DNA of 64,000 nt, taken from contig VLTN01000016.1 of the NCBI GenBank assembly GCA_008330645.1, positions 538,475 through 602,474 on the forward strand, read 5' to 3'. The DNA is from Cafeteria roenbergensis. Its lineage: Eukaryota; Sar; Bigyra; Bicosoecida; Cafeteriaceae. Position numbers and translations under genes: made by a program. Below are positions 1 through 64,000 of the stretch, piece after piece. Every line of letters starts with the position of its first letter. Positions within the stretch are counted from its first letter, which is position 1. The notes under the pieces are model-generated. The model saw only the letters and a list, made by a program, of their open reading frames with translations. It had not been told where the DNA came from and searched no databases.

Positions 1-664
1 CGGCACCAATCTCCAGTGCAAGTGCTGGCAAGGCACGGCCGCATCCCAACGCTGCGCGGCTCCTTGCCGGCGAGCAGTGCGCGTCCGCTGCTCGTGGCAG
101 CACCAGCAGGAACGGACTCGTGCTGGGGCACGAGGCAGGGGGCTTGCACGCGCGCAGTGCGGACGCAAGGAGCCGAGGGGGCGCGGTTCGGCAAGCGAGG
201 TGGGGTCGCACCTGAAGTGGGCCGCGCTGCGGTTGCTGAACAGCACGTGGTTGCGGCTGTCGGCCTCGATGGCAGCGGTGTAGCTGGCGATCTGCGCAAA
301 CAGCCGAGACAACAAAGCAGCCAAGCGGGGCCAGGGGTAGCGGGGAGAGGGCCAGCGCGGCGAGTCTCAAGGTGCGCCGCTTGAACCTGGGAGGCATTGA
401 CACGGCCGTCTTCACCGCGACGGAAGGGGCAGGCCCTCGAGGCGCGCCCCCACCCCTTCGGAAGGCGCAACGCGACGCGCTGTGCTTGCGCTTCGCGGGG
501 CTCACAGCGCTCATGAAGTCGCCGGCCTTGAAGGCGTCGTTGCCAAGCTGCTTGTGGCCCTCGGCGGCCTTGGCGGCGGCGGCGGCGGCGGACATGGCGG
601 CCCCGGCACCGGACTCGGCGGTCTTGCCCTTGGCCTTGCGCTTCGTGCGGAACTTGGGGGGCAT
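1..664 (-). CDS. TPR-repeat protein (5' part, runs off the left edge)
   Basis: Tetratricopeptide-repeat protein of the STI1/TTC co-chaperone-like kind; only the N terminus is here. Exon 1 is 664-506 (ATG at 664, 53 codons, phase 0): a basic start (MPPKFRTKRK), an alanine tract, then the first TPR helix with the typical signature GHKQLGNDAFKAGDF. Exon 2 is 291-212 and supplies the second helix: IASYTAAIEADSRNHVLFSN followed by RSAAHF, the textbook continuation of a TPR1. Donors are GTGAGC and GTGCGA; the acceptor before exon 2 is TTTGCGCAG. A third exon probably starts at 24 (acceptor TTGCCAG), giving a short stretch with the expected G-D after the helix turn, but only 24 bases remain. TPR1 of this type often binds C-terminal EEVD peptides of Hsp70/Hsp90; that role is inferred. 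The family is clear, the exact orthologue is not. Confidence 0.72.
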   Translation of the reverse strand, partial: MPPKFRTKRKAKGKTAESGAGAAMSAAAAAAKAAEGHKQLGNDAFKAGDFMSAVSPAKRKHSASRCAFRRGGGAPRGPAPSVAVKTAVSMPPRFKRRTLRLAALALSPLPLAPLGCFVVSAVCADRQLHRCHRGRQPQPRAVQQPQRGPLQVRPHLACRTAPPRLLASALRACKPPASCPSTSPFLLVLPRAADAHCSPARSRAALGCGRALPALALEIGA

Positions 665-960
665 GCTGATCCGCAGCGAAAGGGGCGAGTGCTCGGGCGG
701 CGCGCTGCGCCGGCAGGGCACTGCGAAGGTTGCCGCCAAGCAGAGCCGCAGCGGCAGCAGCCTCTTTGGGAGCACGCAAACATTGTGTGCACACTCATCT
801 GCAACTGGGGCTCCCCCTGGGGCCGGCAGGCTGCTGCAGGCCAGCCCGGCCAGGCCCCGGCAACAAGGGTGATATCCTGCCCGCATAGCGAGCAGACGCC
901 CCTCTGACAAGAGGGGGAGCTCTAACGAAAGCCCGTAGCCAGCGCGCCAGCCAGAGCGCC

Positions 961-3140
961 TCACTCCCGCCACGCCTCGCGAGCGCGCCCGCTCGCGGCA
1001 GCCGCCGCCTGCGGCGCCACCGCAGGAGCCGAGGACTCCTCGTCCGCCTGCGGCGCCACAAGCTCGATTGCCTCGCCTTCGTGGAGCTCGGTGCCGTGCT
1101 CGACGTTGGTGCGAGGGGCGCGCTTGCCTCCGCGCCGGCAGCAGCCCCCGCGGCTGCACAGCCACGCCGACAAGGCAAGCATGACGAACTCGAGGATCTC
1201 GACGATGGTCAGAGCGCTCATTCCGGCCCAGAGGCCGGTGTTTCCGCCGACCTCGCCGAGCATGCTCTCGAAGCTGTAGGCGCGCACCGTTGTCACCACC
1301 TGGTACTCGGTGGTGGGCGGGAAGACGCGCACACTCATCATGTTCTGGGCGAGGTACTCCGGGGTGATGGATGTGTCCTGCTTGGCGCTCCGCACCACGT
1401 CCAGAATCGTGCTGGCCGAGGCGACGCTTGGCCACAGCTGGCGTCCCGCCGTGGCCGTGTAGAGGGTCTCGAGGCACCGGTCAGGGCAGCTTGCCGAACA
1501 CCCCAGCTCGCCCGCTTGGAACCTTGAAAGCTGCGTGGCGATGCACGCCTTCTCCTCGCTCGAGCACACGTACAGCGACGGCCTCTCCTCCATGGTGGTG
1601 GGCCACGGCAGCAGCAGGCACTCGCAGACGTCGGCAACGCTCGCGTAGTAGCAGTCGCGCTCACAGGCGGTCTTCGCGTACCCCGCCGGGTCCGTCGCGC
1701 CGCTCTCGCTGTGCCATGCCTCGTTGCACGTGCCCCACGGCGGGAACAGGCGGGACCGGTCAACGCGCTCGAAGGCGATGTCCGAAGCAGAGCCGGGTCC
1801 CACTCCAAAGCCGGAGGTCGGGTTGGCCAGGACGCTGGGGTCGTGGATGATGACCCGGATGCCGGCCGACTCGGGGCCCTTGAACAGGGCCTCGACGGTC
1901 GAATTGCGGTTGTCGGGCGGGGCGCGGGCATCGCTTGCGCTCCCGGGCCCGGGGTCCTCCTGCACGCGTCTGGGAGCCAGGAGCCGCCGGGCGGGCTGGG
2001 AAGGCGAGGGCGTGCGAGTGGGTGACGCTCCGGCCGGCGACGATGCCTGAGGGCTCGAAGAGGCTGCGGCAGGTGGAGGGCTGCTTGATGCAGTTGCACT
2101 GGAGCTCGACGTCTGCGGCGACGCCTGCGCCGACGCCTGCGCCGACGTCTGCGGCGACGTCTGTGGGGACGTCTGCGGCGACGTCTGCGGCGAAGTCTGC
2201 GGCGACGTCTGCGCCGATCCGGAGGAGTCTGGCTCGGTGCCAGGGCCCTGGTCAGCTCCCGACGCCTGCCGCACCGAGGTCCGGGGGGAGTACCCCACGT
2301 ACTCGGCTTGCTCGATGTCGAGCACGAGGCGCAGGCCATAGTCCGGCCCGGTGCGAGCAGAGGTCAGCGGGTTTGGGCCGCTCGCATTGAACTCCTCGCC
2401 GTCGATGGTGAGCGCGCGCAAGCCGTGAAAGGTGTAACACGCGCCGAATTGCGCATCGAGGAGCACCGAAAAGTTGTCGGCAAAGCACTCCAGGCCAGCG
2501 AACTCGCAGCGCAGGATGAAGTTGTTCACCGGCTGCGTCATCAGCTCGAGGACGCTGTTGTTGAGAGTGGACAGCCCGTACTGAGCCACGCGCGACTGCT
2601 GGAACCCGTTTTCGTTGCATACCGTCACGGCAGGGAACGGAACGGGCGCGCGGCTCTCCCACTTGACCACGGTGGCAGTTGGATTTTGCAGGAAGTACTG
2701 CACCCGATCCGTCACGATGACCACGAGCGCGACAAGCGCGCCAAGCAGAAGCACGAGCCACAGCCACCTGCGGTCGTGGTTGGGGTGGTGTCTGGGGCGC
2801 GAGGGCTGCAGTGGGTGACGCTGCGCTACCCAACGCGCGCTCTCGGGACATTGCCGTGAAAGCCGGCAGCAACCGCTTGCAAACGCTCACCGCCGACAAG
2901 AGCGCTCCTTAGACAGGTAGAACACCTTTCCCACCCCGTGCGCCTGCGGGGCGCGGTAGGAAAGACAGCGCATGCCGGAGCAGGGGGCGAGCCAGAGGGT
3001 TCCGCGTCGGGAAGGGCTGGACGCATTGACCCGCCTGTTGTCGTGCTGGCAGTGACGAAGCGCAGCTCTCTCACGGTTACATTGTCCGAGAACTCCTGGA
3101 GCGGCTGGAAGCCTTCGGGCTGCCTGCTTTCCGACGACAT
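961..3140 (-). CDS. DEG/ENaC/ASIC-family cation channel subunit
   Basis: Two-TM, large-ectodomain cation channel of the degenerin/epithelial sodium channel family. Three exons: 3140-3075, 2943-2891, 2767-961; phases join exactly to 641 residues. The N-terminal gating motif appears only after splicing: FSDNVT from exon 1 joins AHGVGKVF from exon 2, matching the family's F...T.HG...IF block. TM1 (about residues 41-62) ends in TDRVQYF, followed by the conserved PFPAVTVCN at the start of the ectodomain. The ectodomain has many Cys and the GACYTFHG motif. The C-terminal pore segment has GGNTGLWAGMS then a long hydrophobic TM2 to about residue 577; the G-x-S selectivity filter is G-M-S (about 555-557). 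An insert around 225-250 is a Gln-Thr-Ser-Pro repeat. The cytoplasmic tail is about 64 residues with acidic stretches. Likely Na+-permeable; the gating stimulus is unknown. The open frame upstream of TM1 lacks an ATG, which supports the spliced model. Confidence 0.88.
2107..2213 (-). repeat. 12-bp in-frame minisatellite encoding QTSP/QASA repeats
   Basis: About nine imperfect 12-base units (plus-strand type GACGTCTGCGGC) inside the ectodomain coding region of the channel gene. They encode tandem Gln-Thr-Ser-Pro, degenerating to Gln-Ala-Ser-Ala. The period keeps the frame, so copy-number change would lengthen or shorten the extracellular loop without breaking the protein. Confidence 0.85.
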
Positions 3141-3769
3141 GAGATTCGCGCGCAGGGGGCACCGGCGGGCAATGCCCTGGGCTTCCCGGCAACGAGTGCC
3201 ACTGCCGCCCCATCGGCCTGGCGCTCAAGGCGCCTCTGCCGCAGAGGCACGGCCATATCGCGCCGATTCGCCTCGGCAACGGGCTGGGCATGGCACAACT
3301 GCCTTTGAGGCTGATGGGCAACGAAACGGGTCGCGTAGCAGCGGGGAGGCGCGAAGCCCGCGGCTTGCGACGGCAGCTCAGCCAGTGATGCTGCTGGTCT
3401 CCACCACGCGGAGCCAGCGACGTCAGGGGGTGTCTGTGGTGCCATTCACGCCCCGTCGCGCATGCGGTTGTGCTTGCGCCGATTCGTCCCCGTCGGGGCA
3501 ATGGCGCGCTGGCATTGGTGATTCAATCGACGGGGAGAGCACAAGCCAGCTGGAGGCTCGCGCAACGAGGCCACAGCAGCCCAATTTTGCCAGCTCGCCG
3601 CGGTGTTTCGGCTGCACAGGCAGGATTGCAGCCAGCACGACGCAGTGTTCGCGCAGGTCGCCTGCACCCGTGCCAGTGGCCGGCTTGTACATGGCTGCGG
3701 CAGAGCGCGCGTCCTCAGCGTCAGTGATGCGCCGGCGGGGCACACGCTCGCGAGCGCCGGGCACCTGCG
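3141..3769. other. Intergenic region between divergent channel and LU7TM genes
   Basis: This stretch separates two divergently transcribed genes and must hold both 5' ends. I see no tRNA, no repeat and no ORF with family resemblance. The open frames on both strands are arginine/alanine-rich noise typical of GC-rich DNA. Confidence 0.6.
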
Positions 3770-5761
3770 ATGGCTCGCTGCACGGCAGCGGTGCTCCTAG
3801 GGGCTGCGCTGCTGTCCGGTGGCGCGCTTGGCCGCATCCACGACTTGGAAATCGTGAACGATGGCCGGTTCGTGTTCGACCTGGAGACGTTTGGCTTCCA
3901 CGCCGGAGGCACGCTCAACCTCAAGATCTCCGACTTCAAGGTGAGGCCGGCAACGGGGCGCCCCGGGGAGCGATAGCTGCTGTGGGACGCAGGGAGGCGG
4001 CTCTTGCTGGGCTTCCGTGCAGCGGCTGCTCGTTGGTGGCCGTTCTCCGCGCGTTTCCGAAGCGTGCCTTGCCCCGCATGCACTGGCGCTGCTTGCGGGG
4101 CGCGAGATCGCGTCCTTCCCGTGTCCGGCCCGCCTTCTGCCTGCAGGTGGTAGCCCCCGCTGGGGCGGACACGTTTGCAGGCTTCGTCTTGCGCCAGGTG
4201 AGCCCCGAGGCAAATTGCTCCGCAGAGCGCTGGTAGCCGGCCCTGGTCGCTTGTGCCCCCCCTTGCGCACGCGGCACCCCAAATACCACTCACGGGAGTC
4301 TTCGTTTTCCCGGCTCGGTCCGTGCAGCGACGCCGAGGCCGCGCCCACGTGTCGTGGTGCTCGCTCCGATGTTGCGTCTCGCTCGCAGACCGAAAACAAG
4401 GTTGCGACGGAGAAGAACCTTGAGCTGCTGTGGAAAGACCACACGTGCCTTCTGTCCGACATCGTCCCTGGGCCCAACGATCGGATGATGAACATGTCTG
4501 AGGAATCTGGGAGCTTGAGTGCCCACATCACGGAGCCAGGCTTCTACTCCCTCATTTACACGCGGTGAGCCAGGCCGCCGCCGCCCCCGCCGCCCCCCCA
4601 CTCCCCCTCCCCCTTCCCCCCGCCACCCTCCTCTCGCGTTCCGCCCCGACGCCTGCGAGCCGCTGCTCCCGCAGGTGCGAGCCCTTCGCCGACGCAAAGT
4701 CCTCGTTCAAGGCGCACGCCGAGTTTGTGAACCCTGGGGGCAACTACCTGAGCGCCGGCGCCCAGGCCCTGCCCGGGATCCTCGGGGCGTCCTCGCTTGC
4801 CTTCGCCGTGGCGACGGGCGTCTGGGTGTGGCACCTCACCCGCCACGGCGAGAAGATTCATGCCGTCCACCACATGTTCACCGTCCTCGCCGCAACCAGG
4901 GCAGCCACGGCCGCGTCCGAGGCCATCCAGCTCGCAGCCATCGCGTCGGTCGGCCACCCCACGGGCTGGTCTGCTCTCTACTACGTGATTCTCTTCTGCA
5001 AGGGCCTCCTGTTCTTCGCAGCCATCCTCCTCATCGGGACCGGCTGGTCGCTCGTGAAGCCCTTCCTCAACAAGTGGGAGATCCGCGTTCTTGCCTTTGC
5101 GCTCCCCTGCCAAACTCTCGTCAACGTGGCCATTGTGGTCGTGGACGAGATGGCCCCGGGCTCCATCCCGTTCGAAGACTGGCTGTTCGTCCTGCACTTC
5201 TTCGACGCGGCCTGCAGCGTAGCCATCCTCCTCCCGGTGGCGTGGACGGTCCGGTCGCTCGCGACTGCCGCAGCCGCGGACGGCAAGGCCCGTGAGGCCC
5301 TGGACCGCCAGCAGCGCTTCCGCAACTTCTTCATCATCACCATGCTCTTCTTCTACACCACGCGCTTCGGAAACTACCTCTTCGACCTCACGATGCCCTA
5401 CTGGGCGCAGTGGGTCCCTGGGATGCTTGTGGAGCTGGTTACTCTCCTCTACTACCTCTGGGTCGGGTGGACCTTCGGACCCGTGGCCGAGAACCCGTAC
5501 ATGCGCGTGAGGGCTGCCAGTGGCGATGACGGGGAGTTCGGGCTGGACGACAGCGGAGTGGACACAGCCGCAGCAAGCGCGGGTGTCGATGGCTCTCACG
5601 CCGGCGACGACGGAGAGGTTGTGGCTGCCGCTGAGGAGGGTCGCAGGCCCAAGTCTGCGCCGGAGGCCGCTGCGCCTCCCGCTGCCCCGGCCCGTTCGCC
5701 TCCAGTTGCCTCGTCGCGTGCACAGGCCGCTTCCGACTCTGAGGACGCGCACAAGGACTGA
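3770..5761 (+). CDS. GPR107/GPR108-like (LU7TM/GOST) seven-transmembrane protein
   Basis: Lung-seven-transmembrane (GOST) family protein; relatives act in Golgi/endosomal trafficking. Four exons: 3770-3940, 4147-4197, 4389-4564, 4675-5761; phases 0, 0, 2 join cleanly to 494 residues. An N-terminal signal peptide (TAAVLLGAALLSGGALG) is followed by RIHDLEI, the usual start of the lumenal domain, then DTFGFxxGG-type sequence (here LETFGFHAGGTLNLKI). The lumenal domain ends in EPGFYSLIY, then a Cys (RCEP). Seven TM segments follow from about residue 145, with typical family blocks KIHAVHHMF, SALYYVILFCKGLLFF, FNKWEIR-like FLNKWEIRVL, and FIITMLFFYTTRF. The tail after TM7 is about 85 residues, acidic/alanine-rich and probably disordered. 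The start is a true ATG directly upstream of the signal peptide. Confidence 0.9.
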
Positions 5762-6099
5762 GATTTTGCGAAGCGCCCGCCAGGCGTGACATGGCTGGCA
5801 TGCGTGTGCGCCGTTCGCCCCCGTCCGCTCTCGGCACGAAAACACCGGTTGCCAGGGCACCCGGCCGCGAGCGATCGATCTGTTGTGCCCACCACTCGTG
5901 GTGCGCGCGCGCACAGGGACCACTCCGTGGGTGCCTCCGGGGTGCAAGGGGGCGGGCAGCCGACGAAATCCTCTGCTGTGTCAAATATCAGGACTGTTCG
6001 ACCCGAACCAGTTGTTCTGCGAGAGCCGCCGGTCAGGCTGCGGTCAGATCTGCCAGTTCGCGGCCACTCTGGGGCACCAGACGACACGCGAGCAGGACC
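5762..6099. other. Short intergenic gap
   Basis: Tandem head-to-tail gap between the LU7TM gene and the PEF-motif gene. No RNA gene, repeat or recognisable ORF seen; it should carry the polyadenylation region of the first gene and the promoter of the second. Confidence 0.5.
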
Positions 6100-7072
6100 A
6101 TGGCAAGTGCTTTCTCTAAGGACGTCAAGGCAGCGCGCGAGGTAGCGTCAGAGGTGCTGGCGTCGATGTCCTCGCAGTGTGAGCAGGCAGGCGTTTGCGC
6201 TGCAAGTTGGTCCGTCAAGCTCGCCCGCCCGGCTGCTGGACCAGGTCCGGCCCGCGCGCCCTGCCGTTGCCGCCACTCGCGTACTCTGCCCCTTCGGGCT
6301 GGTGGTGGACCATGCCGGCGAGCAGCGTGGGTGTCCGGGAAGGGGAGGGGCTGACGCGCAACGCGCGGAGGGGCTGGTGGGACCCTGCTTCAATTGCGCG
6401 TTGAGGGCCGACCCGGTCTTGAGGTCGACCAAGGAACGCGATGGGGAGATTGGTGCCTGTTGCCGCTCATTGGCTCCGCCAGCTCGTGCTGCTGGGGCGC
6501 TTGTGCCCGAAGCGTGCTCCGTGCGAGAGAGCACGAACTGAGCGCCATCTGCGGTGCCGTCGAGCGTGCGCTTGCCTCCCCGCGTGCCTGGCTCGTGGGT
6601 GCGTTTCGCAGCTGGCCCGGCGGCCCCGCCACCGAGCGATCCCACGTTTGCGCCGCGGGAGCTGGAGCGGGAGCGCCACGACGCTGAAGCCAAGGCGGCT
6701 GCAGAGGCCAAGGCAAGGGAGGAGACCGCCCGCATGCCGGGGGAGTTCGCAGGGCTGTCCCAGGACACCGCCGCGGAGCGCGAGGCTGCGGCCGCTGCGG
6801 CGGAAGCGGCCGAGGTGTCCAAATTTGCGTCCTCGCACCCTCCCGAGTTCTCAGAGACGGCGGCTGATCGGAAGGCTCGTGCAGAGGCCGAGGCCGCAGC
6901 CAAAGCCGAGGAGGCCGCTAAGACTGAGGCGCTTGCAGCTGCGAGGTCCATGCCTCCCGAGTTCAGGCCGACGTCCATCGCAGCAAGGCTCGCTGAAGAA
7001 GAAGCCGAGTACGACCCTGACGAGAGCCTCTCTGGCACACCGTGTTCGGACATTGACTCTCCTACTGCATAG
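6100..7072 (+). CDS. Small charged alpha-helical protein with three P-x-EF motifs (unknown)
   Basis: Proposed two-exon gene: 6100-6178 and 6612-7072, intron 433 bases (donor T|GTGAGC, acceptor TTTCGCAG), giving 179 residues. I do not recognise the family. The product is dominated by Ala/Glu/Lys helices likely to form a coiled coil or single alpha-helix. A short motif recurs three times at regular intervals: MPGEF, HPPEF, MPPEF, each preceded by an Ala/Glu-rich helix. This looks like a short linear binding motif displayed on a helical scaffold. No signal peptide or TM segment. The second exon is strongly coding-like; the first exon and intron are inferred from phase and splice signals, so the N terminus is less certain. 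Confidence 0.5.
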
Positions 7073-7512
7073 ACCGTCGACCTGGGTGTGCCACACCTTG
7101 CGGCCTGTGTTTGTTTCTCTTTTTGAGCGATGGCAGCACGCAGAGTGATTCGAAACTATCCGTTCAATCGCATCCGTGTTGGCATTGATGGTGTAGACCC
7201 TGCACGCTCCCACACAGCCATTGGAGTGCCTGGCCAAGCCGCCGTGGCGGCTTCATGTGCTTTCGAAACAAAGGAAACAGCACACACTCAACCTGTTTTT
7301 CGCTGCAGACTTGCGCTCGTTCTGCCGTGGTCGGAGAGATGCCAGGCGATGTCGGTGATGTGTCGGGAGGCAGATGAAGCGAACAGCCACAGATCGGATG
7401 ACCGACAGAAAGAGTGGCGAACATACACTGACACAGCTTAAGGCTTCGGAGAATGTCAAACGGGCTGATCTTAGGACACGAAGGTATGTGACGTCGTGGC
7501 GCGGCTGGTAGG
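7073..7512. other. Intergenic region before the tRNA array
   Basis: Relatively AT-richer stretch without a recognisable gene. No tRNA outside the array proper. Similarity to the repeat unit becomes clear only from about 7513. Confidence 0.5.
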
Positions 7513-7646
7513 TCGGAGTCGCGCATGGTGGGTCCGGGTGTGCGTGTTTCGTGGTGTGGTCGTCGGGGGTCGCGGTGGGCGGGCGGTGCGTGGGCGCGGG
7601 AGGGGTCGTGGGGCGGCGTTGGTGTCGATGTGGAGCGGTTGTGGTG

Positions 7647-7709
7647 TATTTTGGAGCGAGTCGCGTGTTGCATGATCTGATGACCATAACTTGTCTTTGA
7701 AGGCACCAA
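7647..7709 (+). promoter_or_regulatory. Conserved AT-richer block upstream of each tRNA
   Basis: The ~60 bases before each tRNA (TATTTTGG ... ATGATCTGATGACC ... CTTTGAAGGCACCAA) are the least GC-rich part of the unit and are invariant apart from one C/T position. A TATTTT element lies about 60 bases upstream and a CAA triplet abuts the gene. TATA-like and CAA elements upstream of tRNA genes are described in plants; a similar role here is inference. The same block precedes copies 2-7. Confidence 0.45.
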
Positions 7710-7780
7710 GCATCGATGGTGAAATGGTATCATATCTCGTTGCCATCGAGGTAGCCCGGGTTCGATTCCCGGTCGATGCA
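7710..7780 (+). tRNA. tRNA-Gly(GCC), copy 1
   Basis: 71-base gene without intron. Acceptor stem GCATCGA pairs fully with TCGATGC, discriminator A. D stem GTGA/TCAT, D loop with GG. Anticodon stem TCTCG/CGAGG with loop TTGCCAT, giving anticodon GCC. T arm CCGGG-TTCGATT-CCCGG. Internal A box (TGGTGAAATGG) and B box (GGTTCGATTCC) fit pol III. A CAA triplet sits just upstream and a T6 run starts five bases after the end. Confidence 0.97.
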
Positions 7781-7784
7781 ATCC

Positions 7785-7790
7785 TTTTTT
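7785..7790 (+). terminator. Pol III T6 terminator after tRNA copy 1
   Basis: Six consecutive T on the coding strand, preceded by ATCC directly after the tRNA 3' end. The same element recurs after each of the other six copies. It stands out because long T runs are rare in this GC-rich region. Confidence 0.85.
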
Positions 7791-8411
7791 CGTCGCGCAC
7801 CACACTCACCCGAGCGCGCCAACCACGGAGCAGCCAGCCACATCCTCGCCGGCTGTACCGACACCATCGCACCGCGATTCGTCCCCGCCACAGCGCCGGC
7901 ACGCGCGCGCTCGGAAGCGGGGCGGCATCGCGGCCGGGCGGAGGCGACCCCCAGGCAGTCACGGGGACGGCGGGGGCGGCCGCGAGGGTCGCTGTGGGCG
8001 GGCGACGGGGGGCGGGCGGGCATGTGGCGCGGGTGGGGGCGCGGGGCGGACGTCGATGCGGGCCCGGATGGAGGGGGGGGCGAGGGCGGCGTCGGTGACG
8101 ACCCCTTGCGTGTGCGGCGCAGAGGCCAGCGTGCGATGGCGCCGTGTCAAGAGGGGCGAGGGCGGCAGTCGGGGGGCGGGGGGGGGGGGGACGGGGGCGG
8201 GCGTGGGTGGTCGGTCGGAGTCGCGCATGGTTGGTCCGGGTGTGCGTGTTTCGTGGTGTGGTCGTCGGGGGTCGCGGTGGGCGGGCGGTGCGTGGGCGCG
8301 GGAGGGGTCGTGGGGCGGCGCTGGTGTCGATGTGGAGTGGTTGTGGTGTATTTTGGAGCGAGTCGCGTGTTGCATGATCTGATGACCATAATTTGTCTTT
8401 GAAGGCACCAA

Positions 8412-8482
8412 GCATCGATGGTGAAATGGTATCATATCTCGTTGCCATCGAGGTAGCCCGGGTTCGATTCCCGGTCGATGCA
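8412..8482 (+). tRNA. tRNA-Gly(GCC), copy 2
   Basis: Identical in sequence to copy 1, so all stems and boxes are intact. T6 terminator at 8487-8492. Confidence 0.97.
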
Positions 8483-9115
8483 ATCCTTTTTTCGTCGCGC
8501 ACCACACTCACCCGAGCGCGCCAACCACGGAGCAGCCAGCCACATCCTCGCCGGCTGTACCGACACCATCGCACCGCGATTCGTCCCCGCCACAGCGCCG
8601 GCACGCGCGCGCTCGGAAGCGGGGCGGCATCGCGGCCGGGCGGAGGCGACCCCCAGGCAGTCACGGGGACGGCGGGGGCGGCCGCGAGGGTCGCTGTGGG
8701 CGGGCGACGGGGGGCGGGCGGGCATGTGGCGCGGGTGGGGGCGCGGGGCGGACGTCGATGCGGGCCCGGATGGAGGGGGGGCGAGGGCGGCATCGGTGAC
8801 GACCCCTTGCGTGTGCGGCGCAGAGGCCAGCGTGCGATGGCGCCGTGTCAAGAGGGGCGAGGGCGGCAGTCGGGGGGCGGGGGGGACGAGGGGGACGGGG
8901 GCGGGCGTGGGTGGTCGGTCGGAGTCGCGCATGGTTGGTCCGGGTGTGCGTGTTTCGTGGTGTGGTCGTCGGGGGTCGCGGTGGGCGGGCGGTGCGTGGG
9001 CGCGGGAGGGGTCGTGGGGCGGCGTTGGTGTCGATGTGGAGCGGTTGTGGTGTATTTTGGAGCGAGTCGCGTGTTGCATGATCTGATGACCATAATTTGT
9101 CTTTGAAGGCACCAA

Positions 9116-9186
9116 GCATCGATGGTGAAATGGTATCATATCTCGTTGCCATCGAGGTAGCCCGGGTTCGATTCCCGGTCGATGCA
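9116..9186 (+). tRNA. tRNA-Gly(GCC), copy 3
   Basis: Identical to copy 1. T6 terminator at 9191-9196. Confidence 0.97.
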
Positions 9187-9821
9187 ATCCTTTTTTCGTC
9201 GCGCACCACACTCACCCGAGCGCGCCAACCACGGAGCAGCCAGCCACATCCTCGCCGGCTGTACCGACACCATCGCACCGCGATTCGTCCCCGCCACAGC
9301 GCCGGCACGCGCGCGCTCGGAAGCGGGGCGGCATCGCGGCCGGGCGGAGGCGACCCCCAGGCAGTCACGGGGACGGCGGGGGCGGCCGCGAGGGTCGCTG
9401 CGGGCGAGCGACGGGGGGCGGGCAGGGCATGTGGCGCGGGTGGGGGCGCGGGGCAGACGTCGATGCGAGCCCGGATGGAGGGGGGGGCGAGGGCGGCGTC
9501 GGTGACGACCCCTTGCGTGTGCGGCGCAGAGGCCAGCGTGCGATGGCGCCGTGTCAAGAGGGGCGAGGGCGGCAGTCGGGGGGCGGGGGGGACGGGGGGC
9601 AAGGCGGCGGGCGTGGGTGGTCGGTCGGAGTCGCGCATGGTTGGTCCGGGTGTGCGTGTTTCGTGGTGTGGTCGTCGGGGGTCGCGGTGGGCGGGCGGTG
9701 CGTGGGCGCGGGAGGGGTCGTGGGGCGGCGCTGGTGTCGATGTGGAGCGGTTGTGGTGTATTTTGGAGCGAGTCGCGTGTTGCATGATCTGATGACCATA
9801 ACTTGTCTTTGAAGGCACCAA

Positions 9822-9892
9822 GCATCGATGGTGAAATGGTATCATATCTCGTTGCCATCGAGGTAGCCCGGGTTCGATTCCCGGTCGATGCA
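9822..9892 (+). tRNA. tRNA-Gly(GCC), copy 4
   Basis: Identical to copy 1. T6 terminator at 9897-9902. The downstream flank differs from the other copies by a two-base GC expansion (CGCGCGCACC). Confidence 0.97.
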
Positions 9893-10529
9893 ATCCTTTT
9901 TTCGTCGCGCGCACCACACTCACCCGAGCGCGCCAACCACGGAGCAGCCAGCCACATCCTCGCCGGCTGTACCGACACCATCGCACCGCGATTCGTCCCC
10001 GCCACAGCGCCGGCACGCGCGCGCTCGGAAGCGGGGCGGCATCGCGGCCGGGCGGAGGCGACCCCCAGGCAGTCACAGGGACGGCGGGGGCGGCCGCGAG
10101 GGTCGCTGTGGGCGGGCGACGGGGGGCGGGCGGGCATGTGGCGCGGGTGGGGGCGCGGGGCGGACGTCGATGCGGGCCCGGATGGAGGGGGGGGCGAGGG
10201 CGGCGTCGGTGACGACCCCTTGCGTGTGCGGCGCAGAGGCCAGCGTGCGATGGCGCCGTGTCAAGAGGGGCGAGGGCGGCAGTCGGGGGGCGGGGGGGAC
10301 GAGGGGGACGGGGGACGGGCGTGGGTGGTCGGTCGGAGTCGCGCATGGTTGGTCCGGGTGTGCGTGTTTCGTGGTGTGGTCGTCGGGGGTCGCGGTGGGC
10401 GGGCGGTGCGTGGGCGCGGGAGGGGTCGTGGGGCGGCGCTGGTGTCGATGTGGAGCGGTTGTGGTGTATTTTGGAGCGAGTCGCGTGTTGCATGATCTGA
10501 TGACCATAATTTGTCTTTGAAGGCACCAA

Positions 10530-10600
10530 GCATCGATGGTGAAATGGTATCATATCTCGTTGCCATCGAGGTAGCCCGGGTTCGATTCCCGGTCGATGCA
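10530..10600 (+). tRNA. tRNA-Gly(GCC), copy 5
   Basis: Identical to copy 1. T6 terminator at 10605-10610. Confidence 0.97.
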
Positions 10601-11235
10601 ATCCTTTTTTCGTCGCGCACCACACTCACCCGAGCGCGCCAACCACGGAGCAGCCAGCCACATCCTCGCCGGCTGTACCGACACCATCGCACCGCGATTC
10701 GTCCCCGCCACAGCGCCGGCACGCGCGCGCTCGGAAGCGGGGCGGCATCGCGGCCGGGCGGAGGCGACCCCCAGGCAGTCACGGGGACGGCGGGGGCGGC
10801 CGCGAGGGTCGCTGTGGGCGGGAGACGGGGGGCGGGCGGGCATGTGGCGCGGGTGGGGGCGCGGGGCGGACGTCGATGCGGGCCCGGATGGAGGGGGGGG
10901 CGAGGGCGGCGTCGGTGACGACCCCTTGCGTGTGCGGCGCAGAGGCCAGCGTGCGATGGCGCCGTGTCAAGAGGGGCGAGGGCGGCAGTCGGGGGGCGGG
11001 GGGGACGGAGGGGACGGGGGACGGGCGTGGGTGGTCGGTCGGAGTCGCGCATGGTGGGTCCGGGTGTGCGTGTTTCGTGGTGTGGTCGTCGGGGGTCGCG
11101 GTGGGCGGGCGGTGCGTGGGCGCGGGAGGGGTCGTGGGGCGGCGCTGGTGTCGATGTGGAGTGGTTGTGGTGTATTTTGGAGCGAGTCGCGTGTTGCATG
11201 ATCTGATGACCATAACTTGTCTTTGAAGGCACCAA

Positions 11236-11306
11236 GCATCGATGGTGAAATGGTATCATATCTCGTTGCCATCGAGGTAGCCCGGGTTCGATTCCCGGTC
11301 GATGCA
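11236..11306 (+). tRNA. tRNA-Gly(GCC), copy 6
   Basis: Identical to copy 1. T6 terminator at 11311-11316. Confidence 0.97.
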
Positions 11307-11941
11307 ATCCTTTTTTCGTCGCGCACCACACTCACCCGAGCGCGCCAACCACGGAGCAGCCAGCCACATCCTCGCCGGCTGTACCGACACCATCGCACCG
11401 CGATTCGTCCCCGCCACAGCGCCGGCACGCGCGCGCTCGGAAGCGGGGCGGCATTGCGGCCGGGCGGAGGCGACCCCCAGGCAGTCACGGGGACGGCGGG
11501 GGCGGCCGCGAGGGTCGCTGTGGGCGGGCGACGGGGGGCGGGCGGGCATGTGGCGCGGGTGGGGGCGCGGGGCGGACGTCGATGCGGGCCCGGATGGAGG
11601 GGGGGGCGAGGGCGGCATCGGTGACGACCCCTTGCGTGTGCGGCGCAGAGGCCAGCGTGCGATGGCGCCGTGTCAAGAGGGGCGAGGGCGGCAGTCGGGG
11701 GGCGGGGGGGACGGGGGGGACGGGGGACGGGCGTGGGTGGTCGGTCGGAGTCGCGCACGGTTGGTCCGGGTGTGCGTGTTTCGTGGTGTGGTCGTCGGGG
11801 GTCGCGGTGGGCGGGCGGTGCGTGGGCGCGGGAGGGGTCGTGGGGCGGCGCTGGTGTCGATGTGGAGCGGTTGTGGTGTATTTTGGAGCGAGTCGCGTGT
11901 TGCATGATCTGATGACCATAACTTGTCTTTGAAGGCACCAA

Positions 11942-12012
11942 GCATCGATGGTGAAATGGTATCATATCTCGTTGCCATCGAGGTAGCCCGGGTTCGATTC
12001 CCGGTCGATGCA
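11942..12012 (+). tRNA. tRNA-Gly(GCC), copy 7 (last)
   Basis: Identical to copy 1. T6 terminator at 12017-12022. Array homology stops at about 12073, 61 bases after this gene. Confidence 0.97.
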
Positions 12013-12073
12013 ATCCTTTTTTCGTCGCGCACCACACTCACCCGAGCGCGCCAACCACGGAGCAGCCAGCCAC

Positions 12074-12426
12074 GTCTCTGCTCACTTAACTGATGAATCA
12101 TTTTTCTTCAGTTGCATGGTTGCAGCGCTTTGCACCCGACCGTGCCCAAAGCAGCGGCCATGCCTGCGTTCGAGCCGGCCGCACAGTTGCCGTACGACAG
12201 CGAGGGCCTGTGAGCGAGGCATGGAAGGTTTGAAGCAGGCCGCACGGTGCGCTCTCTGGCCACCACGGTTGTCGTTGTGGCTCGAGCTTGTGCGACGGAC
12301 AAGGGTCGACAGCGGATGCATGCTGGTTGCACCTTGCCGATGCTTGACCGAGGCACATATTGTGGCGGCACTTGGCAGTCGGTGGCTTGCACTGATCAGC
12401 GCCAGCTGGCAGTTGGGCCTGAGGCG
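12074..12426. other. Intergenic region after the tRNA array
   Basis: Unique sequence with no RNA gene or recognisable ORF. In-frame ATGs exist upstream of the chosen start of the next gene (for example 12316), so part of this stretch could be coding or 5' UTR. Confidence 0.4.
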
Positions 12427-15400
12427 ATGCAGTCTGGCCCTCGGCGGGTGCGCCGAGAGCCCGGTGACAGCCGGTCCTCGATCCCGGCCAGCAGCGTTGC
12501 TTCTCGCATCAGGCTCGGGCAAACGGCGGACGCGGAATCGCCTGCTCGCCGCCCCCTAGGAAGGGCCGAGCGCCTCGACTCGTCGAGTTCTTTTGGGGCG
12601 TCGGGGCTATCAAAGCCTCTCGCCCAGAGTGGAGGACCGTCGCGCGTTCCGCTGGGAGCGAGCCAGCTTGCCGGGCGGCTTGGCAAGGCGCGGCGCGTTC
12701 CAAACGCCAAGCCGGCTGGCCCGGTCAAGGCAGACGGCTCAGCGCTCCCGCTACGAGTGGCCGATGCAGCAGATGCCCTCAAGTCTGCAGCTGGCCGTGC
12801 AACAGACTCGGCGGACTCTCGCCCCGAGTGGGATCCCAGTCCCGCTGCTCGCGAGTCGCCCGTTCGCCGGCGGCGCGCTGCGAGCGAGCGTCGCATCAGG
12901 CGCGCACCGAGCGCATCAAGCTCCAGAAGCAAAGGCGACGGGCCGGCTTCGAAGTCGAGCCGGGCGTCGAGCCGGGCGTCAAGCCCGGTCACCTCGCACT
13001 CGGCTCGCAACCGAGCCGGCTCGCGCGGCGCAGCTCGACACCGGGCCGCGAACCCGGCAAGCGCAGCGTCCAAGAAGCCGGACGGCTCGCCACGAAGGCT
13101 CCCCAATCCGCAGGCTGCGTCCGCGTCCGCGGACGAGGCAGACGCGGCGGCTGCTGGCTCTGCAAGCGGCGAAGCCATCGCTGCGGCTCCCGGCGCGACA
13201 GCCACTGCGGTCGACGCCTCGGCACCAGCAGGTGTGCCCGGGGGGCCTGCCTCCGCCCCGGCGCGTGTCGATCCCTCCGTCAGATCAGCCTCTGCTCGCA
13301 GCAGCAGCGCGCGCGGCGCAGCCGACACGAATACCCCCGCAGTCCCGTCCTCTCAACGGCTCGGCAGAGCACAGGGGGCAGGCAAGGTGGTGGTGCCACT
13401 GCGGGGCGGCAGCAGCGTGCCAGTGAGCAGCGGCGCGAGCACTTGCAGCGCAAGCAGTGCTGGTTCCCGGGCCGGCAAGACCCCGCGCCTCAAGGGATCG
13501 TCTTCCCGCTCCGAGGAGACGGCTGGCCCCCAGGGCTCTCGGTACAGCGCCACGGCTGCCTCGCGCACTGCTGCAGCCGCTGGGGGCGCCACTGCGACGG
13601 GGGGCACGGCGGCTGAGCGCCGTTCCGTGCGGCAGCGGATGGAGGAGGCGGAGGCCAGGGTCACAGAGCTGAAGCGGCGCCTTCACGCCAGCGAGACGAA
13701 GCGGCGCGCGGCGGAAGCGAGGTCGCAGAGGGCCGTTGCGGTTTCGCCGGCGAAGATTCCGCGGCGGCGGCTGCAGGACGGGCCGGATGGTCCGGGCAGT
13801 GGAGACTCCGCGGCAGCGAGTGGCAGAGCCGACCCGCGCAACGGCCGCGCGGAGGCCGCTGCCAGAGGCGGTCCGGCGTCGCCGTCCCCCGCCATCGGCG
13901 CCGCGAGGCCGGCTGATGACGACGCCGAGAGCGCCGACGCAGCCGATGACGGTGGCGCGCAGAGCGGTCCCGCGGCTCTGCCAGGATCGGCTCTGCCAGT
14001 CTCTGCCAGCAAACGGGCCGAGTCCTCGCGACCTTCGCGCCTGGTCGCCTGCGGAGCCTCGGCTGCGCCGTCCCCGCTCCGAACCCCGTCCTCCGCCTCG
14101 CCCGTATCCGGCGCGCGCGCTGTCACGGCGGGCGCCTGTCGCCCGTCAGCGTCGGGAAGGGCGCCCGGTTCAGCGCCGACGGCGCGCGCAGGCCTGGCCA
14201 AGGGTGCAGAGCCCCCTGCCGCCCCGGGGTCGGCTGTTCGGGCGGAGCTTGAGCGGCTCCGCGCGGACATAGCGGCGCTGAGGGACTCGCACGCCGCGTC
14301 GGAGTCGGGACGATTGGTGGCCGAGGAGGCTGTCGGCGCGCTGCGAAGTGCCCTGCATGCTGCAGAGCTGCGAGCCGAGACACTGGCAGACGAGGCCGCC
14401 AGACTGTCCCAGCAGCTTGCGCCCGGCGCCACGCCCGCCGCCGCAGCTGCTGCCGGTGCGGCCACGTCTGCAGCCGCAGACACCGTGCCCAGGCCAGATG
14501 CCCCCGCGCCCTTCAATCCGCACCACGAAGTGGGAGCCGCCAACGGCAGCGCCTCCACTGGCGCGAGCTCTGCCCTCGCGCCCTCGCCCTCGCCCGCTGC
14601 TGCCAACCAGCAGACGTCAGCCGGCAGAGCCCAGGGACCTGGGCTCTCCGGGTCTCCCTCTGAGTCGCAGCACAGCCGGGCGTGGCGCGGTGGCTCGCGG
14701 CCCCCCCCCGCATCCCCTCTCACAAGCGGCTCCCTTCGACGGGCAAGCTCTGCGCCGGAGAGCGGTCCGTCGCCCCACCAGCAGGGCGGGCTGGCGGCAC
14801 CCGCCGCTCCTCTCACGGCCGCCGCCGCGTCGAGCCCCGCAGCGGCGTCCGGCGACCGCTTGACCGGGCGCGACGATGCCCACGGCGGTCGCCGCAACCC
14901 CGCCGAGCAAGCTTCGCGAACCGGCAGCGGACATGGCAGAGCCGGCGCGCCGCCGCTCGACGTCACTTCCTCAAGCAACAAAACCAGTTTCTCGCCCCTG
15001 CACGACGACCACGCCCTATCGCTGGCCAGTCATGGGCTTCGGCGGGCAGCCAGCTCGCCGGCAGAGCCAGCCTCCCGCCTGGCCTCTGCCTCCGCCGCGC
15101 TCAGCGCCGCTCTATCGCTGGGCTCGGCGGCGGACGCGGCCGAGCCGCTGGTAGCCTCGGCGCGGAGCCCGTTCGTGTCGGGCTCCGGGCAGGAGCTGGG
15201 GCCTCTGTTCAGCGCCGCCGGGGTCGACAGCCCCGCAGGGTTCACGGGGGCGAACCGAGGGGCAGCGGGGGGCGCAGAGGGCAGAGGCAGCGGCGATGCC
15301 GCGTCTGAGGCCACCTGGAGGGACCGGTTCGCGGTGCTGGCCACAGCCGCCCGAGCTCTCCAGCTGGCCGCGAGCGGCGCTCAGGAGGACGCGGAGGGCG

Positions 15401-16029
15401 ACGTCGCGTTCGCCCTGAGCGAGGTGGAGGCGAGGGCGGAGGAGTGCGAGGCCCGGGCAGCGGCGGCGGAGGCCCGGGCAGCGGCGGCGGAGGCCCGGGC
15501 AGCGGCGGCGGAGGCCCGGGCAGGGCGAGCCGCGCAGGCGGAGGAGGAGGCGGCGGCGGCGGCGTCGGCGCGGGTTGCGGGCGCCGAGGAGGGCGGAATG
15601 CTCGCTGCGGAGGAGGCCGCTGCCGCCTCCTTGAGGGCGGAGCGGGCAGAGGCTGCTGAGAAGGCGGCGCGGGAGGCAGTTGCCAAGGCGGCTGCGGCGG
15701 CGGCGGCGGCCGAGGGAAGGGAGGCAGCAGCCAGGGCCGAAACCGCCGTGCTTGCGGGCCAGCTGGACGAACTGGTGAGCTGCATTGACGGGTTGTGCGA
15801 AGCGCTCGTGTCAGACGCCTCAGGCGGGCACGCCTCTGCGGAGTCCGACGCTGGTGTGATGGATCGGCTTGCGGCAAGGGTGCCGGCTGTGGCGGAGGCG
15901 CTGCGACAGCACGCGCTCTTGCAGGCACGCGCAGCAGCCGCGACGGCAGAGGCGGAGTGGCTTCGCAAGGCGCTTGAGCGTGCGGAGGCAAGGCCTGAGG
16001 TGGACTCTGCCTTCGTTGACCTGGCTTGA
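12427..16029 (+). CDS. Large disordered protein with C-terminal coiled coil (unknown)
   Basis: Single open frame of 1,200 residues from the ATG at 12427 (MQSGPRRVRRE). I do not recognise a domain. The first ~400 residues are Ser/Ala/Pro/Arg-rich and disordered. A first heptad-like helix lies around residue 400-430 (RMEEAEARVTELKRRLHASE), a second around 600-660 (VRAELERLRADIAALRDS onward), then another long disordered stretch. The last ~220 residues form a strong coiled coil that includes four near-identical seven-residue units ARAAAAE, and end in LRKALERAEA. This layout suggests a cytoskeletal, centrosomal or scaffold protein; that is inference from architecture only. The frame is open further upstream, so the true start could be earlier. 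Confidence 0.6.
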   Translation: MQSGPRRVRREPGDSRSSIPASSVASRIRLGQTADAESPARRPLGRAERLDSSSSFGASGLSKPLAQSGGPSRVPLGASQLAGRLGKARRVPNAKPAGPVKADGSALPLRVADAADALKSAAGRATDSADSRPEWDPSPAARESPVRRRRAASERRIRRAPSASSSRSKGDGPASKSSRASSRASSPVTSHSARNRAGSRGAARHRAANPASAASKKPDGSPRRLPNPQAASASADEADAAAAGSASGEAIAAAPGATATAVDASAPAGVPGGPASAPARVDPSVRSASARSSSARGAADTNTPAVPSSQRLGRAQGAGKVVVPLRGGSSVPVSSGASTCSASSAGSRAGKTPRLKGSSSRSEETAGPQGSRYSATAASRTAAAAGGATATGGTAAERRSVRQRMEEAEARVTELKRRLHASETKRRAAEARSQRAVAVSPAKIPRRRLQDGPDGPGSGDSAAASGRADPRNGRAEAAARGGPASPSPAIGAARPADDDAESADAADDGGAQSGPAALPGSALPVSASKRAESSRPSRLVACGASAAPSPLRTPSSASPVSGARAVTAGACRPSASGRAPGSAPTARAGLAKGAEPPAAPGSAVRAELERLRADIAALRDSHAASESGRLVAEEAVGALRSALHAAELRAETLADEAARLSQQLAPGATPAAAAAAGAATSAAADTVPRPDAPAPFNPHHEVGAANGSASTGASSALAPSPSPAAANQQTSAGRAQGPGLSGSPSESQHSRAWRGGSRPPPASPLTSGSLRRASSAPESGPSPHQQGGLAAPAAPLTAAAASSPAAASGDRLTGRDDAHGGRRNPAEQASRTGSGHGRAGAPPLDVTSSSNKTSFSPLHDDHALSLASHGLRRAASSPAEPASRLASASAALSAALSLGSAADAAEPLVASARSPFVSGSGQELGPLFSAAGVDSPAGFTGANRGAAGGAEGRGSGDAASEATWRDRFAVLATAARALQLAASGAQEDAEGDVAFALSEVEARAEECEARAAAAEARAAAAEARAAAAEARAGRAAQAEEEAAAAASARVAGAEEGGMLAAEEAAAASLRAERAEAAEKAAREAVAKAAAAAAAAEGREAAARAETAVLAGQLDELVSCIDGLCEALVSDASGGHASAESDAGVMDRLAARVPAVAEALRQHALLQARAAAATAEAEWLRKALERAEARPEVDSAFVDLA
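15451..15534 (+). repeat. 21-bp tandem repeat (heptad-length) in coiled-coil coding region
   Basis: Four copies starting at 15451, 15472, 15493 and 15514 with unit GCCCGGGCAGCGGCGGCGGAG; the last copy is partial. Each unit encodes seven residues (ARAAAAE), exactly one coiled-coil heptad, so copy changes would preserve both frame and heptad register. Confidence 0.9.
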
Positions 16030-16271
16030 GTCCTGCCCTGGCGAGCCGTGGTTGCGTTCTTGTTGCGTGCTGGGCAGGAGGATCGTGGCTGTTGGTTGCT
16101 TCCGTTCCATTCGTCTTGCGCATCGGTCCAAGGTGTTTGAGCGCTCTGGCATCGCGTGCGGCCGTCGCGGACTGCGCGGACAATCGAGTGTCGGGATGCA
16201 AATATTCGCGCCGCCAAGCTCGAGCGCGCGCCCTTCACTCCGCGTGCTGGCAAAGTTCGCGGCGTCAACGA

Positions 16272-17417
16272 ATGGACGTGTCCTCTCTGACCAAACCCAA
16301 GGCGAGGAAGCGGCTGCGCGCGGAGTCGGCGACGTTTGTTTCCAGCGCCGGGCCGGCCGAGGTCGGGGATGTGGCGAGCGTGCGCGCCAGCAGGTGCGGC
16401 GGCGTGCCCGAAGGCTGGGCCGAGGCGGGCCCTCCCAGCGTGGCGGCCATGTCCGTCCCGTTGCCAGACGCACTACCAGGGGGCGTCGTGCTGATAGTGG
16501 GCCGGTCGCCCCTGTCGAGCGCGCACGATTCTTCGGTGGCGGCTGGCACGCACACTCGCGCCTGCGATGCGATGGTTCCTGGGCTGTGGGCCCCTGGGAC
16601 GCTCGTCTGCGCAGTAGTGTCTGCCCGCTCCAGCAACGACGCCTACCTGCCGGCGGAGCTTGGGCCGTTTGTGCTTCACCAGCGGTTCGCCGTCCCGGGA
16701 TTTGCCCATCTCAAAAAGCCACCGTCGGCCGAGGCGGAAGCAGCAAGGCCAGCGGAGCTTGCCCCAGGCGCCCCGTCACTCGATGACGATGATGCTCTCC
16801 ACGCCGAGGCCACTGCAGTCGCGGGCACCCTGCGGGGCGTGCGCGCCGTCGAGGCAGCAGCAAGCGCTGCGATGGCAACTGCAAGTGAGCTGAAGCGACT
16901 GGCAACGAGCCACGGCGTCGAACGCGCGGCTCCGCCGGCCAAGCGCCGCCCGCCGCCGTGCCCGGCCGCCGCGGCCACGAGCGGCGCAGAGCCTGCTGCG
17001 GCTGCAGTGACGTCGTCGGCGGTGCTCGCCCGCTTAGCGATTCGGAACGGATGGACCGTGGCAGGCGCGGCCGCCATTCCGGCTGCGCTGCTGCCTCGAG
17101 CAGGGGACGCACCCGCGGTGTACTTGCATTGCGCTCACGGCCTGCACCGGTCCGGAGTCGTTGCGATGTCCTTGCTCGCTGCCGCACAGCTGAGGTCGTC
17201 GCCGGAGGTGTCCTGCCTAGAGGCCGCAGCAGCTGCCATGGACGCGTTCAAGGCGGCGCGGGGCGCGAATCCCGAGGAACACAAGCAGCGCGCCATGACT
17301 CGAAGGATCGCGGCCGTGGGGGCCGTGCTTGCCGAGCGAGCAGCCGACCCGATGGCCGCAGCGTCGCTTGTGGCGCGATTGCTGCAGGCGGCCAGCGAGC
17401 CGCTCAGTCCTGTGTGA
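16272..17417 (+). CDS. RNA 5'-triphosphatase / DUSP11-like cysteine phosphatase
   Basis: 381-residue protein of the protein-tyrosine-phosphatase superfamily. The catalytic P-loop is HCAHGLHRSG (Cys at residue 287, Arg at 293), matching HCX2GX2RS and closest in style to the HCTHGxNRTG loop of metazoan-type mRNA-capping RNA triphosphatases and PIR1/DUSP11. Upstream, VPEGWAEAGP resembles the opening W block of that family, and AVVSARSSNDAYLP plus HQRFAVPGF match the block that in relatives reads DLTxTxRYY...G. The helix after the P-loop (AAMDAFKAARG) fits the family's end. An Ala-rich insert (about 165-255) separates these blocks. No guanylyltransferase domain follows. It would remove the gamma-phosphate of nascent RNA 5' ends or act on other RNAs; a generic dual-specificity phosphatase remains possible. 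Start: first ATG of the conserved frame (MDVSSLTK). Confidence 0.62.
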   Translation: MDVSSLTKPKARKRLRAESATFVSSAGPAEVGDVASVRASRCGGVPEGWAEAGPPSVAAMSVPLPDALPGGVVLIVGRSPLSSAHDSSVAAGTHTRACDAMVPGLWAPGTLVCAVVSARSSNDAYLPAELGPFVLHQRFAVPGFAHLKKPPSAEAEAARPAELAPGAPSLDDDDALHAEATAVAGTLRGVRAVEAAASAAMATASELKRLATSHGVERAAPPAKRRPPPCPAAAATSGAEPAAAAVTSSAVLARLAIRNGWTVAGAAAIPAALLPRAGDAPAVYLHCAHGLHRSGVVAMSLLAAAQLRSSPEVSCLEAAAAAMDAFKAARGANPEEHKQRAMTRRIAAVGAVLAERAADPMAAASLVARLLQAASEPLSPV

Positions 17418-17774
17418 CGTGTGTGCAGTGGAGTGGGCTGGAGCTGCACTCCGATCGCGCGCCGCAGCTGTGCCTGTCCATACTACACAGCAGCAGACAG
17501 CCCCGCGCCGAGGAGCCATCCCATCGATCGGCTTACGGCCCGATTCCACGCGCGTGAAAGTACCGGGGGCCTTGGGGCTCGGCAGTCGCGTGGCAAGCTG
17601 ACGTGCTGGCGCGGCAGCTGTGTCGGGCAGCAGCAGCAGATGCAGAGGCAGCAGCAGCTGTGTCGGGCAGCAGCTGTGTCGTGCATTGCATGTTGAGGTG
17701 CTCAAACGAAACGGCGCTCCCAGGCCCCTCCCCCCCTCCCCCCACCGCCACAAGGGCTTGCAGCGAACACATAC
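17418..17774. other. Convergent intergenic region
   Basis: Tail-to-tail gap between the phosphatase gene and the giant membrane-protein gene. It contains short imperfect repeats of GCAGCTGTGTCGGGCAGCAG around 17610-17690. A last exon of the minus-strand gene could lie here, because the stop codon at 17775 overlaps a good splice donor. Confidence 0.45.
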
Positions 17775-20700
17775 TCACCACGCCGAGCGGCGCTGGATGC
17801 GAGCCTGCTGGTCGCGGTACATACCAAGCACGTCGTTGGCAGCGAGGGTGGGGTCGTCCCGGTACGCTGCGGCAACTTCCGACTGCCTCCCCCGCCTCGC
17901 TGCCAGCACAAGCTCCTGCTGCCGGGCGCGCGCCGCTAGCCGCTGGGCCTTGGCCACCGCCTTGCCCTCCTCCTCCTTGCGCTCCTCCTCCGCCCTCAGC
18001 GCGGCCTGCTTCGCCTTGCTCGCGCGGATCGACTCCCGCAGGTGCTCTGCCAGCTGCTCTCGCGTCTTACGCTCCTTGGCGCTCCTTGCGAGTCTGATCG
18101 TCTCGATCGCGTTGTCCAGCTCAATCTTCTTTGCCTCGGCCGCGTCAAGCGCCGCCACGGCGTCTCTCACCTGCAGCGCCTGCGTGGATGCAACCACGGC
18201 CGTTGCCTCCCGAACGACCCAGGCAGCCTCCTCCGCGACACGGGCGCGCACCCCGGTGGCCAGCGGCGCAGGCAGCAGGTCCAGGCGGAGGTCGTGGGCA
18301 AGCAGAGCCGACGCTCGCTTCGCCTGCTCGACCGCCAGTTCCAGCTTCACGGCGGCGGCCAGCTCCACCCGCTCGTGGGGGTCCGTCAGCGCGGACACGG
18401 TGGGCAGCCGCCCCCCCCGCCCGCATACCAGCTTGGACCTAGCTGCCATGCGCGCCTCGTCGTCCTCCTCCTGCTCCGTGGGGGGACGCCAGTCCGCCCC
18501 ACAGCACCCCTGCATGCCCGGCAGAGCCACGCACAGGACAGTGCAGCACGAAACCGCGTCAACGTCCGTTGCGAGGCTCTGCCTTGCCTCGGCGTAGCGG
18601 AGCGCGGCGTCGCGGCCCAGAGCCTCGGCGACGGCCGGCCTGCCGCCCACGGCGGAGGCTGAGGCGGAGGGTGCGATGGCGGCGGTGGAGGCCCCCGCGA
18701 AACCGGCCCGGCGGGCGCGGCTGCCGCCGGCAAAGGCGGCGTCAAGGCCGGCCACCCCGCCCACAGCAGCGCGCTCAGAGGGAGGCGCCGACGCCTCAGA
18801 GATGGAGGCCTCGTCCGCGCCCCTGGCTGTGGCGCCGCCCACCTCCATCCCGACCGTGCCGCCGCCGCCGCTCGACCCCGCGACGCTGGCGGTGGCGGCG
18901 CCGGCCTCCTCGTCCGACTCGTCCGACCCTGCGGAGAGCCACGCGCCCGCTCCGACAAACGGGATTCGGGGCGCGAAACCGGAGATCCGGTGCCACAGGT
19001 CCGGGTCGCTCCACCCGGATCCCCGCACCGCGGCTCCGCACCAGCAGCAGAGCGGCACCGAGAGACCCCACGCAAGCCAGAGGTCCGGGGCGAGGGGACT
19101 CGCCGCCGTGGCGTCGACGCTGTGAACCGCCGGGGGCATCGGAAGGCCGCTGCTGGCGCCGGAGGCCGCTTGCGTGAGGCGAAGACCAGCCACCTCCATG
19201 CCGGGGAGCTGCCCCATCGGCTGGCCGGGAGGGCAGCGCACTGAGCGCAGGCGGACGAGCGTTGCTCTGGCGGCAGCCGCCGCCTCGCCGCGCCTGCGCT
19301 GGTCGGAGCCTGCCTCGCTGAAGGGGCAAAGGGTCCAGCAAGAGACGGCGCGGCCGCAGCACGGGTCGCCCAGACCGGGCTGCCGGCCGGCCGCGGCCTC
19401 GTCCGCAGCGGCCTGCGCCTCTCCCTCCCGCTCCGCCGAGAGGGCGTGGCGCCCGCCGCCGAGGCAGTCGCACTGGCGCGCGCACTGCCCCGCCGACTGA
19501 ACCAGCATCACCGCCCACAGGATCGGCAGCACGGCGTTCATCCAGCCGGCCGAGAAGTCCGAGAGCGACGTCGGCTCCGCCCCGGCCGGAACCACGTTGT
19601 ACTGGGCCACCACGGTGAGGAGCAGCGCGGCGAAGCTGTATCCCGCCCAGGTCTCCTGGGGCGAAACCGCAGCCGAGCCGCGGGGCCCCGCCAGGGCCCA
19701 GAGGCCGACAACGGCGGCCGACCACGCGACCGCGGAGTCCAGCGCGGCGGGGCCCGGGGCCGCCACGGCCAGGGTGGTCCCCATGAGGAACACCGCCAGA
19801 GCGGTGAGCACGGGGAGGCTGAAGCAGCGGGCGCTCGTCCCCGACGTCAGCGGGGCCAGCAGCTCGCGAAGCAGCGGGTCGGAGAACAGGCGGTGCCAGC
19901 GCCCGCACGGGAAGCAGAGCCACGCGAGCGCGGCCAGCCCCGCGGCGGCGGCGGCGATGGCCGCAAGGGAAGCCATGGCCAGAGCGCCGTCCCCCGCCGG
20001 GGTTCCCGTGTACGTTAGGCCGTCCACGGTCAACGGCCGACTCGCGTCGCTCCCCGGCAGAGCCGCGAAACCGAGCGCGGCCCTGGCCGCCACCGTCGGG
20101 AGCGACAGCAGCGCGGCCACCAGGAAGGGGTGCGCGCACCCCGCGGCCCGCCGCGCCTCCTCCGCCTCTGCCTGGTCCTCCGCGGCAGAGATGAGCGCGC
20201 TCTCCATGTCGTCAAGCGACTCGCACGATGGCAGGGCCCGCCGCGGCGCCAGGGCGTCCAGAGCGGCGCCGACGTCGTCCACGGACTGGTCGATCGCGCC
20301 CAGCCAAGCGAGGCTCCGCTCCTCGGCGGGGCGCAGGCCGCCGGAGTCGTACCCGCGCGCTGAGAGGAGCGCCCCTCCGCCGCCGGCGCTCTCCGACCCC
20401 GCCCGGGGGGACAGCCCCGCCAGCAGGCCCGCTCCGAACGGCGAGCCGCCCCGACCGTTCGCGGGGCCGGCGGGACTCCAGGCTCTGCCGGCGATGGCAG
20501 GGACTCCGCCCCCGCGCGCGGCGCCCCACCCACGGCTGCCCCCGCCCCTGCTGCCGCCGTCGCTCGCCGCCGGCGGGGGGGCGCGGCCCACCACCGGACC
20601 GCTGCTCTCGGAGTCCGACACCGGAATCTCCAGCCGCTGGGCCGACGGCACCAGCGGCACGGCTGCGGCACCGTCCCTCTCAGGACGCGAGGAGGACCGG

Positions 20701-23700
20701 TGGTGGGACGTGGACCTGGGGAGCGTGCGGGCGTCGGCGCCGCGAAGCACTGGCGCCGCGGAGACGTCAGCGCCGCCGGTGGCTGAGTGGCTGCGTAAGC
20801 GCCTCCCCGCGACGCCAGCCCCAGCCCCAGCCCCAGCGCCGGCGCCCACGGACACGCTGTTGTCGACGACCGTCCGGAACAGCCGCCGCTCGTCAGCCGT
20901 GTCGGCCGGGGGTCCCCGCGCTGCCGCCGTGACCGCCGCCACGGCGTTGGCCATCGTGCTGATGGCCCCGCTGTCCTTGGCCCCCGCCAGCGGCTGCAGC
21001 AGCCCCCGGCCGCCCGCCGACATCGACTGCGGGCTCCCGTGCGCCTGGGGCATGCGCATGCCGCCCTGCAGATCGCCGAACTGCTGGAGCCCGACGACTC
21101 CCCGCGGAGTCACGGCGCGAGACACTGGCCCGCCGAGCACCGACCCGCCGCGCACTGACCCGCCGAGCACCGACCCGCCGCGCACTGACCCGCCGCGCAC
21201 TGACCCGCCGCGCACCGAGTTGCCACGGCGGCTGCCGCGGCGGCTGCCGCCGAGCCGTCTCGAGCTCGCCACGCTCCTGCTGACGGACCGCCCGCGGCCC
21301 CTGGAGCCGACGCTGTCGCCGCTGCGCGCGCCGAGGCTGGGCGCCACGGGCTGCATCAGGGCTCTGCTCGACCGCTTGGTGGCCAGGCTGGGTCGACGTC
21401 CTCCCATGGACCCGCCGCCGCTGCCGCCGCCATTGCTGCCCTGGCCCCCAGCCTGTGACGCGCCGGAGCCAATCCGCAGCCGCGACCGCGACTGCGACCG
21501 CTGCAGTTCCACCCTCATGGCCGCGGCGGCCGCCTTGGACACCTGCTCCCGCCGCATGCGCTGACGCTCCTCCTCGGCTACCTCGGCTGGGTCCCTGTCA
21601 GCCACCGCCTCGGCGCCGCGCCGCGCTCCGGCCAAGAGCGCGTTCGCTGCAGCCAGCTCTGCCTGAAGCTGCCGCTCGCGCTGGCCGGCGAAACCGCTGG
21701 CCAATGCGAGGGCACCGAGGCGCGACCCGTTGTCGCGGTTGCCGCCGCTGGCAGAGCCCCACCCGCCAGATCGGCCCCCGATGGAGATGTCCGGGCCGTC
21801 GCTCGCCGCCACGGGGCGGGTTCTCGGCCCGGCAGTGATGTCCACGGGCGGGGGCAGCCGCCTCGAGCGGCCGCGCTTGCCGAGCCGGGGCCCCCGCTCC
21901 GGCGCCGTGGCCGCGCCCATCTCCTCGAAGTCAAGGTGGCCCTTCGAGGGGCCCCCCGTCGCGCCGAGAAGCAGCTCCGCGGAGGTCGCGTCGGAGAGCC
22001 GTCGGGCCCTGCGAGGCTTCGTGGCAGCGGGCAGGCCTGCCCGCGGCGCTGCGGCGGGCGTCTTGCCGTCGTCGGCGACAGCGACGGCGGCCGGCGCCTT
22101 GGCGTCGGGGTCGGCGACAGCGACGGCGGCCGGCGCCTTGGCGTCGGGGTCGTCGTCGAGGCCGGCCACGCGGCTCGCTGGCTTGTCGTCAGCAGGCGGG
22201 GAGGCAGCGACGTCGGCTGCGTCTGACGGTGCGGCGGCCAGCACGCCGACGGCGCCTGCGGTCGCGTCGCGAGCACCGTCGTCGGCATAGGCGCCGCCCT
22301 GGGCGGGGGAGGCGTCGTCCGTGTCGACGGACTCCTGGTGCCCTCCGCTGCTGCCGCCGCCGTCGTCGTCGCCCACGCGGCCACGCTGGCGGCTGCCCTC
22401 GGCAGGCGAGTGGCGGGCGTCGCTGCCGCGTGAGCCGCTTCTGCCAGGGGCTCGGAACCCCGGGACAAGGGCGTGGTGGCCGCGGCCCGTCACCACAACG
22501 GTGGCGCCGCCGCCTGCTGCGGCCCTGCCGTGCGGGTCGTGCGGGCCGATGGCGGGAAATTCCCAGTCGCCGTTCGAGCTTTCGAGCGTATCCAGCGCGC
22601 TGTCCAGCCCGCCCGCGCTGTCCACGGCACTGCTGACGCGGCTGTGCCGGTTGCCGTCGCCGCCACTCGCGGCAGCCGTTTCCGTGGTCGTCGCCGTCGC
22701 TGGAGCAGCCATCACATCGTCGTCGAGATCGCCAACGTCGTTAACCACCACCACCACCTCCTCCTCCTCCTCCGCCTTGTCCTCGCCCTCACCGGCCTCC
22801 TTGGCGTCCGGCTCTGCATCGGGGTCAGACGCGCGGTTTCGGCCACCCGCCTTGCCAGCGTCGGCACCGAGCTTGGGGGGAGTGGCGGCGTCCTTGCTGG
22901 CACCCGAAGCGTTGGCGCCTCGACCGGGGGAGGGACTAGGACCAACATCGCCAGCGCCGTCGATGGCAGCGGCGACACCCATATCTCCCGCGAAACTCGA
23001 GCCCGCCAGCCGAGCGGCCGTCTCGGCCTGCTTGGCCTGCTCGGCAAATTCGCCGAAATTTCTTGACTCGTTGACCGCCGCGGCTGCCAGGCGCAGAGCC
23101 ATCGCCGCCTGCATCTCTCTCGGGGGCGGCACGCCCGGCCACACGCCGGTGAGCCGGAAAGCCTCGTAGCCGCAAGCCCAGGCCACCGCGTCGTCGAAGC
23201 TCTCCGGCAGCGCGTCGCTGGCAGCCCCGGCCTCTGCCAGCACGGCAGCCCACTCGCTCGCCTCGGCGTTCCGGGCCAGGGCACGGTCGTAGACGGCGTC
23301 AGCTGACATGGCCGCCGTCTCCCCAAAGTCCACGACAGCAACATCGCCCCCGGCGTCGCTGTCGCTGTCGGCGGCAAGGCCCACGGCCGCAGCGGCCAGC
23401 CCCTCGCCGCCGCTGCCCCACCCCGCCACGGAGGCGACCTCCAACACGCCGCCGTCGGTTTCATAGAGGCGGAACTGCCGGTCCAGCTCGTCCATGAACG
23501 GGTCCGCGCACTCCGACGCAGGGAGCAGCGCCGGCTGCTGCGGCTGCGGCTGCTGTCCCTCGGAGCCGGCACCACCGGCAGAGCCGCCACGGCTGCGACC
23601 GCCATCGCTGCGCGCCGCAGTGCCTGCGCCGAGCGAGCCGGCGCCAGTGCCGCCGCCACGCCGGCCGGTTCCCGAGCTGGCGCGCGACGCGCCGCTGGTG

Positions 23701-26138
23701 ACCCGCTGGTGACCCCTGCCGGACCTCGGCGAGGGCATCTCCAGCCCATCAGCGGTCCGTGCCGAGCGGTGGCCGCTGCTGCCCCCGCGAGACGAGGCGC
23801 CGGCCTTGACCGAGGGACGGCTGCCGCGGCTGAACGACCTGGCGTGCGAGGAGGCCACGAGACGAGCCTGCTTCAAGGCAGCCTTGGACAGGCCCGGGGT
23901 GCTGACGGCGCCGGGCTCGGACCCGAGACCGCTGATGCCGGCGGTGGAGCCGCCGCCCGCCGAGGCCCCGCCTCTGCCGCCGCTGTCGCGTCCAGTCGAC
24001 GCGCCAGTGCCCGCTGCTGCAGCCGCCGGGATCACCTCCACAGCCGGCACCCCGGGAGACTCGCCGCCCGACACCGACGGGGCCAGCCACCGGCGCACCA
24101 CGTCGCGGTCCCGCTCCGCAGGCGAAGCGCGAAGTGCGCGGCGACGCTCTGCCAGAACGGACTTGCGAACCTTGCTCACCGGCAAAATGTTGTGCCGGGA
24201 GCGGTCGACGTCCTCGCCAGCGATGGCCCGCGCGAGCGGATCGGCGCGCAGTTGTGCCCCGCGGTAGGGGTTAGGGCAGCCGCACAGCCGCTCTCCGCAG
24301 GCCGAGAAGCAGCAGAGCACATCCAGCACATAGGAACAGGTGCAGAGCACGGCTCTGCTGGGGGACCTGCCGCAGAGCCCGTCTCCCCGCAGGCACGCCG
24401 TCGCTCCCGGCAGAGCCGGCCTGCCGCCGGCAGCGACCTTGCGGACGTCAGCGCGGGCGTCGGCCCAGGCGCCCACGGAGGCCGAGACGAGCCCCGTCTC
24501 AGCCTCCGTGGCCACCGTGAGCGGCTGCTCGAGGGGGTCGACGTCGCCACGCTCGGCCTCGCTGTCCCGCGGGAGGGCCCCCAGGGGGGCCTGTCGGTCC
24601 GCTCCCGTGTCCAGCCCTGCGCTCTTCACGCGGGCAGCGAGGCACTCCACGGCGGCCTCCACCACCCCCGATCCCTTGACCGCCTCGGCAAAGGCCTCCG
24701 TCCCGTCGTGCAGGGCGCCGAAGCGCCTGCCGAGCTCCATGCGGATGAGCTCTGCCACCTGCTCGCCCGCCTCGTCGGCGGCCGGCGGCGGGTGGGCCAT
24801 GAGCGCCTTCTCGTTCGCCTCCGCGACCGCGAGCTCTGCACGGGCGTCGTCGATCGCGCCCTGGCACCGGAGGCTGTCCTCAGAGGCCTTTGGGGCCCTG
24901 GCCATGCGGCCGAGGGCCCTGTCAACAGCCAGTCGGGCCGCCTTGGTCCGCTGCTGGGCCGCCGGTAGAGCCTGCGCGGCGTGGCGCGCAGCGACGTCCC
25001 GAAGCCGGATTTGCATCACCAGCTGGAAGAGGGTCCCCGTGGGCGACGGCCCGGCCGCCGTGAGGTCCCGCGCGACCATGGTTGCGTCAAGGTGCTTGGG
25101 GTCCTGGTCGGGGTTGGCGGCTCGCGCCGCGGCCAGGAGCACCTCCCTGCTTGCGATCCCGCCGACGGCGTTGCTCGTGGTGTCGGGCTCTGCCGACTCG
25201 GCTGGACCGCTGCCAACTCGGGAGCGAGGCCGAAGCCTGGACCCCGACCCCGCGCTGCTGCGGGGCGAGGCGAGCGGGGCGGCAAGGTCCAAGCCGATGC
25301 GGGCGACGGCGCCCTTGAGCTGCTGCTGCGCGGCCGCCGACGAGGCGGCGACGTTTCCACCGTCGCTTGCGCCGCGCGCGGCGCGCGGCTTTGCGTCGCT
25401 GACGGCCGCCACCTCCTTGGCCAGGAAGCCAAGCATCTGCAGGCGGGCGTCGACCTCGGTGCGCACCGGGCTGTGGATGCCCCTGGCGTCGAAGGGGCGC
25501 ACTGCGAGGTCGAGCAGGTGCCGCGCCTCGACCGGGTGCTTGCTTGCGTCGGCAAGCGCAGCGATGTGCTGCCGGATCACCGCGTCGATCGGAGGCAGCG
25601 TCTTCCGGCTGCACCAGGAGCGCAGCACCCAGCCGCACGTCACCAGGGAGACGGGGTCGAGGTCGGGGGCGGACAGCACGTTGAGGTGCCACCAAACGAG
25701 GCAAGCGCCGAGCGGCACGATCAGAAGCTCCACCGCGGTGCGGACGGCCATGGACGGCTGGGCGCCCATTGTGGTCGTGAAGGCGCACTCGAGGGGCGTG
25801 CCGGTGAAGGCGACGCTGACGAGGCCGAAGCCCTGCACCCATGCGGCCACTCTCATGACGGCAGGAGCAGCAACCAGGAAGGCGCCGGCCGCGCCCACGA
25901 TGCCGAGGTGCTCCAGGACGCCGCGCAGCAGCGAGTATGTGGCAGCGCCACGGCGCCGGAGCCCCAGCCGCAAGGCCATCACCAGCGCAGAGAGGACGGC
26001 AGTGTAGATGCCGCAGGCGACCAGCGCCAGCACCACGCTCCAGCCAGCACTGGGGCAATCCAGGCATGCCGCGCCGGCCGCGGCCGCCGACGCGAACGTG
26101 TTGGGTCCACAGAATGGGGCCGCAGATCCCGTCGACAT
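17775..26138 (-). CDS. Giant multi-pass membrane protein with long disordered insert
   Basis: About 2,787 residues from the ATG at 26138. It opens with a short Cys-bearing segment (FCGPNTF ... CLDCP) and TM helices (about residues 30-55, 75-110, 140-165). The block SLLRGVLEHLGIVG ... GTPLECAF resembles the membrane region of protist GCC2/GCC3-type large surface proteins, in which a Cys after a LEC-like motif precedes further TMs. A helical cytosolic stretch and a Cys-rich patch follow, then more than 1,000 residues of disordered Gly/Ser/Ala/Asp sequence with RGGSV and DPDAKAPAAVAVA repeats. Five or more TM helices return near residues 2065-2270, and a charged coiled coil ends the protein (RIQRRSAW). 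Earlier ATGs in frame (26246, 26318) exist and upstream exons may add an ectodomain. The stop overlaps a GTGAGTATG donor, so the C terminus may be extended. Function unknown; probably a surface or endomembrane receptor/scaffold. Confidence 0.6.
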   Translation of the reverse strand: MSTGSAAPFCGPNTFASAAAAGAACLDCPSAGWSVVLALVACGIYTAVLSALVMALRLGLRRRGAATYSLLRGVLEHLGIVGAAGAFLVAAPAVMRVAAWVQGFGLVSVAFTGTPLECAFTTTMGAQPSMAVRTAVELLIVPLGACLVWWHLNVLSAPDLDPVSLVTCGWVLRSWCSRKTLPPIDAVIRQHIAALADASKHPVEARHLLDLAVRPFDARGIHSPVRTEVDARLQMLGFLAKEVAAVSDAKPRAARGASDGGNVAASSAAAQQQLKGAVARIGLDLAAPLASPRSSAGSGSRLRPRSRVGSGPAESAEPDTTSNAVGGIASREVLLAAARAANPDQDPKHLDATMVARDLTAAGPSPTGTLFQLVMQIRLRDVAARHAAQALPAAQQRTKAARLAVDRALGRMARAPKASEDSLRCQGAIDDARAELAVAEANEKALMAHPPPAADEAGEQVAELIRMELGRRFGALHDGTEAFAEAVKGSGVVEAAVECLAARVKSAGLDTGADRQAPLGALPRDSEAERGDVDPLEQPLTVATEAETGLVSASVGAWADARADVRKVAAGGRPALPGATACLRGDGLCGRSPSRAVLCTCSYVLDVLCCFSACGERLCGCPNPYRGAQLRADPLARAIAGEDVDRSRHNILPVSKVRKSVLAERRRALRASPAERDRDVVRRWLAPSVSGGESPGVPAVEVIPAAAAAGTGASTGRDSGGRGGASAGGGSTAGISGLGSEPGAVSTPGLSKAALKQARLVASSHARSFSRGSRPSVKAGASSRGGSSGHRSARTADGLEMPSPRSGRGHQRVTSGASRASSGTGRRGGGTGAGSLGAGTAARSDGGRSRGGSAGGAGSEGQQPQPQQPALLPASECADPFMDELDRQFRLYETDGGVLEVASVAGWGSGGEGLAAAAVGLAADSDSDAGGDVAVVDFGETAAMSADAVYDRALARNAEASEWAAVLAEAGAASDALPESFDDAVAWACGYEAFRLTGVWPGVPPPREMQAAMALRLAAAAVNESRNFGEFAEQAKQAETAARLAGSSFAGDMGVAAAIDGAGDVGPSPSPGRGANASGASKDAATPPKLGADAGKAGGRNRASDPDAEPDAKEAGEGEDKAEEEEEVVVVVNDVGDLDDDVMAAPATATTTETAAASGGDGNRHSRVSSAVDSAGGLDSALDTLESSNGDWEFPAIGPHDPHGRAAAGGGATVVVTGRGHHALVPGFRAPGRSGSRGSDARHSPAEGSRQRGRVGDDDGGGSSGGHQESVDTDDASPAQGGAYADDGARDATAGAVGVLAAAPSDAADVAASPPADDKPASRVAGLDDDPDAKAPAAVAVADPDAKAPAAVAVADDGKTPAAAPRAGLPAATKPRRARRLSDATSAELLLGATGGPSKGHLDFEEMGAATAPERGPRLGKRGRSRRLPPPVDITAGPRTRPVAASDGPDISIGGRSGGWGSASGGNRDNGSRLGALALASGFAGQRERQLQAELAAANALLAGARRGAEAVADRDPAEVAEEERQRMRREQVSKAAAAAMRVELQRSQSRSRLRIGSGASQAGGQGSNGGGSGGGSMGGRRPSLATKRSSRALMQPVAPSLGARSGDSVGSRGRGRSVSRSVASSRRLGGSRRGSRRGNSVRGGSVRGGSVRGGSVLGGSVRGGSVLGGPVSRAVTPRGVVGLQQFGDLQGGMRMPQAHGSPQSMSAGGRGLLQPLAGAKDSGAISTMANAVAAVTAAARGPPADTADERRLFRTVVDNSVSVGAGAGAGAGAGVAGRRLRSHSATGGADVSAAPVLRGADARTLPRSTSHHRSSSRPERDGAAAVPLVPSAQRLEIPVSDSESSGPVVGRAPPPAASDGGSRGGGSRGWGAARGGGVPAIAGRAWSPAGPANGRGGSPFGAGLLAGLSPRAGSESAGGGGALLSARGYDSGGLRPAEERSLAWLGAIDQSVDDVGAALDALAPRRALPSCESLDDMESALISAAEDQAEAEEARRAAGCAHPFLVAALLSLPTVAARAALGFAALPGSDASRPLTVDGLTYTGTPAGDGALAMASLAAIAAAAAGLAALAWLCFPCGRWHRLFSDPLLRELLAPLTSGTSARCFSLPVLTALAVFLMGTTLAVAAPGPAALDSAVAWSAAVVGLWALAGPRGSAAVSPQETWAGYSFAALLLTVVAQYNVVPAGAEPTSLSDFSAGWMNAVLPILWAVMLVQSAGQCARQCDCLGGGRHALSAEREGEAQAAADEAAAGRQPGLGDPCCGRAVSCWTLCPFSEAGSDQRRRGEAAAAARATLVRLRSVRCPPGQPMGQLPGMEVAGLRLTQAASGASSGLPMPPAVHSVDATAASPLAPDLWLAWGLSVPLCCWCGAAVRGSGWSDPDLWHRISGFAPRIPFVGAGAWLSAGSDESDEEAGAATASVAGSSGGGGTVGMEVGGATARGADEASISEASAPPSERAAVGGVAGLDAAFAGGSRARRAGFAGASTAAIAPSASASAVGGRPAVAEALGRDAALRYAEARQSLATDVDAVSCCTVLCVALPGMQGCCGADWRPPTEQEEDDEARMAARSKLVCGRGGRLPTVSALTDPHERVELAAAVKLELAVEQAKRASALLAHDLRLDLLPAPLATGVRARVAEEAAWVVREATAVVASTQALQVRDAVAALDAAEAKKIELDNAIETIRLARSAKERKTREQLAEHLRESIRASKAKQAALRAEEERKEEEGKAVAKAQRLAARARQQELVLAARRGRQSEVAAAYRDDPTLAANDVLGMYRDQQARIQRRSAW
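21129..21218 (-). repeat. 15-bp tandem repeat encoding RGGSV/LGGSV units
   Basis: About six copies of a 15-base unit (plus strand CCGCCGCGCACTGAC with C/T and GAG/CGC variants) inside the giant membrane-protein gene. They encode Arg-Gly-Gly-Ser-Val or Leu-Gly-Gly-Ser-Val in a basic disordered segment. Confidence 0.85.
22082..22155 (-). repeat. 39-bp repeat, two copies, encoding DPDAKAPAAVAVA
   Basis: Two nearly perfect direct copies starting at 22082 and 22121. They encode the 13-residue unit twice in the acidic disordered part of the giant membrane protein; a degenerate third partial copy (DDGKTP) lies beside them. Confidence 0.8.
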
Positions 26139-27120
26139 TGCGAGCTGCGGAGCGGGGCGGGAGCCGCGGCGCGGGCAGCGGCGCGGAGGAGACTCAGCGA
26201 AGGGGGTGGTTGGCTCAGATCGACTCAGGCGCGGGAGCGACAACATATTGCTGTTGCGGCTGCCACGGCCTGACAACGCGTGCGCGCCGCGACAGACCGG
26301 CCCCTCGCTGCCACGCATCTTGCTTGCTGTGCAGCCATGACCATGCCCCCACGGTCGCCAGCCAGGCGCACGGCCACGCCGCGAAAGGCCGGCGCATTGG
26401 GGAGGCGCGCCTCCCACGCCGCTTTGGCCCCCGCTCCCGCTGCTCGGAGCGGTTCCCACCGCCCCAACGCGCCGCCCCAGCGTTCAAAAGGCCCTCACCG
26501 AACTCCGGGCCGCCTTGCCCTCGGTCCTGAAGCTGTGGTCGGGTCACGGCTCGTCTGCGCGGCTCCGAGCGATGGCTCATCGCCCCGATCGACGAGGCTC
26601 TGCCACCTGCTCCCGAACGTTTGGCCGATCCAGTTCCCTGCCTTGCCCCGAGCCTGCGCGACCAGCGCGCCCCCTGGCCGCTTCTCCTCCGGCCGAGACC
26701 ACCACCCGCAGCCTGGGCGGGGAAACCTGCTCCTCGAGGCGCCAGGTCGGCGCGCCACGGCGCTGACTCGCGGCGGTTGCAAGAAGGCCCTCAAGCCAGT
26801 GCTGGAGCTGCAGCACTCCCCGCGCCGCGGCAGCCAGAAGCACCGCCCGACGATGTGCATTTGCAGTGGGGAGGAGGGGGGGCGCAAACGAAGCCCGTCG
26901 CTGCTGCGATGCGCGGGCACCTTGCGAGTGCACCTGCGTGTTGGGGGGGCAGGCTTGTGGGGGCGGCTGGATCTACGAAATTGATTGCACCGGATATGGT
27001 CGGGGCCACGGAAACACACACACTCGCACGCTCGCACTCGGGCACGCAATGCCCTAGACGGGATTGCCATGCTTGCTCACCTGGTTCGAAAGAAGGCTGG
27101 ATTGCGAACCGCAGCGAAGC
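26139..27120. other. Intergenic region upstream of the giant membrane-protein gene
   Basis: Follows the topoisomerase II stop and precedes the giant gene on the same strand. The giant gene's frame stays open to 26459, so part of this stretch may be 5' UTR or N-terminal coding sequence. Other open frames here are unconvincing and no RNA gene is visible. Confidence 0.45.
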
Positions 27121-30100
27121 TCAGTCCTCCTCGTCGAAGGACTCGTCCTCGTCGCTGTCGTCAGCAACAGAGAAGGCTCCCTCGCTCCCGCTGTCCTCAT
27201 CCACAAAGTCATCCTCCTCAACATACTTGGGCTTGGCCGCAGCCGCTCTGCGCCGCCCCGCCGCCCGAGGGGCGGGCGCGGCAGCCGCAGGCGAGTCTGC
27301 CTCGCTGTCGCTGTCGTCCTCCACCACGCGGCGAGCGGCTGCCTTGGTGGCAGCGGGGCGCTTGCGCTTGGGGGCGGGCGAGGCACGCAGCGGCGACTCG
27401 GGCGCTGGGCTGGGGGACGGAGAGGCGGCGCGCTCGTCGCTCGAACTGCGCTTCTTGGCGGCGCCTCGCTTGGCCGCCGCGGGCTTCTTGGCCGCCGCGG
27501 GCTTCTTGGCGGCGCCTCGCTTGGCCGCCGCGGGCTTCTTGGCCGCCGCGGGCTTCTTGGCCGCCGCGGGCTTCTTGGCCGCCGCTGCCTTCTTGGCGCG
27601 GGCAGGAGCGACAAAGGCATCGCTGTCGTCGTCGTCGTCGTCGCTCACCTGGCCATCGGCGTCGTCGTCGGACACGTCGGACACATCGGCGGCTCGGCGA
27701 GTGGCGGCCGCGGCCCGCCTCTGGGATGCCGTCTGCTTGCTTGGCGGCGTCACTGCCATGCGCTGGGCCACGCGAGCGGCGAGCGACGCGACGCCACCGT
27801 CGTCGTCGCTGTCGCTCAGGTCCAGGGCCGCAAACTCGTCCTCGTCCTCGTCCTTGGCGGCGAGGGGCTCAGGCTCCGACTCGGGCACAGCGGCCTGTTG
27901 CGCTGCAGCTGCGGCGCCCGCCCCCGCGCCACCACGGCCACCACGGCCGCGGCGGGCCGCGGCGCGCGCGCGAGGCGCCGGCGCGGGCTCCGCTTCGCTG
28001 TCGCTGTCCGTCTCCTCCGCGTCGCTCTCGTCGCTCATCGCGCGAGCAGCGGCCTTGCGCTTGGGCGCTGCTGCAGCGCGGCGCCCGCCTCGTGCTGGAG
28101 CAGCCGCCCTTGAGCTGCTGCTGCTGCTGCTGCTGCTGCCTGCGGCACTGGCCGCCGCCCGCCGGCTTGGGACGGCAGCTCTGCCGCCAGAATAGCCGCC
28201 GTCAAAGTCGGAGTCGGACTCTCCCTCGCCCCAGGCCTCCTCGTCCTCCTTGTCGGCCGCAGCCTTGGCCGCAGCCGCGTCCCCGGCGGCCGTGCCGATG
28301 AGGGCCTTGGCAGTTTGCGCCCGGCGCTTTGCCGCTCCTGCAGCGGCGCTGACAGCGGCCTTGGCCCTGCCCTTGCCGCGGCCCTTGCCGCCCTGCGCCC
28401 GGCGGCGCGCGCGCTCCTCCACCTCCACGAGCGCCGCCCTCTCCGCGTCGTCGGCGTCCAGACCCTCCTCCAGCGCGTCCAGGTCGGACAGCCACAGGCC
28501 GCCCGCCGTCGTGGCCTCGAGCCTCGCCACCTCCTCCTCCTTGCTCGCCCGCTCGGCGCGCAGCTCGACCACCTTCTCGGCCGAGAGCGAGAGCAGCGAC
28601 ATCGTCAGAAGGTAGTTGAACCCCTTGCTGACGGTCGCGGCGTCGGCAGTGGCCGGGTCGATTTCGTCGCAGTCGCCGCCGCGGCTGCTGCCGTCAGCCT
28701 CGCCGTCCACCAGGGCGTCGGCGTCGGCGCTCACCTCGTCCTCGTCCTCGTCCTCGTCGCCGTCGCCCCCGGCGCCGGCCGAGCCGCTGCCCGCGCCCTT
28801 GCCCCCGGCGCCGGCCGCCTTGCCCGACCTGCGCGGGCGCAGCCCCATCTCCAGCATGTCAGCCACGATCGCGGCGCGCGAGCGGCGGGACACCACGAGC
28901 TTCCCGTCGAGGACCGCCTCGATGAAGCGCTCCTTCGCCAGGAGCAGCCCCAGCTCCGCGCGCAGGCGGCGCATCATGTGCGCCCGCCGCTTCTCGTACA
29001 TGGCCAGGCGCAGCGGCACGTAGCGCTCCACCACCCCCACGGCGGAGCTGAACCTCCTGATCCTGCCGTCCTCGTCGAAGAGGTGCATGTTGGTGATGGA
29101 CATGGTGGAGTCGAGGCGGAACTTCTTGCGGGTCATGGCGTCACCGCCAGCGACGACGCGACGGCCCTCTGGCGTGAGGGTGATGGTGAAGGAGACGGTG
29201 GTGTCGGTGTGGTTCTCGCGGAACTCCTTCACAAGCGCGGTGGAGGCAGCGGCCGCGGTGGCCGACTTGGCCGAGGCCACGCTCTCGTTGTCCGAGTCGC
29301 CGTCGGCGTCGTCCGCGTCCTTGGCCGCCTTGCGCTTCTTCCGCGCCGCGGCGGCCTTCTGCTTGGCGGCGGCGGCCCCCCTCGCGGCGGAGGCGCCGCC
29401 CTTGCCCTTGGAAGCGGCCTTTTCGCGCTCCTTCTCGGCCTGCGGGGTGAGGGACTCGAGGAAGATCTTGTAGTCCTGCGTCCAGCGGCGGACGGGCAGC
29501 TCCGTGACGGTCAGGGTCGAGCCGTCCGCGCTGACGTCGTAGCGGCCCTTGAGGATGAACTGCTTGCCCTCCTTGGCCGAGACGACCTCCCCCTCGAAGC
29601 CGCGGTACCAGGGCTTCATGGGGGCGGGGACGTTGCCGAGGAGGATGTCGCGGACCGCGGCGATGATGTCGCGCGGGGAGAAGGAAGGCACGAAGGAGGA
29701 CCACCCGGTGCCGATGCCGTCGGCGCCGTTGACCAGCGCGAGGGGGATGACGGGGTAGTAGAACTCGGGCTCGATCTTCTGGCCGTCGTCGGTGAGAGAC
29801 TTGAGGAGGGCGTCGTCGTCGGCGGGGAAGAGGAGGCGGGCGAGGGCGTGGAGGCGCGTGAAGACGTAACGGGGGCTCGCAGCGTCCTTGCCCCCCATGA
29901 TGCGGGTGCCGAACTGGCCCGAGGGCACGAGGGCGTTGATGTTGTTGGAGCCCACAAAGTCCTGGGCCATGCCCACGATGGTGGCTGCCAGCGCGGCCTC
30001 GCCGTGGTGGTAGGCGGAGTGCTCCGCGACGTAGCCGGCGAGCTGCGCAACCTTGATGTCCTTCTTGAGGCCACGCTTGAAGCAGGCGAACAGAACCTTG

Positions 30101-33100
30101 CGCTGGGAGGGCTTGAGGCCGTCCACGAAGGAGGGGATTGACCGCTCGTTGTCCGCCCGGCTGAAGAGGATGAGCTCCCGATCGACGAAGGTGCCCACCG
30201 GCATGCGCTCCACTCCGTAGTCGACAAACGTGCCCGGCTTCCAGCGCTGGAGCCAGCTCTTGCGGTCGTCTGCGCGCTTCTTGGAGAAGGCGAGGTCGAT
30301 CAGGTCCGGGTCGGTCCGGGCGAAGGTGGCCTTGGCCCTGCCGCCGCTGGCCTTGGCGGCGGCCTTGGCCTTGGCAGCAGCGCGAGCGGCGGCCTTGGCC
30401 GCCTTGGCGGCGGCCTTGGCCTTGGCAGCGCCCGACGCGGTGCTGCCCGGCGAGGATCCCAGCGCGGCGCCGAGGACGTCATCGTCGTCGTCGTCATCGT
30501 CGTCGTCGACATCGTCGTCGTCAATGTCCTCCTCGTCATCGTCCTCCTCGTCGTCGCTTGCCTCCCCGCCCCTGCGGTCGGCCTTTTCGTCGTACTCGAA
30601 GTTGATGACGTGCGTGTCCAGGTCCGCGAAGTACTCCTTGGCCTCCTTGGCGGAGGACGTACCGAGACCCTTGTAGTACCGGGCTGCCCAGCCCCTGCCC
30701 TCGTTGTTGGCCTCTCGCCACGTCTTGTACTCGGGCAGCGTGAAGAAGCTGAGGGAGCGAGGCCCGCGCGTGACCTTGACGATTGGCGTGATGAACTGCT
30801 GCAGGAAGCCCTTGACCCGGAGGAGCGAAGGCCAGAAGTGGTGGAGGAAGTTGATGATGAGCCCCTTGATGTGGCTCCCGTCGTGGTCCTGATCCGCCAT
30901 GATCATCAAGTGGCCGTACCGGAGCCCGCTGGCGGACTCGTACGTCTTGCCGAACTGCAGGCCCATGATCTTGACGACGTTTTGGATCTCGGCGTTGGCC
31001 AGAATCTGCTTGTGCGAGGCTTCGCGAACGTTGAGGAGCTTACCCCGGAGCGGGAACACGCCGTAGTTGTCGCGGCCGACCACGGAGAGGCCAGAGATGG
31101 CGAGCGCCTTGGCGGAGTCACCCTCAGTGAGGATGAGGGTGGTCTGCTCCGCGCGGGCGGTGCCAGCGTTGTTGGCGTCGTCGAGCTTGGGGATGCCGGT
31201 GATGGTCCTCGTCTTGGTGCCGCCCTTGCGCTTCAGCTCTGCGCTCTGCTTGAACTTGGCCCACGACAGCACGCGGTCCACGACGCCGCTCTTGGCGACG
31301 ACCTGCTTGACAAACTTGTCCGGCAGCTCGCACACTGAGCCGAAGGACTTTGCCGTGGTGATGAGAGTGTCCTTGGTCTGGCTGTCGAAGGCAGGGTTTT
31401 CCACCAAGCAGTTGACGAAGACCGTCATGTGGTTGCGGACGTGGTGGGCCTTGAGGGGGACGCCCTTGTTCTTGCGCGCGGCCGACTTGCACACGGCCTC
31501 GGCGATCTGGTCCGACACCATCTTGACATGGCTGCCGCCGCGGGTGGTGCAAATGGCGTTGACAAAGCTCACCTGCGTGAACTGCCCGTCGGACACCGCC
31601 ACGGCCACCTCCCAGCGGTCGCTGACCCGGCAGAAGAGGCGGGGCAGCACCGTCCCCGGCCCGCTGCCGGCAGCGGCATCGTCGTCGCCCCCGGCCCGCT
31701 TGCCCTTGGCTCCCTTCTTGCCCTTGCCGCGGCGCTTGGCTCCGCCGTCGTCAGAGTCAAAGTCGGACTCGCCGTCGTCGTCGCTGTAGCCGCCATCCTC
31801 GTCCTCGTCGTCGTCCGACACCGCCCCTCCCCTCGCTGACGCAGCAGCCGCGGACGAGGAGGACGACGACGGCTTGTGTGTGTGGATGACGGGCCGCGAA
31901 ACGACGCCTGCGGCCTCCTCCGCCTCCCTGTCCGCCTCGGTGCGGTAGAGCGCCACGTAGGACTCGAAGTCGCCCACGGGCAGCTTGTCGCCGTTGAGGT
32001 AGACGCTGACAGTGCGGTCCGAGATGCCAGCCATGTCGTAGACGCGCTTGGTGAAGAGGGCGACGATGTCGGCGTCGAGAGACTCCATGCCGAACCGGGC
32101 GAGGTCCGGTCGGAAGGTGATGCGAGTGAAATCGCGGTCAGACTTGCGCGTCTTGGAGATGACCGGGGTGCCCTTGGCCGTCATGTTGTCGGAGAACTCC
32201 TGGCGGTAGGCGAGGCCGCGCTCGGTGTCGCAGGTCTCAACCACGAAGAGCGTGGAGAAGATGTTGGCCAGCTTGGCACCGTAGCCGTTGCGGCCTCCGG
32301 TGACCTTCTTCTCGCCGTCGTCGTAGTTGGACGAGGTGAGGAGGTGGCCGAAGATGAGCTCGGGCACGTACACGCCGTGCTCCGCATGCTCCACCACGGG
32401 GATGCCCTTGCCGTCGTTGAACACGCTGATTTCGCCAGCAACGGGGTCGATCGTGACCCTGATGGCCCGCATGGAGGCATCACGCTGCTTGTTGTCGGCC
32501 GCGTTGACGAGGAGCTCGTCGAAGATCTTGTAAAGGCCGGGCACGTACGTGACCTCGCGCTGCACGATGCGTCCGCAAGTCTCGTCCCAAACCCACATTG
32601 GCTGGGCGTTCTTCTGCATAGAGCCGACTGCGCGAGGGAAGCATACAGCAGCACAGGGGCGCGCGCGGAAGGGGCTCTTGCGAGGGATTGGGGGCTGGAG
32701 GGAGCGAGCGTTTGCCCAGCTGGTTGCAGCTGCGAACGTCGCAAACGGCAGCGAACGGCGCTCCCGGCGAGGGCGCCCCTATGCCCCATGCCGCGGCGGC
32801 TGGTGCCCGTCGGTGCATCCCTTGACTCACCGTACGTGTCGGGGCGCAGCAGAATGTGTTCTAGCTGGGACTTTTTCTGGTAGATTTGCTCGATGGTCTT
32901 GCCCTTCTTGGCCTTGGGCTTGGCCTTGGGCTTGGGGGCAGGCGACGGGCTGTCGGCAGCCGCAGCTGCCGCCGCGGCGGCCTTGGCGGAGACCTTCTTC
33001 GTTGCGTTGACCCTGGCCTTCCCAAGCGGCGCGGCCTTGCCCTTGGCGGGGGCGCGGGACTTCGCCACCGGCTTGGCCTCGGGCGACATATCAAACTCAG

Positions 33101-33345
33101 ACATGTCAGAGTCCTGTGGTCGGAGCGGCCAAAGGTAGGGCAGCAGCGCAGACTCGACACACGGGGGCCCAGAGCCGCGCCAGTAAGGGCATGGACGGCC
33201 ATGGCGAGCAGGCCCCGGCAGCCCGTGCGGCACATTGACAGTTGCCCGCCTGCCGGCGCGTCGCTGCGGAGCAGCTCACCGCCTCGTCTTCGAAGTCGGA
33301 CGCCTCCAGGTCCGAGAAGTCATCGTCAAGCGCAGCAGCTGCCAT
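27121..33345 (-). CDS. TOP2: DNA topoisomerase II
   Basis: ATP-dependent type IIA topoisomerase that passes one duplex through another to decatenate chromosomes. Three exons: 33345-33280, 33113-32831, 32627-27121; phases 0 and 1 join to 1,951 residues, and the second junction rebuilds DTYVGSM, the family's DTYIGS. The GHKL ATPase has NAADNKQRD (about 158), VFNDGKGIPV and GGRNGYGAKL. TOPRIM has EGDSAKA (about 618), PLRGK and MADQDHDGSH (about 693). The winged-helix block GGKDAASPRY contains the nucleophile Tyr (about 1037). Two acidic/basic low-complexity inserts (about 365-430 and 800-880) interrupt the core. The tail of roughly 500 residues alternates acidic Ser/Asp clusters with KKPAAA repeats like linker histones. 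The acidic N-terminal exon (LDDDFSDLEASDFEDEA) is extra relative to most relatives. It is transcribed divergently from TAF7. Confidence 0.95.
27472..27600 (-). repeat. 18-bp tandem repeat encoding KKPAAA in TOP2 tail
   Basis: Repeats of TTGGCCGCCGCGGGCTTC (plus strand), broken twice by a GGCGCCTCGC variant, encode about six Lys-Lys-Pro-Ala-Ala-Ala units alternating with KRGAA. The resulting basic tail resembles histone H1 C-terminal domains. Confidence 0.85.
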
Positions 33346-33517
33346 GGCTGCGCAGCGGGGCACCCAGGCTCAGCAATGGGTTGGCCTCGAGCGTTCGCCG
33401 AGTGGCGTTGTCTGACAACGGGCGCGAACGGCGGAGCGGCTCTGCCGGCAAGGCGAGTTTCTGTCGTGGGCACTCTCTGCCCTCCTGGGGAGGCCTCGGC
33501 CACCCGGAATCGGCGAG
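33346..33517. promoter_or_regulatory. Compact bidirectional promoter region, TOP2 / TAF7
   Basis: Only 172 bases separate the two divergent start codons, so both promoters must overlap here. No TATA box is evident. Sharing one control region between a replication/mitosis enzyme and a TFIID subunit suggests co-expression, which is inference. Confidence 0.55.
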
Positions 33518-35586
33518 ATGGAGGTCGTCGGCGCCGACCCAGAGGAGCAGTTCGTGCTTAGGCTGCCCCCTGACCTCGCCAAACGCGTTCAGGGGGCTCT
33601 CAAGGCAGGCAGGAAGGCGCCGATTATCAAAATCACGGCCGTCGCCCGCGATGGTGCGCTCCAGCGGCGCCCTGTGCTCGTGCTCGCTCCGGCTTGCTGC
33701 GCGAAGCCTTCAGCCTGGAGGTGGCTTGGCACTGCGTTCGGCTACCCTGCGCGCTAGAGATGCGAGGGGCCACATTCTTGTCGTCGTGCTGAATTTTTTT
33801 GGGGTCTTCGCGCAGCCGATGCGCCGCTGCCCAGGGGCGCGGACAGCCATGAGCCGCCGCCCCTGTTCCACGTGATGATCGTGGACGAGGACGCTGGAAT
33901 CAACGAGAACCTCAAGGCAGAGTTGGGTGAGCCGCCTCGCGCAGCGAGGAGCAATCCGGGCTCCCAGGCCCGCTTTGGCCCAGCTCATGGGCAATTCGCG
34001 TGGCACGTGCGTGTGCGCGCCCAGGTGCGCGTAGCAGTGCCGTATGCGCGCTGAGGGTGTACCGCCTTGCGCCGCCTGCGCCTCGGCGGCAGGTGGGTTT
34101 TCGCATTTCGTCGAGCGCTTGACTTCCGAGCGGCCCCTCCTGTCCGGCCCGGGCACTCACCCACCCAGGCTCCACGCCCTCCAGCCCACGCTCTCTTCCC
34201 CGTGCTCTGCTCTTCTTTCCCTTCGTTTCTTCTGGTCTCCCGCCTCTCGCTGGCCCCTCAGTGCACCTGCCGACCGTGGTGGAGTCGTACAAGAGTAGCG
34301 ACGACAAGCACTTTTTCAAGTCGGGGTCGCTCGCCGGGGTCCTCCGAGTCACTGGAAGGGTGGACAGCAGCGGGGGGGGCGGCAGGCCACGCGCGCCCAG
34401 GAAGGCGGCCAAGGCGCGCAGCGCAGACGACTCGTCCGACGACGACGGAGAGGACGGCCGCCAGCAGGACGGTGGCGATGGGGACGGCTCTGCCGACTTG
34501 CGGGTGGAAATTGAACCGCTGGTGCGGAGCGGGAGACGGACAAACCTTTTGCCGAGCGGCCTGACGCCGCCTGCTGAGCGCATCGTCGCGAAGCACTTTC
34601 GGCGGCATCGCAAGGCGATGCTGCAAGGGGTGACGGTGCCGGAGGTCAGGGCGGCTGAGGAGCAGCTCATCGCCCTGGGGGCAGGAGACGCAACAAGTCT
34701 CAGCATGTCGTCCACACACGAGTCGCTCGTCAGGGAGGAGGACTGGATGGCGGACTTGCCCGACGAATACGAGCTCGTGTTCGAAAACGGAGAGCTCATT
34801 GACGCGCCAAGGCTTGACAAGGCAAGGGCAGCCGCCGTGCTCGCAGCGTCCACCAAGGCCCTTGAACCTCCCGGCTCGTCGTCGTCGTCGTCCTCCTCCT
34901 CCTCCTCCACCTCGCAGCCGGCGGCCGGCACAGCTTCGGCGTCCGCCACTGTCGGAACGGCCGGCTCTGGCCTCGCGCCGAGCGGGTCTGGCAGCGCTGC
35001 GCACACCCTTTACGCGTCGTCATCGTCATCGTCCTCGTCGGGTCAGGGTCCGGGAGGCCCCGCTGCCGCCTCGACTGCCTTGGGCGCTGGTGTCGGGCAC
35101 TCCGCCTCGGGATCCGCACTGGCTGCAGCAGGGCAGGCCTCGTCACAGGGCCCGGCGGGATCGGGAGGAATTGCGGGGGCTCACGTGCCGCCGTCTGCTT
35201 CGCCGCAAGGTGGCGTGGCCCCGGCGGGGCCATCAGCGTCGGCGCTTGGCAGCAGCACAGCTGCAGCAGCAGCCGCGGCAGCTGCCGCGGCCGCCACTGC
35301 TGCCGCGGCTGCGACGACAGCTGCCGACAGCGAAGCTGAGGCGGCCAAGGTTGATGCCCTCGACGCCGCAAAGACCGCCCTGAAGGACGAGCTGGCGGTG
35401 GTGCAGCGCGAGCAGGAGGCGGTCAAGAGCAAGGCGCTGGCTCTGCAGACGCAGTTCCGCCGCGTTGCCAACCCGTTGCAGAAGAAGCGCTTGGCGGAGC
35501 AGTTCGAAAAGGCCAAGCGCAAGCTGGCAGCGCTGGCGGAAAAGGCGCAAGGCCTGCAGAAGCAGATCGACGCCGCGGGCGAGTGA
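33518..35586 (+). CDS. TAF7: TFIID subunit TAF7 homologue
   Basis: Subunit of the general transcription factor TFIID. Three exons: 33518-33653, 33816-33926, 34262-35586; phases join to 523 residues. Exon 1 has EEQFVLRLPPDLAKRVQ, matching the conserved TAF7 opening (E.QF.LRLP). Exon 2 gives a linker (FHVMIVDEDAGINENLKAEL), and splicing to exon 3 rebuilds LVHLPTVVESYKSSDDKHFF, the family's LVDLPCVMESLKTIDKKxFYK block; continuing to SLAGVLRV. Acidic/charged sequence and the RxGRRTNLLPSGLTPP segment follow. A Ser tract (about 210-220) and an Ala tract (about 340-365) lie in the C-terminal half, and the last ~75 residues are a coiled coil with the NPLQKKRL motif also seen in TAF7 tails. The first donor is GTGCGC. 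The neighbour on the other strand is TOP2. Confidence 0.9.
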
Positions 35587-35868
35587 GCAGGCCGAGAGCG
35601 GCAGCGAGGCGCCCGCTGTAGGCTATATCTCGGGACGGCGCACGCCCCTCCGCCGCTGGCGCCTTGAGCGTGGGCAGGAGGGAGGGAGCAATACCGGATG
35701 GTGGTCGGGGGGGGGGGCGGCAGCGTTGCGATGTGTGACCGCGCGCAAGCGCAGCGGCTGCCGGTGAAGGGGCCAGAGAAGGACGCTGCACCGAGTGCCG
35801 CCTGCTGTCGCCCTGCGGTGCCACCGCGCCTGCCGCTCCAAAGAGCCACAGCACCGCGCCCGGTTCGG

Positions 35869-36972
35869 TCACTGTACCTCTGAGGCTGAAAGGCGTGCCA
35901 GCAGGAGCGCCGTGATCTGCGCGAACCACATGACATTGAGCACCTGGGCGCTGCCCGCCAGCCCCAGCTGCAGGACCAGCTCCCGGAATGTGGAGGGGTC
36001 CGATAGAAGCTGCCTCCTCGCTGCCGCGCTGCGCGACGCTGGGGAGCCGGAGCAAGCGGCGGCGTCGGCACGCGGGCCGCCTCCGAGGTGCCACGCCACG
36101 TTGCTGAAGATCCACGCGTTGAAGCCGAGCCGCGACACGAGGAAGAGGACCCAGAGCGCGACTCCCGTGGCCACCTGAGCCCTGCCTCCCAGGGACCGAC
36201 CAAGCACCAGCAGGTGCATCGGCACCACCGATGCCTCGTTGACGAGGAAGAGGGAGTGGTACTGGGTGGTGAAGCCGCTGGCAATACCACGTGCGAAGCC
36301 GAATGCTACGATGAGGTGGTGGAGGGCAGGCGCCCAGCCGAGCAACTCGTCCCCCTCCGCGAGCATGAGGACGGCGTCGGCGATCATGTAGGCCACGGAC
36401 CACTCGACCGCGCGCGTTGCGCTGGGGGAGCATGAGAAGAACTGGAGAGCCGTGTCGCGGCTTGGGGCGCGTCTGCGGACAGGGTGGTCAAGGGAGCCGG
36501 GCAGCGGTTGGGGAGAAACGGCAACAGCTCCGCCCGGAGGCTCAGCGGCTGCGAGCGGGTTCGCCCCGCCGCCCCTGCCGTCGGAAAACCACTCCGCGAG
36601 AAGCCACTCGAGCCTTGCAAACGGAGGAGAGTGCGAGCGGGCGCAGCCGCTCGGCCGAGGGGTGCTTCAGCAGCGCCAGGCTGACCCCGGAGCTCACACG
36701 AATGCATCGATGCCTCCAAGAGTGGCGCCCACGGCGTGCGTGAGCGAGAACAACGAGCTCAAGGCCTTCACAGATGAAATCTTTGGGAACGCCTTCCCGA
36801 GCAGCCCCTTCTTCCTCAGCAGCTGCAGCAGCAGCGCGAGCGCGCCGCAGTACGCCACCCACGCGCCCGTTTTCGCAGCGATTCGAGGCCCCCAGCTGCC
36901 AAGATCGTCGGTCACGCCGTCAAACGCCGCGGCGGGGCGCCACCCAGTGGGTACACTCAAGCGATTGCCCAT
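35869..36972 (-). CDS. TLC-domain multi-pass membrane protein (TLCD4/TMEM56-like)
   Basis: TRAM-LAG1-CLN8 (TLC) domain protein. Two exons: 36972-36698 and 36421-35869; phase 2 joins to give 275 residues. Starts MGNRLSVP, which could be N-myristoylated (Met-Gly). The first helix region is GAWVAYCGALALLLQLL; the junction gives DAFVATRAVEWSVAYMIADAVLML. The TLC core has LHHLIVAFGF with the paired His, GFTTQYHSLFLVNEASVVPMHL with the conserved Glu of the N/E-x-S block, and two further TM helices. Such proteins are lipid-handling or lipid-sensing membrane proteins. The ceramide-synthase-type extended Lag motif is not evident, so a TLCD role is more likely than ceramide synthesis. Confidence 0.85.
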
Positions 36973-37388
36973 GCTCGCGGTGCGGTCGCGGGTCCAGCTC
37001 GAGTGCGCGGTGGGTCGCGTTCAAGCTGGTTTCGAAACACAAGCAGCAGCTCTGTCAAGAATGCGAGCTCTCTGCGCCAGCCCGAGCGAGCTCGCGACAG
37101 CCCTCGCGTGCCCTCACGCCGGGTTTGTGCGCGCTTTCCAAAAGCGGCGGGCCATTGGCCGTGCACCGCCGAGGCGACTTCTTGCGGAGCGCGCGGCACT
37201 CCCAAGCAGAGCCGTGGAGTTGCACATTGCTCGCCGTGCAGCAGGGCTCGCGCAACCGCAGGAGAGGCGCAGCTTGCCGGGCACGTAAGCGGCAGGGTCG
37301 GGTGCGCGCGTGGGTGCTTGACGTGCGCGGGCGGCCATCCTTGCTCGCACTGCTTGCCTCTGAGCGCCCGCCGAGCAGGGCAACGCAC
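36973..37388. other. Divergent intergenic region
   Basis: Lies between the TLC gene (-) and a coiled-coil gene (+) and presumably holds both promoters. Open frames here are arginine/serine-rich and unconvincing; no RNA gene or repeat is seen. Confidence 0.5.
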
Positions 37389-38213
37389 ATGGCTGACGCG
37401 GCGCAAACCGCCGAGGCGACGCCCGGTGGACAAGTGCCCGCCTGCCGACTGGGAGCGGCTCTCGACCGCATCGCCGCACTGCGACGGCAGCTTCCAGTCG
37501 CCCGTGCATCTTCCGATGCCGGGCATGCCATCGCGGCTCTGGGGACCGCTGTCAGCGCTGGCACGGTCGAGCATGGGAAGCAGGAGACAGTGGAGGACCT
37601 GGTCGCAGAGAACGCCCACCTGCGTGCGCGCTTGGCCGTCGCCGAGGCACGCGCACGGGAGCTCGAAGGATTGACCTCAGCAGCTTCGACGGCTGAGCAC
37701 GAAGGAGAAGGCTCCGACGCCGACTCGGGATGGGAGTGGGTCACAGACACGGACACTTGGTCGCAGGCCCTTGGCGACGAACTATCTCGCCAAGGTCGTC
37801 GGGCTGTGACGGAAGCCCTCCAAGCAGCGGCGCAGATCGACTGCCTCGCTGCCGCGTCCAGCGGACTTGGCCTTGCCGTCCGACCGGGGGCGGGAGGCTT
37901 GGTGGCTGCGGCCTCCAGTGGGCAGTTGGCTCCCGGGGATCTGGCAACCCTGTCCCAGGCATGGGCCCGCACGACCACAGCCAGGAGCCCTTCCGAGTCG
38001 TTCGGAGCAAGCGCGGACGCCCCTTGCCCGCGTTGCGAGGTCTCGACGGCGTTACCCTCCTCGAGCGATGAGACCAAAACCGAGCGCGACCTGGCAGCGC
38101 TTGCGCACGAGGTCGCCAGCCTGGTCAAAGTGCTCGCGTCGACGAAGCGGGAGCTGAGCGATGTTCGGACGCTGCGCTTGGGACGAGCAGAATCGCGCGC
38201 GGCGAACGAATAG
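37389..38213 (+). CDS. Coiled-coil protein of unknown function
   Basis: 274 residues from the ATG at 37389. No recognised family. Two coiled-coil segments: about residues 70-100 (VEDLVAENAHLRARLAVAEARARELEG) and the C-terminal ~45 residues (ERDLAALAHEVASLVKVLASTKREL). Between them lies an acidic patch with GWEWVTDTDTW, a region of small residues, and a CPRC pair that could bind a metal or form a disulfide. No signal peptide or TM. The even distribution of codons and the clean start argue for a real gene, but function is open. Confidence 0.6.
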   Translation: MADAAQTAEATPGGQVPACRLGAALDRIAALRRQLPVARASSDAGHAIAALGTAVSAGTVEHGKQETVEDLVAENAHLRARLAVAEARARELEGLTSAASTAEHEGEGSDADSGWEWVTDTDTWSQALGDELSRQGRRAVTEALQAAAQIDCLAAASSGLGLAVRPGAGGLVAAASSGQLAPGDLATLSQAWARTTTARSPSESFGASADAPCPRCEVSTALPSSSDETKTERDLAALAHEVASLVKVLASTKRELSDVRTLRLGRAESRAANE

Positions 38214-38389
38214 CTGACGACTGAAAATAGGCACGACTGCGCTCGCGGCGCTCGCGCATTCGTCAGCGCTCTCGACGCGGCACACGAATCGGGGAGATGA
38301 GTCCCTGTGCGGTCACTTGCACAGAGCTCTCGCGCGCCATCGGTGGTCGCGTCCGTGCGGTCCCGCGCACTCAGGCTTGCAAGACGAAG

Positions 38390-40546
38390 TCAGTACTCGC
38401 CGTGCTGGTTCGCTTCGCCCCACGCGTGCGCCATCTCGTCGCGGGCCAGCTTGCCGGCAGTGTCGATACGCTGGGGGCTGTATGGCTCCCTGTAGCCACA
38501 GTCGCCGCGATCGCCCGGCCCGCCGCTGCCGTCGGAGCTCCCGAAGCCGAGGAAGCACTCGCAATTGCCTGTAACTCGGTTACACAGCCCGCGCGCGCTG
38601 CATTCGAGCACTTCAGTCGTCCCCTTGGTCACCTCCGTCGCCTTGAGCAGTGCTGGCATCACCAGGTCGCCGTTGCTTATGGAGTCGCTCTCAACGACTT
38701 CAATGGGAGGCAAATCGCCGTTCTCCGTTTGGAAAGAGAACGTGATCGTTGTGCCCGCGCTCGAGCAAGCCTGGGATGCCGTTGGCCCGAAGCTGACGGC
38801 AAGCGTCCCTATGGCGTCCAGCTGCTCAAGAGCGGCCTTGACCTCTGCCGCGGACGCTGTGGCGGCTATGGGAGAAGTGGTTTCGTCCCGGAACCGCAGG
38901 GAGAATGCTGGGGCACCAGAAACGTGCGAGCACACCAGGGACTGAACTTCGTCGAACTGATCCGACGTGGTGGGGTCGTCTCCTGTAGGGCAGGCCCGCA
39001 GTGAGCAGTCAAAGCCCTCCCATCCATCGAAGCAGATGCACCCCTGGCTGCTGCGAAAGTCCCATGTTGCGGGACTGTTGCGGTCTTGACCGTACGTGAA
39101 CGGCGTGCTCACCCCGTTGGTACGCGCCAGCTGTGCGAGCCCTTCCATGCTGTGGCACGTGCCGTGCCCAGAACAAGTGCGGCCGTCGGCAGTGGTCCCC
39201 GGACACGCGAGCTTCTCGCAGCCTTCGCCAGTGAAACCGGCTTGACAGTTGCACTTGCCGGTTTCCCGGTCGCAGATGCCTCGGTTGGAGCACTCGGCCT
39301 GCGCGTGGGCCGCGTTCGCAGTGTAGGCAAGGTCCATCCAAGCCCTTCCCGTAGGGCAGAGACGGTCCGCGCAGTCGCCGCCGGTCCATCCCCGATCGCA
39401 AGTGCACCCGTACTCGGGGTGGCCGGAACACTTGCCGTGGCCAGAGCACTCGATGGACTTGCCGGGGCAGGACGTGATGGGCATCGCCGCAAAGCCGCAG
39501 TCTGGGCGGCTGCCTGAAGCGCCCCTGCCGTCGCTGGACGCGAAGCCGGTGTAGCACTGGCAAGCTCCGCTCCCTTCGTCGCAGTGCCCCCGACCTGAGC
39601 ACGGCAGGGCCTCCTTTGTCCCCTTCACGGACACGATGGCACTCCCTCCATGACGTGTGAGCGACTCGCCGTCAACCGCGGTGTGGATCGACGCAGCTGC
39701 CGACGCTGGGAGCTCGGCGCCACTCCCGTCGAGCAGCAGCAGCCGTGGCAGGTCGCCTGGGTCGCCTTGGAACGTGAACTGCACGACGTTGTCGCTTGGT
39801 CCGTTAACAGACGCGCGGAAGCAGAAGCTCGTGGTCGAGCCCAGTGCGCTCAGGAACTTGACCTGGACGTTGTCGGTAGTCGGGAGCGCGTCGAGAGCTT
39901 TCTGCACTTCAGCCTCGGTGGCCGAGGCTCCAAACGCCCTCGTGGTGGCTTTTCGAAACCGCAAGACGAACTTCTGGTCGGATGTGCTGTCCATGTCGCA
40001 ACGGAAGAGCTGCACCTCGTCCACCTGGCCCTGCGTCATGGGGTCGTCCCCGATGGGGCACACACGCTGCTGGCACGCAAACCCCGCAAAGCCGCTGTCG
40101 CATTCGCAACCGTGGATTTTCTCTGCGTCCCAGCGCCCAGTGTACGCAAACGTGGCGAGGCCAGCGTCCCGGAACTTGTTCAAGGTGGTCATGGACCTGC
40201 ATCGCCCGCGACCGCCGCAGTCGTCGGGGCACTTCATCCGCTGGCATCCGGTGCCCTCGAATGGCTCGTCGCACTCGCAGACGCCGGACTCCTCTATGCA
40301 AATGCCCCTGTCGCTGCAAGTCGCCCTGGCGTGCGCTGTGTCGTCAGCCGTTGCGATGTCGTTCCAGGACTCCGCTGCTGGGCACAGCCTGATGGAGCAG
40401 TCGCCACCGCCCCATTTCGAGAAGCACTGGCACCTGTTCACGCCCACGCACCTGCCGTGGCCGTTGCAGAAGCGCGGGCAATGAGCCTGCACACCGGGCG
40501 CGACCGACGCCAAGCCCAGCAGGAGCGCTGCCGAGATCGCCAGCAT
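38390..40546 (-). CDS. Secreted EGF-repeat protein with duplicated architecture
   Basis: 718 residues with a strong signal peptide (LAISAALLLGLASVAPGVQA) directly after the ATG at 40546; the frame is open upstream, but this start is decided by the signal. The mature protein is two tandem copies of one architecture: three or four EGF-like units, then a CPxGDDPxTxxQxDEVQ signature, a ~110-residue beta-rich domain (F.LRFR..TT ... A.EV..AL..L), then one EGF-like unit with an acidic/Gly loop (GFxSSDG). EGF signatures are of the tenascin/teneurin style CSxRGICDxxTGxCxC. No TM or obvious GPI signal at the C terminus, so it is probably secreted or held by partners. Similar proteins occur in many protists and function is usually unassigned; adhesion or matrix roles are inferred. 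Confidence 0.85.
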   Translation of the reverse strand: MLAISAALLLGLASVAPGVQAHCPRFCNGHGRCVGVNRCQCFSKWGGGDCSIRLCPAAESWNDIATADDTAHARATCSDRGICIEESGVCECDEPFEGTGCQRMKCPDDCGGRGRCRSMTTLNKFRDAGLATFAYTGRWDAEKIHGCECDSGFAGFACQQRVCPIGDDPMTQGQVDEVQLFRCDMDSTSDQKFVLRFRKATTRAFGASATEAEVQKALDALPTTDNVQVKFLSALGSTTSFCFRASVNGPSDNVVQFTFQGDPGDLPRLLLLDGSGAELPASAAASIHTAVDGESLTRHGGSAIVSVKGTKEALPCSGRGHCDEGSGACQCYTGFASSDGRGASGSRPDCGFAAMPITSCPGKSIECSGHGKCSGHPEYGCTCDRGWTGGDCADRLCPTGRAWMDLAYTANAAHAQAECSNRGICDRETGKCNCQAGFTGEGCEKLACPGTTADGRTCSGHGTCHSMEGLAQLARTNGVSTPFTYGQDRNSPATWDFRSSQGCICFDGWEGFDCSLRACPTGDDPTTSDQFDEVQSLVCSHVSGAPAFSLRFRDETTSPIAATASAAEVKAALEQLDAIGTLAVSFGPTASQACSSAGTTITFSFQTENGDLPPIEVVESDSISNGDLVMPALLKATEVTKGTTEVLECSARGLCNRVTGNCECFLGFGSSDGSGGPGDRGDCGYREPYSPQRIDTAGKLARDEMAHAWGEANQHGEY

Positions 40547-41468
40547 CGTCGCAAGCCTGCCCCCCCGGGCTGCCTGGCTACTTGGGCGGGCGGACGCGAG
40601 AATCCCCAGGGGCTGCGCCAACGGAGCCAGGAGGGTCGTGTGCGCAGGTCGGGTGGCGGTTTCAACGCCGAATTCTGCCTTGCGAGCTGCTCTGCTTGGC
40701 GTTGCGCCTCCAGCCGGCGAACTGTCCGCGCGGCCCGCTGCGCCAGGCTGACTGCTTGCCGCGTTGCCCCGGCCCGGCCTTGGCTCGCAAAGGTGCCTGG
40801 CACGCAGCTCTGTGCAGCGTGCTGCTGCACTCGCAGCCGCCTGCGCGGCTTCCCCCGGGCAACGCTCGCCCACCGCAGCGGCCCAACTCTGGTTGCGGCA
40901 GAGCCCGAGCCCGGCAAGCGAATTGAAGGCCCACGATCGCGCAGAGGCGACGATCCGGGCCATGGCGCCCATCGGTTGCGATCCCCCAGCCGCGCACACA
41001 CCGTTCCCCCGCCACGCGCGCTCGCCGCCGCTTACAGCTTGCATGAGCTTTGGGGGAGCAGACAGCTCGTCCCAAGCTGCCGGTGAGTTTGCCAGCAGAG
41101 GCCCGCAAGCTTGCAGCGCTTGGAGTTCCTTGAACTGCCGCAGCCGCTGGAGCTCCACGCGCGCGCGCCGCTCTCGAGCCAACGCGCGGCGCCGCCCCCA
41201 CTCACGCCGCCCCCCCCAGGGGGCAGGCGGCTGGTTCGGGGGGAGCCGCTGGCGGCCTGCGCTGCAGCCGCCGGAAGGCGCTTGAACAGCGTCGCCTTCT
41301 CGACCTGTCGGCGCGAACGCAAGCCCGCCTCGTGCCCAGCAAAGCGGCTGTGCGTGGCAGCGCGATGCGCATGCCACCTTGCTCGACCTGTGCGCCGCTG
41401 TGGCTCGCTGCGGGTGCGTTTGCGCAGGGCTTGGCTCTGGCAGCCGGTTCGGCGCTTCCGCGCTTGGA
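40547..41468. other. Divergent intergenic region
   Basis: Separates the EGF-repeat gene (-) from the RGG-protein gene (+). The EGF frame remains open upstream to about 41578 and includes a helical-looking stretch (around 41050-41190, ERRARVELQRLRQFKELQ), which might be an unrecognised minus-strand exon. I could not connect it to a start and splice sites, so it is left uncalled. Confidence 0.4.
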
Positions 41469-44400
41469 ATGAGCGCCCTTGGGGGAGGAAAGGGCACATC
41501 ATGGGGAGACGAAGCGGATGACGACTTCGCACCTTCGTCGAGCCGTGGGCCCGTGACTTCTTCGGGTGCCACTGCCACGGGCGCCGCCGTGGCCCAGCGA
41601 CCGGCCCTCCTGACCGCTCGGCCCGCAATGGTGGCCGCTCGAAGCGACGCTGGGGCGATCAGCGACGCCGAGCGCCGCCGTCGCGCAGCCCAGCAGGAGG
41701 CCGACGCGCTGCGTACGGTGCAGAGAGAGCAGGAGCTCCGGCTGGCCGAGGACCGCGCCAGGGCCAGCGCCAGCGGGACAGCCGGAGGCTCCGGCAGCTA
41801 TGCGGTCGGCTCCGAGCTCATCAGGACCACGCTGCCAAAGAGCAGCGGCAGGGGCGGCAGGGGTGGCAGGGGCGGCCGCGGAGGGCGGGGCGGCCGGGGC
41901 GGCCTCAGCCTCTCGGGGGCCGGTCGCGGCGGGGCCTCCAGTGGCTCCCCGGCTGGGGCTGCCGTCGCCCGCCCGTCAGCGCTCGGCGTGTCGTCGTCCT
42001 GGCAGGATGACGACGGACCCTCTTCTTCCGGTTTCACCGCAACTGTCCGCATTCCACTTCGGGGCAACAGGCTCGTGGCTGCCCTCGAGGCAGCCGGCTC
42101 GCCAGCAGGCGCCACGGCCGCCGGCGCCTCTCCAGCCCAGGCGCGCCGGCCGACCGTGACCCTCCGCCAGCCTGGCGCCTCTCCCGCTGTCGTCGCGACC
42201 GCTAAGCCGGCCCCCGCCCCCGAGGCCAAGCCGGCCACCTCCAACGTCTGGCTGGAGCGCTCCAAGCAGCGCGACGCCGCCGGAACGCAGCAGGCCTCCC
42301 GCCAGCAGCCGCGCTCCACTCTTCCCCGCCCGGGAGAGGCACCCCCCGCCGGATACGACGACAGCGACGCCTACGGGGACACCGCGCACGGGGGGGGGCA
42401 GTGGCGAGGCCGCAGCGGCAGCTACGGTGGCGGTCACAGCGGCGGCGGCGACGCGCGCTTCAGCGGCGACGCCCGCTACTCGGCCGGGCACGGCGCCTCT
42501 GGCGACACGGCGGCGAGCACGGAGCACCACGGCGACGGCTTCCACCGCCCGGCGCCGTCCGGCCACAGCCACCAGCGACAGCAGTACCACGGCGGCAGCC
42601 ACGGCGGCGGGTTCGAGGGCGAATCCCGTCGGCGGGGCCTGTCCGAGGCCAGCGCTGGAGACATGCACGGTGGCGCTCCCGGCAGCGTCAACGGCAGCGA
42701 GGCCGGCGGCAGCTGGCGCGGCGGCGCAGGCAGCATCGGCGGCACGTCCGGCGCCACCGCCCCTGCCGGGTCCGCCAGCCATCTCACCATCCCAGACGCC
42801 GGAGCAATGGCAGCAGCCCGCGCCGCCGCCCGCAAGCGCAGGGCCGACGAGCGCGCCACCCGCGGCCCGCGGACGGCAGGAATCCTCTTCATCCGCCTGG
42901 CCGACGGCCGCATCGTGGACAAGGAGAAGCCCGTCCCCCCTCTGCCCGTGGCGCCTGCGCCCGCTGCCCACGCTCCCGCCGCTTCCGCCACGGGCGCTTC
43001 AGGCTCGGGCTCGGGCTCGGGCTCGAGCGCAGGCGCTGGAGGCTCCCAGCGCAAGCAGCGCCGCCCGTCCGGCGCATCCTCCGGAGCTCATCACGGGGTC
43101 GGAGCCGGAGCCCGCCGCCCGAGCAACGCGAGCCTCTCGAGCGCCGGAGGTCACTCGACGCGCGGCGCGGCCCAGCAAAAGCACGGCCATGGCTCTGCCA
43201 GCGCAAGCCCCGCCAGGCGCGGGACCGCGGCCGCTGTGCCCGCGGCCGTCGCCGCGCCCGCTCCCGAGCCAGCCAAGCCCGCCCGCCCGGCCTGGGCGGG
43301 AGGTCCCCCTCCCGGCATCGCTGCGGCAGTGAGCCAGGGGAACGGCGGCCCTGGGCCTGCGGCCGGCGCACCCGCCACCGGCGCTGCGGCCTCCACCTCC
43401 ACCCGGGGCGCAGCTGCGCGCAAGCAGGGGCCGCGCTCCCAGGGCCCCTCCTCCACCCGCGGTGCTGGCGCAGCTGCCAACGGCACCGCGCCCAGCAGCG
43501 CGGCCGCCGCCGGCCGCCAAGGCGCCTCCGTCCCCGCCCCGGCACCCAGCCGCAGCCCCGGCACCCGTGGCCGCCACCAGCCCTCCGCCGCAACCGCCGG
43601 CCACGAAGCCTCCGGTCTCCCCACCAGCGCCGGCCTCCCCGCCCCCGTCGTGCTATCCCCCGCCGGGGCCGCCGCCTCCCCCTCCCCCGCCGGGATGCCT
43701 CCCCCCGTCCACGCCGAAGCCTCCTCTGCCCTCGCACTGGGGACCACGGAACCCCACAGCTTCCTTCACGACGACCACCACCACCACCATCACCAGCACC
43801 AGCACCACCAGCACCACCAGCACCACCGGCACCACCGGCACCAGCACCAAGACCACATCTCCCACCATCGCCACGCCATGGACGACGACGACGACGACGT
43901 CGCCGCCGCGGCCGTGCGTGAGGCGACGGAGGGGTCTGCCCTCTACGCAGCGAGGGAGGCGCAGGGAGTCGCCCCCTACCTCCCAGCGCCAGGGCCACAG
44001 GAGCACGTCCCGAGCATCGGCACCGGCGTCATCCCCCTCATCATCGGCGCCGGCTCCAGCGGTGTGGACTGGTCGGCGCCCGGCTCTTCCACCGACGTCA
44101 GCTGGGGCGGCGGCTCCGGTGTTGGCTGGACTGCCCCGGGCGAGGCTGACCCGCCTGGTGGCCCCGACGCGGGCGCCGCCGTGGCTGCCGCCACCATTGC
44201 TGCCATCACAGGCCCTGGAGGCCTGGCCATCGGCACACCGCCCACCGCCTCCTCCGTCGAGCGCCAGCAGCGCCAGCAGCGCCAGCAGCGGGCCCATGCC
44301 GAGTTGCCCCCCCCTGCCCCACCCGCTGCTGCCCCGGCGCGCACTCTCTGGGTGCCCCAGGCCTCAGCAGCGCCTCCCGCAGCCGAAGCGGCACACCCTC

Positions 44401-45162
44401 CTCCGCGCCGCTCCGGCCAGCGTCAGCGAGGCGCCGCATCCCCCGCCCCAGCAGCCGGTGCAGGCGGTGGCTCCAGCGCCTCGCGTCGGCAGGGCGCCGC
44501 GACGAAGGACGCCCCGGGGCACCCGCAAAAGGGACGCAGGGGCTCTGCTGCCGCCCACGCCGCCTCGACGCGCGGGGCCCAGCCAGGAGAGGACGCGAGC
44601 AAGCAGCACTCCACGGGCCGCCGGGGCGGAGCTGGCGGTGGCGGCGGCGGCGGCAGTGGTAGCGGTAGCGGTGGCGGCGGCGGCGGCGGCCGTCGTCGCG
44701 GCGGCAAGGGCCACGATGGCGACGCGAGCGTGGCAACAGACGGGTCGGCGTCGAAGCGACGATCCCGCCAGGCGGCACGCCGAGGCGGCAACAACGGGAG
44801 CGGCGCGTCTGGCGGGGCCAGTGGCGGCGGAGGCGGCGCCGGCGCGGGTGGCGCCTCAGCCGAGCGTGGCCGGGCCGCAGCACCCCGCGTGTCGACTGGC
44901 GGCGCCGTCCGTGTCGGCGGAGTTGCGATGCCAGTGAGCGCTGTGGCGGGTGCCGTTGCCGGCGGCGACGGAGCCAGCGGACGAGGAGGGCGAGGAGGGC
45001 GAGGAGGACGAGGAGGCGGCGGTGCTGCTGCGGGGGGCAAGTCGGGCGGACCTGAGCGCGGCGGAGGCGACAGCCGCCGCGCCGGTAAGGCTCCTGCAGG
45101 TGCAGCTGGGGGAGCGCGCGCCGGTGCCGACAAAACCGGCGGCCGACGTGGCGGTGGAGGAC

Positions 45163-45194
<32 letters not shown>

Positions 45195-45251
45195 AGTCAC
45201 CGCAGCAGCACCAAGGGCCACGGCGGCCAGCAGCGAGGCGGCCACAAGTAG
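41469..45251 (+). CDS. Large RGG-rich, poly-His low-complexity protein (likely RNA-associated)
   Basis: 1,260 residues from the ATG at 41469 (MSALGGGKGTSWGDEADDDF). No folded domain recognised. A short charged helix with AERRRRAAQQEADALRTVQR lies near residues 70-100, followed by a first RGG cluster (GRGGRGGRGGRGG, about 130-150). Long Gly/Ser/Ala/Pro disorder includes possibly conserved islands WLERSKQRD and GILFIRLADGRIVDKEKP. A His-rich segment (about 770-800) of His with Gln/Arg is followed by six Asp. The C terminus is again RGG/GGRG-rich with basic SKRRSRQAARRG. RGG tracts commonly bind RNA and are arginine-methylated; phase-separating mRNP or nucleolar roles are plausible but inferred. 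Start choice: the first ATG after which composition becomes coding-like. Confidence 0.6.
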
Positions 45252-45551
45252 CCGCAGCTGCCTTGGAGCCTCCTCCCCTGCGCCGGATGGCCAAAGACGG
45301 GCCACTGTGGAGTTGCGGAGAGCTTGGCCGTGGTGCTGTTGACTGCTTGTTGCGGTGACGGCTCAGCGTGGACGTGTGTTCGCTCGGGGTGGGCCGCGCG
45401 ACGGTCAAACAGGCCAGTTCCGGCACAATCGAGCAAACGGCGCTGTCGGAAGGCGCTAGCGTGCACGCATATACATCCATACAGACACGAGCACGGAATC
45501 GTTCGCGGTGCGGGCGCACGCACGCCGCCCAGCACCGGCAACTCTGTGCAG

Positions 45552-45818
45552 TCAAGCTGGTCCGGCTTGGCCTGCGCGGGCGGCTTCCCGCGCCTTCAGC
45601 GTTTGGCACACTGTGCCTAAGCCATCGGCAGCCGAGACGAGAGCAGCACCAGCCTGCTCGAGTCGCACGTCCCTGCTGACGCCCTCCGTCCCACCCTGGC
45701 CGGCGCCCTCGACCTCGCTGGCGACCAGGAGAGCGCGGTACGCGGCCAGCAAAGCATCACACTGCGCGTCCACACGCCGGTGAAGCCGCACTGCCTCAGG
45801 GGGCTTGGCCTGTGCCAT
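45552..45818 (-). CDS. Small helical protein, possible Mediator subunit 22 (MED22)
   Basis: 88 residues from the ATG at 45818. Two amphipathic helices: VRLHRRVDAQCDALLAAYRA onward to LLVASEVEG, and RDVRLEQAGAALVSAADGL onward to CQTLKAR. The pattern (basic start, long helix with LL..Y..LL..A, short acidic loop, then R..RLEQA..LV.A...L....LK) aligns well by eye with MED22/Surfeit-5 proteins, which pair with MED11 in the Mediator head. It is shorter than typical relatives at the C terminus. Only 245 bases separate it from the divergent amino-acid transporter. Similarity is to a short helical family, so chance resemblance is possible. Confidence 0.42.
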   Translation of the reverse strand: MAQAKPPEAVRLHRRVDAQCDALLAAYRALLVASEVEGAGQGGTEGVSRDVRLEQAGAALVSAADGLGTVCQTLKAREAARAGQAGPA

Positions 45819-46063
45819 GCGACTCCGAGGCGCCAGGCAGCCCCTGCCTCGAAAGGAGGGCCGGTCGTGCGGCAAGTGGCCGGGCAGGCTGCAGGCGGCG
45901 GACCGCAAGCAGAGCCTGAGAGGCGAAGCCACACTCTGCAAGCGCTGCTTGCAGCCGCGCGCCGAGCGCGGCACCCGTGCCCAGGGCGCGCCGGGCGGGC
46001 CACCCCGGCTCTTGCAGCCGCGCAAACTGGAGCAGGCGGGTCGGCCAGCGGCGGGGGCTCGCG
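45819..46063. promoter_or_regulatory. Bidirectional promoter region, MED22-like / amino-acid transporter
   Basis: The 245-base gap between two divergent starts. No recognisable core element beyond GC-rich sequence; assigned by position only. Confidence 0.4.
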
Positions 46064-47676
46064 ATGGCCCAGGCAGGCTATGGCACCCTCGCAGGCGCCA
46101 GCGAGGCTGCCCCCGCGAAAACAACCAGCGATCCGGCTGCCAGGCTGGTGGCGCCCGCTGCGGAGAGCAGCGCGGGTGCTGTCGCTGGCCCTGGCTCGAA
46201 CTTGTCAACCATGTTCGGAGCCTCGGCAAACCTGACAAACGGTGAGAACGCAACCGCGGTCAGAGCTGCCAGCCGCAGCTCGATGCCGGGCCGGCCCTTC
46301 GATGAGGCCGTCTGCTGCTTGCACCTCCAATGCAGTGCTTGGTCCGGTGCCCCCCTACGGATGCAGGCATCGTCGGGGCTGGCATCATGGGGCTGCCCTT
46401 CGCACTCAAGGAAGCGGGCTTTCTGCCGGGACTCGTCTTGCTCGTCCTGGTTGCGCTTCTCACCGACTACTCCCTGAGGCTGCTGGCCCGCCTCGCCAAG
46501 GCACACGCTGCCGAGTCTTACCAAGACCTCGTGTCTCGTGCCTTCGGGACCCCAGGCTTTGTGCTCGTGGAGCTCGCGCAGTTCGCCTTCGCCTATGGCG
46601 CGCTCGTCGCCTATCTGCTCATCGTGAAGGACACGGCGGCTGTAGTGATCAGGGACATCTTCGGGCAGGGCGATGAGTGGGACCACGAGGCGGTTTTGGC
46701 CGTTGTGGCGTGCGCCGTGATCCTCCCCATCTGCTTCCTCGGGTCCATGTCGGGACTCGGCGTGTTCTCCGCCACGTCAATGGTCGGCGTCGTGGTAATG
46801 GTAGCCGTGGTCGGCGTCGAACGGTTCTCCGTGTCCGTCCCCACGTCCATCTCTCCAGTGGAGCAGTACCTGCTGCCCCACGGGAACTGGCTATCAGCAA
46901 TCGGGGGCTTCGCCTTCGCCTTCGTGTGCCAGCACCAGCTCCTGCTGGTGATGGACAGCATGCGCGAGCCGACGAAACCCCGCGTTGCGGGCGTCGTAAG
47001 AATGTCGCTGGTGGCCGCAGTCGTCCTGTCTGCCGCCATGGCAGTGTTTGGCTACACGCTCTTCTGGGAGCACACACGGGGAGACATTCTCCGCTCGTTT
47101 GAAGAAACTGACGTTGTTGTGCCACCCGGCGGAGCCAACCCAGCCACAGCCCTTGCCGTGGCACGAGTGTGCCTCGTGGTCAACATGACTTTCACATTTC
47201 CCGCAGAGCTGATGGTGTGCCGCCATGTGATCGAGTCGGCTGTGCTTCGAGTATGGGAGCGGCAACACTGGCAGAGCAGCGGGGCTCCCGTGTTTGACCT
47301 CGAGGCTGTCCACCGCGTGGAGCGCGAGTTTCGCGAGCGCGTCTCGGGCTGGACCAGCATGTGGATGCACATCGGCGTGACTACGCTGCTCTTCGGATCC
47401 AGCCTAGGCCTTGCCATGGCGGTGGACGATTTAGGGGTTGTTCAAGAGCTGTCAGGGTCGGTGTCGGCCGTGCTGCTAGCGTTCGTGTTGCCAGCTGCTT
47501 GCCACTTGCGACTCGGCACGCATCACGAAGACGACACTGGCGTCTGCCATCGATCCAAGCTACCCTCCGTTGCTTTGCTTGTCATCGGCGTGATTGTCTT
47601 CTTCGCGGCGACTGCTCAGACCCTCACCAACATCTTCGACAACACGCCAGCTTCGGACGATCCAGCTGTTGGTTGA
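46064..47676 (+). CDS. SLC38/AAAP-type amino-acid transporter
   Basis: Sodium-coupled neutral-amino-acid-transporter-like protein of the amino acid/auxin permease superfamily. Two exons: 46064-46241 and 46367-47676; a 125-base intron in phase 1. Splicing joins ANLTNG to IVGAGIMGLPFALKEAG, rebuilding the family's TM1 signature NxxNxxVGxGIxxLPxAxxxxG. Total 495 residues with about eleven TM helices, beginning at residue ~60 after a disordered N terminus. Other typical blocks are the SYQDLVSRAFG loop after TM2, FAFAFVCQHQLLLVMDSM around TM6, and MTFTFPAELMVCRHVIE near TM8-9. Substrate is not predictable from sequence; location could be plasma membrane or lysosome/vacuole. Confidence 0.9.
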
Positions 47677-48219
47677 GCGGCTGGGCCTGGCCGCGGCGGG
47701 CTCGCCCGGAGGACTGCCTCTGGCCGTGGTAGCCGAGACCGCGCTACAGATGCGACAGCCGAAAGTCATGCTGTTTGTGCAGCGCCATGCATTCGGGCGT
47801 CAGCTCGGCAAGGCGCAGCCAAGCGGCTTTCTGGAATGTACTGCGCTTGGCAGCCCACTGCATTCGCTCCCGCGCCAAAGTCCTGCGGTACGGCGAAGGT
47901 GTACACCCTGCGCTGACTCTTGGTCGCCTCTATGAGCTGCGTCGTTCAGGTTTCCGTGACCCAGACATGCGGCCTTGGGTGAACTGGGCTACACGCAGCC
48001 CTCATCCTGCTCAATACTAGCAGAATCTCGACCAGCGCAAGATCGACAAACATGTGTGTGGTTGGCCGCGCAGGCAATCCCGCTGCTATGGGGGCGAAAT
48101 TTCAGCGCTCGCATCGCAGCTTGGCAATTGGCACTCGCCACCGGCTTGGCTCTGCCGCGTGAAGAAGCCAAGTCCCGAGAGCGCGCACCTTCGTGCCTCC
48201 TCCACGCCCGAAGCTAGAC
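47677..48219. other. Intergenic region
   Basis: Head-to-tail gap between the transporter and HEATR3. Somewhat less GC-rich. No RNA gene, repeat or convincing ORF found. Confidence 0.5.
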
Positions 48220-49397
48220 ATGGGGAAGAACCGCCGCAGGGCCGGAAGATCGGCGACAGGGCAGGGTGCCGCTTCCTCTGGCCAAGGAGCTGGTGTTGCC
48301 GCGCAAGGGCCCGTCGCCGCCATGGACAAGGAGACCAAGGCGCTTCTTGAGGGCATCGACAGCCGCTCGCCCCAGGGCAGGGCGTCCGCGTGCGACTCGC
48401 TCGAGGCGGCACTGGTCATGGGCTCCTCGGAGCGCCGCGGGGCTGTGGCATCTCGCGTGTTCTCGTCCGGCGCCTTTGCCCGCGTGGTCCTCCTGCTCTC
48501 GGACCCCTTCCCCGAGGTGGCCACCGCAGCCGCCTCCGCTATCCGCGCACTGGCCGATGCAGGCGGCCCTGCTGCATGCGAGACCCTTGCAGGTCGGGGC
48601 AGCCACTCCAGTCTGATGCACTTGCTCGCCCGCACGTGCGTCCCGGCAGAGCTCGTCGGCGCCTTTCGCGAGGCCGCCGCCGCCCCTGCCCTCCCTCCTG
48701 GCCCCGCAGCTGCCTCGCCGGCAGCCGACCCCGGTGCGCCTGCGGGCCGCCCCCGTCCCTCCGCGGGGCTCCTTCGTCTGGCGCTCATCAAAGAGGCCTG
48801 CCTCGCCCTCGCGCAGCTCGCACGCGGGTCGCACACTGCCGTCGATGCGCTGGTGCAGTCCGTCAAGCGAGGAGACGTGGCTTGGCCGTCGGAGCCGGAC
48901 CTCCCCCTCGCGGGGCTGGCAGGGCCCCTCCTCGCCATGGTGGAGCTGCCGCTCCAGGCGGAGGCTGCCGGACAGTGGTCGACGGGCGCAGGTGCAAGCG
49001 GCGCCACCGCCCGCGACGCTGTCCTCGCCGCTCAGGAGGCCGCAGCCAACGCCTTCCACACCCTTAGCGACGAGAACGTTCCTATGGCCACCGCGCTTGC
49101 CCGCACTTCGGGCGTGTGGACCCGCCTCGCCGCCGTCATGGCCAGCCCCGTGTCCGCCACCGCGGCCGCACTGCACGCCGCCGGCGCCGTTCTGGGCCTT
49201 GCATCCGCAGTAGCCGCCTCGAGCGCGGCTGGCACTGCCCTGCCGACGGAGGCAGGCGCCGCAGTGGCAGCAGCTGCCCGTGTGCTCCTCTCGGGCCTGG
49301 CTCTGCCCATGATCGGCCCTTCGTTCGAGGCGGCTCTGCAGAGAGGGCGCGAGGCATCGGAGGCGAGGAAGATGCTTGGGGAGGGCGGCCGCGCAGG

Positions 49398-49439
<42 letters not shown>

Positions 49440-50763
49440 GCCTGCCTCTGACGCCACGGTGCCCGCGGATTCTGCCGCCGCTCTCGACGGACTGCAGCAC
49501 ACCGAGGGCAGCGACGCCGCTGAGGCCGGCCCATTGGCCGCTAGCTCGGCCATGATGGCCGAGGCTTCCGCCGAGGAGGCGGCGGCAGAGGCGGCGGATG
49601 AGGCGGCGGCAGCAGCACGGCAGGCGTGGGTAGAGCAGGGGCCAGCAAGCATCCGTCTTGCCGCAGAAATCCTGAGCACCGCTGTAGCCGGCAGCTACAT
49701 CGTCAGCGCTGACGCGGGTGCGGCAGTTGGGGGAGCGGGAGGCCAATCGGCCACGGCTGGCGAGTCTGGCGGGATTGTTGAGGGAACCTCTCGCGACGCC
49801 GGAGCCGGAGCCGGAGCCGGAGCCGGTGCCGGAGGGGTGAGTGTTCGTGTTGTGTCTGCGCCCGAGGCTCTGTCGAGAGAACTGGCCACGGACGCGACTC
49901 TCGAAGCGGCGGACAGAGCCCTGATGGTTGCACTTGGCCTGCTCAACGGCCAGGCGGCTGCTGCGAGCGGGGGTGCCGCCGTTGCCCTGCTCACGGAGCC
50001 GTGGGCTCGAGAGGAAGCGGCATCGGCAGCGGCCGCGCTGGCAAGTCTGCGGGGCACGCTGGGTCACGCCCTCCCGCCGACTGCAGCCACTGCCGCTGCC
50101 GTTTGGACGCGGCTGGGCAGCTTGCTTGCTGCCGCGGACTGGCGGCCACCAGCAGGCGCCTCGCCTGCAGCAGCAGTGGCAAGGGGCATCGCGGCTGCTG
50201 CGTGCCTTGCTGGACTTCTAACGGCCACCCAAGCAGCGCTTGAGGCGGCCGCTGCAGCCTTGAACGACGGCCAGCCTGCCGCGGCCGCACCCGCCTCCGC
50301 CGCCATTCCGTCCTTGGCGCTGGCCCTGTGCGCGACCGCGGCAGAAGGCGGGGCCGCAGCTGCCGGGACATCCTCGGCTGTGACCCAACCAGAGGCCCGG
50401 TGCTTGGCCCTGGCATGCCTGTGCTCGGTGCCAGCCGTCAGCCCGAGTATGCTCTCGAGCGAGCCCGCTTTGCGCGCCATCGCGACAGCAGTCAAAGCTG
50501 CTCTGGGGGACCCATCGCTGGAAGTTGTTGCAGAAGCCCTCAATTGCGCCTACGACGTATTTGGTGCTGACGGTCCCGCCATTTCAGCGGTCGCCAAATC
50601 GGAAGGTTTGGCATCCAGTGTTGCGACGTGCAGCGCGGCAGCTGCCTCGAGGCTCCGCGAGCGGCGCATGTCGATGGAGCCTGACGCAAGGGAGCGATGC
50701 GAAGAAATGCTCGCAAATGCGGGGCCGTTCGTTGTCTATTTGCGTGGTGCTGGCGCAGCTTGA
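48220..50763 (+). CDS. HEATR3: HEATR3/Syo1-like HEAT-repeat ribosomal-protein import chaperone
   Basis: 847 residues starting MGKNRRRAGR, the family's typical MGKSRxK basic start that serves as a nuclear-import element. HEAT/ARM helices follow: ETKALLEGIDSRSPQGRAS, RVVLLLSDPFPEVATAAASA, LIKEACLALAQL and so on. The C-terminal repeat EVVAEALNCAYDVFGADG and the last helix (EMLANAGPFVVYLR) match the conserved HEATR3 end (NEVLDAIFDVFxD ... NLRRFIAY). Yeast Syo1 and human HEATR3 co-import uL18/RPL5 and uL5/RPL11 for the 5S RNP. An alanine tract (about 394-406) and long Ala/Gly-rich inserts between repeats enlarge the protein relative to human. No introns seen. Confidence 0.82.
49399..49437 (+). repeat. 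(GCT)13 microsatellite encoding polyalanine
   Basis: Thirteen uninterrupted GCT triplets inside HEATR3. Most other alanine runs in the window use mixed GCC/GCG/GCA codons, so this pure run is a recent slippage product. Confidence 0.95.
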
Positions 50764-51036
50764 CTGAGACACACAATGGCGATCGCGTCGTCAACAGTTC
50801 GATGACTGTCCGGGAAGCTCTTCTGGAGATCCACGAAATGTGACAGCTGCACGCTGCTTGACTGAAACTCGCTCCAGTTTGCCCGGCAGACAGCCACCGA
50901 GCTGCATGGCTGCAAGCGAACACTGACGCGTGAGCCAAGCTGCCCTGAGCGACCGCCTTGGCCCGTTCCGCTCGCCACGACGAAGGCAACGACACACAAC
51001 CACAAACCCATTGCAGCTCGGGCAACCATAGCCACT

Positions 51037-51401
51037 TCACGACCTCTGAGCATCGTCGGCTGTGGCAGGCACCTGCTGGGATGCCTCCAGGGCGGCGCGC
51101 TCTTCTTCCAGCGTCCGCTCGGTCTCGTTCAGCAAGGCCTGTGGTTTTTCCGAGTCAAAGAGGCCCTCCCCCATCTTCTGGGAGCGTTTTTCTGCGGAGA
51201 CAAGGCCCAGGACTCGGACACGGCGCAATGGCCAGCACGCTGGATGCTGGGGCACGGCATCAGCTGCAAGTCGACAAGCTCACTTGAGACCGAGTACACA
51301 GCCAAGCCAACGAACAAGCCCACGGCTCCAGACAGCTTCACCCATTCTGGGGCGGGGTGGTTGACAAAGGCCCACACCGCCTTCCGGAAGATGCTGGCCA
51401 T
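51037..51401 (-). CDS. Single-pass membrane microprotein (unknown)
   Basis: Proposed two-exon gene: 51401-51284 and 51191-51037, 92-base intron (donor A|GTGAGC, acceptor CTCCGCAG), 90 residues. The first exon encodes MASIFRKAVWAFVNHPAPEW, then one TM helix (VKLSGAVGLFVGLAVYSV). The spliced second exon continues with a basic stop-transfer (KKRSQKMGEG) and an acidic helix (ETERTLEEERAALEASQQ). The topology (short N terminus, one TM, charged helix) fits small mitochondrial or ER membrane proteins, but no family is recognised. Phase agreement, the positive flank after the TM and the short length of both frames support the model. Confidence 0.55.
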
Positions 51402-52013
51402 GGCACGAGAGTGAGGTCTGCAAGTTGTTGCGAGTGCCCTACTCTGCCAGTGCGGTCCGAAGCACTCGCTCGCCTGGCATAGCGCCACCCCTGTCGGACC
51501 CTCTCCCTTCCCCCCATTCAAGCCAATCCCAATACCGTTTGTACGCAACCAAAGGCCGTACGGGCGTTGGTTGAGGGGAAACAGTCCGCAACAATGAGCG
51601 CTGTCTTCGGGCAACGAGTGTTACCGACGAGCGCGCCCTCGCGACCGTCCTCTCGGCCGCCCTCAGCGTTCCTGTGCATGCAAGCGAATTCGTCGGCGCA
51701 GTTGTCCGAGCACACACCACGCAAGAGGCCACCAGCGCGTCACGCAAAGCAAAATCGAACCCGCAAGGCGAGCGGCAAGCGTTCTGTGTGACGGCTTGCT
51801 TGCCCGGAACCAGAAAAGAGGCAGCATGTGCCCCTGTCTATGATAAACGAATCGCGCACCTTCGGCGATGGTGCCCAGACTGGCACAGGTGGCGGCTGGA
51901 ACAGGCAGCGGCTGACGTGGCGTGCTCCGGCCGCTGCCGCCGAGGTCTGCTGGCACGTCCGCCCCGTCAAGGAGATGCGCATCGCCCTTGAGCCAGGCGA
52001 AGAAGCCTTTGGC
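51402..52013. other. Intergenic region
   Basis: Lies between the microprotein gene and the 3' end of the giant surface-protein gene, both on the minus strand. Less GC-rich than the flanks. Short open frames on both strands show no family features. Confidence 0.45.
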
Positions 52014-55000
52014 TCAATCCTTCCCGCCGTCCTTGGCATTGCTGGAGGGCGGCGCAGCGCGCGTCGGGGTGGACCGGCGATGCGCCTGGCCGCGTGCGCG
52101 CCGCGCGGCATCGGCTGCACCCTTGGCCAGCAGCTTGGCGGCGGAGGCGTTCGATGCCCTGGCCATCCCCTCCAGCATCGCTAGCTCTTGCGGCCCAGGC
52201 TTGGCGGCTGCCGGAGCCTCGGCCGCCCTGCCGTCGGTGCAGCTCGCCTTGCTCTCGGCCTCTACGCCCTGCGCGCTGCGGCCGAGCGCTCTGAACCCCG
52301 CCTTCTGGGTCCACATCGGGTTTCGGGCGGTTGTGCCCACTCCGGAGCCCGCTTCTTCAGCCAGCAAAGTCAACTGGTTGCTATGTGCCCGAGCAGCGTG
52401 CCGGCCGCCGGGGAGCGCGAGACTTCTTGCCCCGCCAGAGGCGGCTCCAGAAACCACGTCATGCGCGTGCTTGCGCTTGGCAGAAGCACAGGGCAGCGTC
52501 GCCGCGGCGAAGCGAGCCAGCAGGGGGAAGCGCACCGCCACCAGTGCGAACACGAGCAACGCCAGCGCCAGCTGGACGGCCACCATCAGGATGCCCACCA
52601 GCCGCATGGCCTCCAGGTCGGGCAGTCCGTACGGAGGCACGAAGGCCAGCGCCATGGCCAGGACCACGGCGCGCCCTACCACCACGACCGTCTTGACGGC
52701 GTGCGCAGCGCCCGAGGACGGGGGCGTGGTGGCCAGGAGCAGCGTCAGGACCAGCACCTGCTTGGCCAGCATGGCCCCGACCTGCGCTCCGGGCCGCGAG
52801 TCCAGGGCCACGAGGAGCATCGAAGTGGCGAAGCGGTCGCCGAGCGCCGCCAGGAGCCACCACCGGCCCGCTGCGCGCTCGTGGTCCGAGCGCCCCGTGG
52901 CGTCAAAGACGCGCGCCCCGCGGCCCTGGTGGGCGTGAACCAAGTACGGCGGCGAGCCCACGTGGACCGGCCCGCCGCCGGGGGCGCTCCCCAGCTGCTG
53001 GCAGCAGCCGCACAGGGGCGCCAACCAGGCGAACGGCCGCTGCCGCAGCACGCTGTGCGCCTGCAGCGCAGCGAAGCCCAGCGAAAAACCGAAGAGCAGC
53101 AGCCACCCGGCGAGGCGGTGGTCAGCGGCGTCGTTCGGCCCGCCTGGAACGCGCGAGACTTCAAACATTCCGGCGAGCGTCAGCGACGAAAAGTAGATGC
53201 TGGCCACAGCCGCCATCGCGACAGCCAGCCTGTTGGCCAGCGCGGTCGGCCCGTGGATGCGTGGACGCCGCGACGCGGTGCTCCGAGGCTCGGCGGGCTT
53301 GGGCTCCTCCGCTCCGCCCGGCTTGGTCGGCACCAGCGACCCGCGCTTGCCGCCAGCCTTGGCCTTCACGGAGCCAGCCCGCAAAGGAGTGACCACGGAG
53401 AACTCAGACGAGGGAATGGGCTTGCCCGCGCCGGAACCCGCGCGGCTGTCCGGCCTTGTGAGGAAGCAGGAAGTCACGATGAGGAATCCGAAGGCCAGCG
53501 CAAAAGCCGCTTCCGCGGCAGCAAGCGACACTGCGCCCAGCTCGAGCAAGTCCTCCGGGCGGGCACCCAGCGGGGAGGCCAGCGCCCGCACCGACGATGG
53601 GACGCTCGAGTCGCCGACAGGGTCCTCCGGGAAGGCCAGCCACCAAGAAGCCTCGCCTCCGCCGGGAAGTCCCGATTCCGACTGCGCCACCGATGCGTTG
53701 CTGTACGACGACGCGTTGGGCGGTCCCCACACCATGTCCGAGGGAGGCGACGGACGCAGCACACCCCAGACTCCAGGAATCAGCCCCGTGGACGACACGA
53801 GCAGCTCGCCGCTGCGCCGCAGCACTGGCGGGGCAGTCAGGTGCAGCTGGGAGAGCATCACCGCGAACTGCCCGTGGTCCGCAACGTCCAGCACGCCCAT
53901 GCCCACCACAGCGAGCGACGGCAGCGCCGACGCGATGGCCGAGCCAGGGCCAGAGTGGAGGGGAGGCGCCCCCCACACCGCGCGGGAGGAGTCGATCACT
54001 CCCTGCAGCAAGGCAAGCCCGACTGTCGACAGGAGCACCACGGTGTGCGCCGCCGCCAGAGCGCTCTCGGTCGCGCTCTCGTCGCCGAAGACTGCGACGG
54101 GGAGCGCCGCGGCATCCGCGGAGGCGTTGCAAACGCCCTTGCCCGATTCCATCGCCTCTGGCTCCACGGCCTCGACCCAAGCCGCCTGCAGCAACGAAGC
54201 GTTCGAGGTGACGCCTTCCGGGTCTGGCGCGCAGAGCGGGCAGTCCGAGCCCGCCGCCCAGTCCCCGGGAGGCGGGCATGGGGCTGCGCAGACGATCGTG
54301 CCTTCCAACACCACCGACCCCCGGGCGCTATCCATCTCCAAGGCCCCGCCTTGGGAGCTGACAGGGCCGGAGGCGGCGCCCAGCAGAGGGTCTGCTGAGT
54401 CCTGCGTTGCGGACCGCAGGCGGGCCTCCACGCTCGTGCGGCTGCCCGGGCCGCTCGGGGGCCATCCCCCGCTCGGAGGCGGAACAACCGCGCTTGCCAC
54501 CATGCGCGCGCCAGTGACGAAGGGTCCGTCGGCGCTGAAGCCAGAGGCACCGCTGCTGCCCACGAGCGCCGCGCCCCCAGACGACAGCGGCGGCATCACC
54601 ACGGCTCTGGCGGTCGCAGCCTCGGCAAAGCCTGCCACAGCCCCAACCCCTGCCCGAAGCTGAGCAAGGACGGACTCAGAGGGCAGACCCGCTGCGCCTG
54701 TGCCGGTCGCCCTGACGCGGACCGGCAGCTCGATGCGGATCCCGCAGGACCTGGCACTCGCCGCCGCTGCCGACGAGCAGATGCCGCACGAGTCCAGCCA
54801 CAGCGGCGGCTCGCAGCAGAGGCCTCGGGCGTCCACAACGCCGCAGCCGCTCAAGCTCGATCGCCCGCCAAGACCAGCCGTGCCTGCGTAGCCCCGAACG
54901 AAGTCCGTCGACGTGCCCAGCACCGAGCGCTCGTCGCCCGTCTCCGCCGAGAGCACGAGGCGCAGCTGCCTGCCGACTGCCAGGCTCGTTGCGGCAACTC

Positions 55001-58000
55001 CGAGGCCATCGAACTGGACGACGCCGCTCCGCGCTGCGACGGACAGGGAGGGCATGGCCGAGCCGGAGGCTGGCGGCCCGGCCACGGGCTGGAGGGTGGC
55101 CACTTCGGAGCCCCGCTCGCCCGAGAAGGCGGCGATGCGAACAATGGTGGAAGAGTCGCTCTCGACAGCCTGCCCGAAGTCGTCCACCAGCACCGCGCGA
55201 GGCGCAGGCTGCAGCAGCTCGCCCCGCACAAGGGACGCCGGCGCCTGCAGCAGCTTGATGCCGGTGGCAAAACCGGTGCGCCCGGTGATGCGGAACGCCC
55301 CTGTGCTGGCGAAGTACGCCTGGGCGCGCTCCCAAGGGCCAGCGCTGCTGCCAGAGACCGAGTACTCCAGCACGAGCACGACCGAGCCGCGAGGGTGGGA
55401 TGGCACGCCGCAGTCGATGAACGAGTCCGCCGGAGGCGAGCAGGCTGCCGCCATCGACCCCGCCAGCCGCACGCGTGAGGCGGCGTCCGCAACCACGACG
55501 CGGAAGCTGGCCGACGGCGACGAGGCAAAGTTGCCTCCCGAGAGGCGCACGCTGGACCCAACTCCCGACGCTCCCGAAGCGGGCGACACGCTCGACACGA
55601 ACGGCGCCCCGGCCTGCAGCACCGCCGACTCGTCCACCAAGAAGCTGAACTGCGGCGCCGCGGCGGAGATAGAGCCCGTGCTAACGCCGTTGCTGCTCAG
55701 TGCCGAGGCCGAGGCGCTGATCCTGGCGGTCCCTGAGCCGATGTCCTGGCGCGCGCACACGCCGAACGCACAGCGTCCGCTCAGACAGTCGCTGGCCACA
55801 GCGCAAGCCCGCTCCAGGGGGCAGGGCGCGCACTTGCCGCCGCAGTCTCCAGCGGCGCACTCGGCGGCAAGCTGGCAAACCCCACCGCCACACCTTCCCG
55901 AGGCGCAGTCCGCGGCCTCCTCGCATCGGGCATACGCGGGGCACAGCCGCTGCCTGCCGCATGCGCTGCCGCAGTCCAAGTCGGCCTCGCGGTCGCGCTG
56001 CCACACGCCGTCGTAGCAGCTGCCCGTTCCGCACGTTCCCAGCGCGGCGCCCGAGAACGGCAGGCGGCAACTCCCCGACGAGCACTGCGAGTCCACCTGG
56101 CAGGCGCCTCCCGTGGCTGTCAGCCCGCAGGCGGGGCCGACGTCCACAGCCACCTCGCCGGCGTCCTGCCGGCCGTTGCTGCAGTTGCGCGGCAGTGAGC
56201 AGGCACCGTCCACGCATCTCGAGTCCGCGGCGGAGCAGTCTTCGTGCACTTGGCACGCGGCGAGCGGGCCGCAGCCAGCAGCGCACGACCCGCCACCGTC
56301 CACGCAGGTCTCGTCGCCCGAGAGCACCGCATCGGCGCAGTGCTCCACGCTGCAGACGCCCTGCTGCGGGTGGCAGAAGCGGCTCAGGCACTCCGAGCCA
56401 AGTCGGCACTTGGCGCCAGAGCCGCGAAGCGACCCGCATGGCCCTCCCAAGTCTGTCGCAGTCTCGCCCGCGTCGGCGTCGAGCACGCCGTTGGCGCAGT
56501 GGCCAGGGAGGATGCACCGGCCGCTGGCGCTGTCGCGCAGCCCAGACACACACGCGCTGGCAGCGGGCGACTCCTGCCCCGCCTCGCACAGCCCGCACCC
56601 CCCCGATCCGCACCGCCCGGCGCACGTGGGCCGGCACACCCCTGACGAACACAGCAGCCCGTCGCCGCAGTGGGAGTGCGCAGCGCAGCCGAGCCCCTCC
56701 CCGCAGGGCCCGCACAGGCCGCCGCACGTCCCGTTGCCCGCCGGGCACACCAAGGAGACCCTGCCCTCGCTTGCCCCCCACGCCGGTCCCCAGTCTCCCG
56801 ATGCAGTGGTGAGGTTTAGGAGGTCAGACTGCGACAGCGGCGCGCACTTTCCAGCGCTGCAGGCTCCGACACACGCTGAGTCGCTGCGGCAGGCCGCCCC
56901 GGGCGAGCACAGAGGGCAGCCAGACTCGGGCGGGCCGCAGTCCACGCCGTGCTCCAGTCCGTCCGCCACCCCGTTGTCGCACCTTGGCGCCTCGCAAAGG
57001 CCGCTGACGCACAGCCCGGTGCACTGCGCCGAGTCAGAGCAGGACACCCCCGGCTGGCAAAGCGCGCACCGAGGCCCGCCGCAGTCGCCGCCCGGCGCCT
57101 CGTCCACCTGCGCGATGCCGTCCGAGCAGGTGGGCTGGGCGCAGAAGCCGCCCGAGCACGACCGCGACGCGCAGTCGGTGCCAGCAGAGCACCGGCTCCC
57201 AGCTGGGCAGCGCGCGCACCCCGAGTCGCCCCCGCAGTCGACTCCCGTCTCCTTGCCGTTGCGCCTGCCGTCGCTGCACGACGGACGCTCGCACACGCGA
57301 GCCAGCGGGTTGCACACCCCGGAGCCGCAGTCCCTGTCGCTGTCGCAGCCGAGCAAGTCTGCGCAGGGCGGGCAGTCGGGGCCGCCCCCGTCGGTGCACG
57401 TCTCTTTGCCGTCCTTGACCTGGTTGAAGCACGACGGCAGCGACGCGCACGCGCCTCCCAAGCACGAGCCGGACAGGCAGTCGGCATCCGCGCTGCACCG
57501 CGCCCCCACGGGGCAGCCAGGGCAGCCGACAGTGGCGTTTCCGCCCCCCGGGGCGGATCCGCAGTCGACGTCGCTCTCGGCGGCGGGGTTGAACACGCCG
57601 TCGTCGCAGCTGGCGGCCTGGCACACGCCGCCGCTGCAAGCCCCTCCCGTGGCGCAATCCGTCTCAACGCGGCAAGTCTCGCCAAGCTGGCACATGCCGG
57701 CGCCCGCCAGCCGGTCAGAGCAAGGCTCGTCCCCGTTGGTCACGCCGTCAGAGAGGCTGGGAGGCGCGCAGAGTCCTGGCGCGTCGACGCTCGGAGTGCT
57801 GAAGGCTGCGCCCACCGACCGGCACACACCCGAGGTGCACTGCTGGGAGGAAGCACAGTGGCTGAAGTCGTCGAGGCCAGTGGCATTGACGTCCACCGCT
57901 GCCGAGGCGCCACCGCCCGAGCTGGGATCCAGCGAGCTGGCCTGGCAGGTGCCCAAGAGGCAAGCCAGGCCATCGCTGCAGTCGGAGGCATTCTGACAGC

Positions 58001-58335
58001 GCGAGCCGCGGTCGCACGGCCCACAGGTCCCGCCGCAGTCGGTGTCGGTCTCAAAGTGATCTTCCCCGGGCGACCCCTGCCGGATTCCATCAGCGCAGCT
58101 GGCTTGGGTGCAGTTTCCGCGCTTGCAGACGCCGCTCGCGCAAGACGACCCCGACCTGCACACCGAGCCAGCCGAGCTGAGCGAAGAGCAAGCCACCGGC
58201 CCGTTCACAGGGCAAGGGTCGACCGAATCTGTCCAGTCCAGCACGCCGCACGAGCTCGAGAGCACTGCATTGTCCGTCCTGAGCAGCTGCGCCTCCAGCT
58301 CAAGTCCAGCCAGCTGAGCTTCGAGCTCTTCACGA
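52014..58335 (-). CDS. Giant surface protein, C-terminal part: coiled coil, Cys-rich repeats, TIG-like domain, multi-TM
   Basis: Continuous minus frame of about 2,100 residues ending at a stop at 52014. From the N-terminal side: end of a coiled coil (EELEAQLAGLELEAQLL), then roughly 850 residues of Cys-rich repeats of the pattern NGxETDxDCGGxCxxC ... CxxxxDCxSGxC, at least fifteen copies. A TIG/IPT-like domain (VSPASGASGVGSSVRLSGGNF) follows near residue 900-960, then beta-rich sequence. The last ~700 residues hold about eight or nine TM helices (for example AHTVVLLSTVGLALLQG, AVSLAAAEAAFALAFGFLIV, MLLVALDS ... KQVLVLTLLLA) and a basic cytosolic tail. This is a type of very large protist surface receptor/adhesin. 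No start codon belongs here: the frame is the continuation of the gene to its right, linked by a one-base shift at about 58336. Confidence 0.78.
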
Positions 58336-61300
58336 TCATCCTCGCCGTTCTTGTGCCAACAAGCTGGACTGCAGCTGTTCAGCGCTGAGCGTCGCGAGAG
58401 AGGCGTTCAGCATGGCAATGCTTCCCCGAAGGCTCTCCACCTCAAGCGCCAGGTCGGCTGCTCGCTGTTCCGCCTGAGCACCTTGCGCTTGTTCCGCCGC
58501 CAACTCTAGCGTCAGCGAGCTGACTTGAGAGCGAGCGTCGCCCAAAGCCGTCTCCAGCTCGATCGTCCTCGACTCCAAGCCCACGATGCGGGTGGCGCGG
58601 GTGGCAGCCAGCTGAATTGCCAGGGCAAGGTCGCGCCTGGCGTCTCTGAGTTGGAAGTCGAGCAGCATGGAGGCATCCAGCGCCTCGTCCCGGTCAGCGC
58701 GCATCGCCTGCAGGGCGTCGTCAAGCGCCTTGAACTGAGCGAGCAGGTCAGCACTGGCCACAGACCCGCAGCTCGCATTGCCGCTCCCTGCCCCCTCCAG
58801 CAGCTGGAGCAGCATCTGATTTTGCAGCAGCAGCGTTGTCCGCTCGTCTGCGCAGGATGAGTTGAGCCGGTTGAACCGCTGCTCCAGTCCGATGTAGTCT
58901 GGGAACTTGCAGGAGCCGTCGTCGAGCGAGCCGGGCAGGAAGTTCAGCGCCGCGTCGTACGCGCAGCCGCTAGCGAACGAGTCGCTGAATGTACACGAGC
59001 CATCATTCACTTCTGCCAAGGGGCTGAAGTTCAGTGCGAGCTGGTTTGTGCAGCCCGGGATGCGGTCGAACGCGCACATCGAGCTGTTGGACACCGTGGC
59101 GGCAGGGTTGAAGTTCTCAGCGGAGCTGTTGGTACACCCCGTCACGGGCAGTGGGCCCACGTCGTCCCCGTCAGCGTCGCAGTACTTGATGGTTCGCGGC
59201 CCAATCACGCTCCCGGCCGCCTCCACGGTGGCGTTGCAAACGGCGATGCTCGGAGGCAGGACGACCTGGGCGCCGACGTCCACAGCAATGCGCAACCCCT
59301 TGAGCTCGGCCTGGGTTGTCACCACGCGCTGCACGGAATACGTAGCGACCTCTGCAGAGTCCCGCACAATCGCATGCGTCTCCGTGTTGGACGAGCTCCA
59401 CGACGCGGTGCCCCCGGTTACGACGACCGAAGTGCCGGCCTGCAGACGAAGGCTGCCGCTGCCGTCCCCGGAAACCTGCTCAACTTGGAGGAGAGACAAT
59501 TCCGAATCGGGGGAGTGCCCCCCAGGCTTGATGCTGATGGTGGCATGACCGAGAATCTCGAGGCGCGTGAGCAGCTCAATGCTCAGTCCGCGCCCGCCGA
59601 TCTCTGTGACGCCTGAAGACAGCTTGCCTCGAGCATCCACCAGGACAGTGCGGGTGGGAGGGACGGCTGCTACAGCGCTTGGGGATGCACACGACGGCCC
59701 CGTGCACGTGAAGGCCGTTCCAGCTGCCGCAAGTTGATCCGGTGGCCCAGACCCGGCTACAGACACGAAGGTTCCTTCAAACGTCGAGGTGCCACCCAAA
59801 AACGAGATCCGCCCACCGGAACCGCCGTTGCTGGCCCAGCCGGAGCCAGCAGGCACCGCATCCCCACCTGAAGCAGAAATGACACCAGTCCCCGACAGGC
59901 GTGACGCGACCACAAGCAGCGAGCCAGCAGCTCCGCCTCCGCCGGCGACTTCACCCGCAACCGCAGCTGCACGGCCGGGAGCCCCGTCCACGGTCACGAG
60001 GCCGGCGAGGTCGACGGAGCTGGACGCGGTGAAGTTGCACTGGATGAGCAACGACCCCCCGCCGGACCCGCCCGACGCCCCGCCCGACCCGCCCGCGCCG
60101 GCCAGCACGGGCCACTCGTAGTCGCCGCAGGTCTGTCCCGCCGGCCCGCCGCCGTGCATCCCGCCCTCGCCGGCGTCGTCGCCCGCGGAGCAGCTCGCGT
60201 CCCGCTCCCCGCCGGCGAACCCGGTGCCGTCGGCGCGGATGGCGGCGCCGGGCGCCAGGCGCAGTCCGTCGCGCGCGACCAGCCGCAGCTGCGTCGAACG
60301 CGGACCCAGCGCCGTCACTCGCGACGTGGCCAGCACGTCCACCTGCGCCGCGCCCACCGACCGCACGCCCGCGTCGAGCGTGAGGGACGCGTCGCCGAGG
60401 AGGCGCAGCGACTCGAAGCCGTACCGGCCCTGCGAGCCGCCTCGCCCCGCCCGCCGACGAGCGAGCACGACGCCACGCCGGCGGCGCACGCCCACGCGGC
60501 CCACTCGCCGTCCGCGCCGGTGCCGGTGGCGTTGTCGATCCACACGCCGCCCGACCCGCCCAGCGACACGGCGGCGCCCGCATCCAGCGTGAGGTGCCGC
60601 ACGCCCGACAGCTTGCCGCGAACGTCCATTGCCGCCCCGCTGGACATGATAACGCTCGGAGGCAGCAGCAGCTGCGAATGCTCTGCAACATCGACAAGGT
60701 TGAAGTTCACTGACAGCGCCAGGCTGAGGAATGGCTGCTCGAGGCAGCTGACAGCGGTTTGAGCGCCTGATGATGCAAGGGCAACGTCCGAGGTCCATCT
60801 GGCTGTGCCAAGCGGGGCCTCCGCAAGCGGCTGACCGGCGAACACCCACGTCGTGCCAGCCTCCACGGCAAGCCTCGACCGCGATACCCCGGGTCCGGAG
60901 ACGTTGCCCAGCACGATGCTGGACCGGTCGTCGGGCATGGTCTCGGGGTGGAAGGCCGAGGGGGCGCGGACGGAGAAGCTGGTCGGCGACCCCAAGTACA
61001 GGTGGTCGATCACGAACCGCGCCCGGGGCCGCACGGCGTTGAGCTGTGCGAAGTAGGGCGTGGCGGGGAGGTCGCCGTTGTCGATCTCCAGACGACGCGT
61101 GCCGCACCCGTGCGGGTTCGACTCCGACTCCGACTCCGACCCCGGCGCCGCCCGGCCGTCGCACCACAGCGTCGTGCCGGCCGCGGCCTGGGCGGACCAC
61201 GATCCCTGCGCCGCGCCGGCCCGCGTGCGCACGGAGCCCGTGGCGGCGGCCCAGGCGGGCTGGTACGCGTGCAGGGCGATCCGGCCGCCGGACCCGCCGT

Positions 61301-64000
61301 TGGCGTTGCTGCTCGCCGACGCGGCGCCTCCGTCGGCGGACAGGGTGCCCGTCACGGCCAGCCGCCCGGCCACCACCACCAGCGACCCGCCCGCGCCGCC
61401 CGCGCCGCTCGACCCGGACCCGGCGTGGCCGTCCACGGTCACGAGGCCGGCGAGGTCGACGGAGCTGGACGCGGTGAAGTTGCACTGGATGAGCAACGAC
61501 CCCCCCGCCGGACCCGCCCGACGCCCCGCCCGACCCGCCCGCGCCGGCCAGCACGGGCCACTCGTAGTCGCCGCAGGTCTGTCCCGCCGGCCCGCCGCCG
61601 TGCATCCCGCCCTCGCCGGCGTCGTCGCCCTCGAAGCAGCTCGCGTCCCGCTCCCCGCCGGCGAACCCGATGCCGTCGGCGCGGATGGCGGCGCCGGGCG
61701 CCAGGCGCAGTCCGTCGCGCGCGACCAGCCGCAGCTGCGTCGAACGCGGACCCAGCGCCGTCACTCGCGACGTGGCCAGCACGTCCACCTGCGCCGCGCC
61801 CACCGACCGCACGCCCGCGTCGAGCGTGAGGGACGCGTCGCCGAGGAGGCGCAGCGACTCGAAGCCGTACCGGCCCTGGAGCCGCCTCGCCCCGCCCGCC
61901 GACGAGCACGACGCCACGCCGGCGGCGCACGCCCACGCGGCCCACTCGCCGTCCGCGCCGGTGCCGGTGCCGGTGGCGTTGTCGATCCACACGCCGCCCG
62001 ACCCGCCCAGCGACACGGCGGCGCCCGCATCCAGCGTGAGGTGCCGCACGCCCGACAGCTCGCCGCGCACGGTCACCGTGGTGGCGCGCAGCCACACCGC
62101 CCACGCCAGCATCAGCCGTCCGTGCTCCGCCACGGTCAGCGACCGCAGGCCCAGCGCGAAGGGGTCCGCGGCCGAGGACTGCGCCGGGCCCACGGTCCAG
62201 TCGGTGCCGGCCGCCACGGTGACGCTCGAGGCGGACACGCCGGGTCCGGAGACGTTGCCCAGCACGATGCTGGACCGGTCGTCGGGCATGGTCTCGGGGT
62301 GGAAGGCCGAGGGGGCGCGGACGGAGAAGCTGGTCGGCGACCCCAGGTACAGGTGGTCGATCACGAACCGCGCCCGGGGCCGTACGGCGTTGAGCTGTGC
62401 GAAGTAGGGCGTGGCGGGGAGGTCGCCGTTGTCGATCTCCAGACGACGCGTGCCGCACCCGTGCGGGTTCGACTCCGACTCCGACCCCGGCGCCGCCCGG
62501 CCGTCGCACCACAGCGTCGTGCCGGCCGCGGCCTGGGCGGACCACGATCCCTGCGCCGCGCCGGCCCGCGTGCGCACGGAGCCCGTGGCGGCGGCCCAGG
62601 CGGGCTGGTACGCGTGCAGGGCGATCCGGCCGCCGGACCCGCCGTTGGCGTTGCTGCTCGCCGACGCGGCGCCTCCGTCGGCGGACAGCGTGCCCGTCAC
62701 GGCCAGCCGCCCGGCCACCACCACCAGCGACCCGCCCGCGCCGCCCGCGCCGCTCGACCCGGACCCGGCGTGGCCGTCCACGGTCACGAGGCCGGCGAGG
62801 TCGACGGAGCTGGACGCGGTGAAGTTGCACTGGATGAGCAACGACCCCCCGCCGGACCCGCCCGACGCCCCGCCCGACCCGCCCGCGCCGGCCAGCACGG
62901 GCCACTCGTAGTCGCCGCAGGTCTGTCCCGCCGGCCCGCCGCCGTGCATCCCGCCCTCGCCGGCGTCGTCGCCCTCGAAGCAGCTCGCGTCCCGCTCCCC
63001 GCCGGCGAACCCGATGCCGTCGGCGCGGATGGCGGCGCCGGGCGCCAGGCGCAGTCCGTCGCGCGCGACCAGCCGCAGCTGCGTCGTGCGCGGACCCAGC
63101 GCCGTCACTCGCGACGTGGCCAGCACGTCCACCTGCGCCGCGCCCACCGACCGCACGCCCGCGTCGAGCGTGAGGGACGCGTCGCCGAGGAGGCGCAGCG
63201 ACTCGAAGCCGTACCGGCCCTGGAGCCGCCTCGCCCCCCCCGCCGACGAGCACGACGCCACGCCGGCGGCGCACGCCCACGCGGCCCACTCGCCGTCCGC
63301 GCCGGTGCCGGTGGCGTTGTCGATCCACACGCCGCCCGACCCGCCCAGCGACACGGCGGCGCCCGCATCCAGCGTGAGGTGCCGCACGCCCCGACAGCTC
63401 GCCGCGCACGGTCACCGTGGTGGCGCGCAGCCCACACCGCCCACGCCAGCATCAGCCGTCCGTGCTCCGCCACGGTCAGCGACCGCAGGCCCAGCGCGAA
63501 GGGGTCCGCGGCCGAGGACTGCGCCGGGCCCACGGTCCAGTCGGTGCCGGCCGCCACGGGTGACGCTCGAGGCGGACACGCCGGGTCCGGAGACGTTGCC
63601 CAGCACGATGCTGGACCGGTCGTCGGGCATGGTCTCGGGGTGGAAGGCCGAGGGGGCGCGGACGGAGAAGTTGGTCGGCGACCCCAGGTACAGGTGGTCG
63701 ATCAACGAACCGCGCCCGGGGCCGTACGGCGTTGAGCTGTGCGAAGTAGGCGTGGCGGGGAGGTCGCCGTTGTCGATCTCCAGACGACGCGTGCCGCACC
63801 GTGCGGGTTCCGACTCGACTCCGACTCCGGCGCCGCCCGGCCGTCGCCACCACAGCGTCGTGCCGGCCGCGGCCTGGGCGGACCACGATCCCTGCGCCGC
63901 GCCGGCCCGCGTGCGCACGGAGCCCGTGGCGGCGGCCCAGGCGGGCTGGTACGCGTGCAGGGCGATCCGGCCGCCGGACCCGCGTTGGCGTTGCTGCTCG
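58336..64000 (-). CDS. Giant surface protein, N-terminal part: repeated Gly-rich modules (frame broken, runs off right edge)
   Basis: Same gene as the preceding feature, truncated by the window end. Modules of about 450-480 residues repeat (HLTLDAGAAVSLGGSGGVWI ... GGSGGGSLLIQCNF ... NGGSGGRIALHAYQ ... RRLEIDNGDLPATPYF ... SIVLGNVSGPG); they look like beta-helix or beta-solenoid adhesin repeats. Then come three GCTxxxAxNFxPxAxxxxxSC repeats (about 59145-58960), and a long coiled coil (about 58900-58336). The frame is correct from 63387 to ~61501 and from ~60430 to 58336; between them it is shifted, with the true reading in another frame (61496 to ~60445). Beyond 63387 several further single-base shifts occur. 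These are best explained by sequencing/assembly indels within repeats; real pseudogenisation is the alternative. No stop between modules once frames are followed. Confidence 0.65.
60031..61475 (-). repeat. Giant-gene module copy A (1,445 bp, with a divergent island)
   Basis: Defined from one GAAGTTGCACTGG anchor to the next. Near-identical to copy B over most of its length, but about 60610-60885 is divergent and roughly 100 bases longer than the matching part of B. Contains an insertion of five bases in total near 60433-60467. Confidence 0.85.
61476..62820 (-). repeat. Giant-gene module copy B (1,345 bp)
   Basis: Nearly identical to copy C. It carries one extra C in a C-run at about 61500 relative to A and C, which breaks the frame. 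A short TCCGAC repeat at about 62475 has one unit fewer than copy A. Confidence 0.88.
62821..64000 (-). repeat. Giant-gene module copy C (truncated by window end)
   Basis: Same sequence as copy B except for a cluster of single-base insertions and deletions after about 63385. Runs off the right edge, so the total module number is unknown. Confidence 0.85.

Follow-up and report, generated by a model that had tools for sequence, protein, structure and literature searches.

An intron-bearing DEG/ENaC-family channel gene and its three relatives in the genome of the heterotrophic stramenopile Cafeteria roenbergensis

Our analysis makes it highly probable that the gene described here is an intact nuclear gene of a heterotrophic stramenopile, maintained by selection and encoding a subunit of a cation channel of the DEG/ENaC type whose stimulus is more likely of a non-ASIC kind. 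DEG/ENaC sodium channels are best known from animals, including from nerves and kidneys. This reading best explains what can be taken from the sequence itself, namely the gene structure, the full family anatomy of the product, the presence of four family members in the genome and the signature of purifying selection.

The gene lies on the minus strand of the window (the whole 64,000-nucleotide stretch analyzed, on the contig that we call C16), with its ATG at 3140 and its stop codon at 963..961, exactly where the initial annotation had placed it. Three exons, all of them open, are separated by two GT-AG introns and encode a product of 641 aa. Its features are listed below by position in the window, together with their counterparts in the closest paralog, on contig C1, where these help to fix the boundaries.

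3075..3140, minus strand: exon 1, residues 1-22, ending EFSDNVT; the C1 paralog has the identical GFQPLQEFSDNVT followed by GTGAGG
2944..3074, minus strand: intron 1, 131 nt, GTGAGA..GCAG, phase 0; the C1 counterpart, of 100 nt, is equal in place and phase
2891..2943, minus strand: exon 2, AHGVGKVFYLSKERSCR, which bears the HG motif; the C1 counterpart is a 53-nt exon with AHGVRKVMYLSKERSCR
2935..2940, minus strand: HG (His-Gly) motif, residues 24-25, before TM1; present in all four family members of the genome
2768..2890, minus strand: intron 2, 123 nt, GTGAGC..GCAG, phase 2 (99 nt if exon 3 began at 2791)
961..2767, minus strand: exon 3, with TM1, the ectodomain, TM2, the cytoplasmic tail and the stop codon
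2704..2766, minus strand: TM1, about residues 41-61, from hydropathy and alignments, with approximate ends
2614..2637, minus strand: FPAVTVCN, from residue 84, after TM1; FPAVTVC occurs in all four family members
1918..2265, minus strand: Ser/Pro/Ala/Gln/Thr-rich insert of about 116 residues in the ectodomain, containing 9.2 tandem copies of a 12-nt unit (2107-2217)
1171..1248, minus strand: TM2, about residues 547-572, from hydropathy and alignments, with approximate ends
1216..1224, minus strand: GxS selectivity-filter triplet, GMS, residues 555-557

Exon 3 could instead start at 2791, from another in-frame acceptor that lies 24 nt further upstream and would give a 649-aa form. We dropped that model and preferred the acceptor at 2767 because it matches the acceptor of the C1 paralog, removes a gap relative to ASIC1 before TM1 and slightly raises the score against the Pfam ASC profile (PF00858; 235 bits, E 2.4e-69, for the 641-aa model and 231 bits for the 649-aa model, with a curated cut-off of 23.6). 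Both introns share codon position and phase with those of the C1 paralog, while their lengths differ (131 vs 100 nt for intron 1 and 123 vs 160 nt for intron 2). Three exon stretches of the two genes align without gaps, at DNA identities of 82% for the common part of exon 1, 74% for exon 2 and 76% for the opening 300 nt of exon 3; the introns, in gapped alignments, are 67% and 70% identical over alignable bases, with scores that are close to zero yet higher than those of 200 shuffles.

The rest of the window, which has a GC content of 70.7%, holds several other features. A GOST seven-transmembrane domain adjoins the channel gene (4676-5758, plus strand; PF06814, 59.5 bits), and seven tRNA-Gly (GCC) genes form a tandem array on the plus strand at 7710-12012, spaced by about 702-708 bases. 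On the minus strand, a single frame of 1885 codons at 27124-32778 contains DNA gyrase/topoisomerase II domains from the ATPase through subunit A, an open frame at 38393-41797 has EGF_2 and teneurin-like EGF matches, and a 2130-residue open frame at 52017-58406 weakly matches a TRP ion channel profile (PF06011, 30.7 bits against a cut-off of 28.5). Three similar GC-rich repeat pairs, about 1.4 kb apart, lie at 60052-63092, an arrangement that suggests tandem duplication.

The predicted protein carries every hallmark that had been read from the DNA at the outset: the HG motif, RVQYF (here as DRVQYF, after TM1), FPAVTVCN, a Cys-rich ectodomain, a GxS filter and TM2, all within a sequence whose ASC match is far better than chance would give. 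The hallmarks that one paper gives for DEG/ENaC channels, namely HG, a Trp at TM1, 11-14 cysteines in the ectodomain and GxS (PMC9822975), all occur in the product. The Trp at the start of TM1 is residue 43, in RRWLWLV, and is invariant in our alignment, being common to ASIC1 and the other members; all four members have 14 cysteines in the span from FPAVT to the filter, and all four have a Glu at the place of ASIC1 E451 and another at that of D454. A search of PDB sequences with the 649-aa model (E <= 0.1) returned 31 distinct sequences, the best being ASIC1 (E 7.3e-39). Twenty-six of these are named as ASIC, ENaC/SCNN1, amiloride-sensitive or FMRFamide-gated channels, and the others are three entries for Broad-range thermal receptor 1, one for Pickpocket 26 and one for PDPNaC1. 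On its sequence, from which the fold is assigned, the product is thus a DEG/ENaC subunit. The predicted structure, made from a four-row alignment, was too poor for structure comparison (mean pLDDT 34.5, pTM 0.21).

We also ran the PF00858 profile against the assembly to which the window belongs (36,303,456 bases in 167 contigs). Its nine matched stretches amount to four loci: the window gene and three further members on contigs C1, C33 and C23, which score 223.6, 191.1 and 152.8 bits. The four contigs range in size from 415 kb to 1.53 Mb. In the C33 member, HG sits in an upstream exon before one 216-nt GT-AG intron, whose splice sites were chosen manually, and in the C23 member HG and TM1 lie within one open frame. 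The filter triplets are GMS in C16 and C1, GAS in C23 and GIS in C33. The GMS of the window gene had been read correctly, but it is no notable deviation: the hallmark is GxS, and we give the remark little weight because x varies (Met, Met, Ala, Ile) among the four members of this one genome.

With insert and tail excluded, the proteins of the window gene and the C1 paralog share 76.8% of their residues across 466 codons. Over the same codons pS is 0.652, pN 0.147 and pN/pS 0.226, with dS at about 1.5; the ratio comes from simple counting, and synonymous sites are near saturation in this GC-rich genome, although the direction of the ratio is clear. By this measure the window gene is under purifying selection, and a pseudogene can be rejected on the same ratio and on the openness of all exons. 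In a control panel for the profile search, one of 14 genomes, that of Thermotoga maritima, came out above the ASC cut-off. We know of no bacterial members of the DEG/ENaC family.

The existence of such a channel in a protist is already known, having been in print since 2023, when DEG/ENaC homologs were reported from Cafeteria roenbergensis and from the filasterean-related Tunicaraptor (PMC10507113). The initial annotation had presented a DEG/ENaC channel in a microbial eukaryote as a finding; what stands is a real gene with two introns, while the claim to novelty falls to earlier publications (PMC10507113, PMC10770216). The homologs of the 2023 report belong to the same family as the window gene, which is probably one of them, and the passages of that report on which we draw do not give gene structure, filter variants or the repeat insert. 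Its methods also name Symbiodinium sp. KB8 as a candidate alveolate source, and it cites a 2021 paper on the dinoflagellate channelome (PMC10507113). The heterokont and filasterean exceptions are repeated elsewhere (PMC9822975). For choanoflagellates the cited texts conflict: one reports finding no DEG/ENaC genes (PMC10507113) and the other reports homologs (PMC10770216).

How the family came to be in Cafeteria admits two serious answers. It may already have been present in an ancestor that stramenopiles share with animals, with most of the lineages between them losing it and Cafeteria keeping an old branch, or it may have been transferred in ancient times from an animal or an animal relative to an ancestor of Cafeteria, with later duplication and intron gain. 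Our own tree is unrooted and has 10 rows and a 228-column core, comprising the four genome members and six PDB chains on long branches (chicken and human ASIC1, ASIC5, and ENaC alpha, delta and gamma); it does not include ASIC2, ENaC beta, FaNaC, pickpocket or further chains, nor any cnidarian, choanoflagellate or other protist sequences. The four Cafeteria genes form one cluster (SH-aLRT 91.5, bootstrap 88), separate from that of the three ENaC chains (99.5/99), and the split of the Cafeteria genes from ASIC1 and ASIC5 has support of 76.9/74 in this small unrooted tree. Within this set of ten sequences, the Cafeteria genes come out as one deep group, a result whose scope stops short of nesting within animals. 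Outside the close pair of C16 and C1, its members are only 26-32% identical over the core.

Inheritance is the answer that we tentatively put first, at somewhat less than an even chance, on account of the choanoflagellate homologs in one of the two reports (PMC10770216). It is consistent with the separation of the four genes from the ENaC chains and with the depth of the divergence among them, which, the close pair aside, are little closer to one another than ASIC is to ENaC (24-27%), as well as with the reported occurrence of the family in Cafeteria and Tunicaraptor (PMC10507113) and, by the second report, in choanoflagellates too. It is weakened by the small set of animal chains, the 228 columns and the long branches of our tree, by the report of no choanoflagellate genes, whose authors name loss and transfer both as possible (PMC10507113), and by the published tree, which puts the Cafeteria channels beside a set of cnidarian ones, sister to the whole remainder of clade B (PMC10507113).

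That same placement beside cnidarian channels speaks for transfer, as does the patchy distribution of the family, and the single group formed by the four genes in our tree would fit a single entry. However, with a dS of about 1.5 in the close pair and far greater divergence among the other members, any transfer must be old, and choanoflagellate homologs (PMC10770216) would fill part of the gap that a transfer would have bridged. We regard transfer as a real possibility that ranks second to inheritance.

The question of what opens the channel bears on the ectodomain, where the window gene has its repeat insert. The C1 paralog has an insert at the matching place, built from an 18-nt repeat in 13.1 copies, and the repeat units differ, being SPQT (12 nt) in the window gene and SPGAAS (18 nt) in C1. 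In both genes of this close pair the insert is a Ser/Pro-rich repeat of more than 100 residues. Different units at one shared place indicate turnover of the repeat at a conserved location. ASIC1 has no such insert, and its acid-pocket residues D238/E239 fall in the interval between aligned blocks that contains the inserts of these two genes.

We looked up the proton-sensing and gating residues named in two papers (PMC10507113, PMC10148893) by alignment to parts of chicken ASIC1; residues are given below in the order C16, C1, C23, C33. The place of H73 (chicken H74) holds T, T, S and V, with a His in none of the four, and that of Y72 holds N, N, F and W. At the place of K211 (chicken K212) the residues are R, R, S and K, so that the window gene lacks the Lys, and at that of W288 they are W, W, F and W. 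No member has an Asp at the places of D346 (T, E, S, V) or D350 (R, K, A, K), where the alignment around 346-350 is uncertain. All four have Arg at the place of D408, the place of E417 reads Q, Q, A and E, and that of the upper-gate residue D433 reads E, E, T and D. Part of the proton-sensing set is thus kept or nearly so, given the Arg of the window gene and C1 and the Lys of C33 at the K211 place.

A proton-gated channel of the ASIC type seems improbable to us on this evidence. ASIC1 is the top PDB match, three of the four members have Trp at the W288 place and three have Arg or Lys at the K212 place, and proton-gated family members without H73 and K211 do exist (PMC10507113). Against these points stand the missing His in all four, the absence of Asp at the D346 and D350 places in any of them (with one Glu, at D346 in C1, and an uncertain local alignment), the Arg at the D408 place throughout, the N, N, F and W at that of Y72, and the position of ASIC1 D238/E239 between the blocks where the inserts sit. 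Judged by its residues, the window gene most likely encodes a cation channel gated otherwise than in the ASIC way. Because the proton-sensing residues are missing and the repeat sits in the loop of the acid-pocket residues, a mechanical stimulus, a ligand or no stimulus at all (a leak) is more likely than protons of the ASIC type. One could go further and propose that the Cafeteria genes represent a branch of the family older than animals, descended from the ancestor of stramenopiles and animals and keeping an original state that did not sense acid. In the close pair, on this view, a rapidly evolving repeat would have taken the place of the acid-pocket loop and would serve as a tether, or as a sensor of mechanical stimuli or of prey; this combined proposal is an unlikely one.

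One could cite the wealth of the family in animals and the top PDB match to ASIC1 in favor of an assembly contaminated with animal DNA, but this is next to impossible given four loci on four contigs of such size, intron positions shared with the C1 paralog, and a high third-position GC (0.83 and 0.89 for two insert-free parts of exon 3) that is also seen in the window's topoisomerase II and GOST frames. The initial annotation had argued against contamination from the introns, and the argument gains from the four loci and from the shared positions of those introns; among the neighbors in the window are genes for topoisomerase II, GOST and amino-acid transporters.

Other sources and hosts were considered separately. 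Scans with two short peptide patterns gave at least 80 pattern matches in viral contigs and 19 in genome contigs scanned for a prokaryotic source, none of which was confirmed by tblastn; these are weak negatives, and a viral or prokaryotic source is left without tblastn support in them. RuBisCO large chain and light-harvesting families had no matches in the genome, by an exon-wise search that can miss genes and in an assembly from which a plastid genome may be absent, and a photosynthetic host (haptophyte or green alga) is unsupported by this result. Cafeteria strain BVI has been described with 36,327,047 bp in 170 contigs at 70.1% GC, and three other strains with 34.0-35.3 Mb in 218-396 contigs at 70.5% GC (PMC6972860). 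The species is named Cafeteria burkhardae in a later paper (PMC8547959).

From what is known of the family, we infer the channel activity, selectivity and stimulus of the window gene and can present a rough proposal for how its product would work. Three subunits would assemble in the plasma membrane, and the ectodomain would sense an outside stimulus, mechanical or a ligand (or there would be none, in the case of a leak) rather than protons as in ASICs, and would open a pore lined by TM2. GMS and the Glu at the ASIC1 E451 place would select small monovalent cations, the HG loop would shape the inner pore, and sodium from seawater would enter and depolarize the cell.

Among channels of solved structure, ASIC1 (PDB 9e4a, 6ave) offers the closest comparison. 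The window gene is 28-29% identical to it over the core and shares HG, TM1, FPAVT, the Cys-rich ectodomain, GxS and TM2, but it lacks the H73/H74 His and the Asp residues of the thumb acid pocket, has GMS for GAS and Glu for D454, and carries the long repeat insert. ASIC5 (PDB 9mky, 9mkz) heads the PDB matches of both C33 and C23, while the four members are 23-28% identical to it across the core. The ENaC subunits (PDB 6wth, 9blr) belong to the same family, with alpha, delta and gamma 21-26% identical to the four members over the core, but they group by themselves, apart from the Cafeteria genes.

In summary, genomic DNA, through its introns, paralogs and marks of selection, confirms that a set of DEG/ENaC genes is kept in a eukaryote that is not an animal. 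The origin of the family thereby becomes testable in a culturable protist, and the four natural variants (GMS, GMS, GIS and GAS filters, with and without a long repeat insert) could be used to probe what stimulus the earliest channels of the family responded to.
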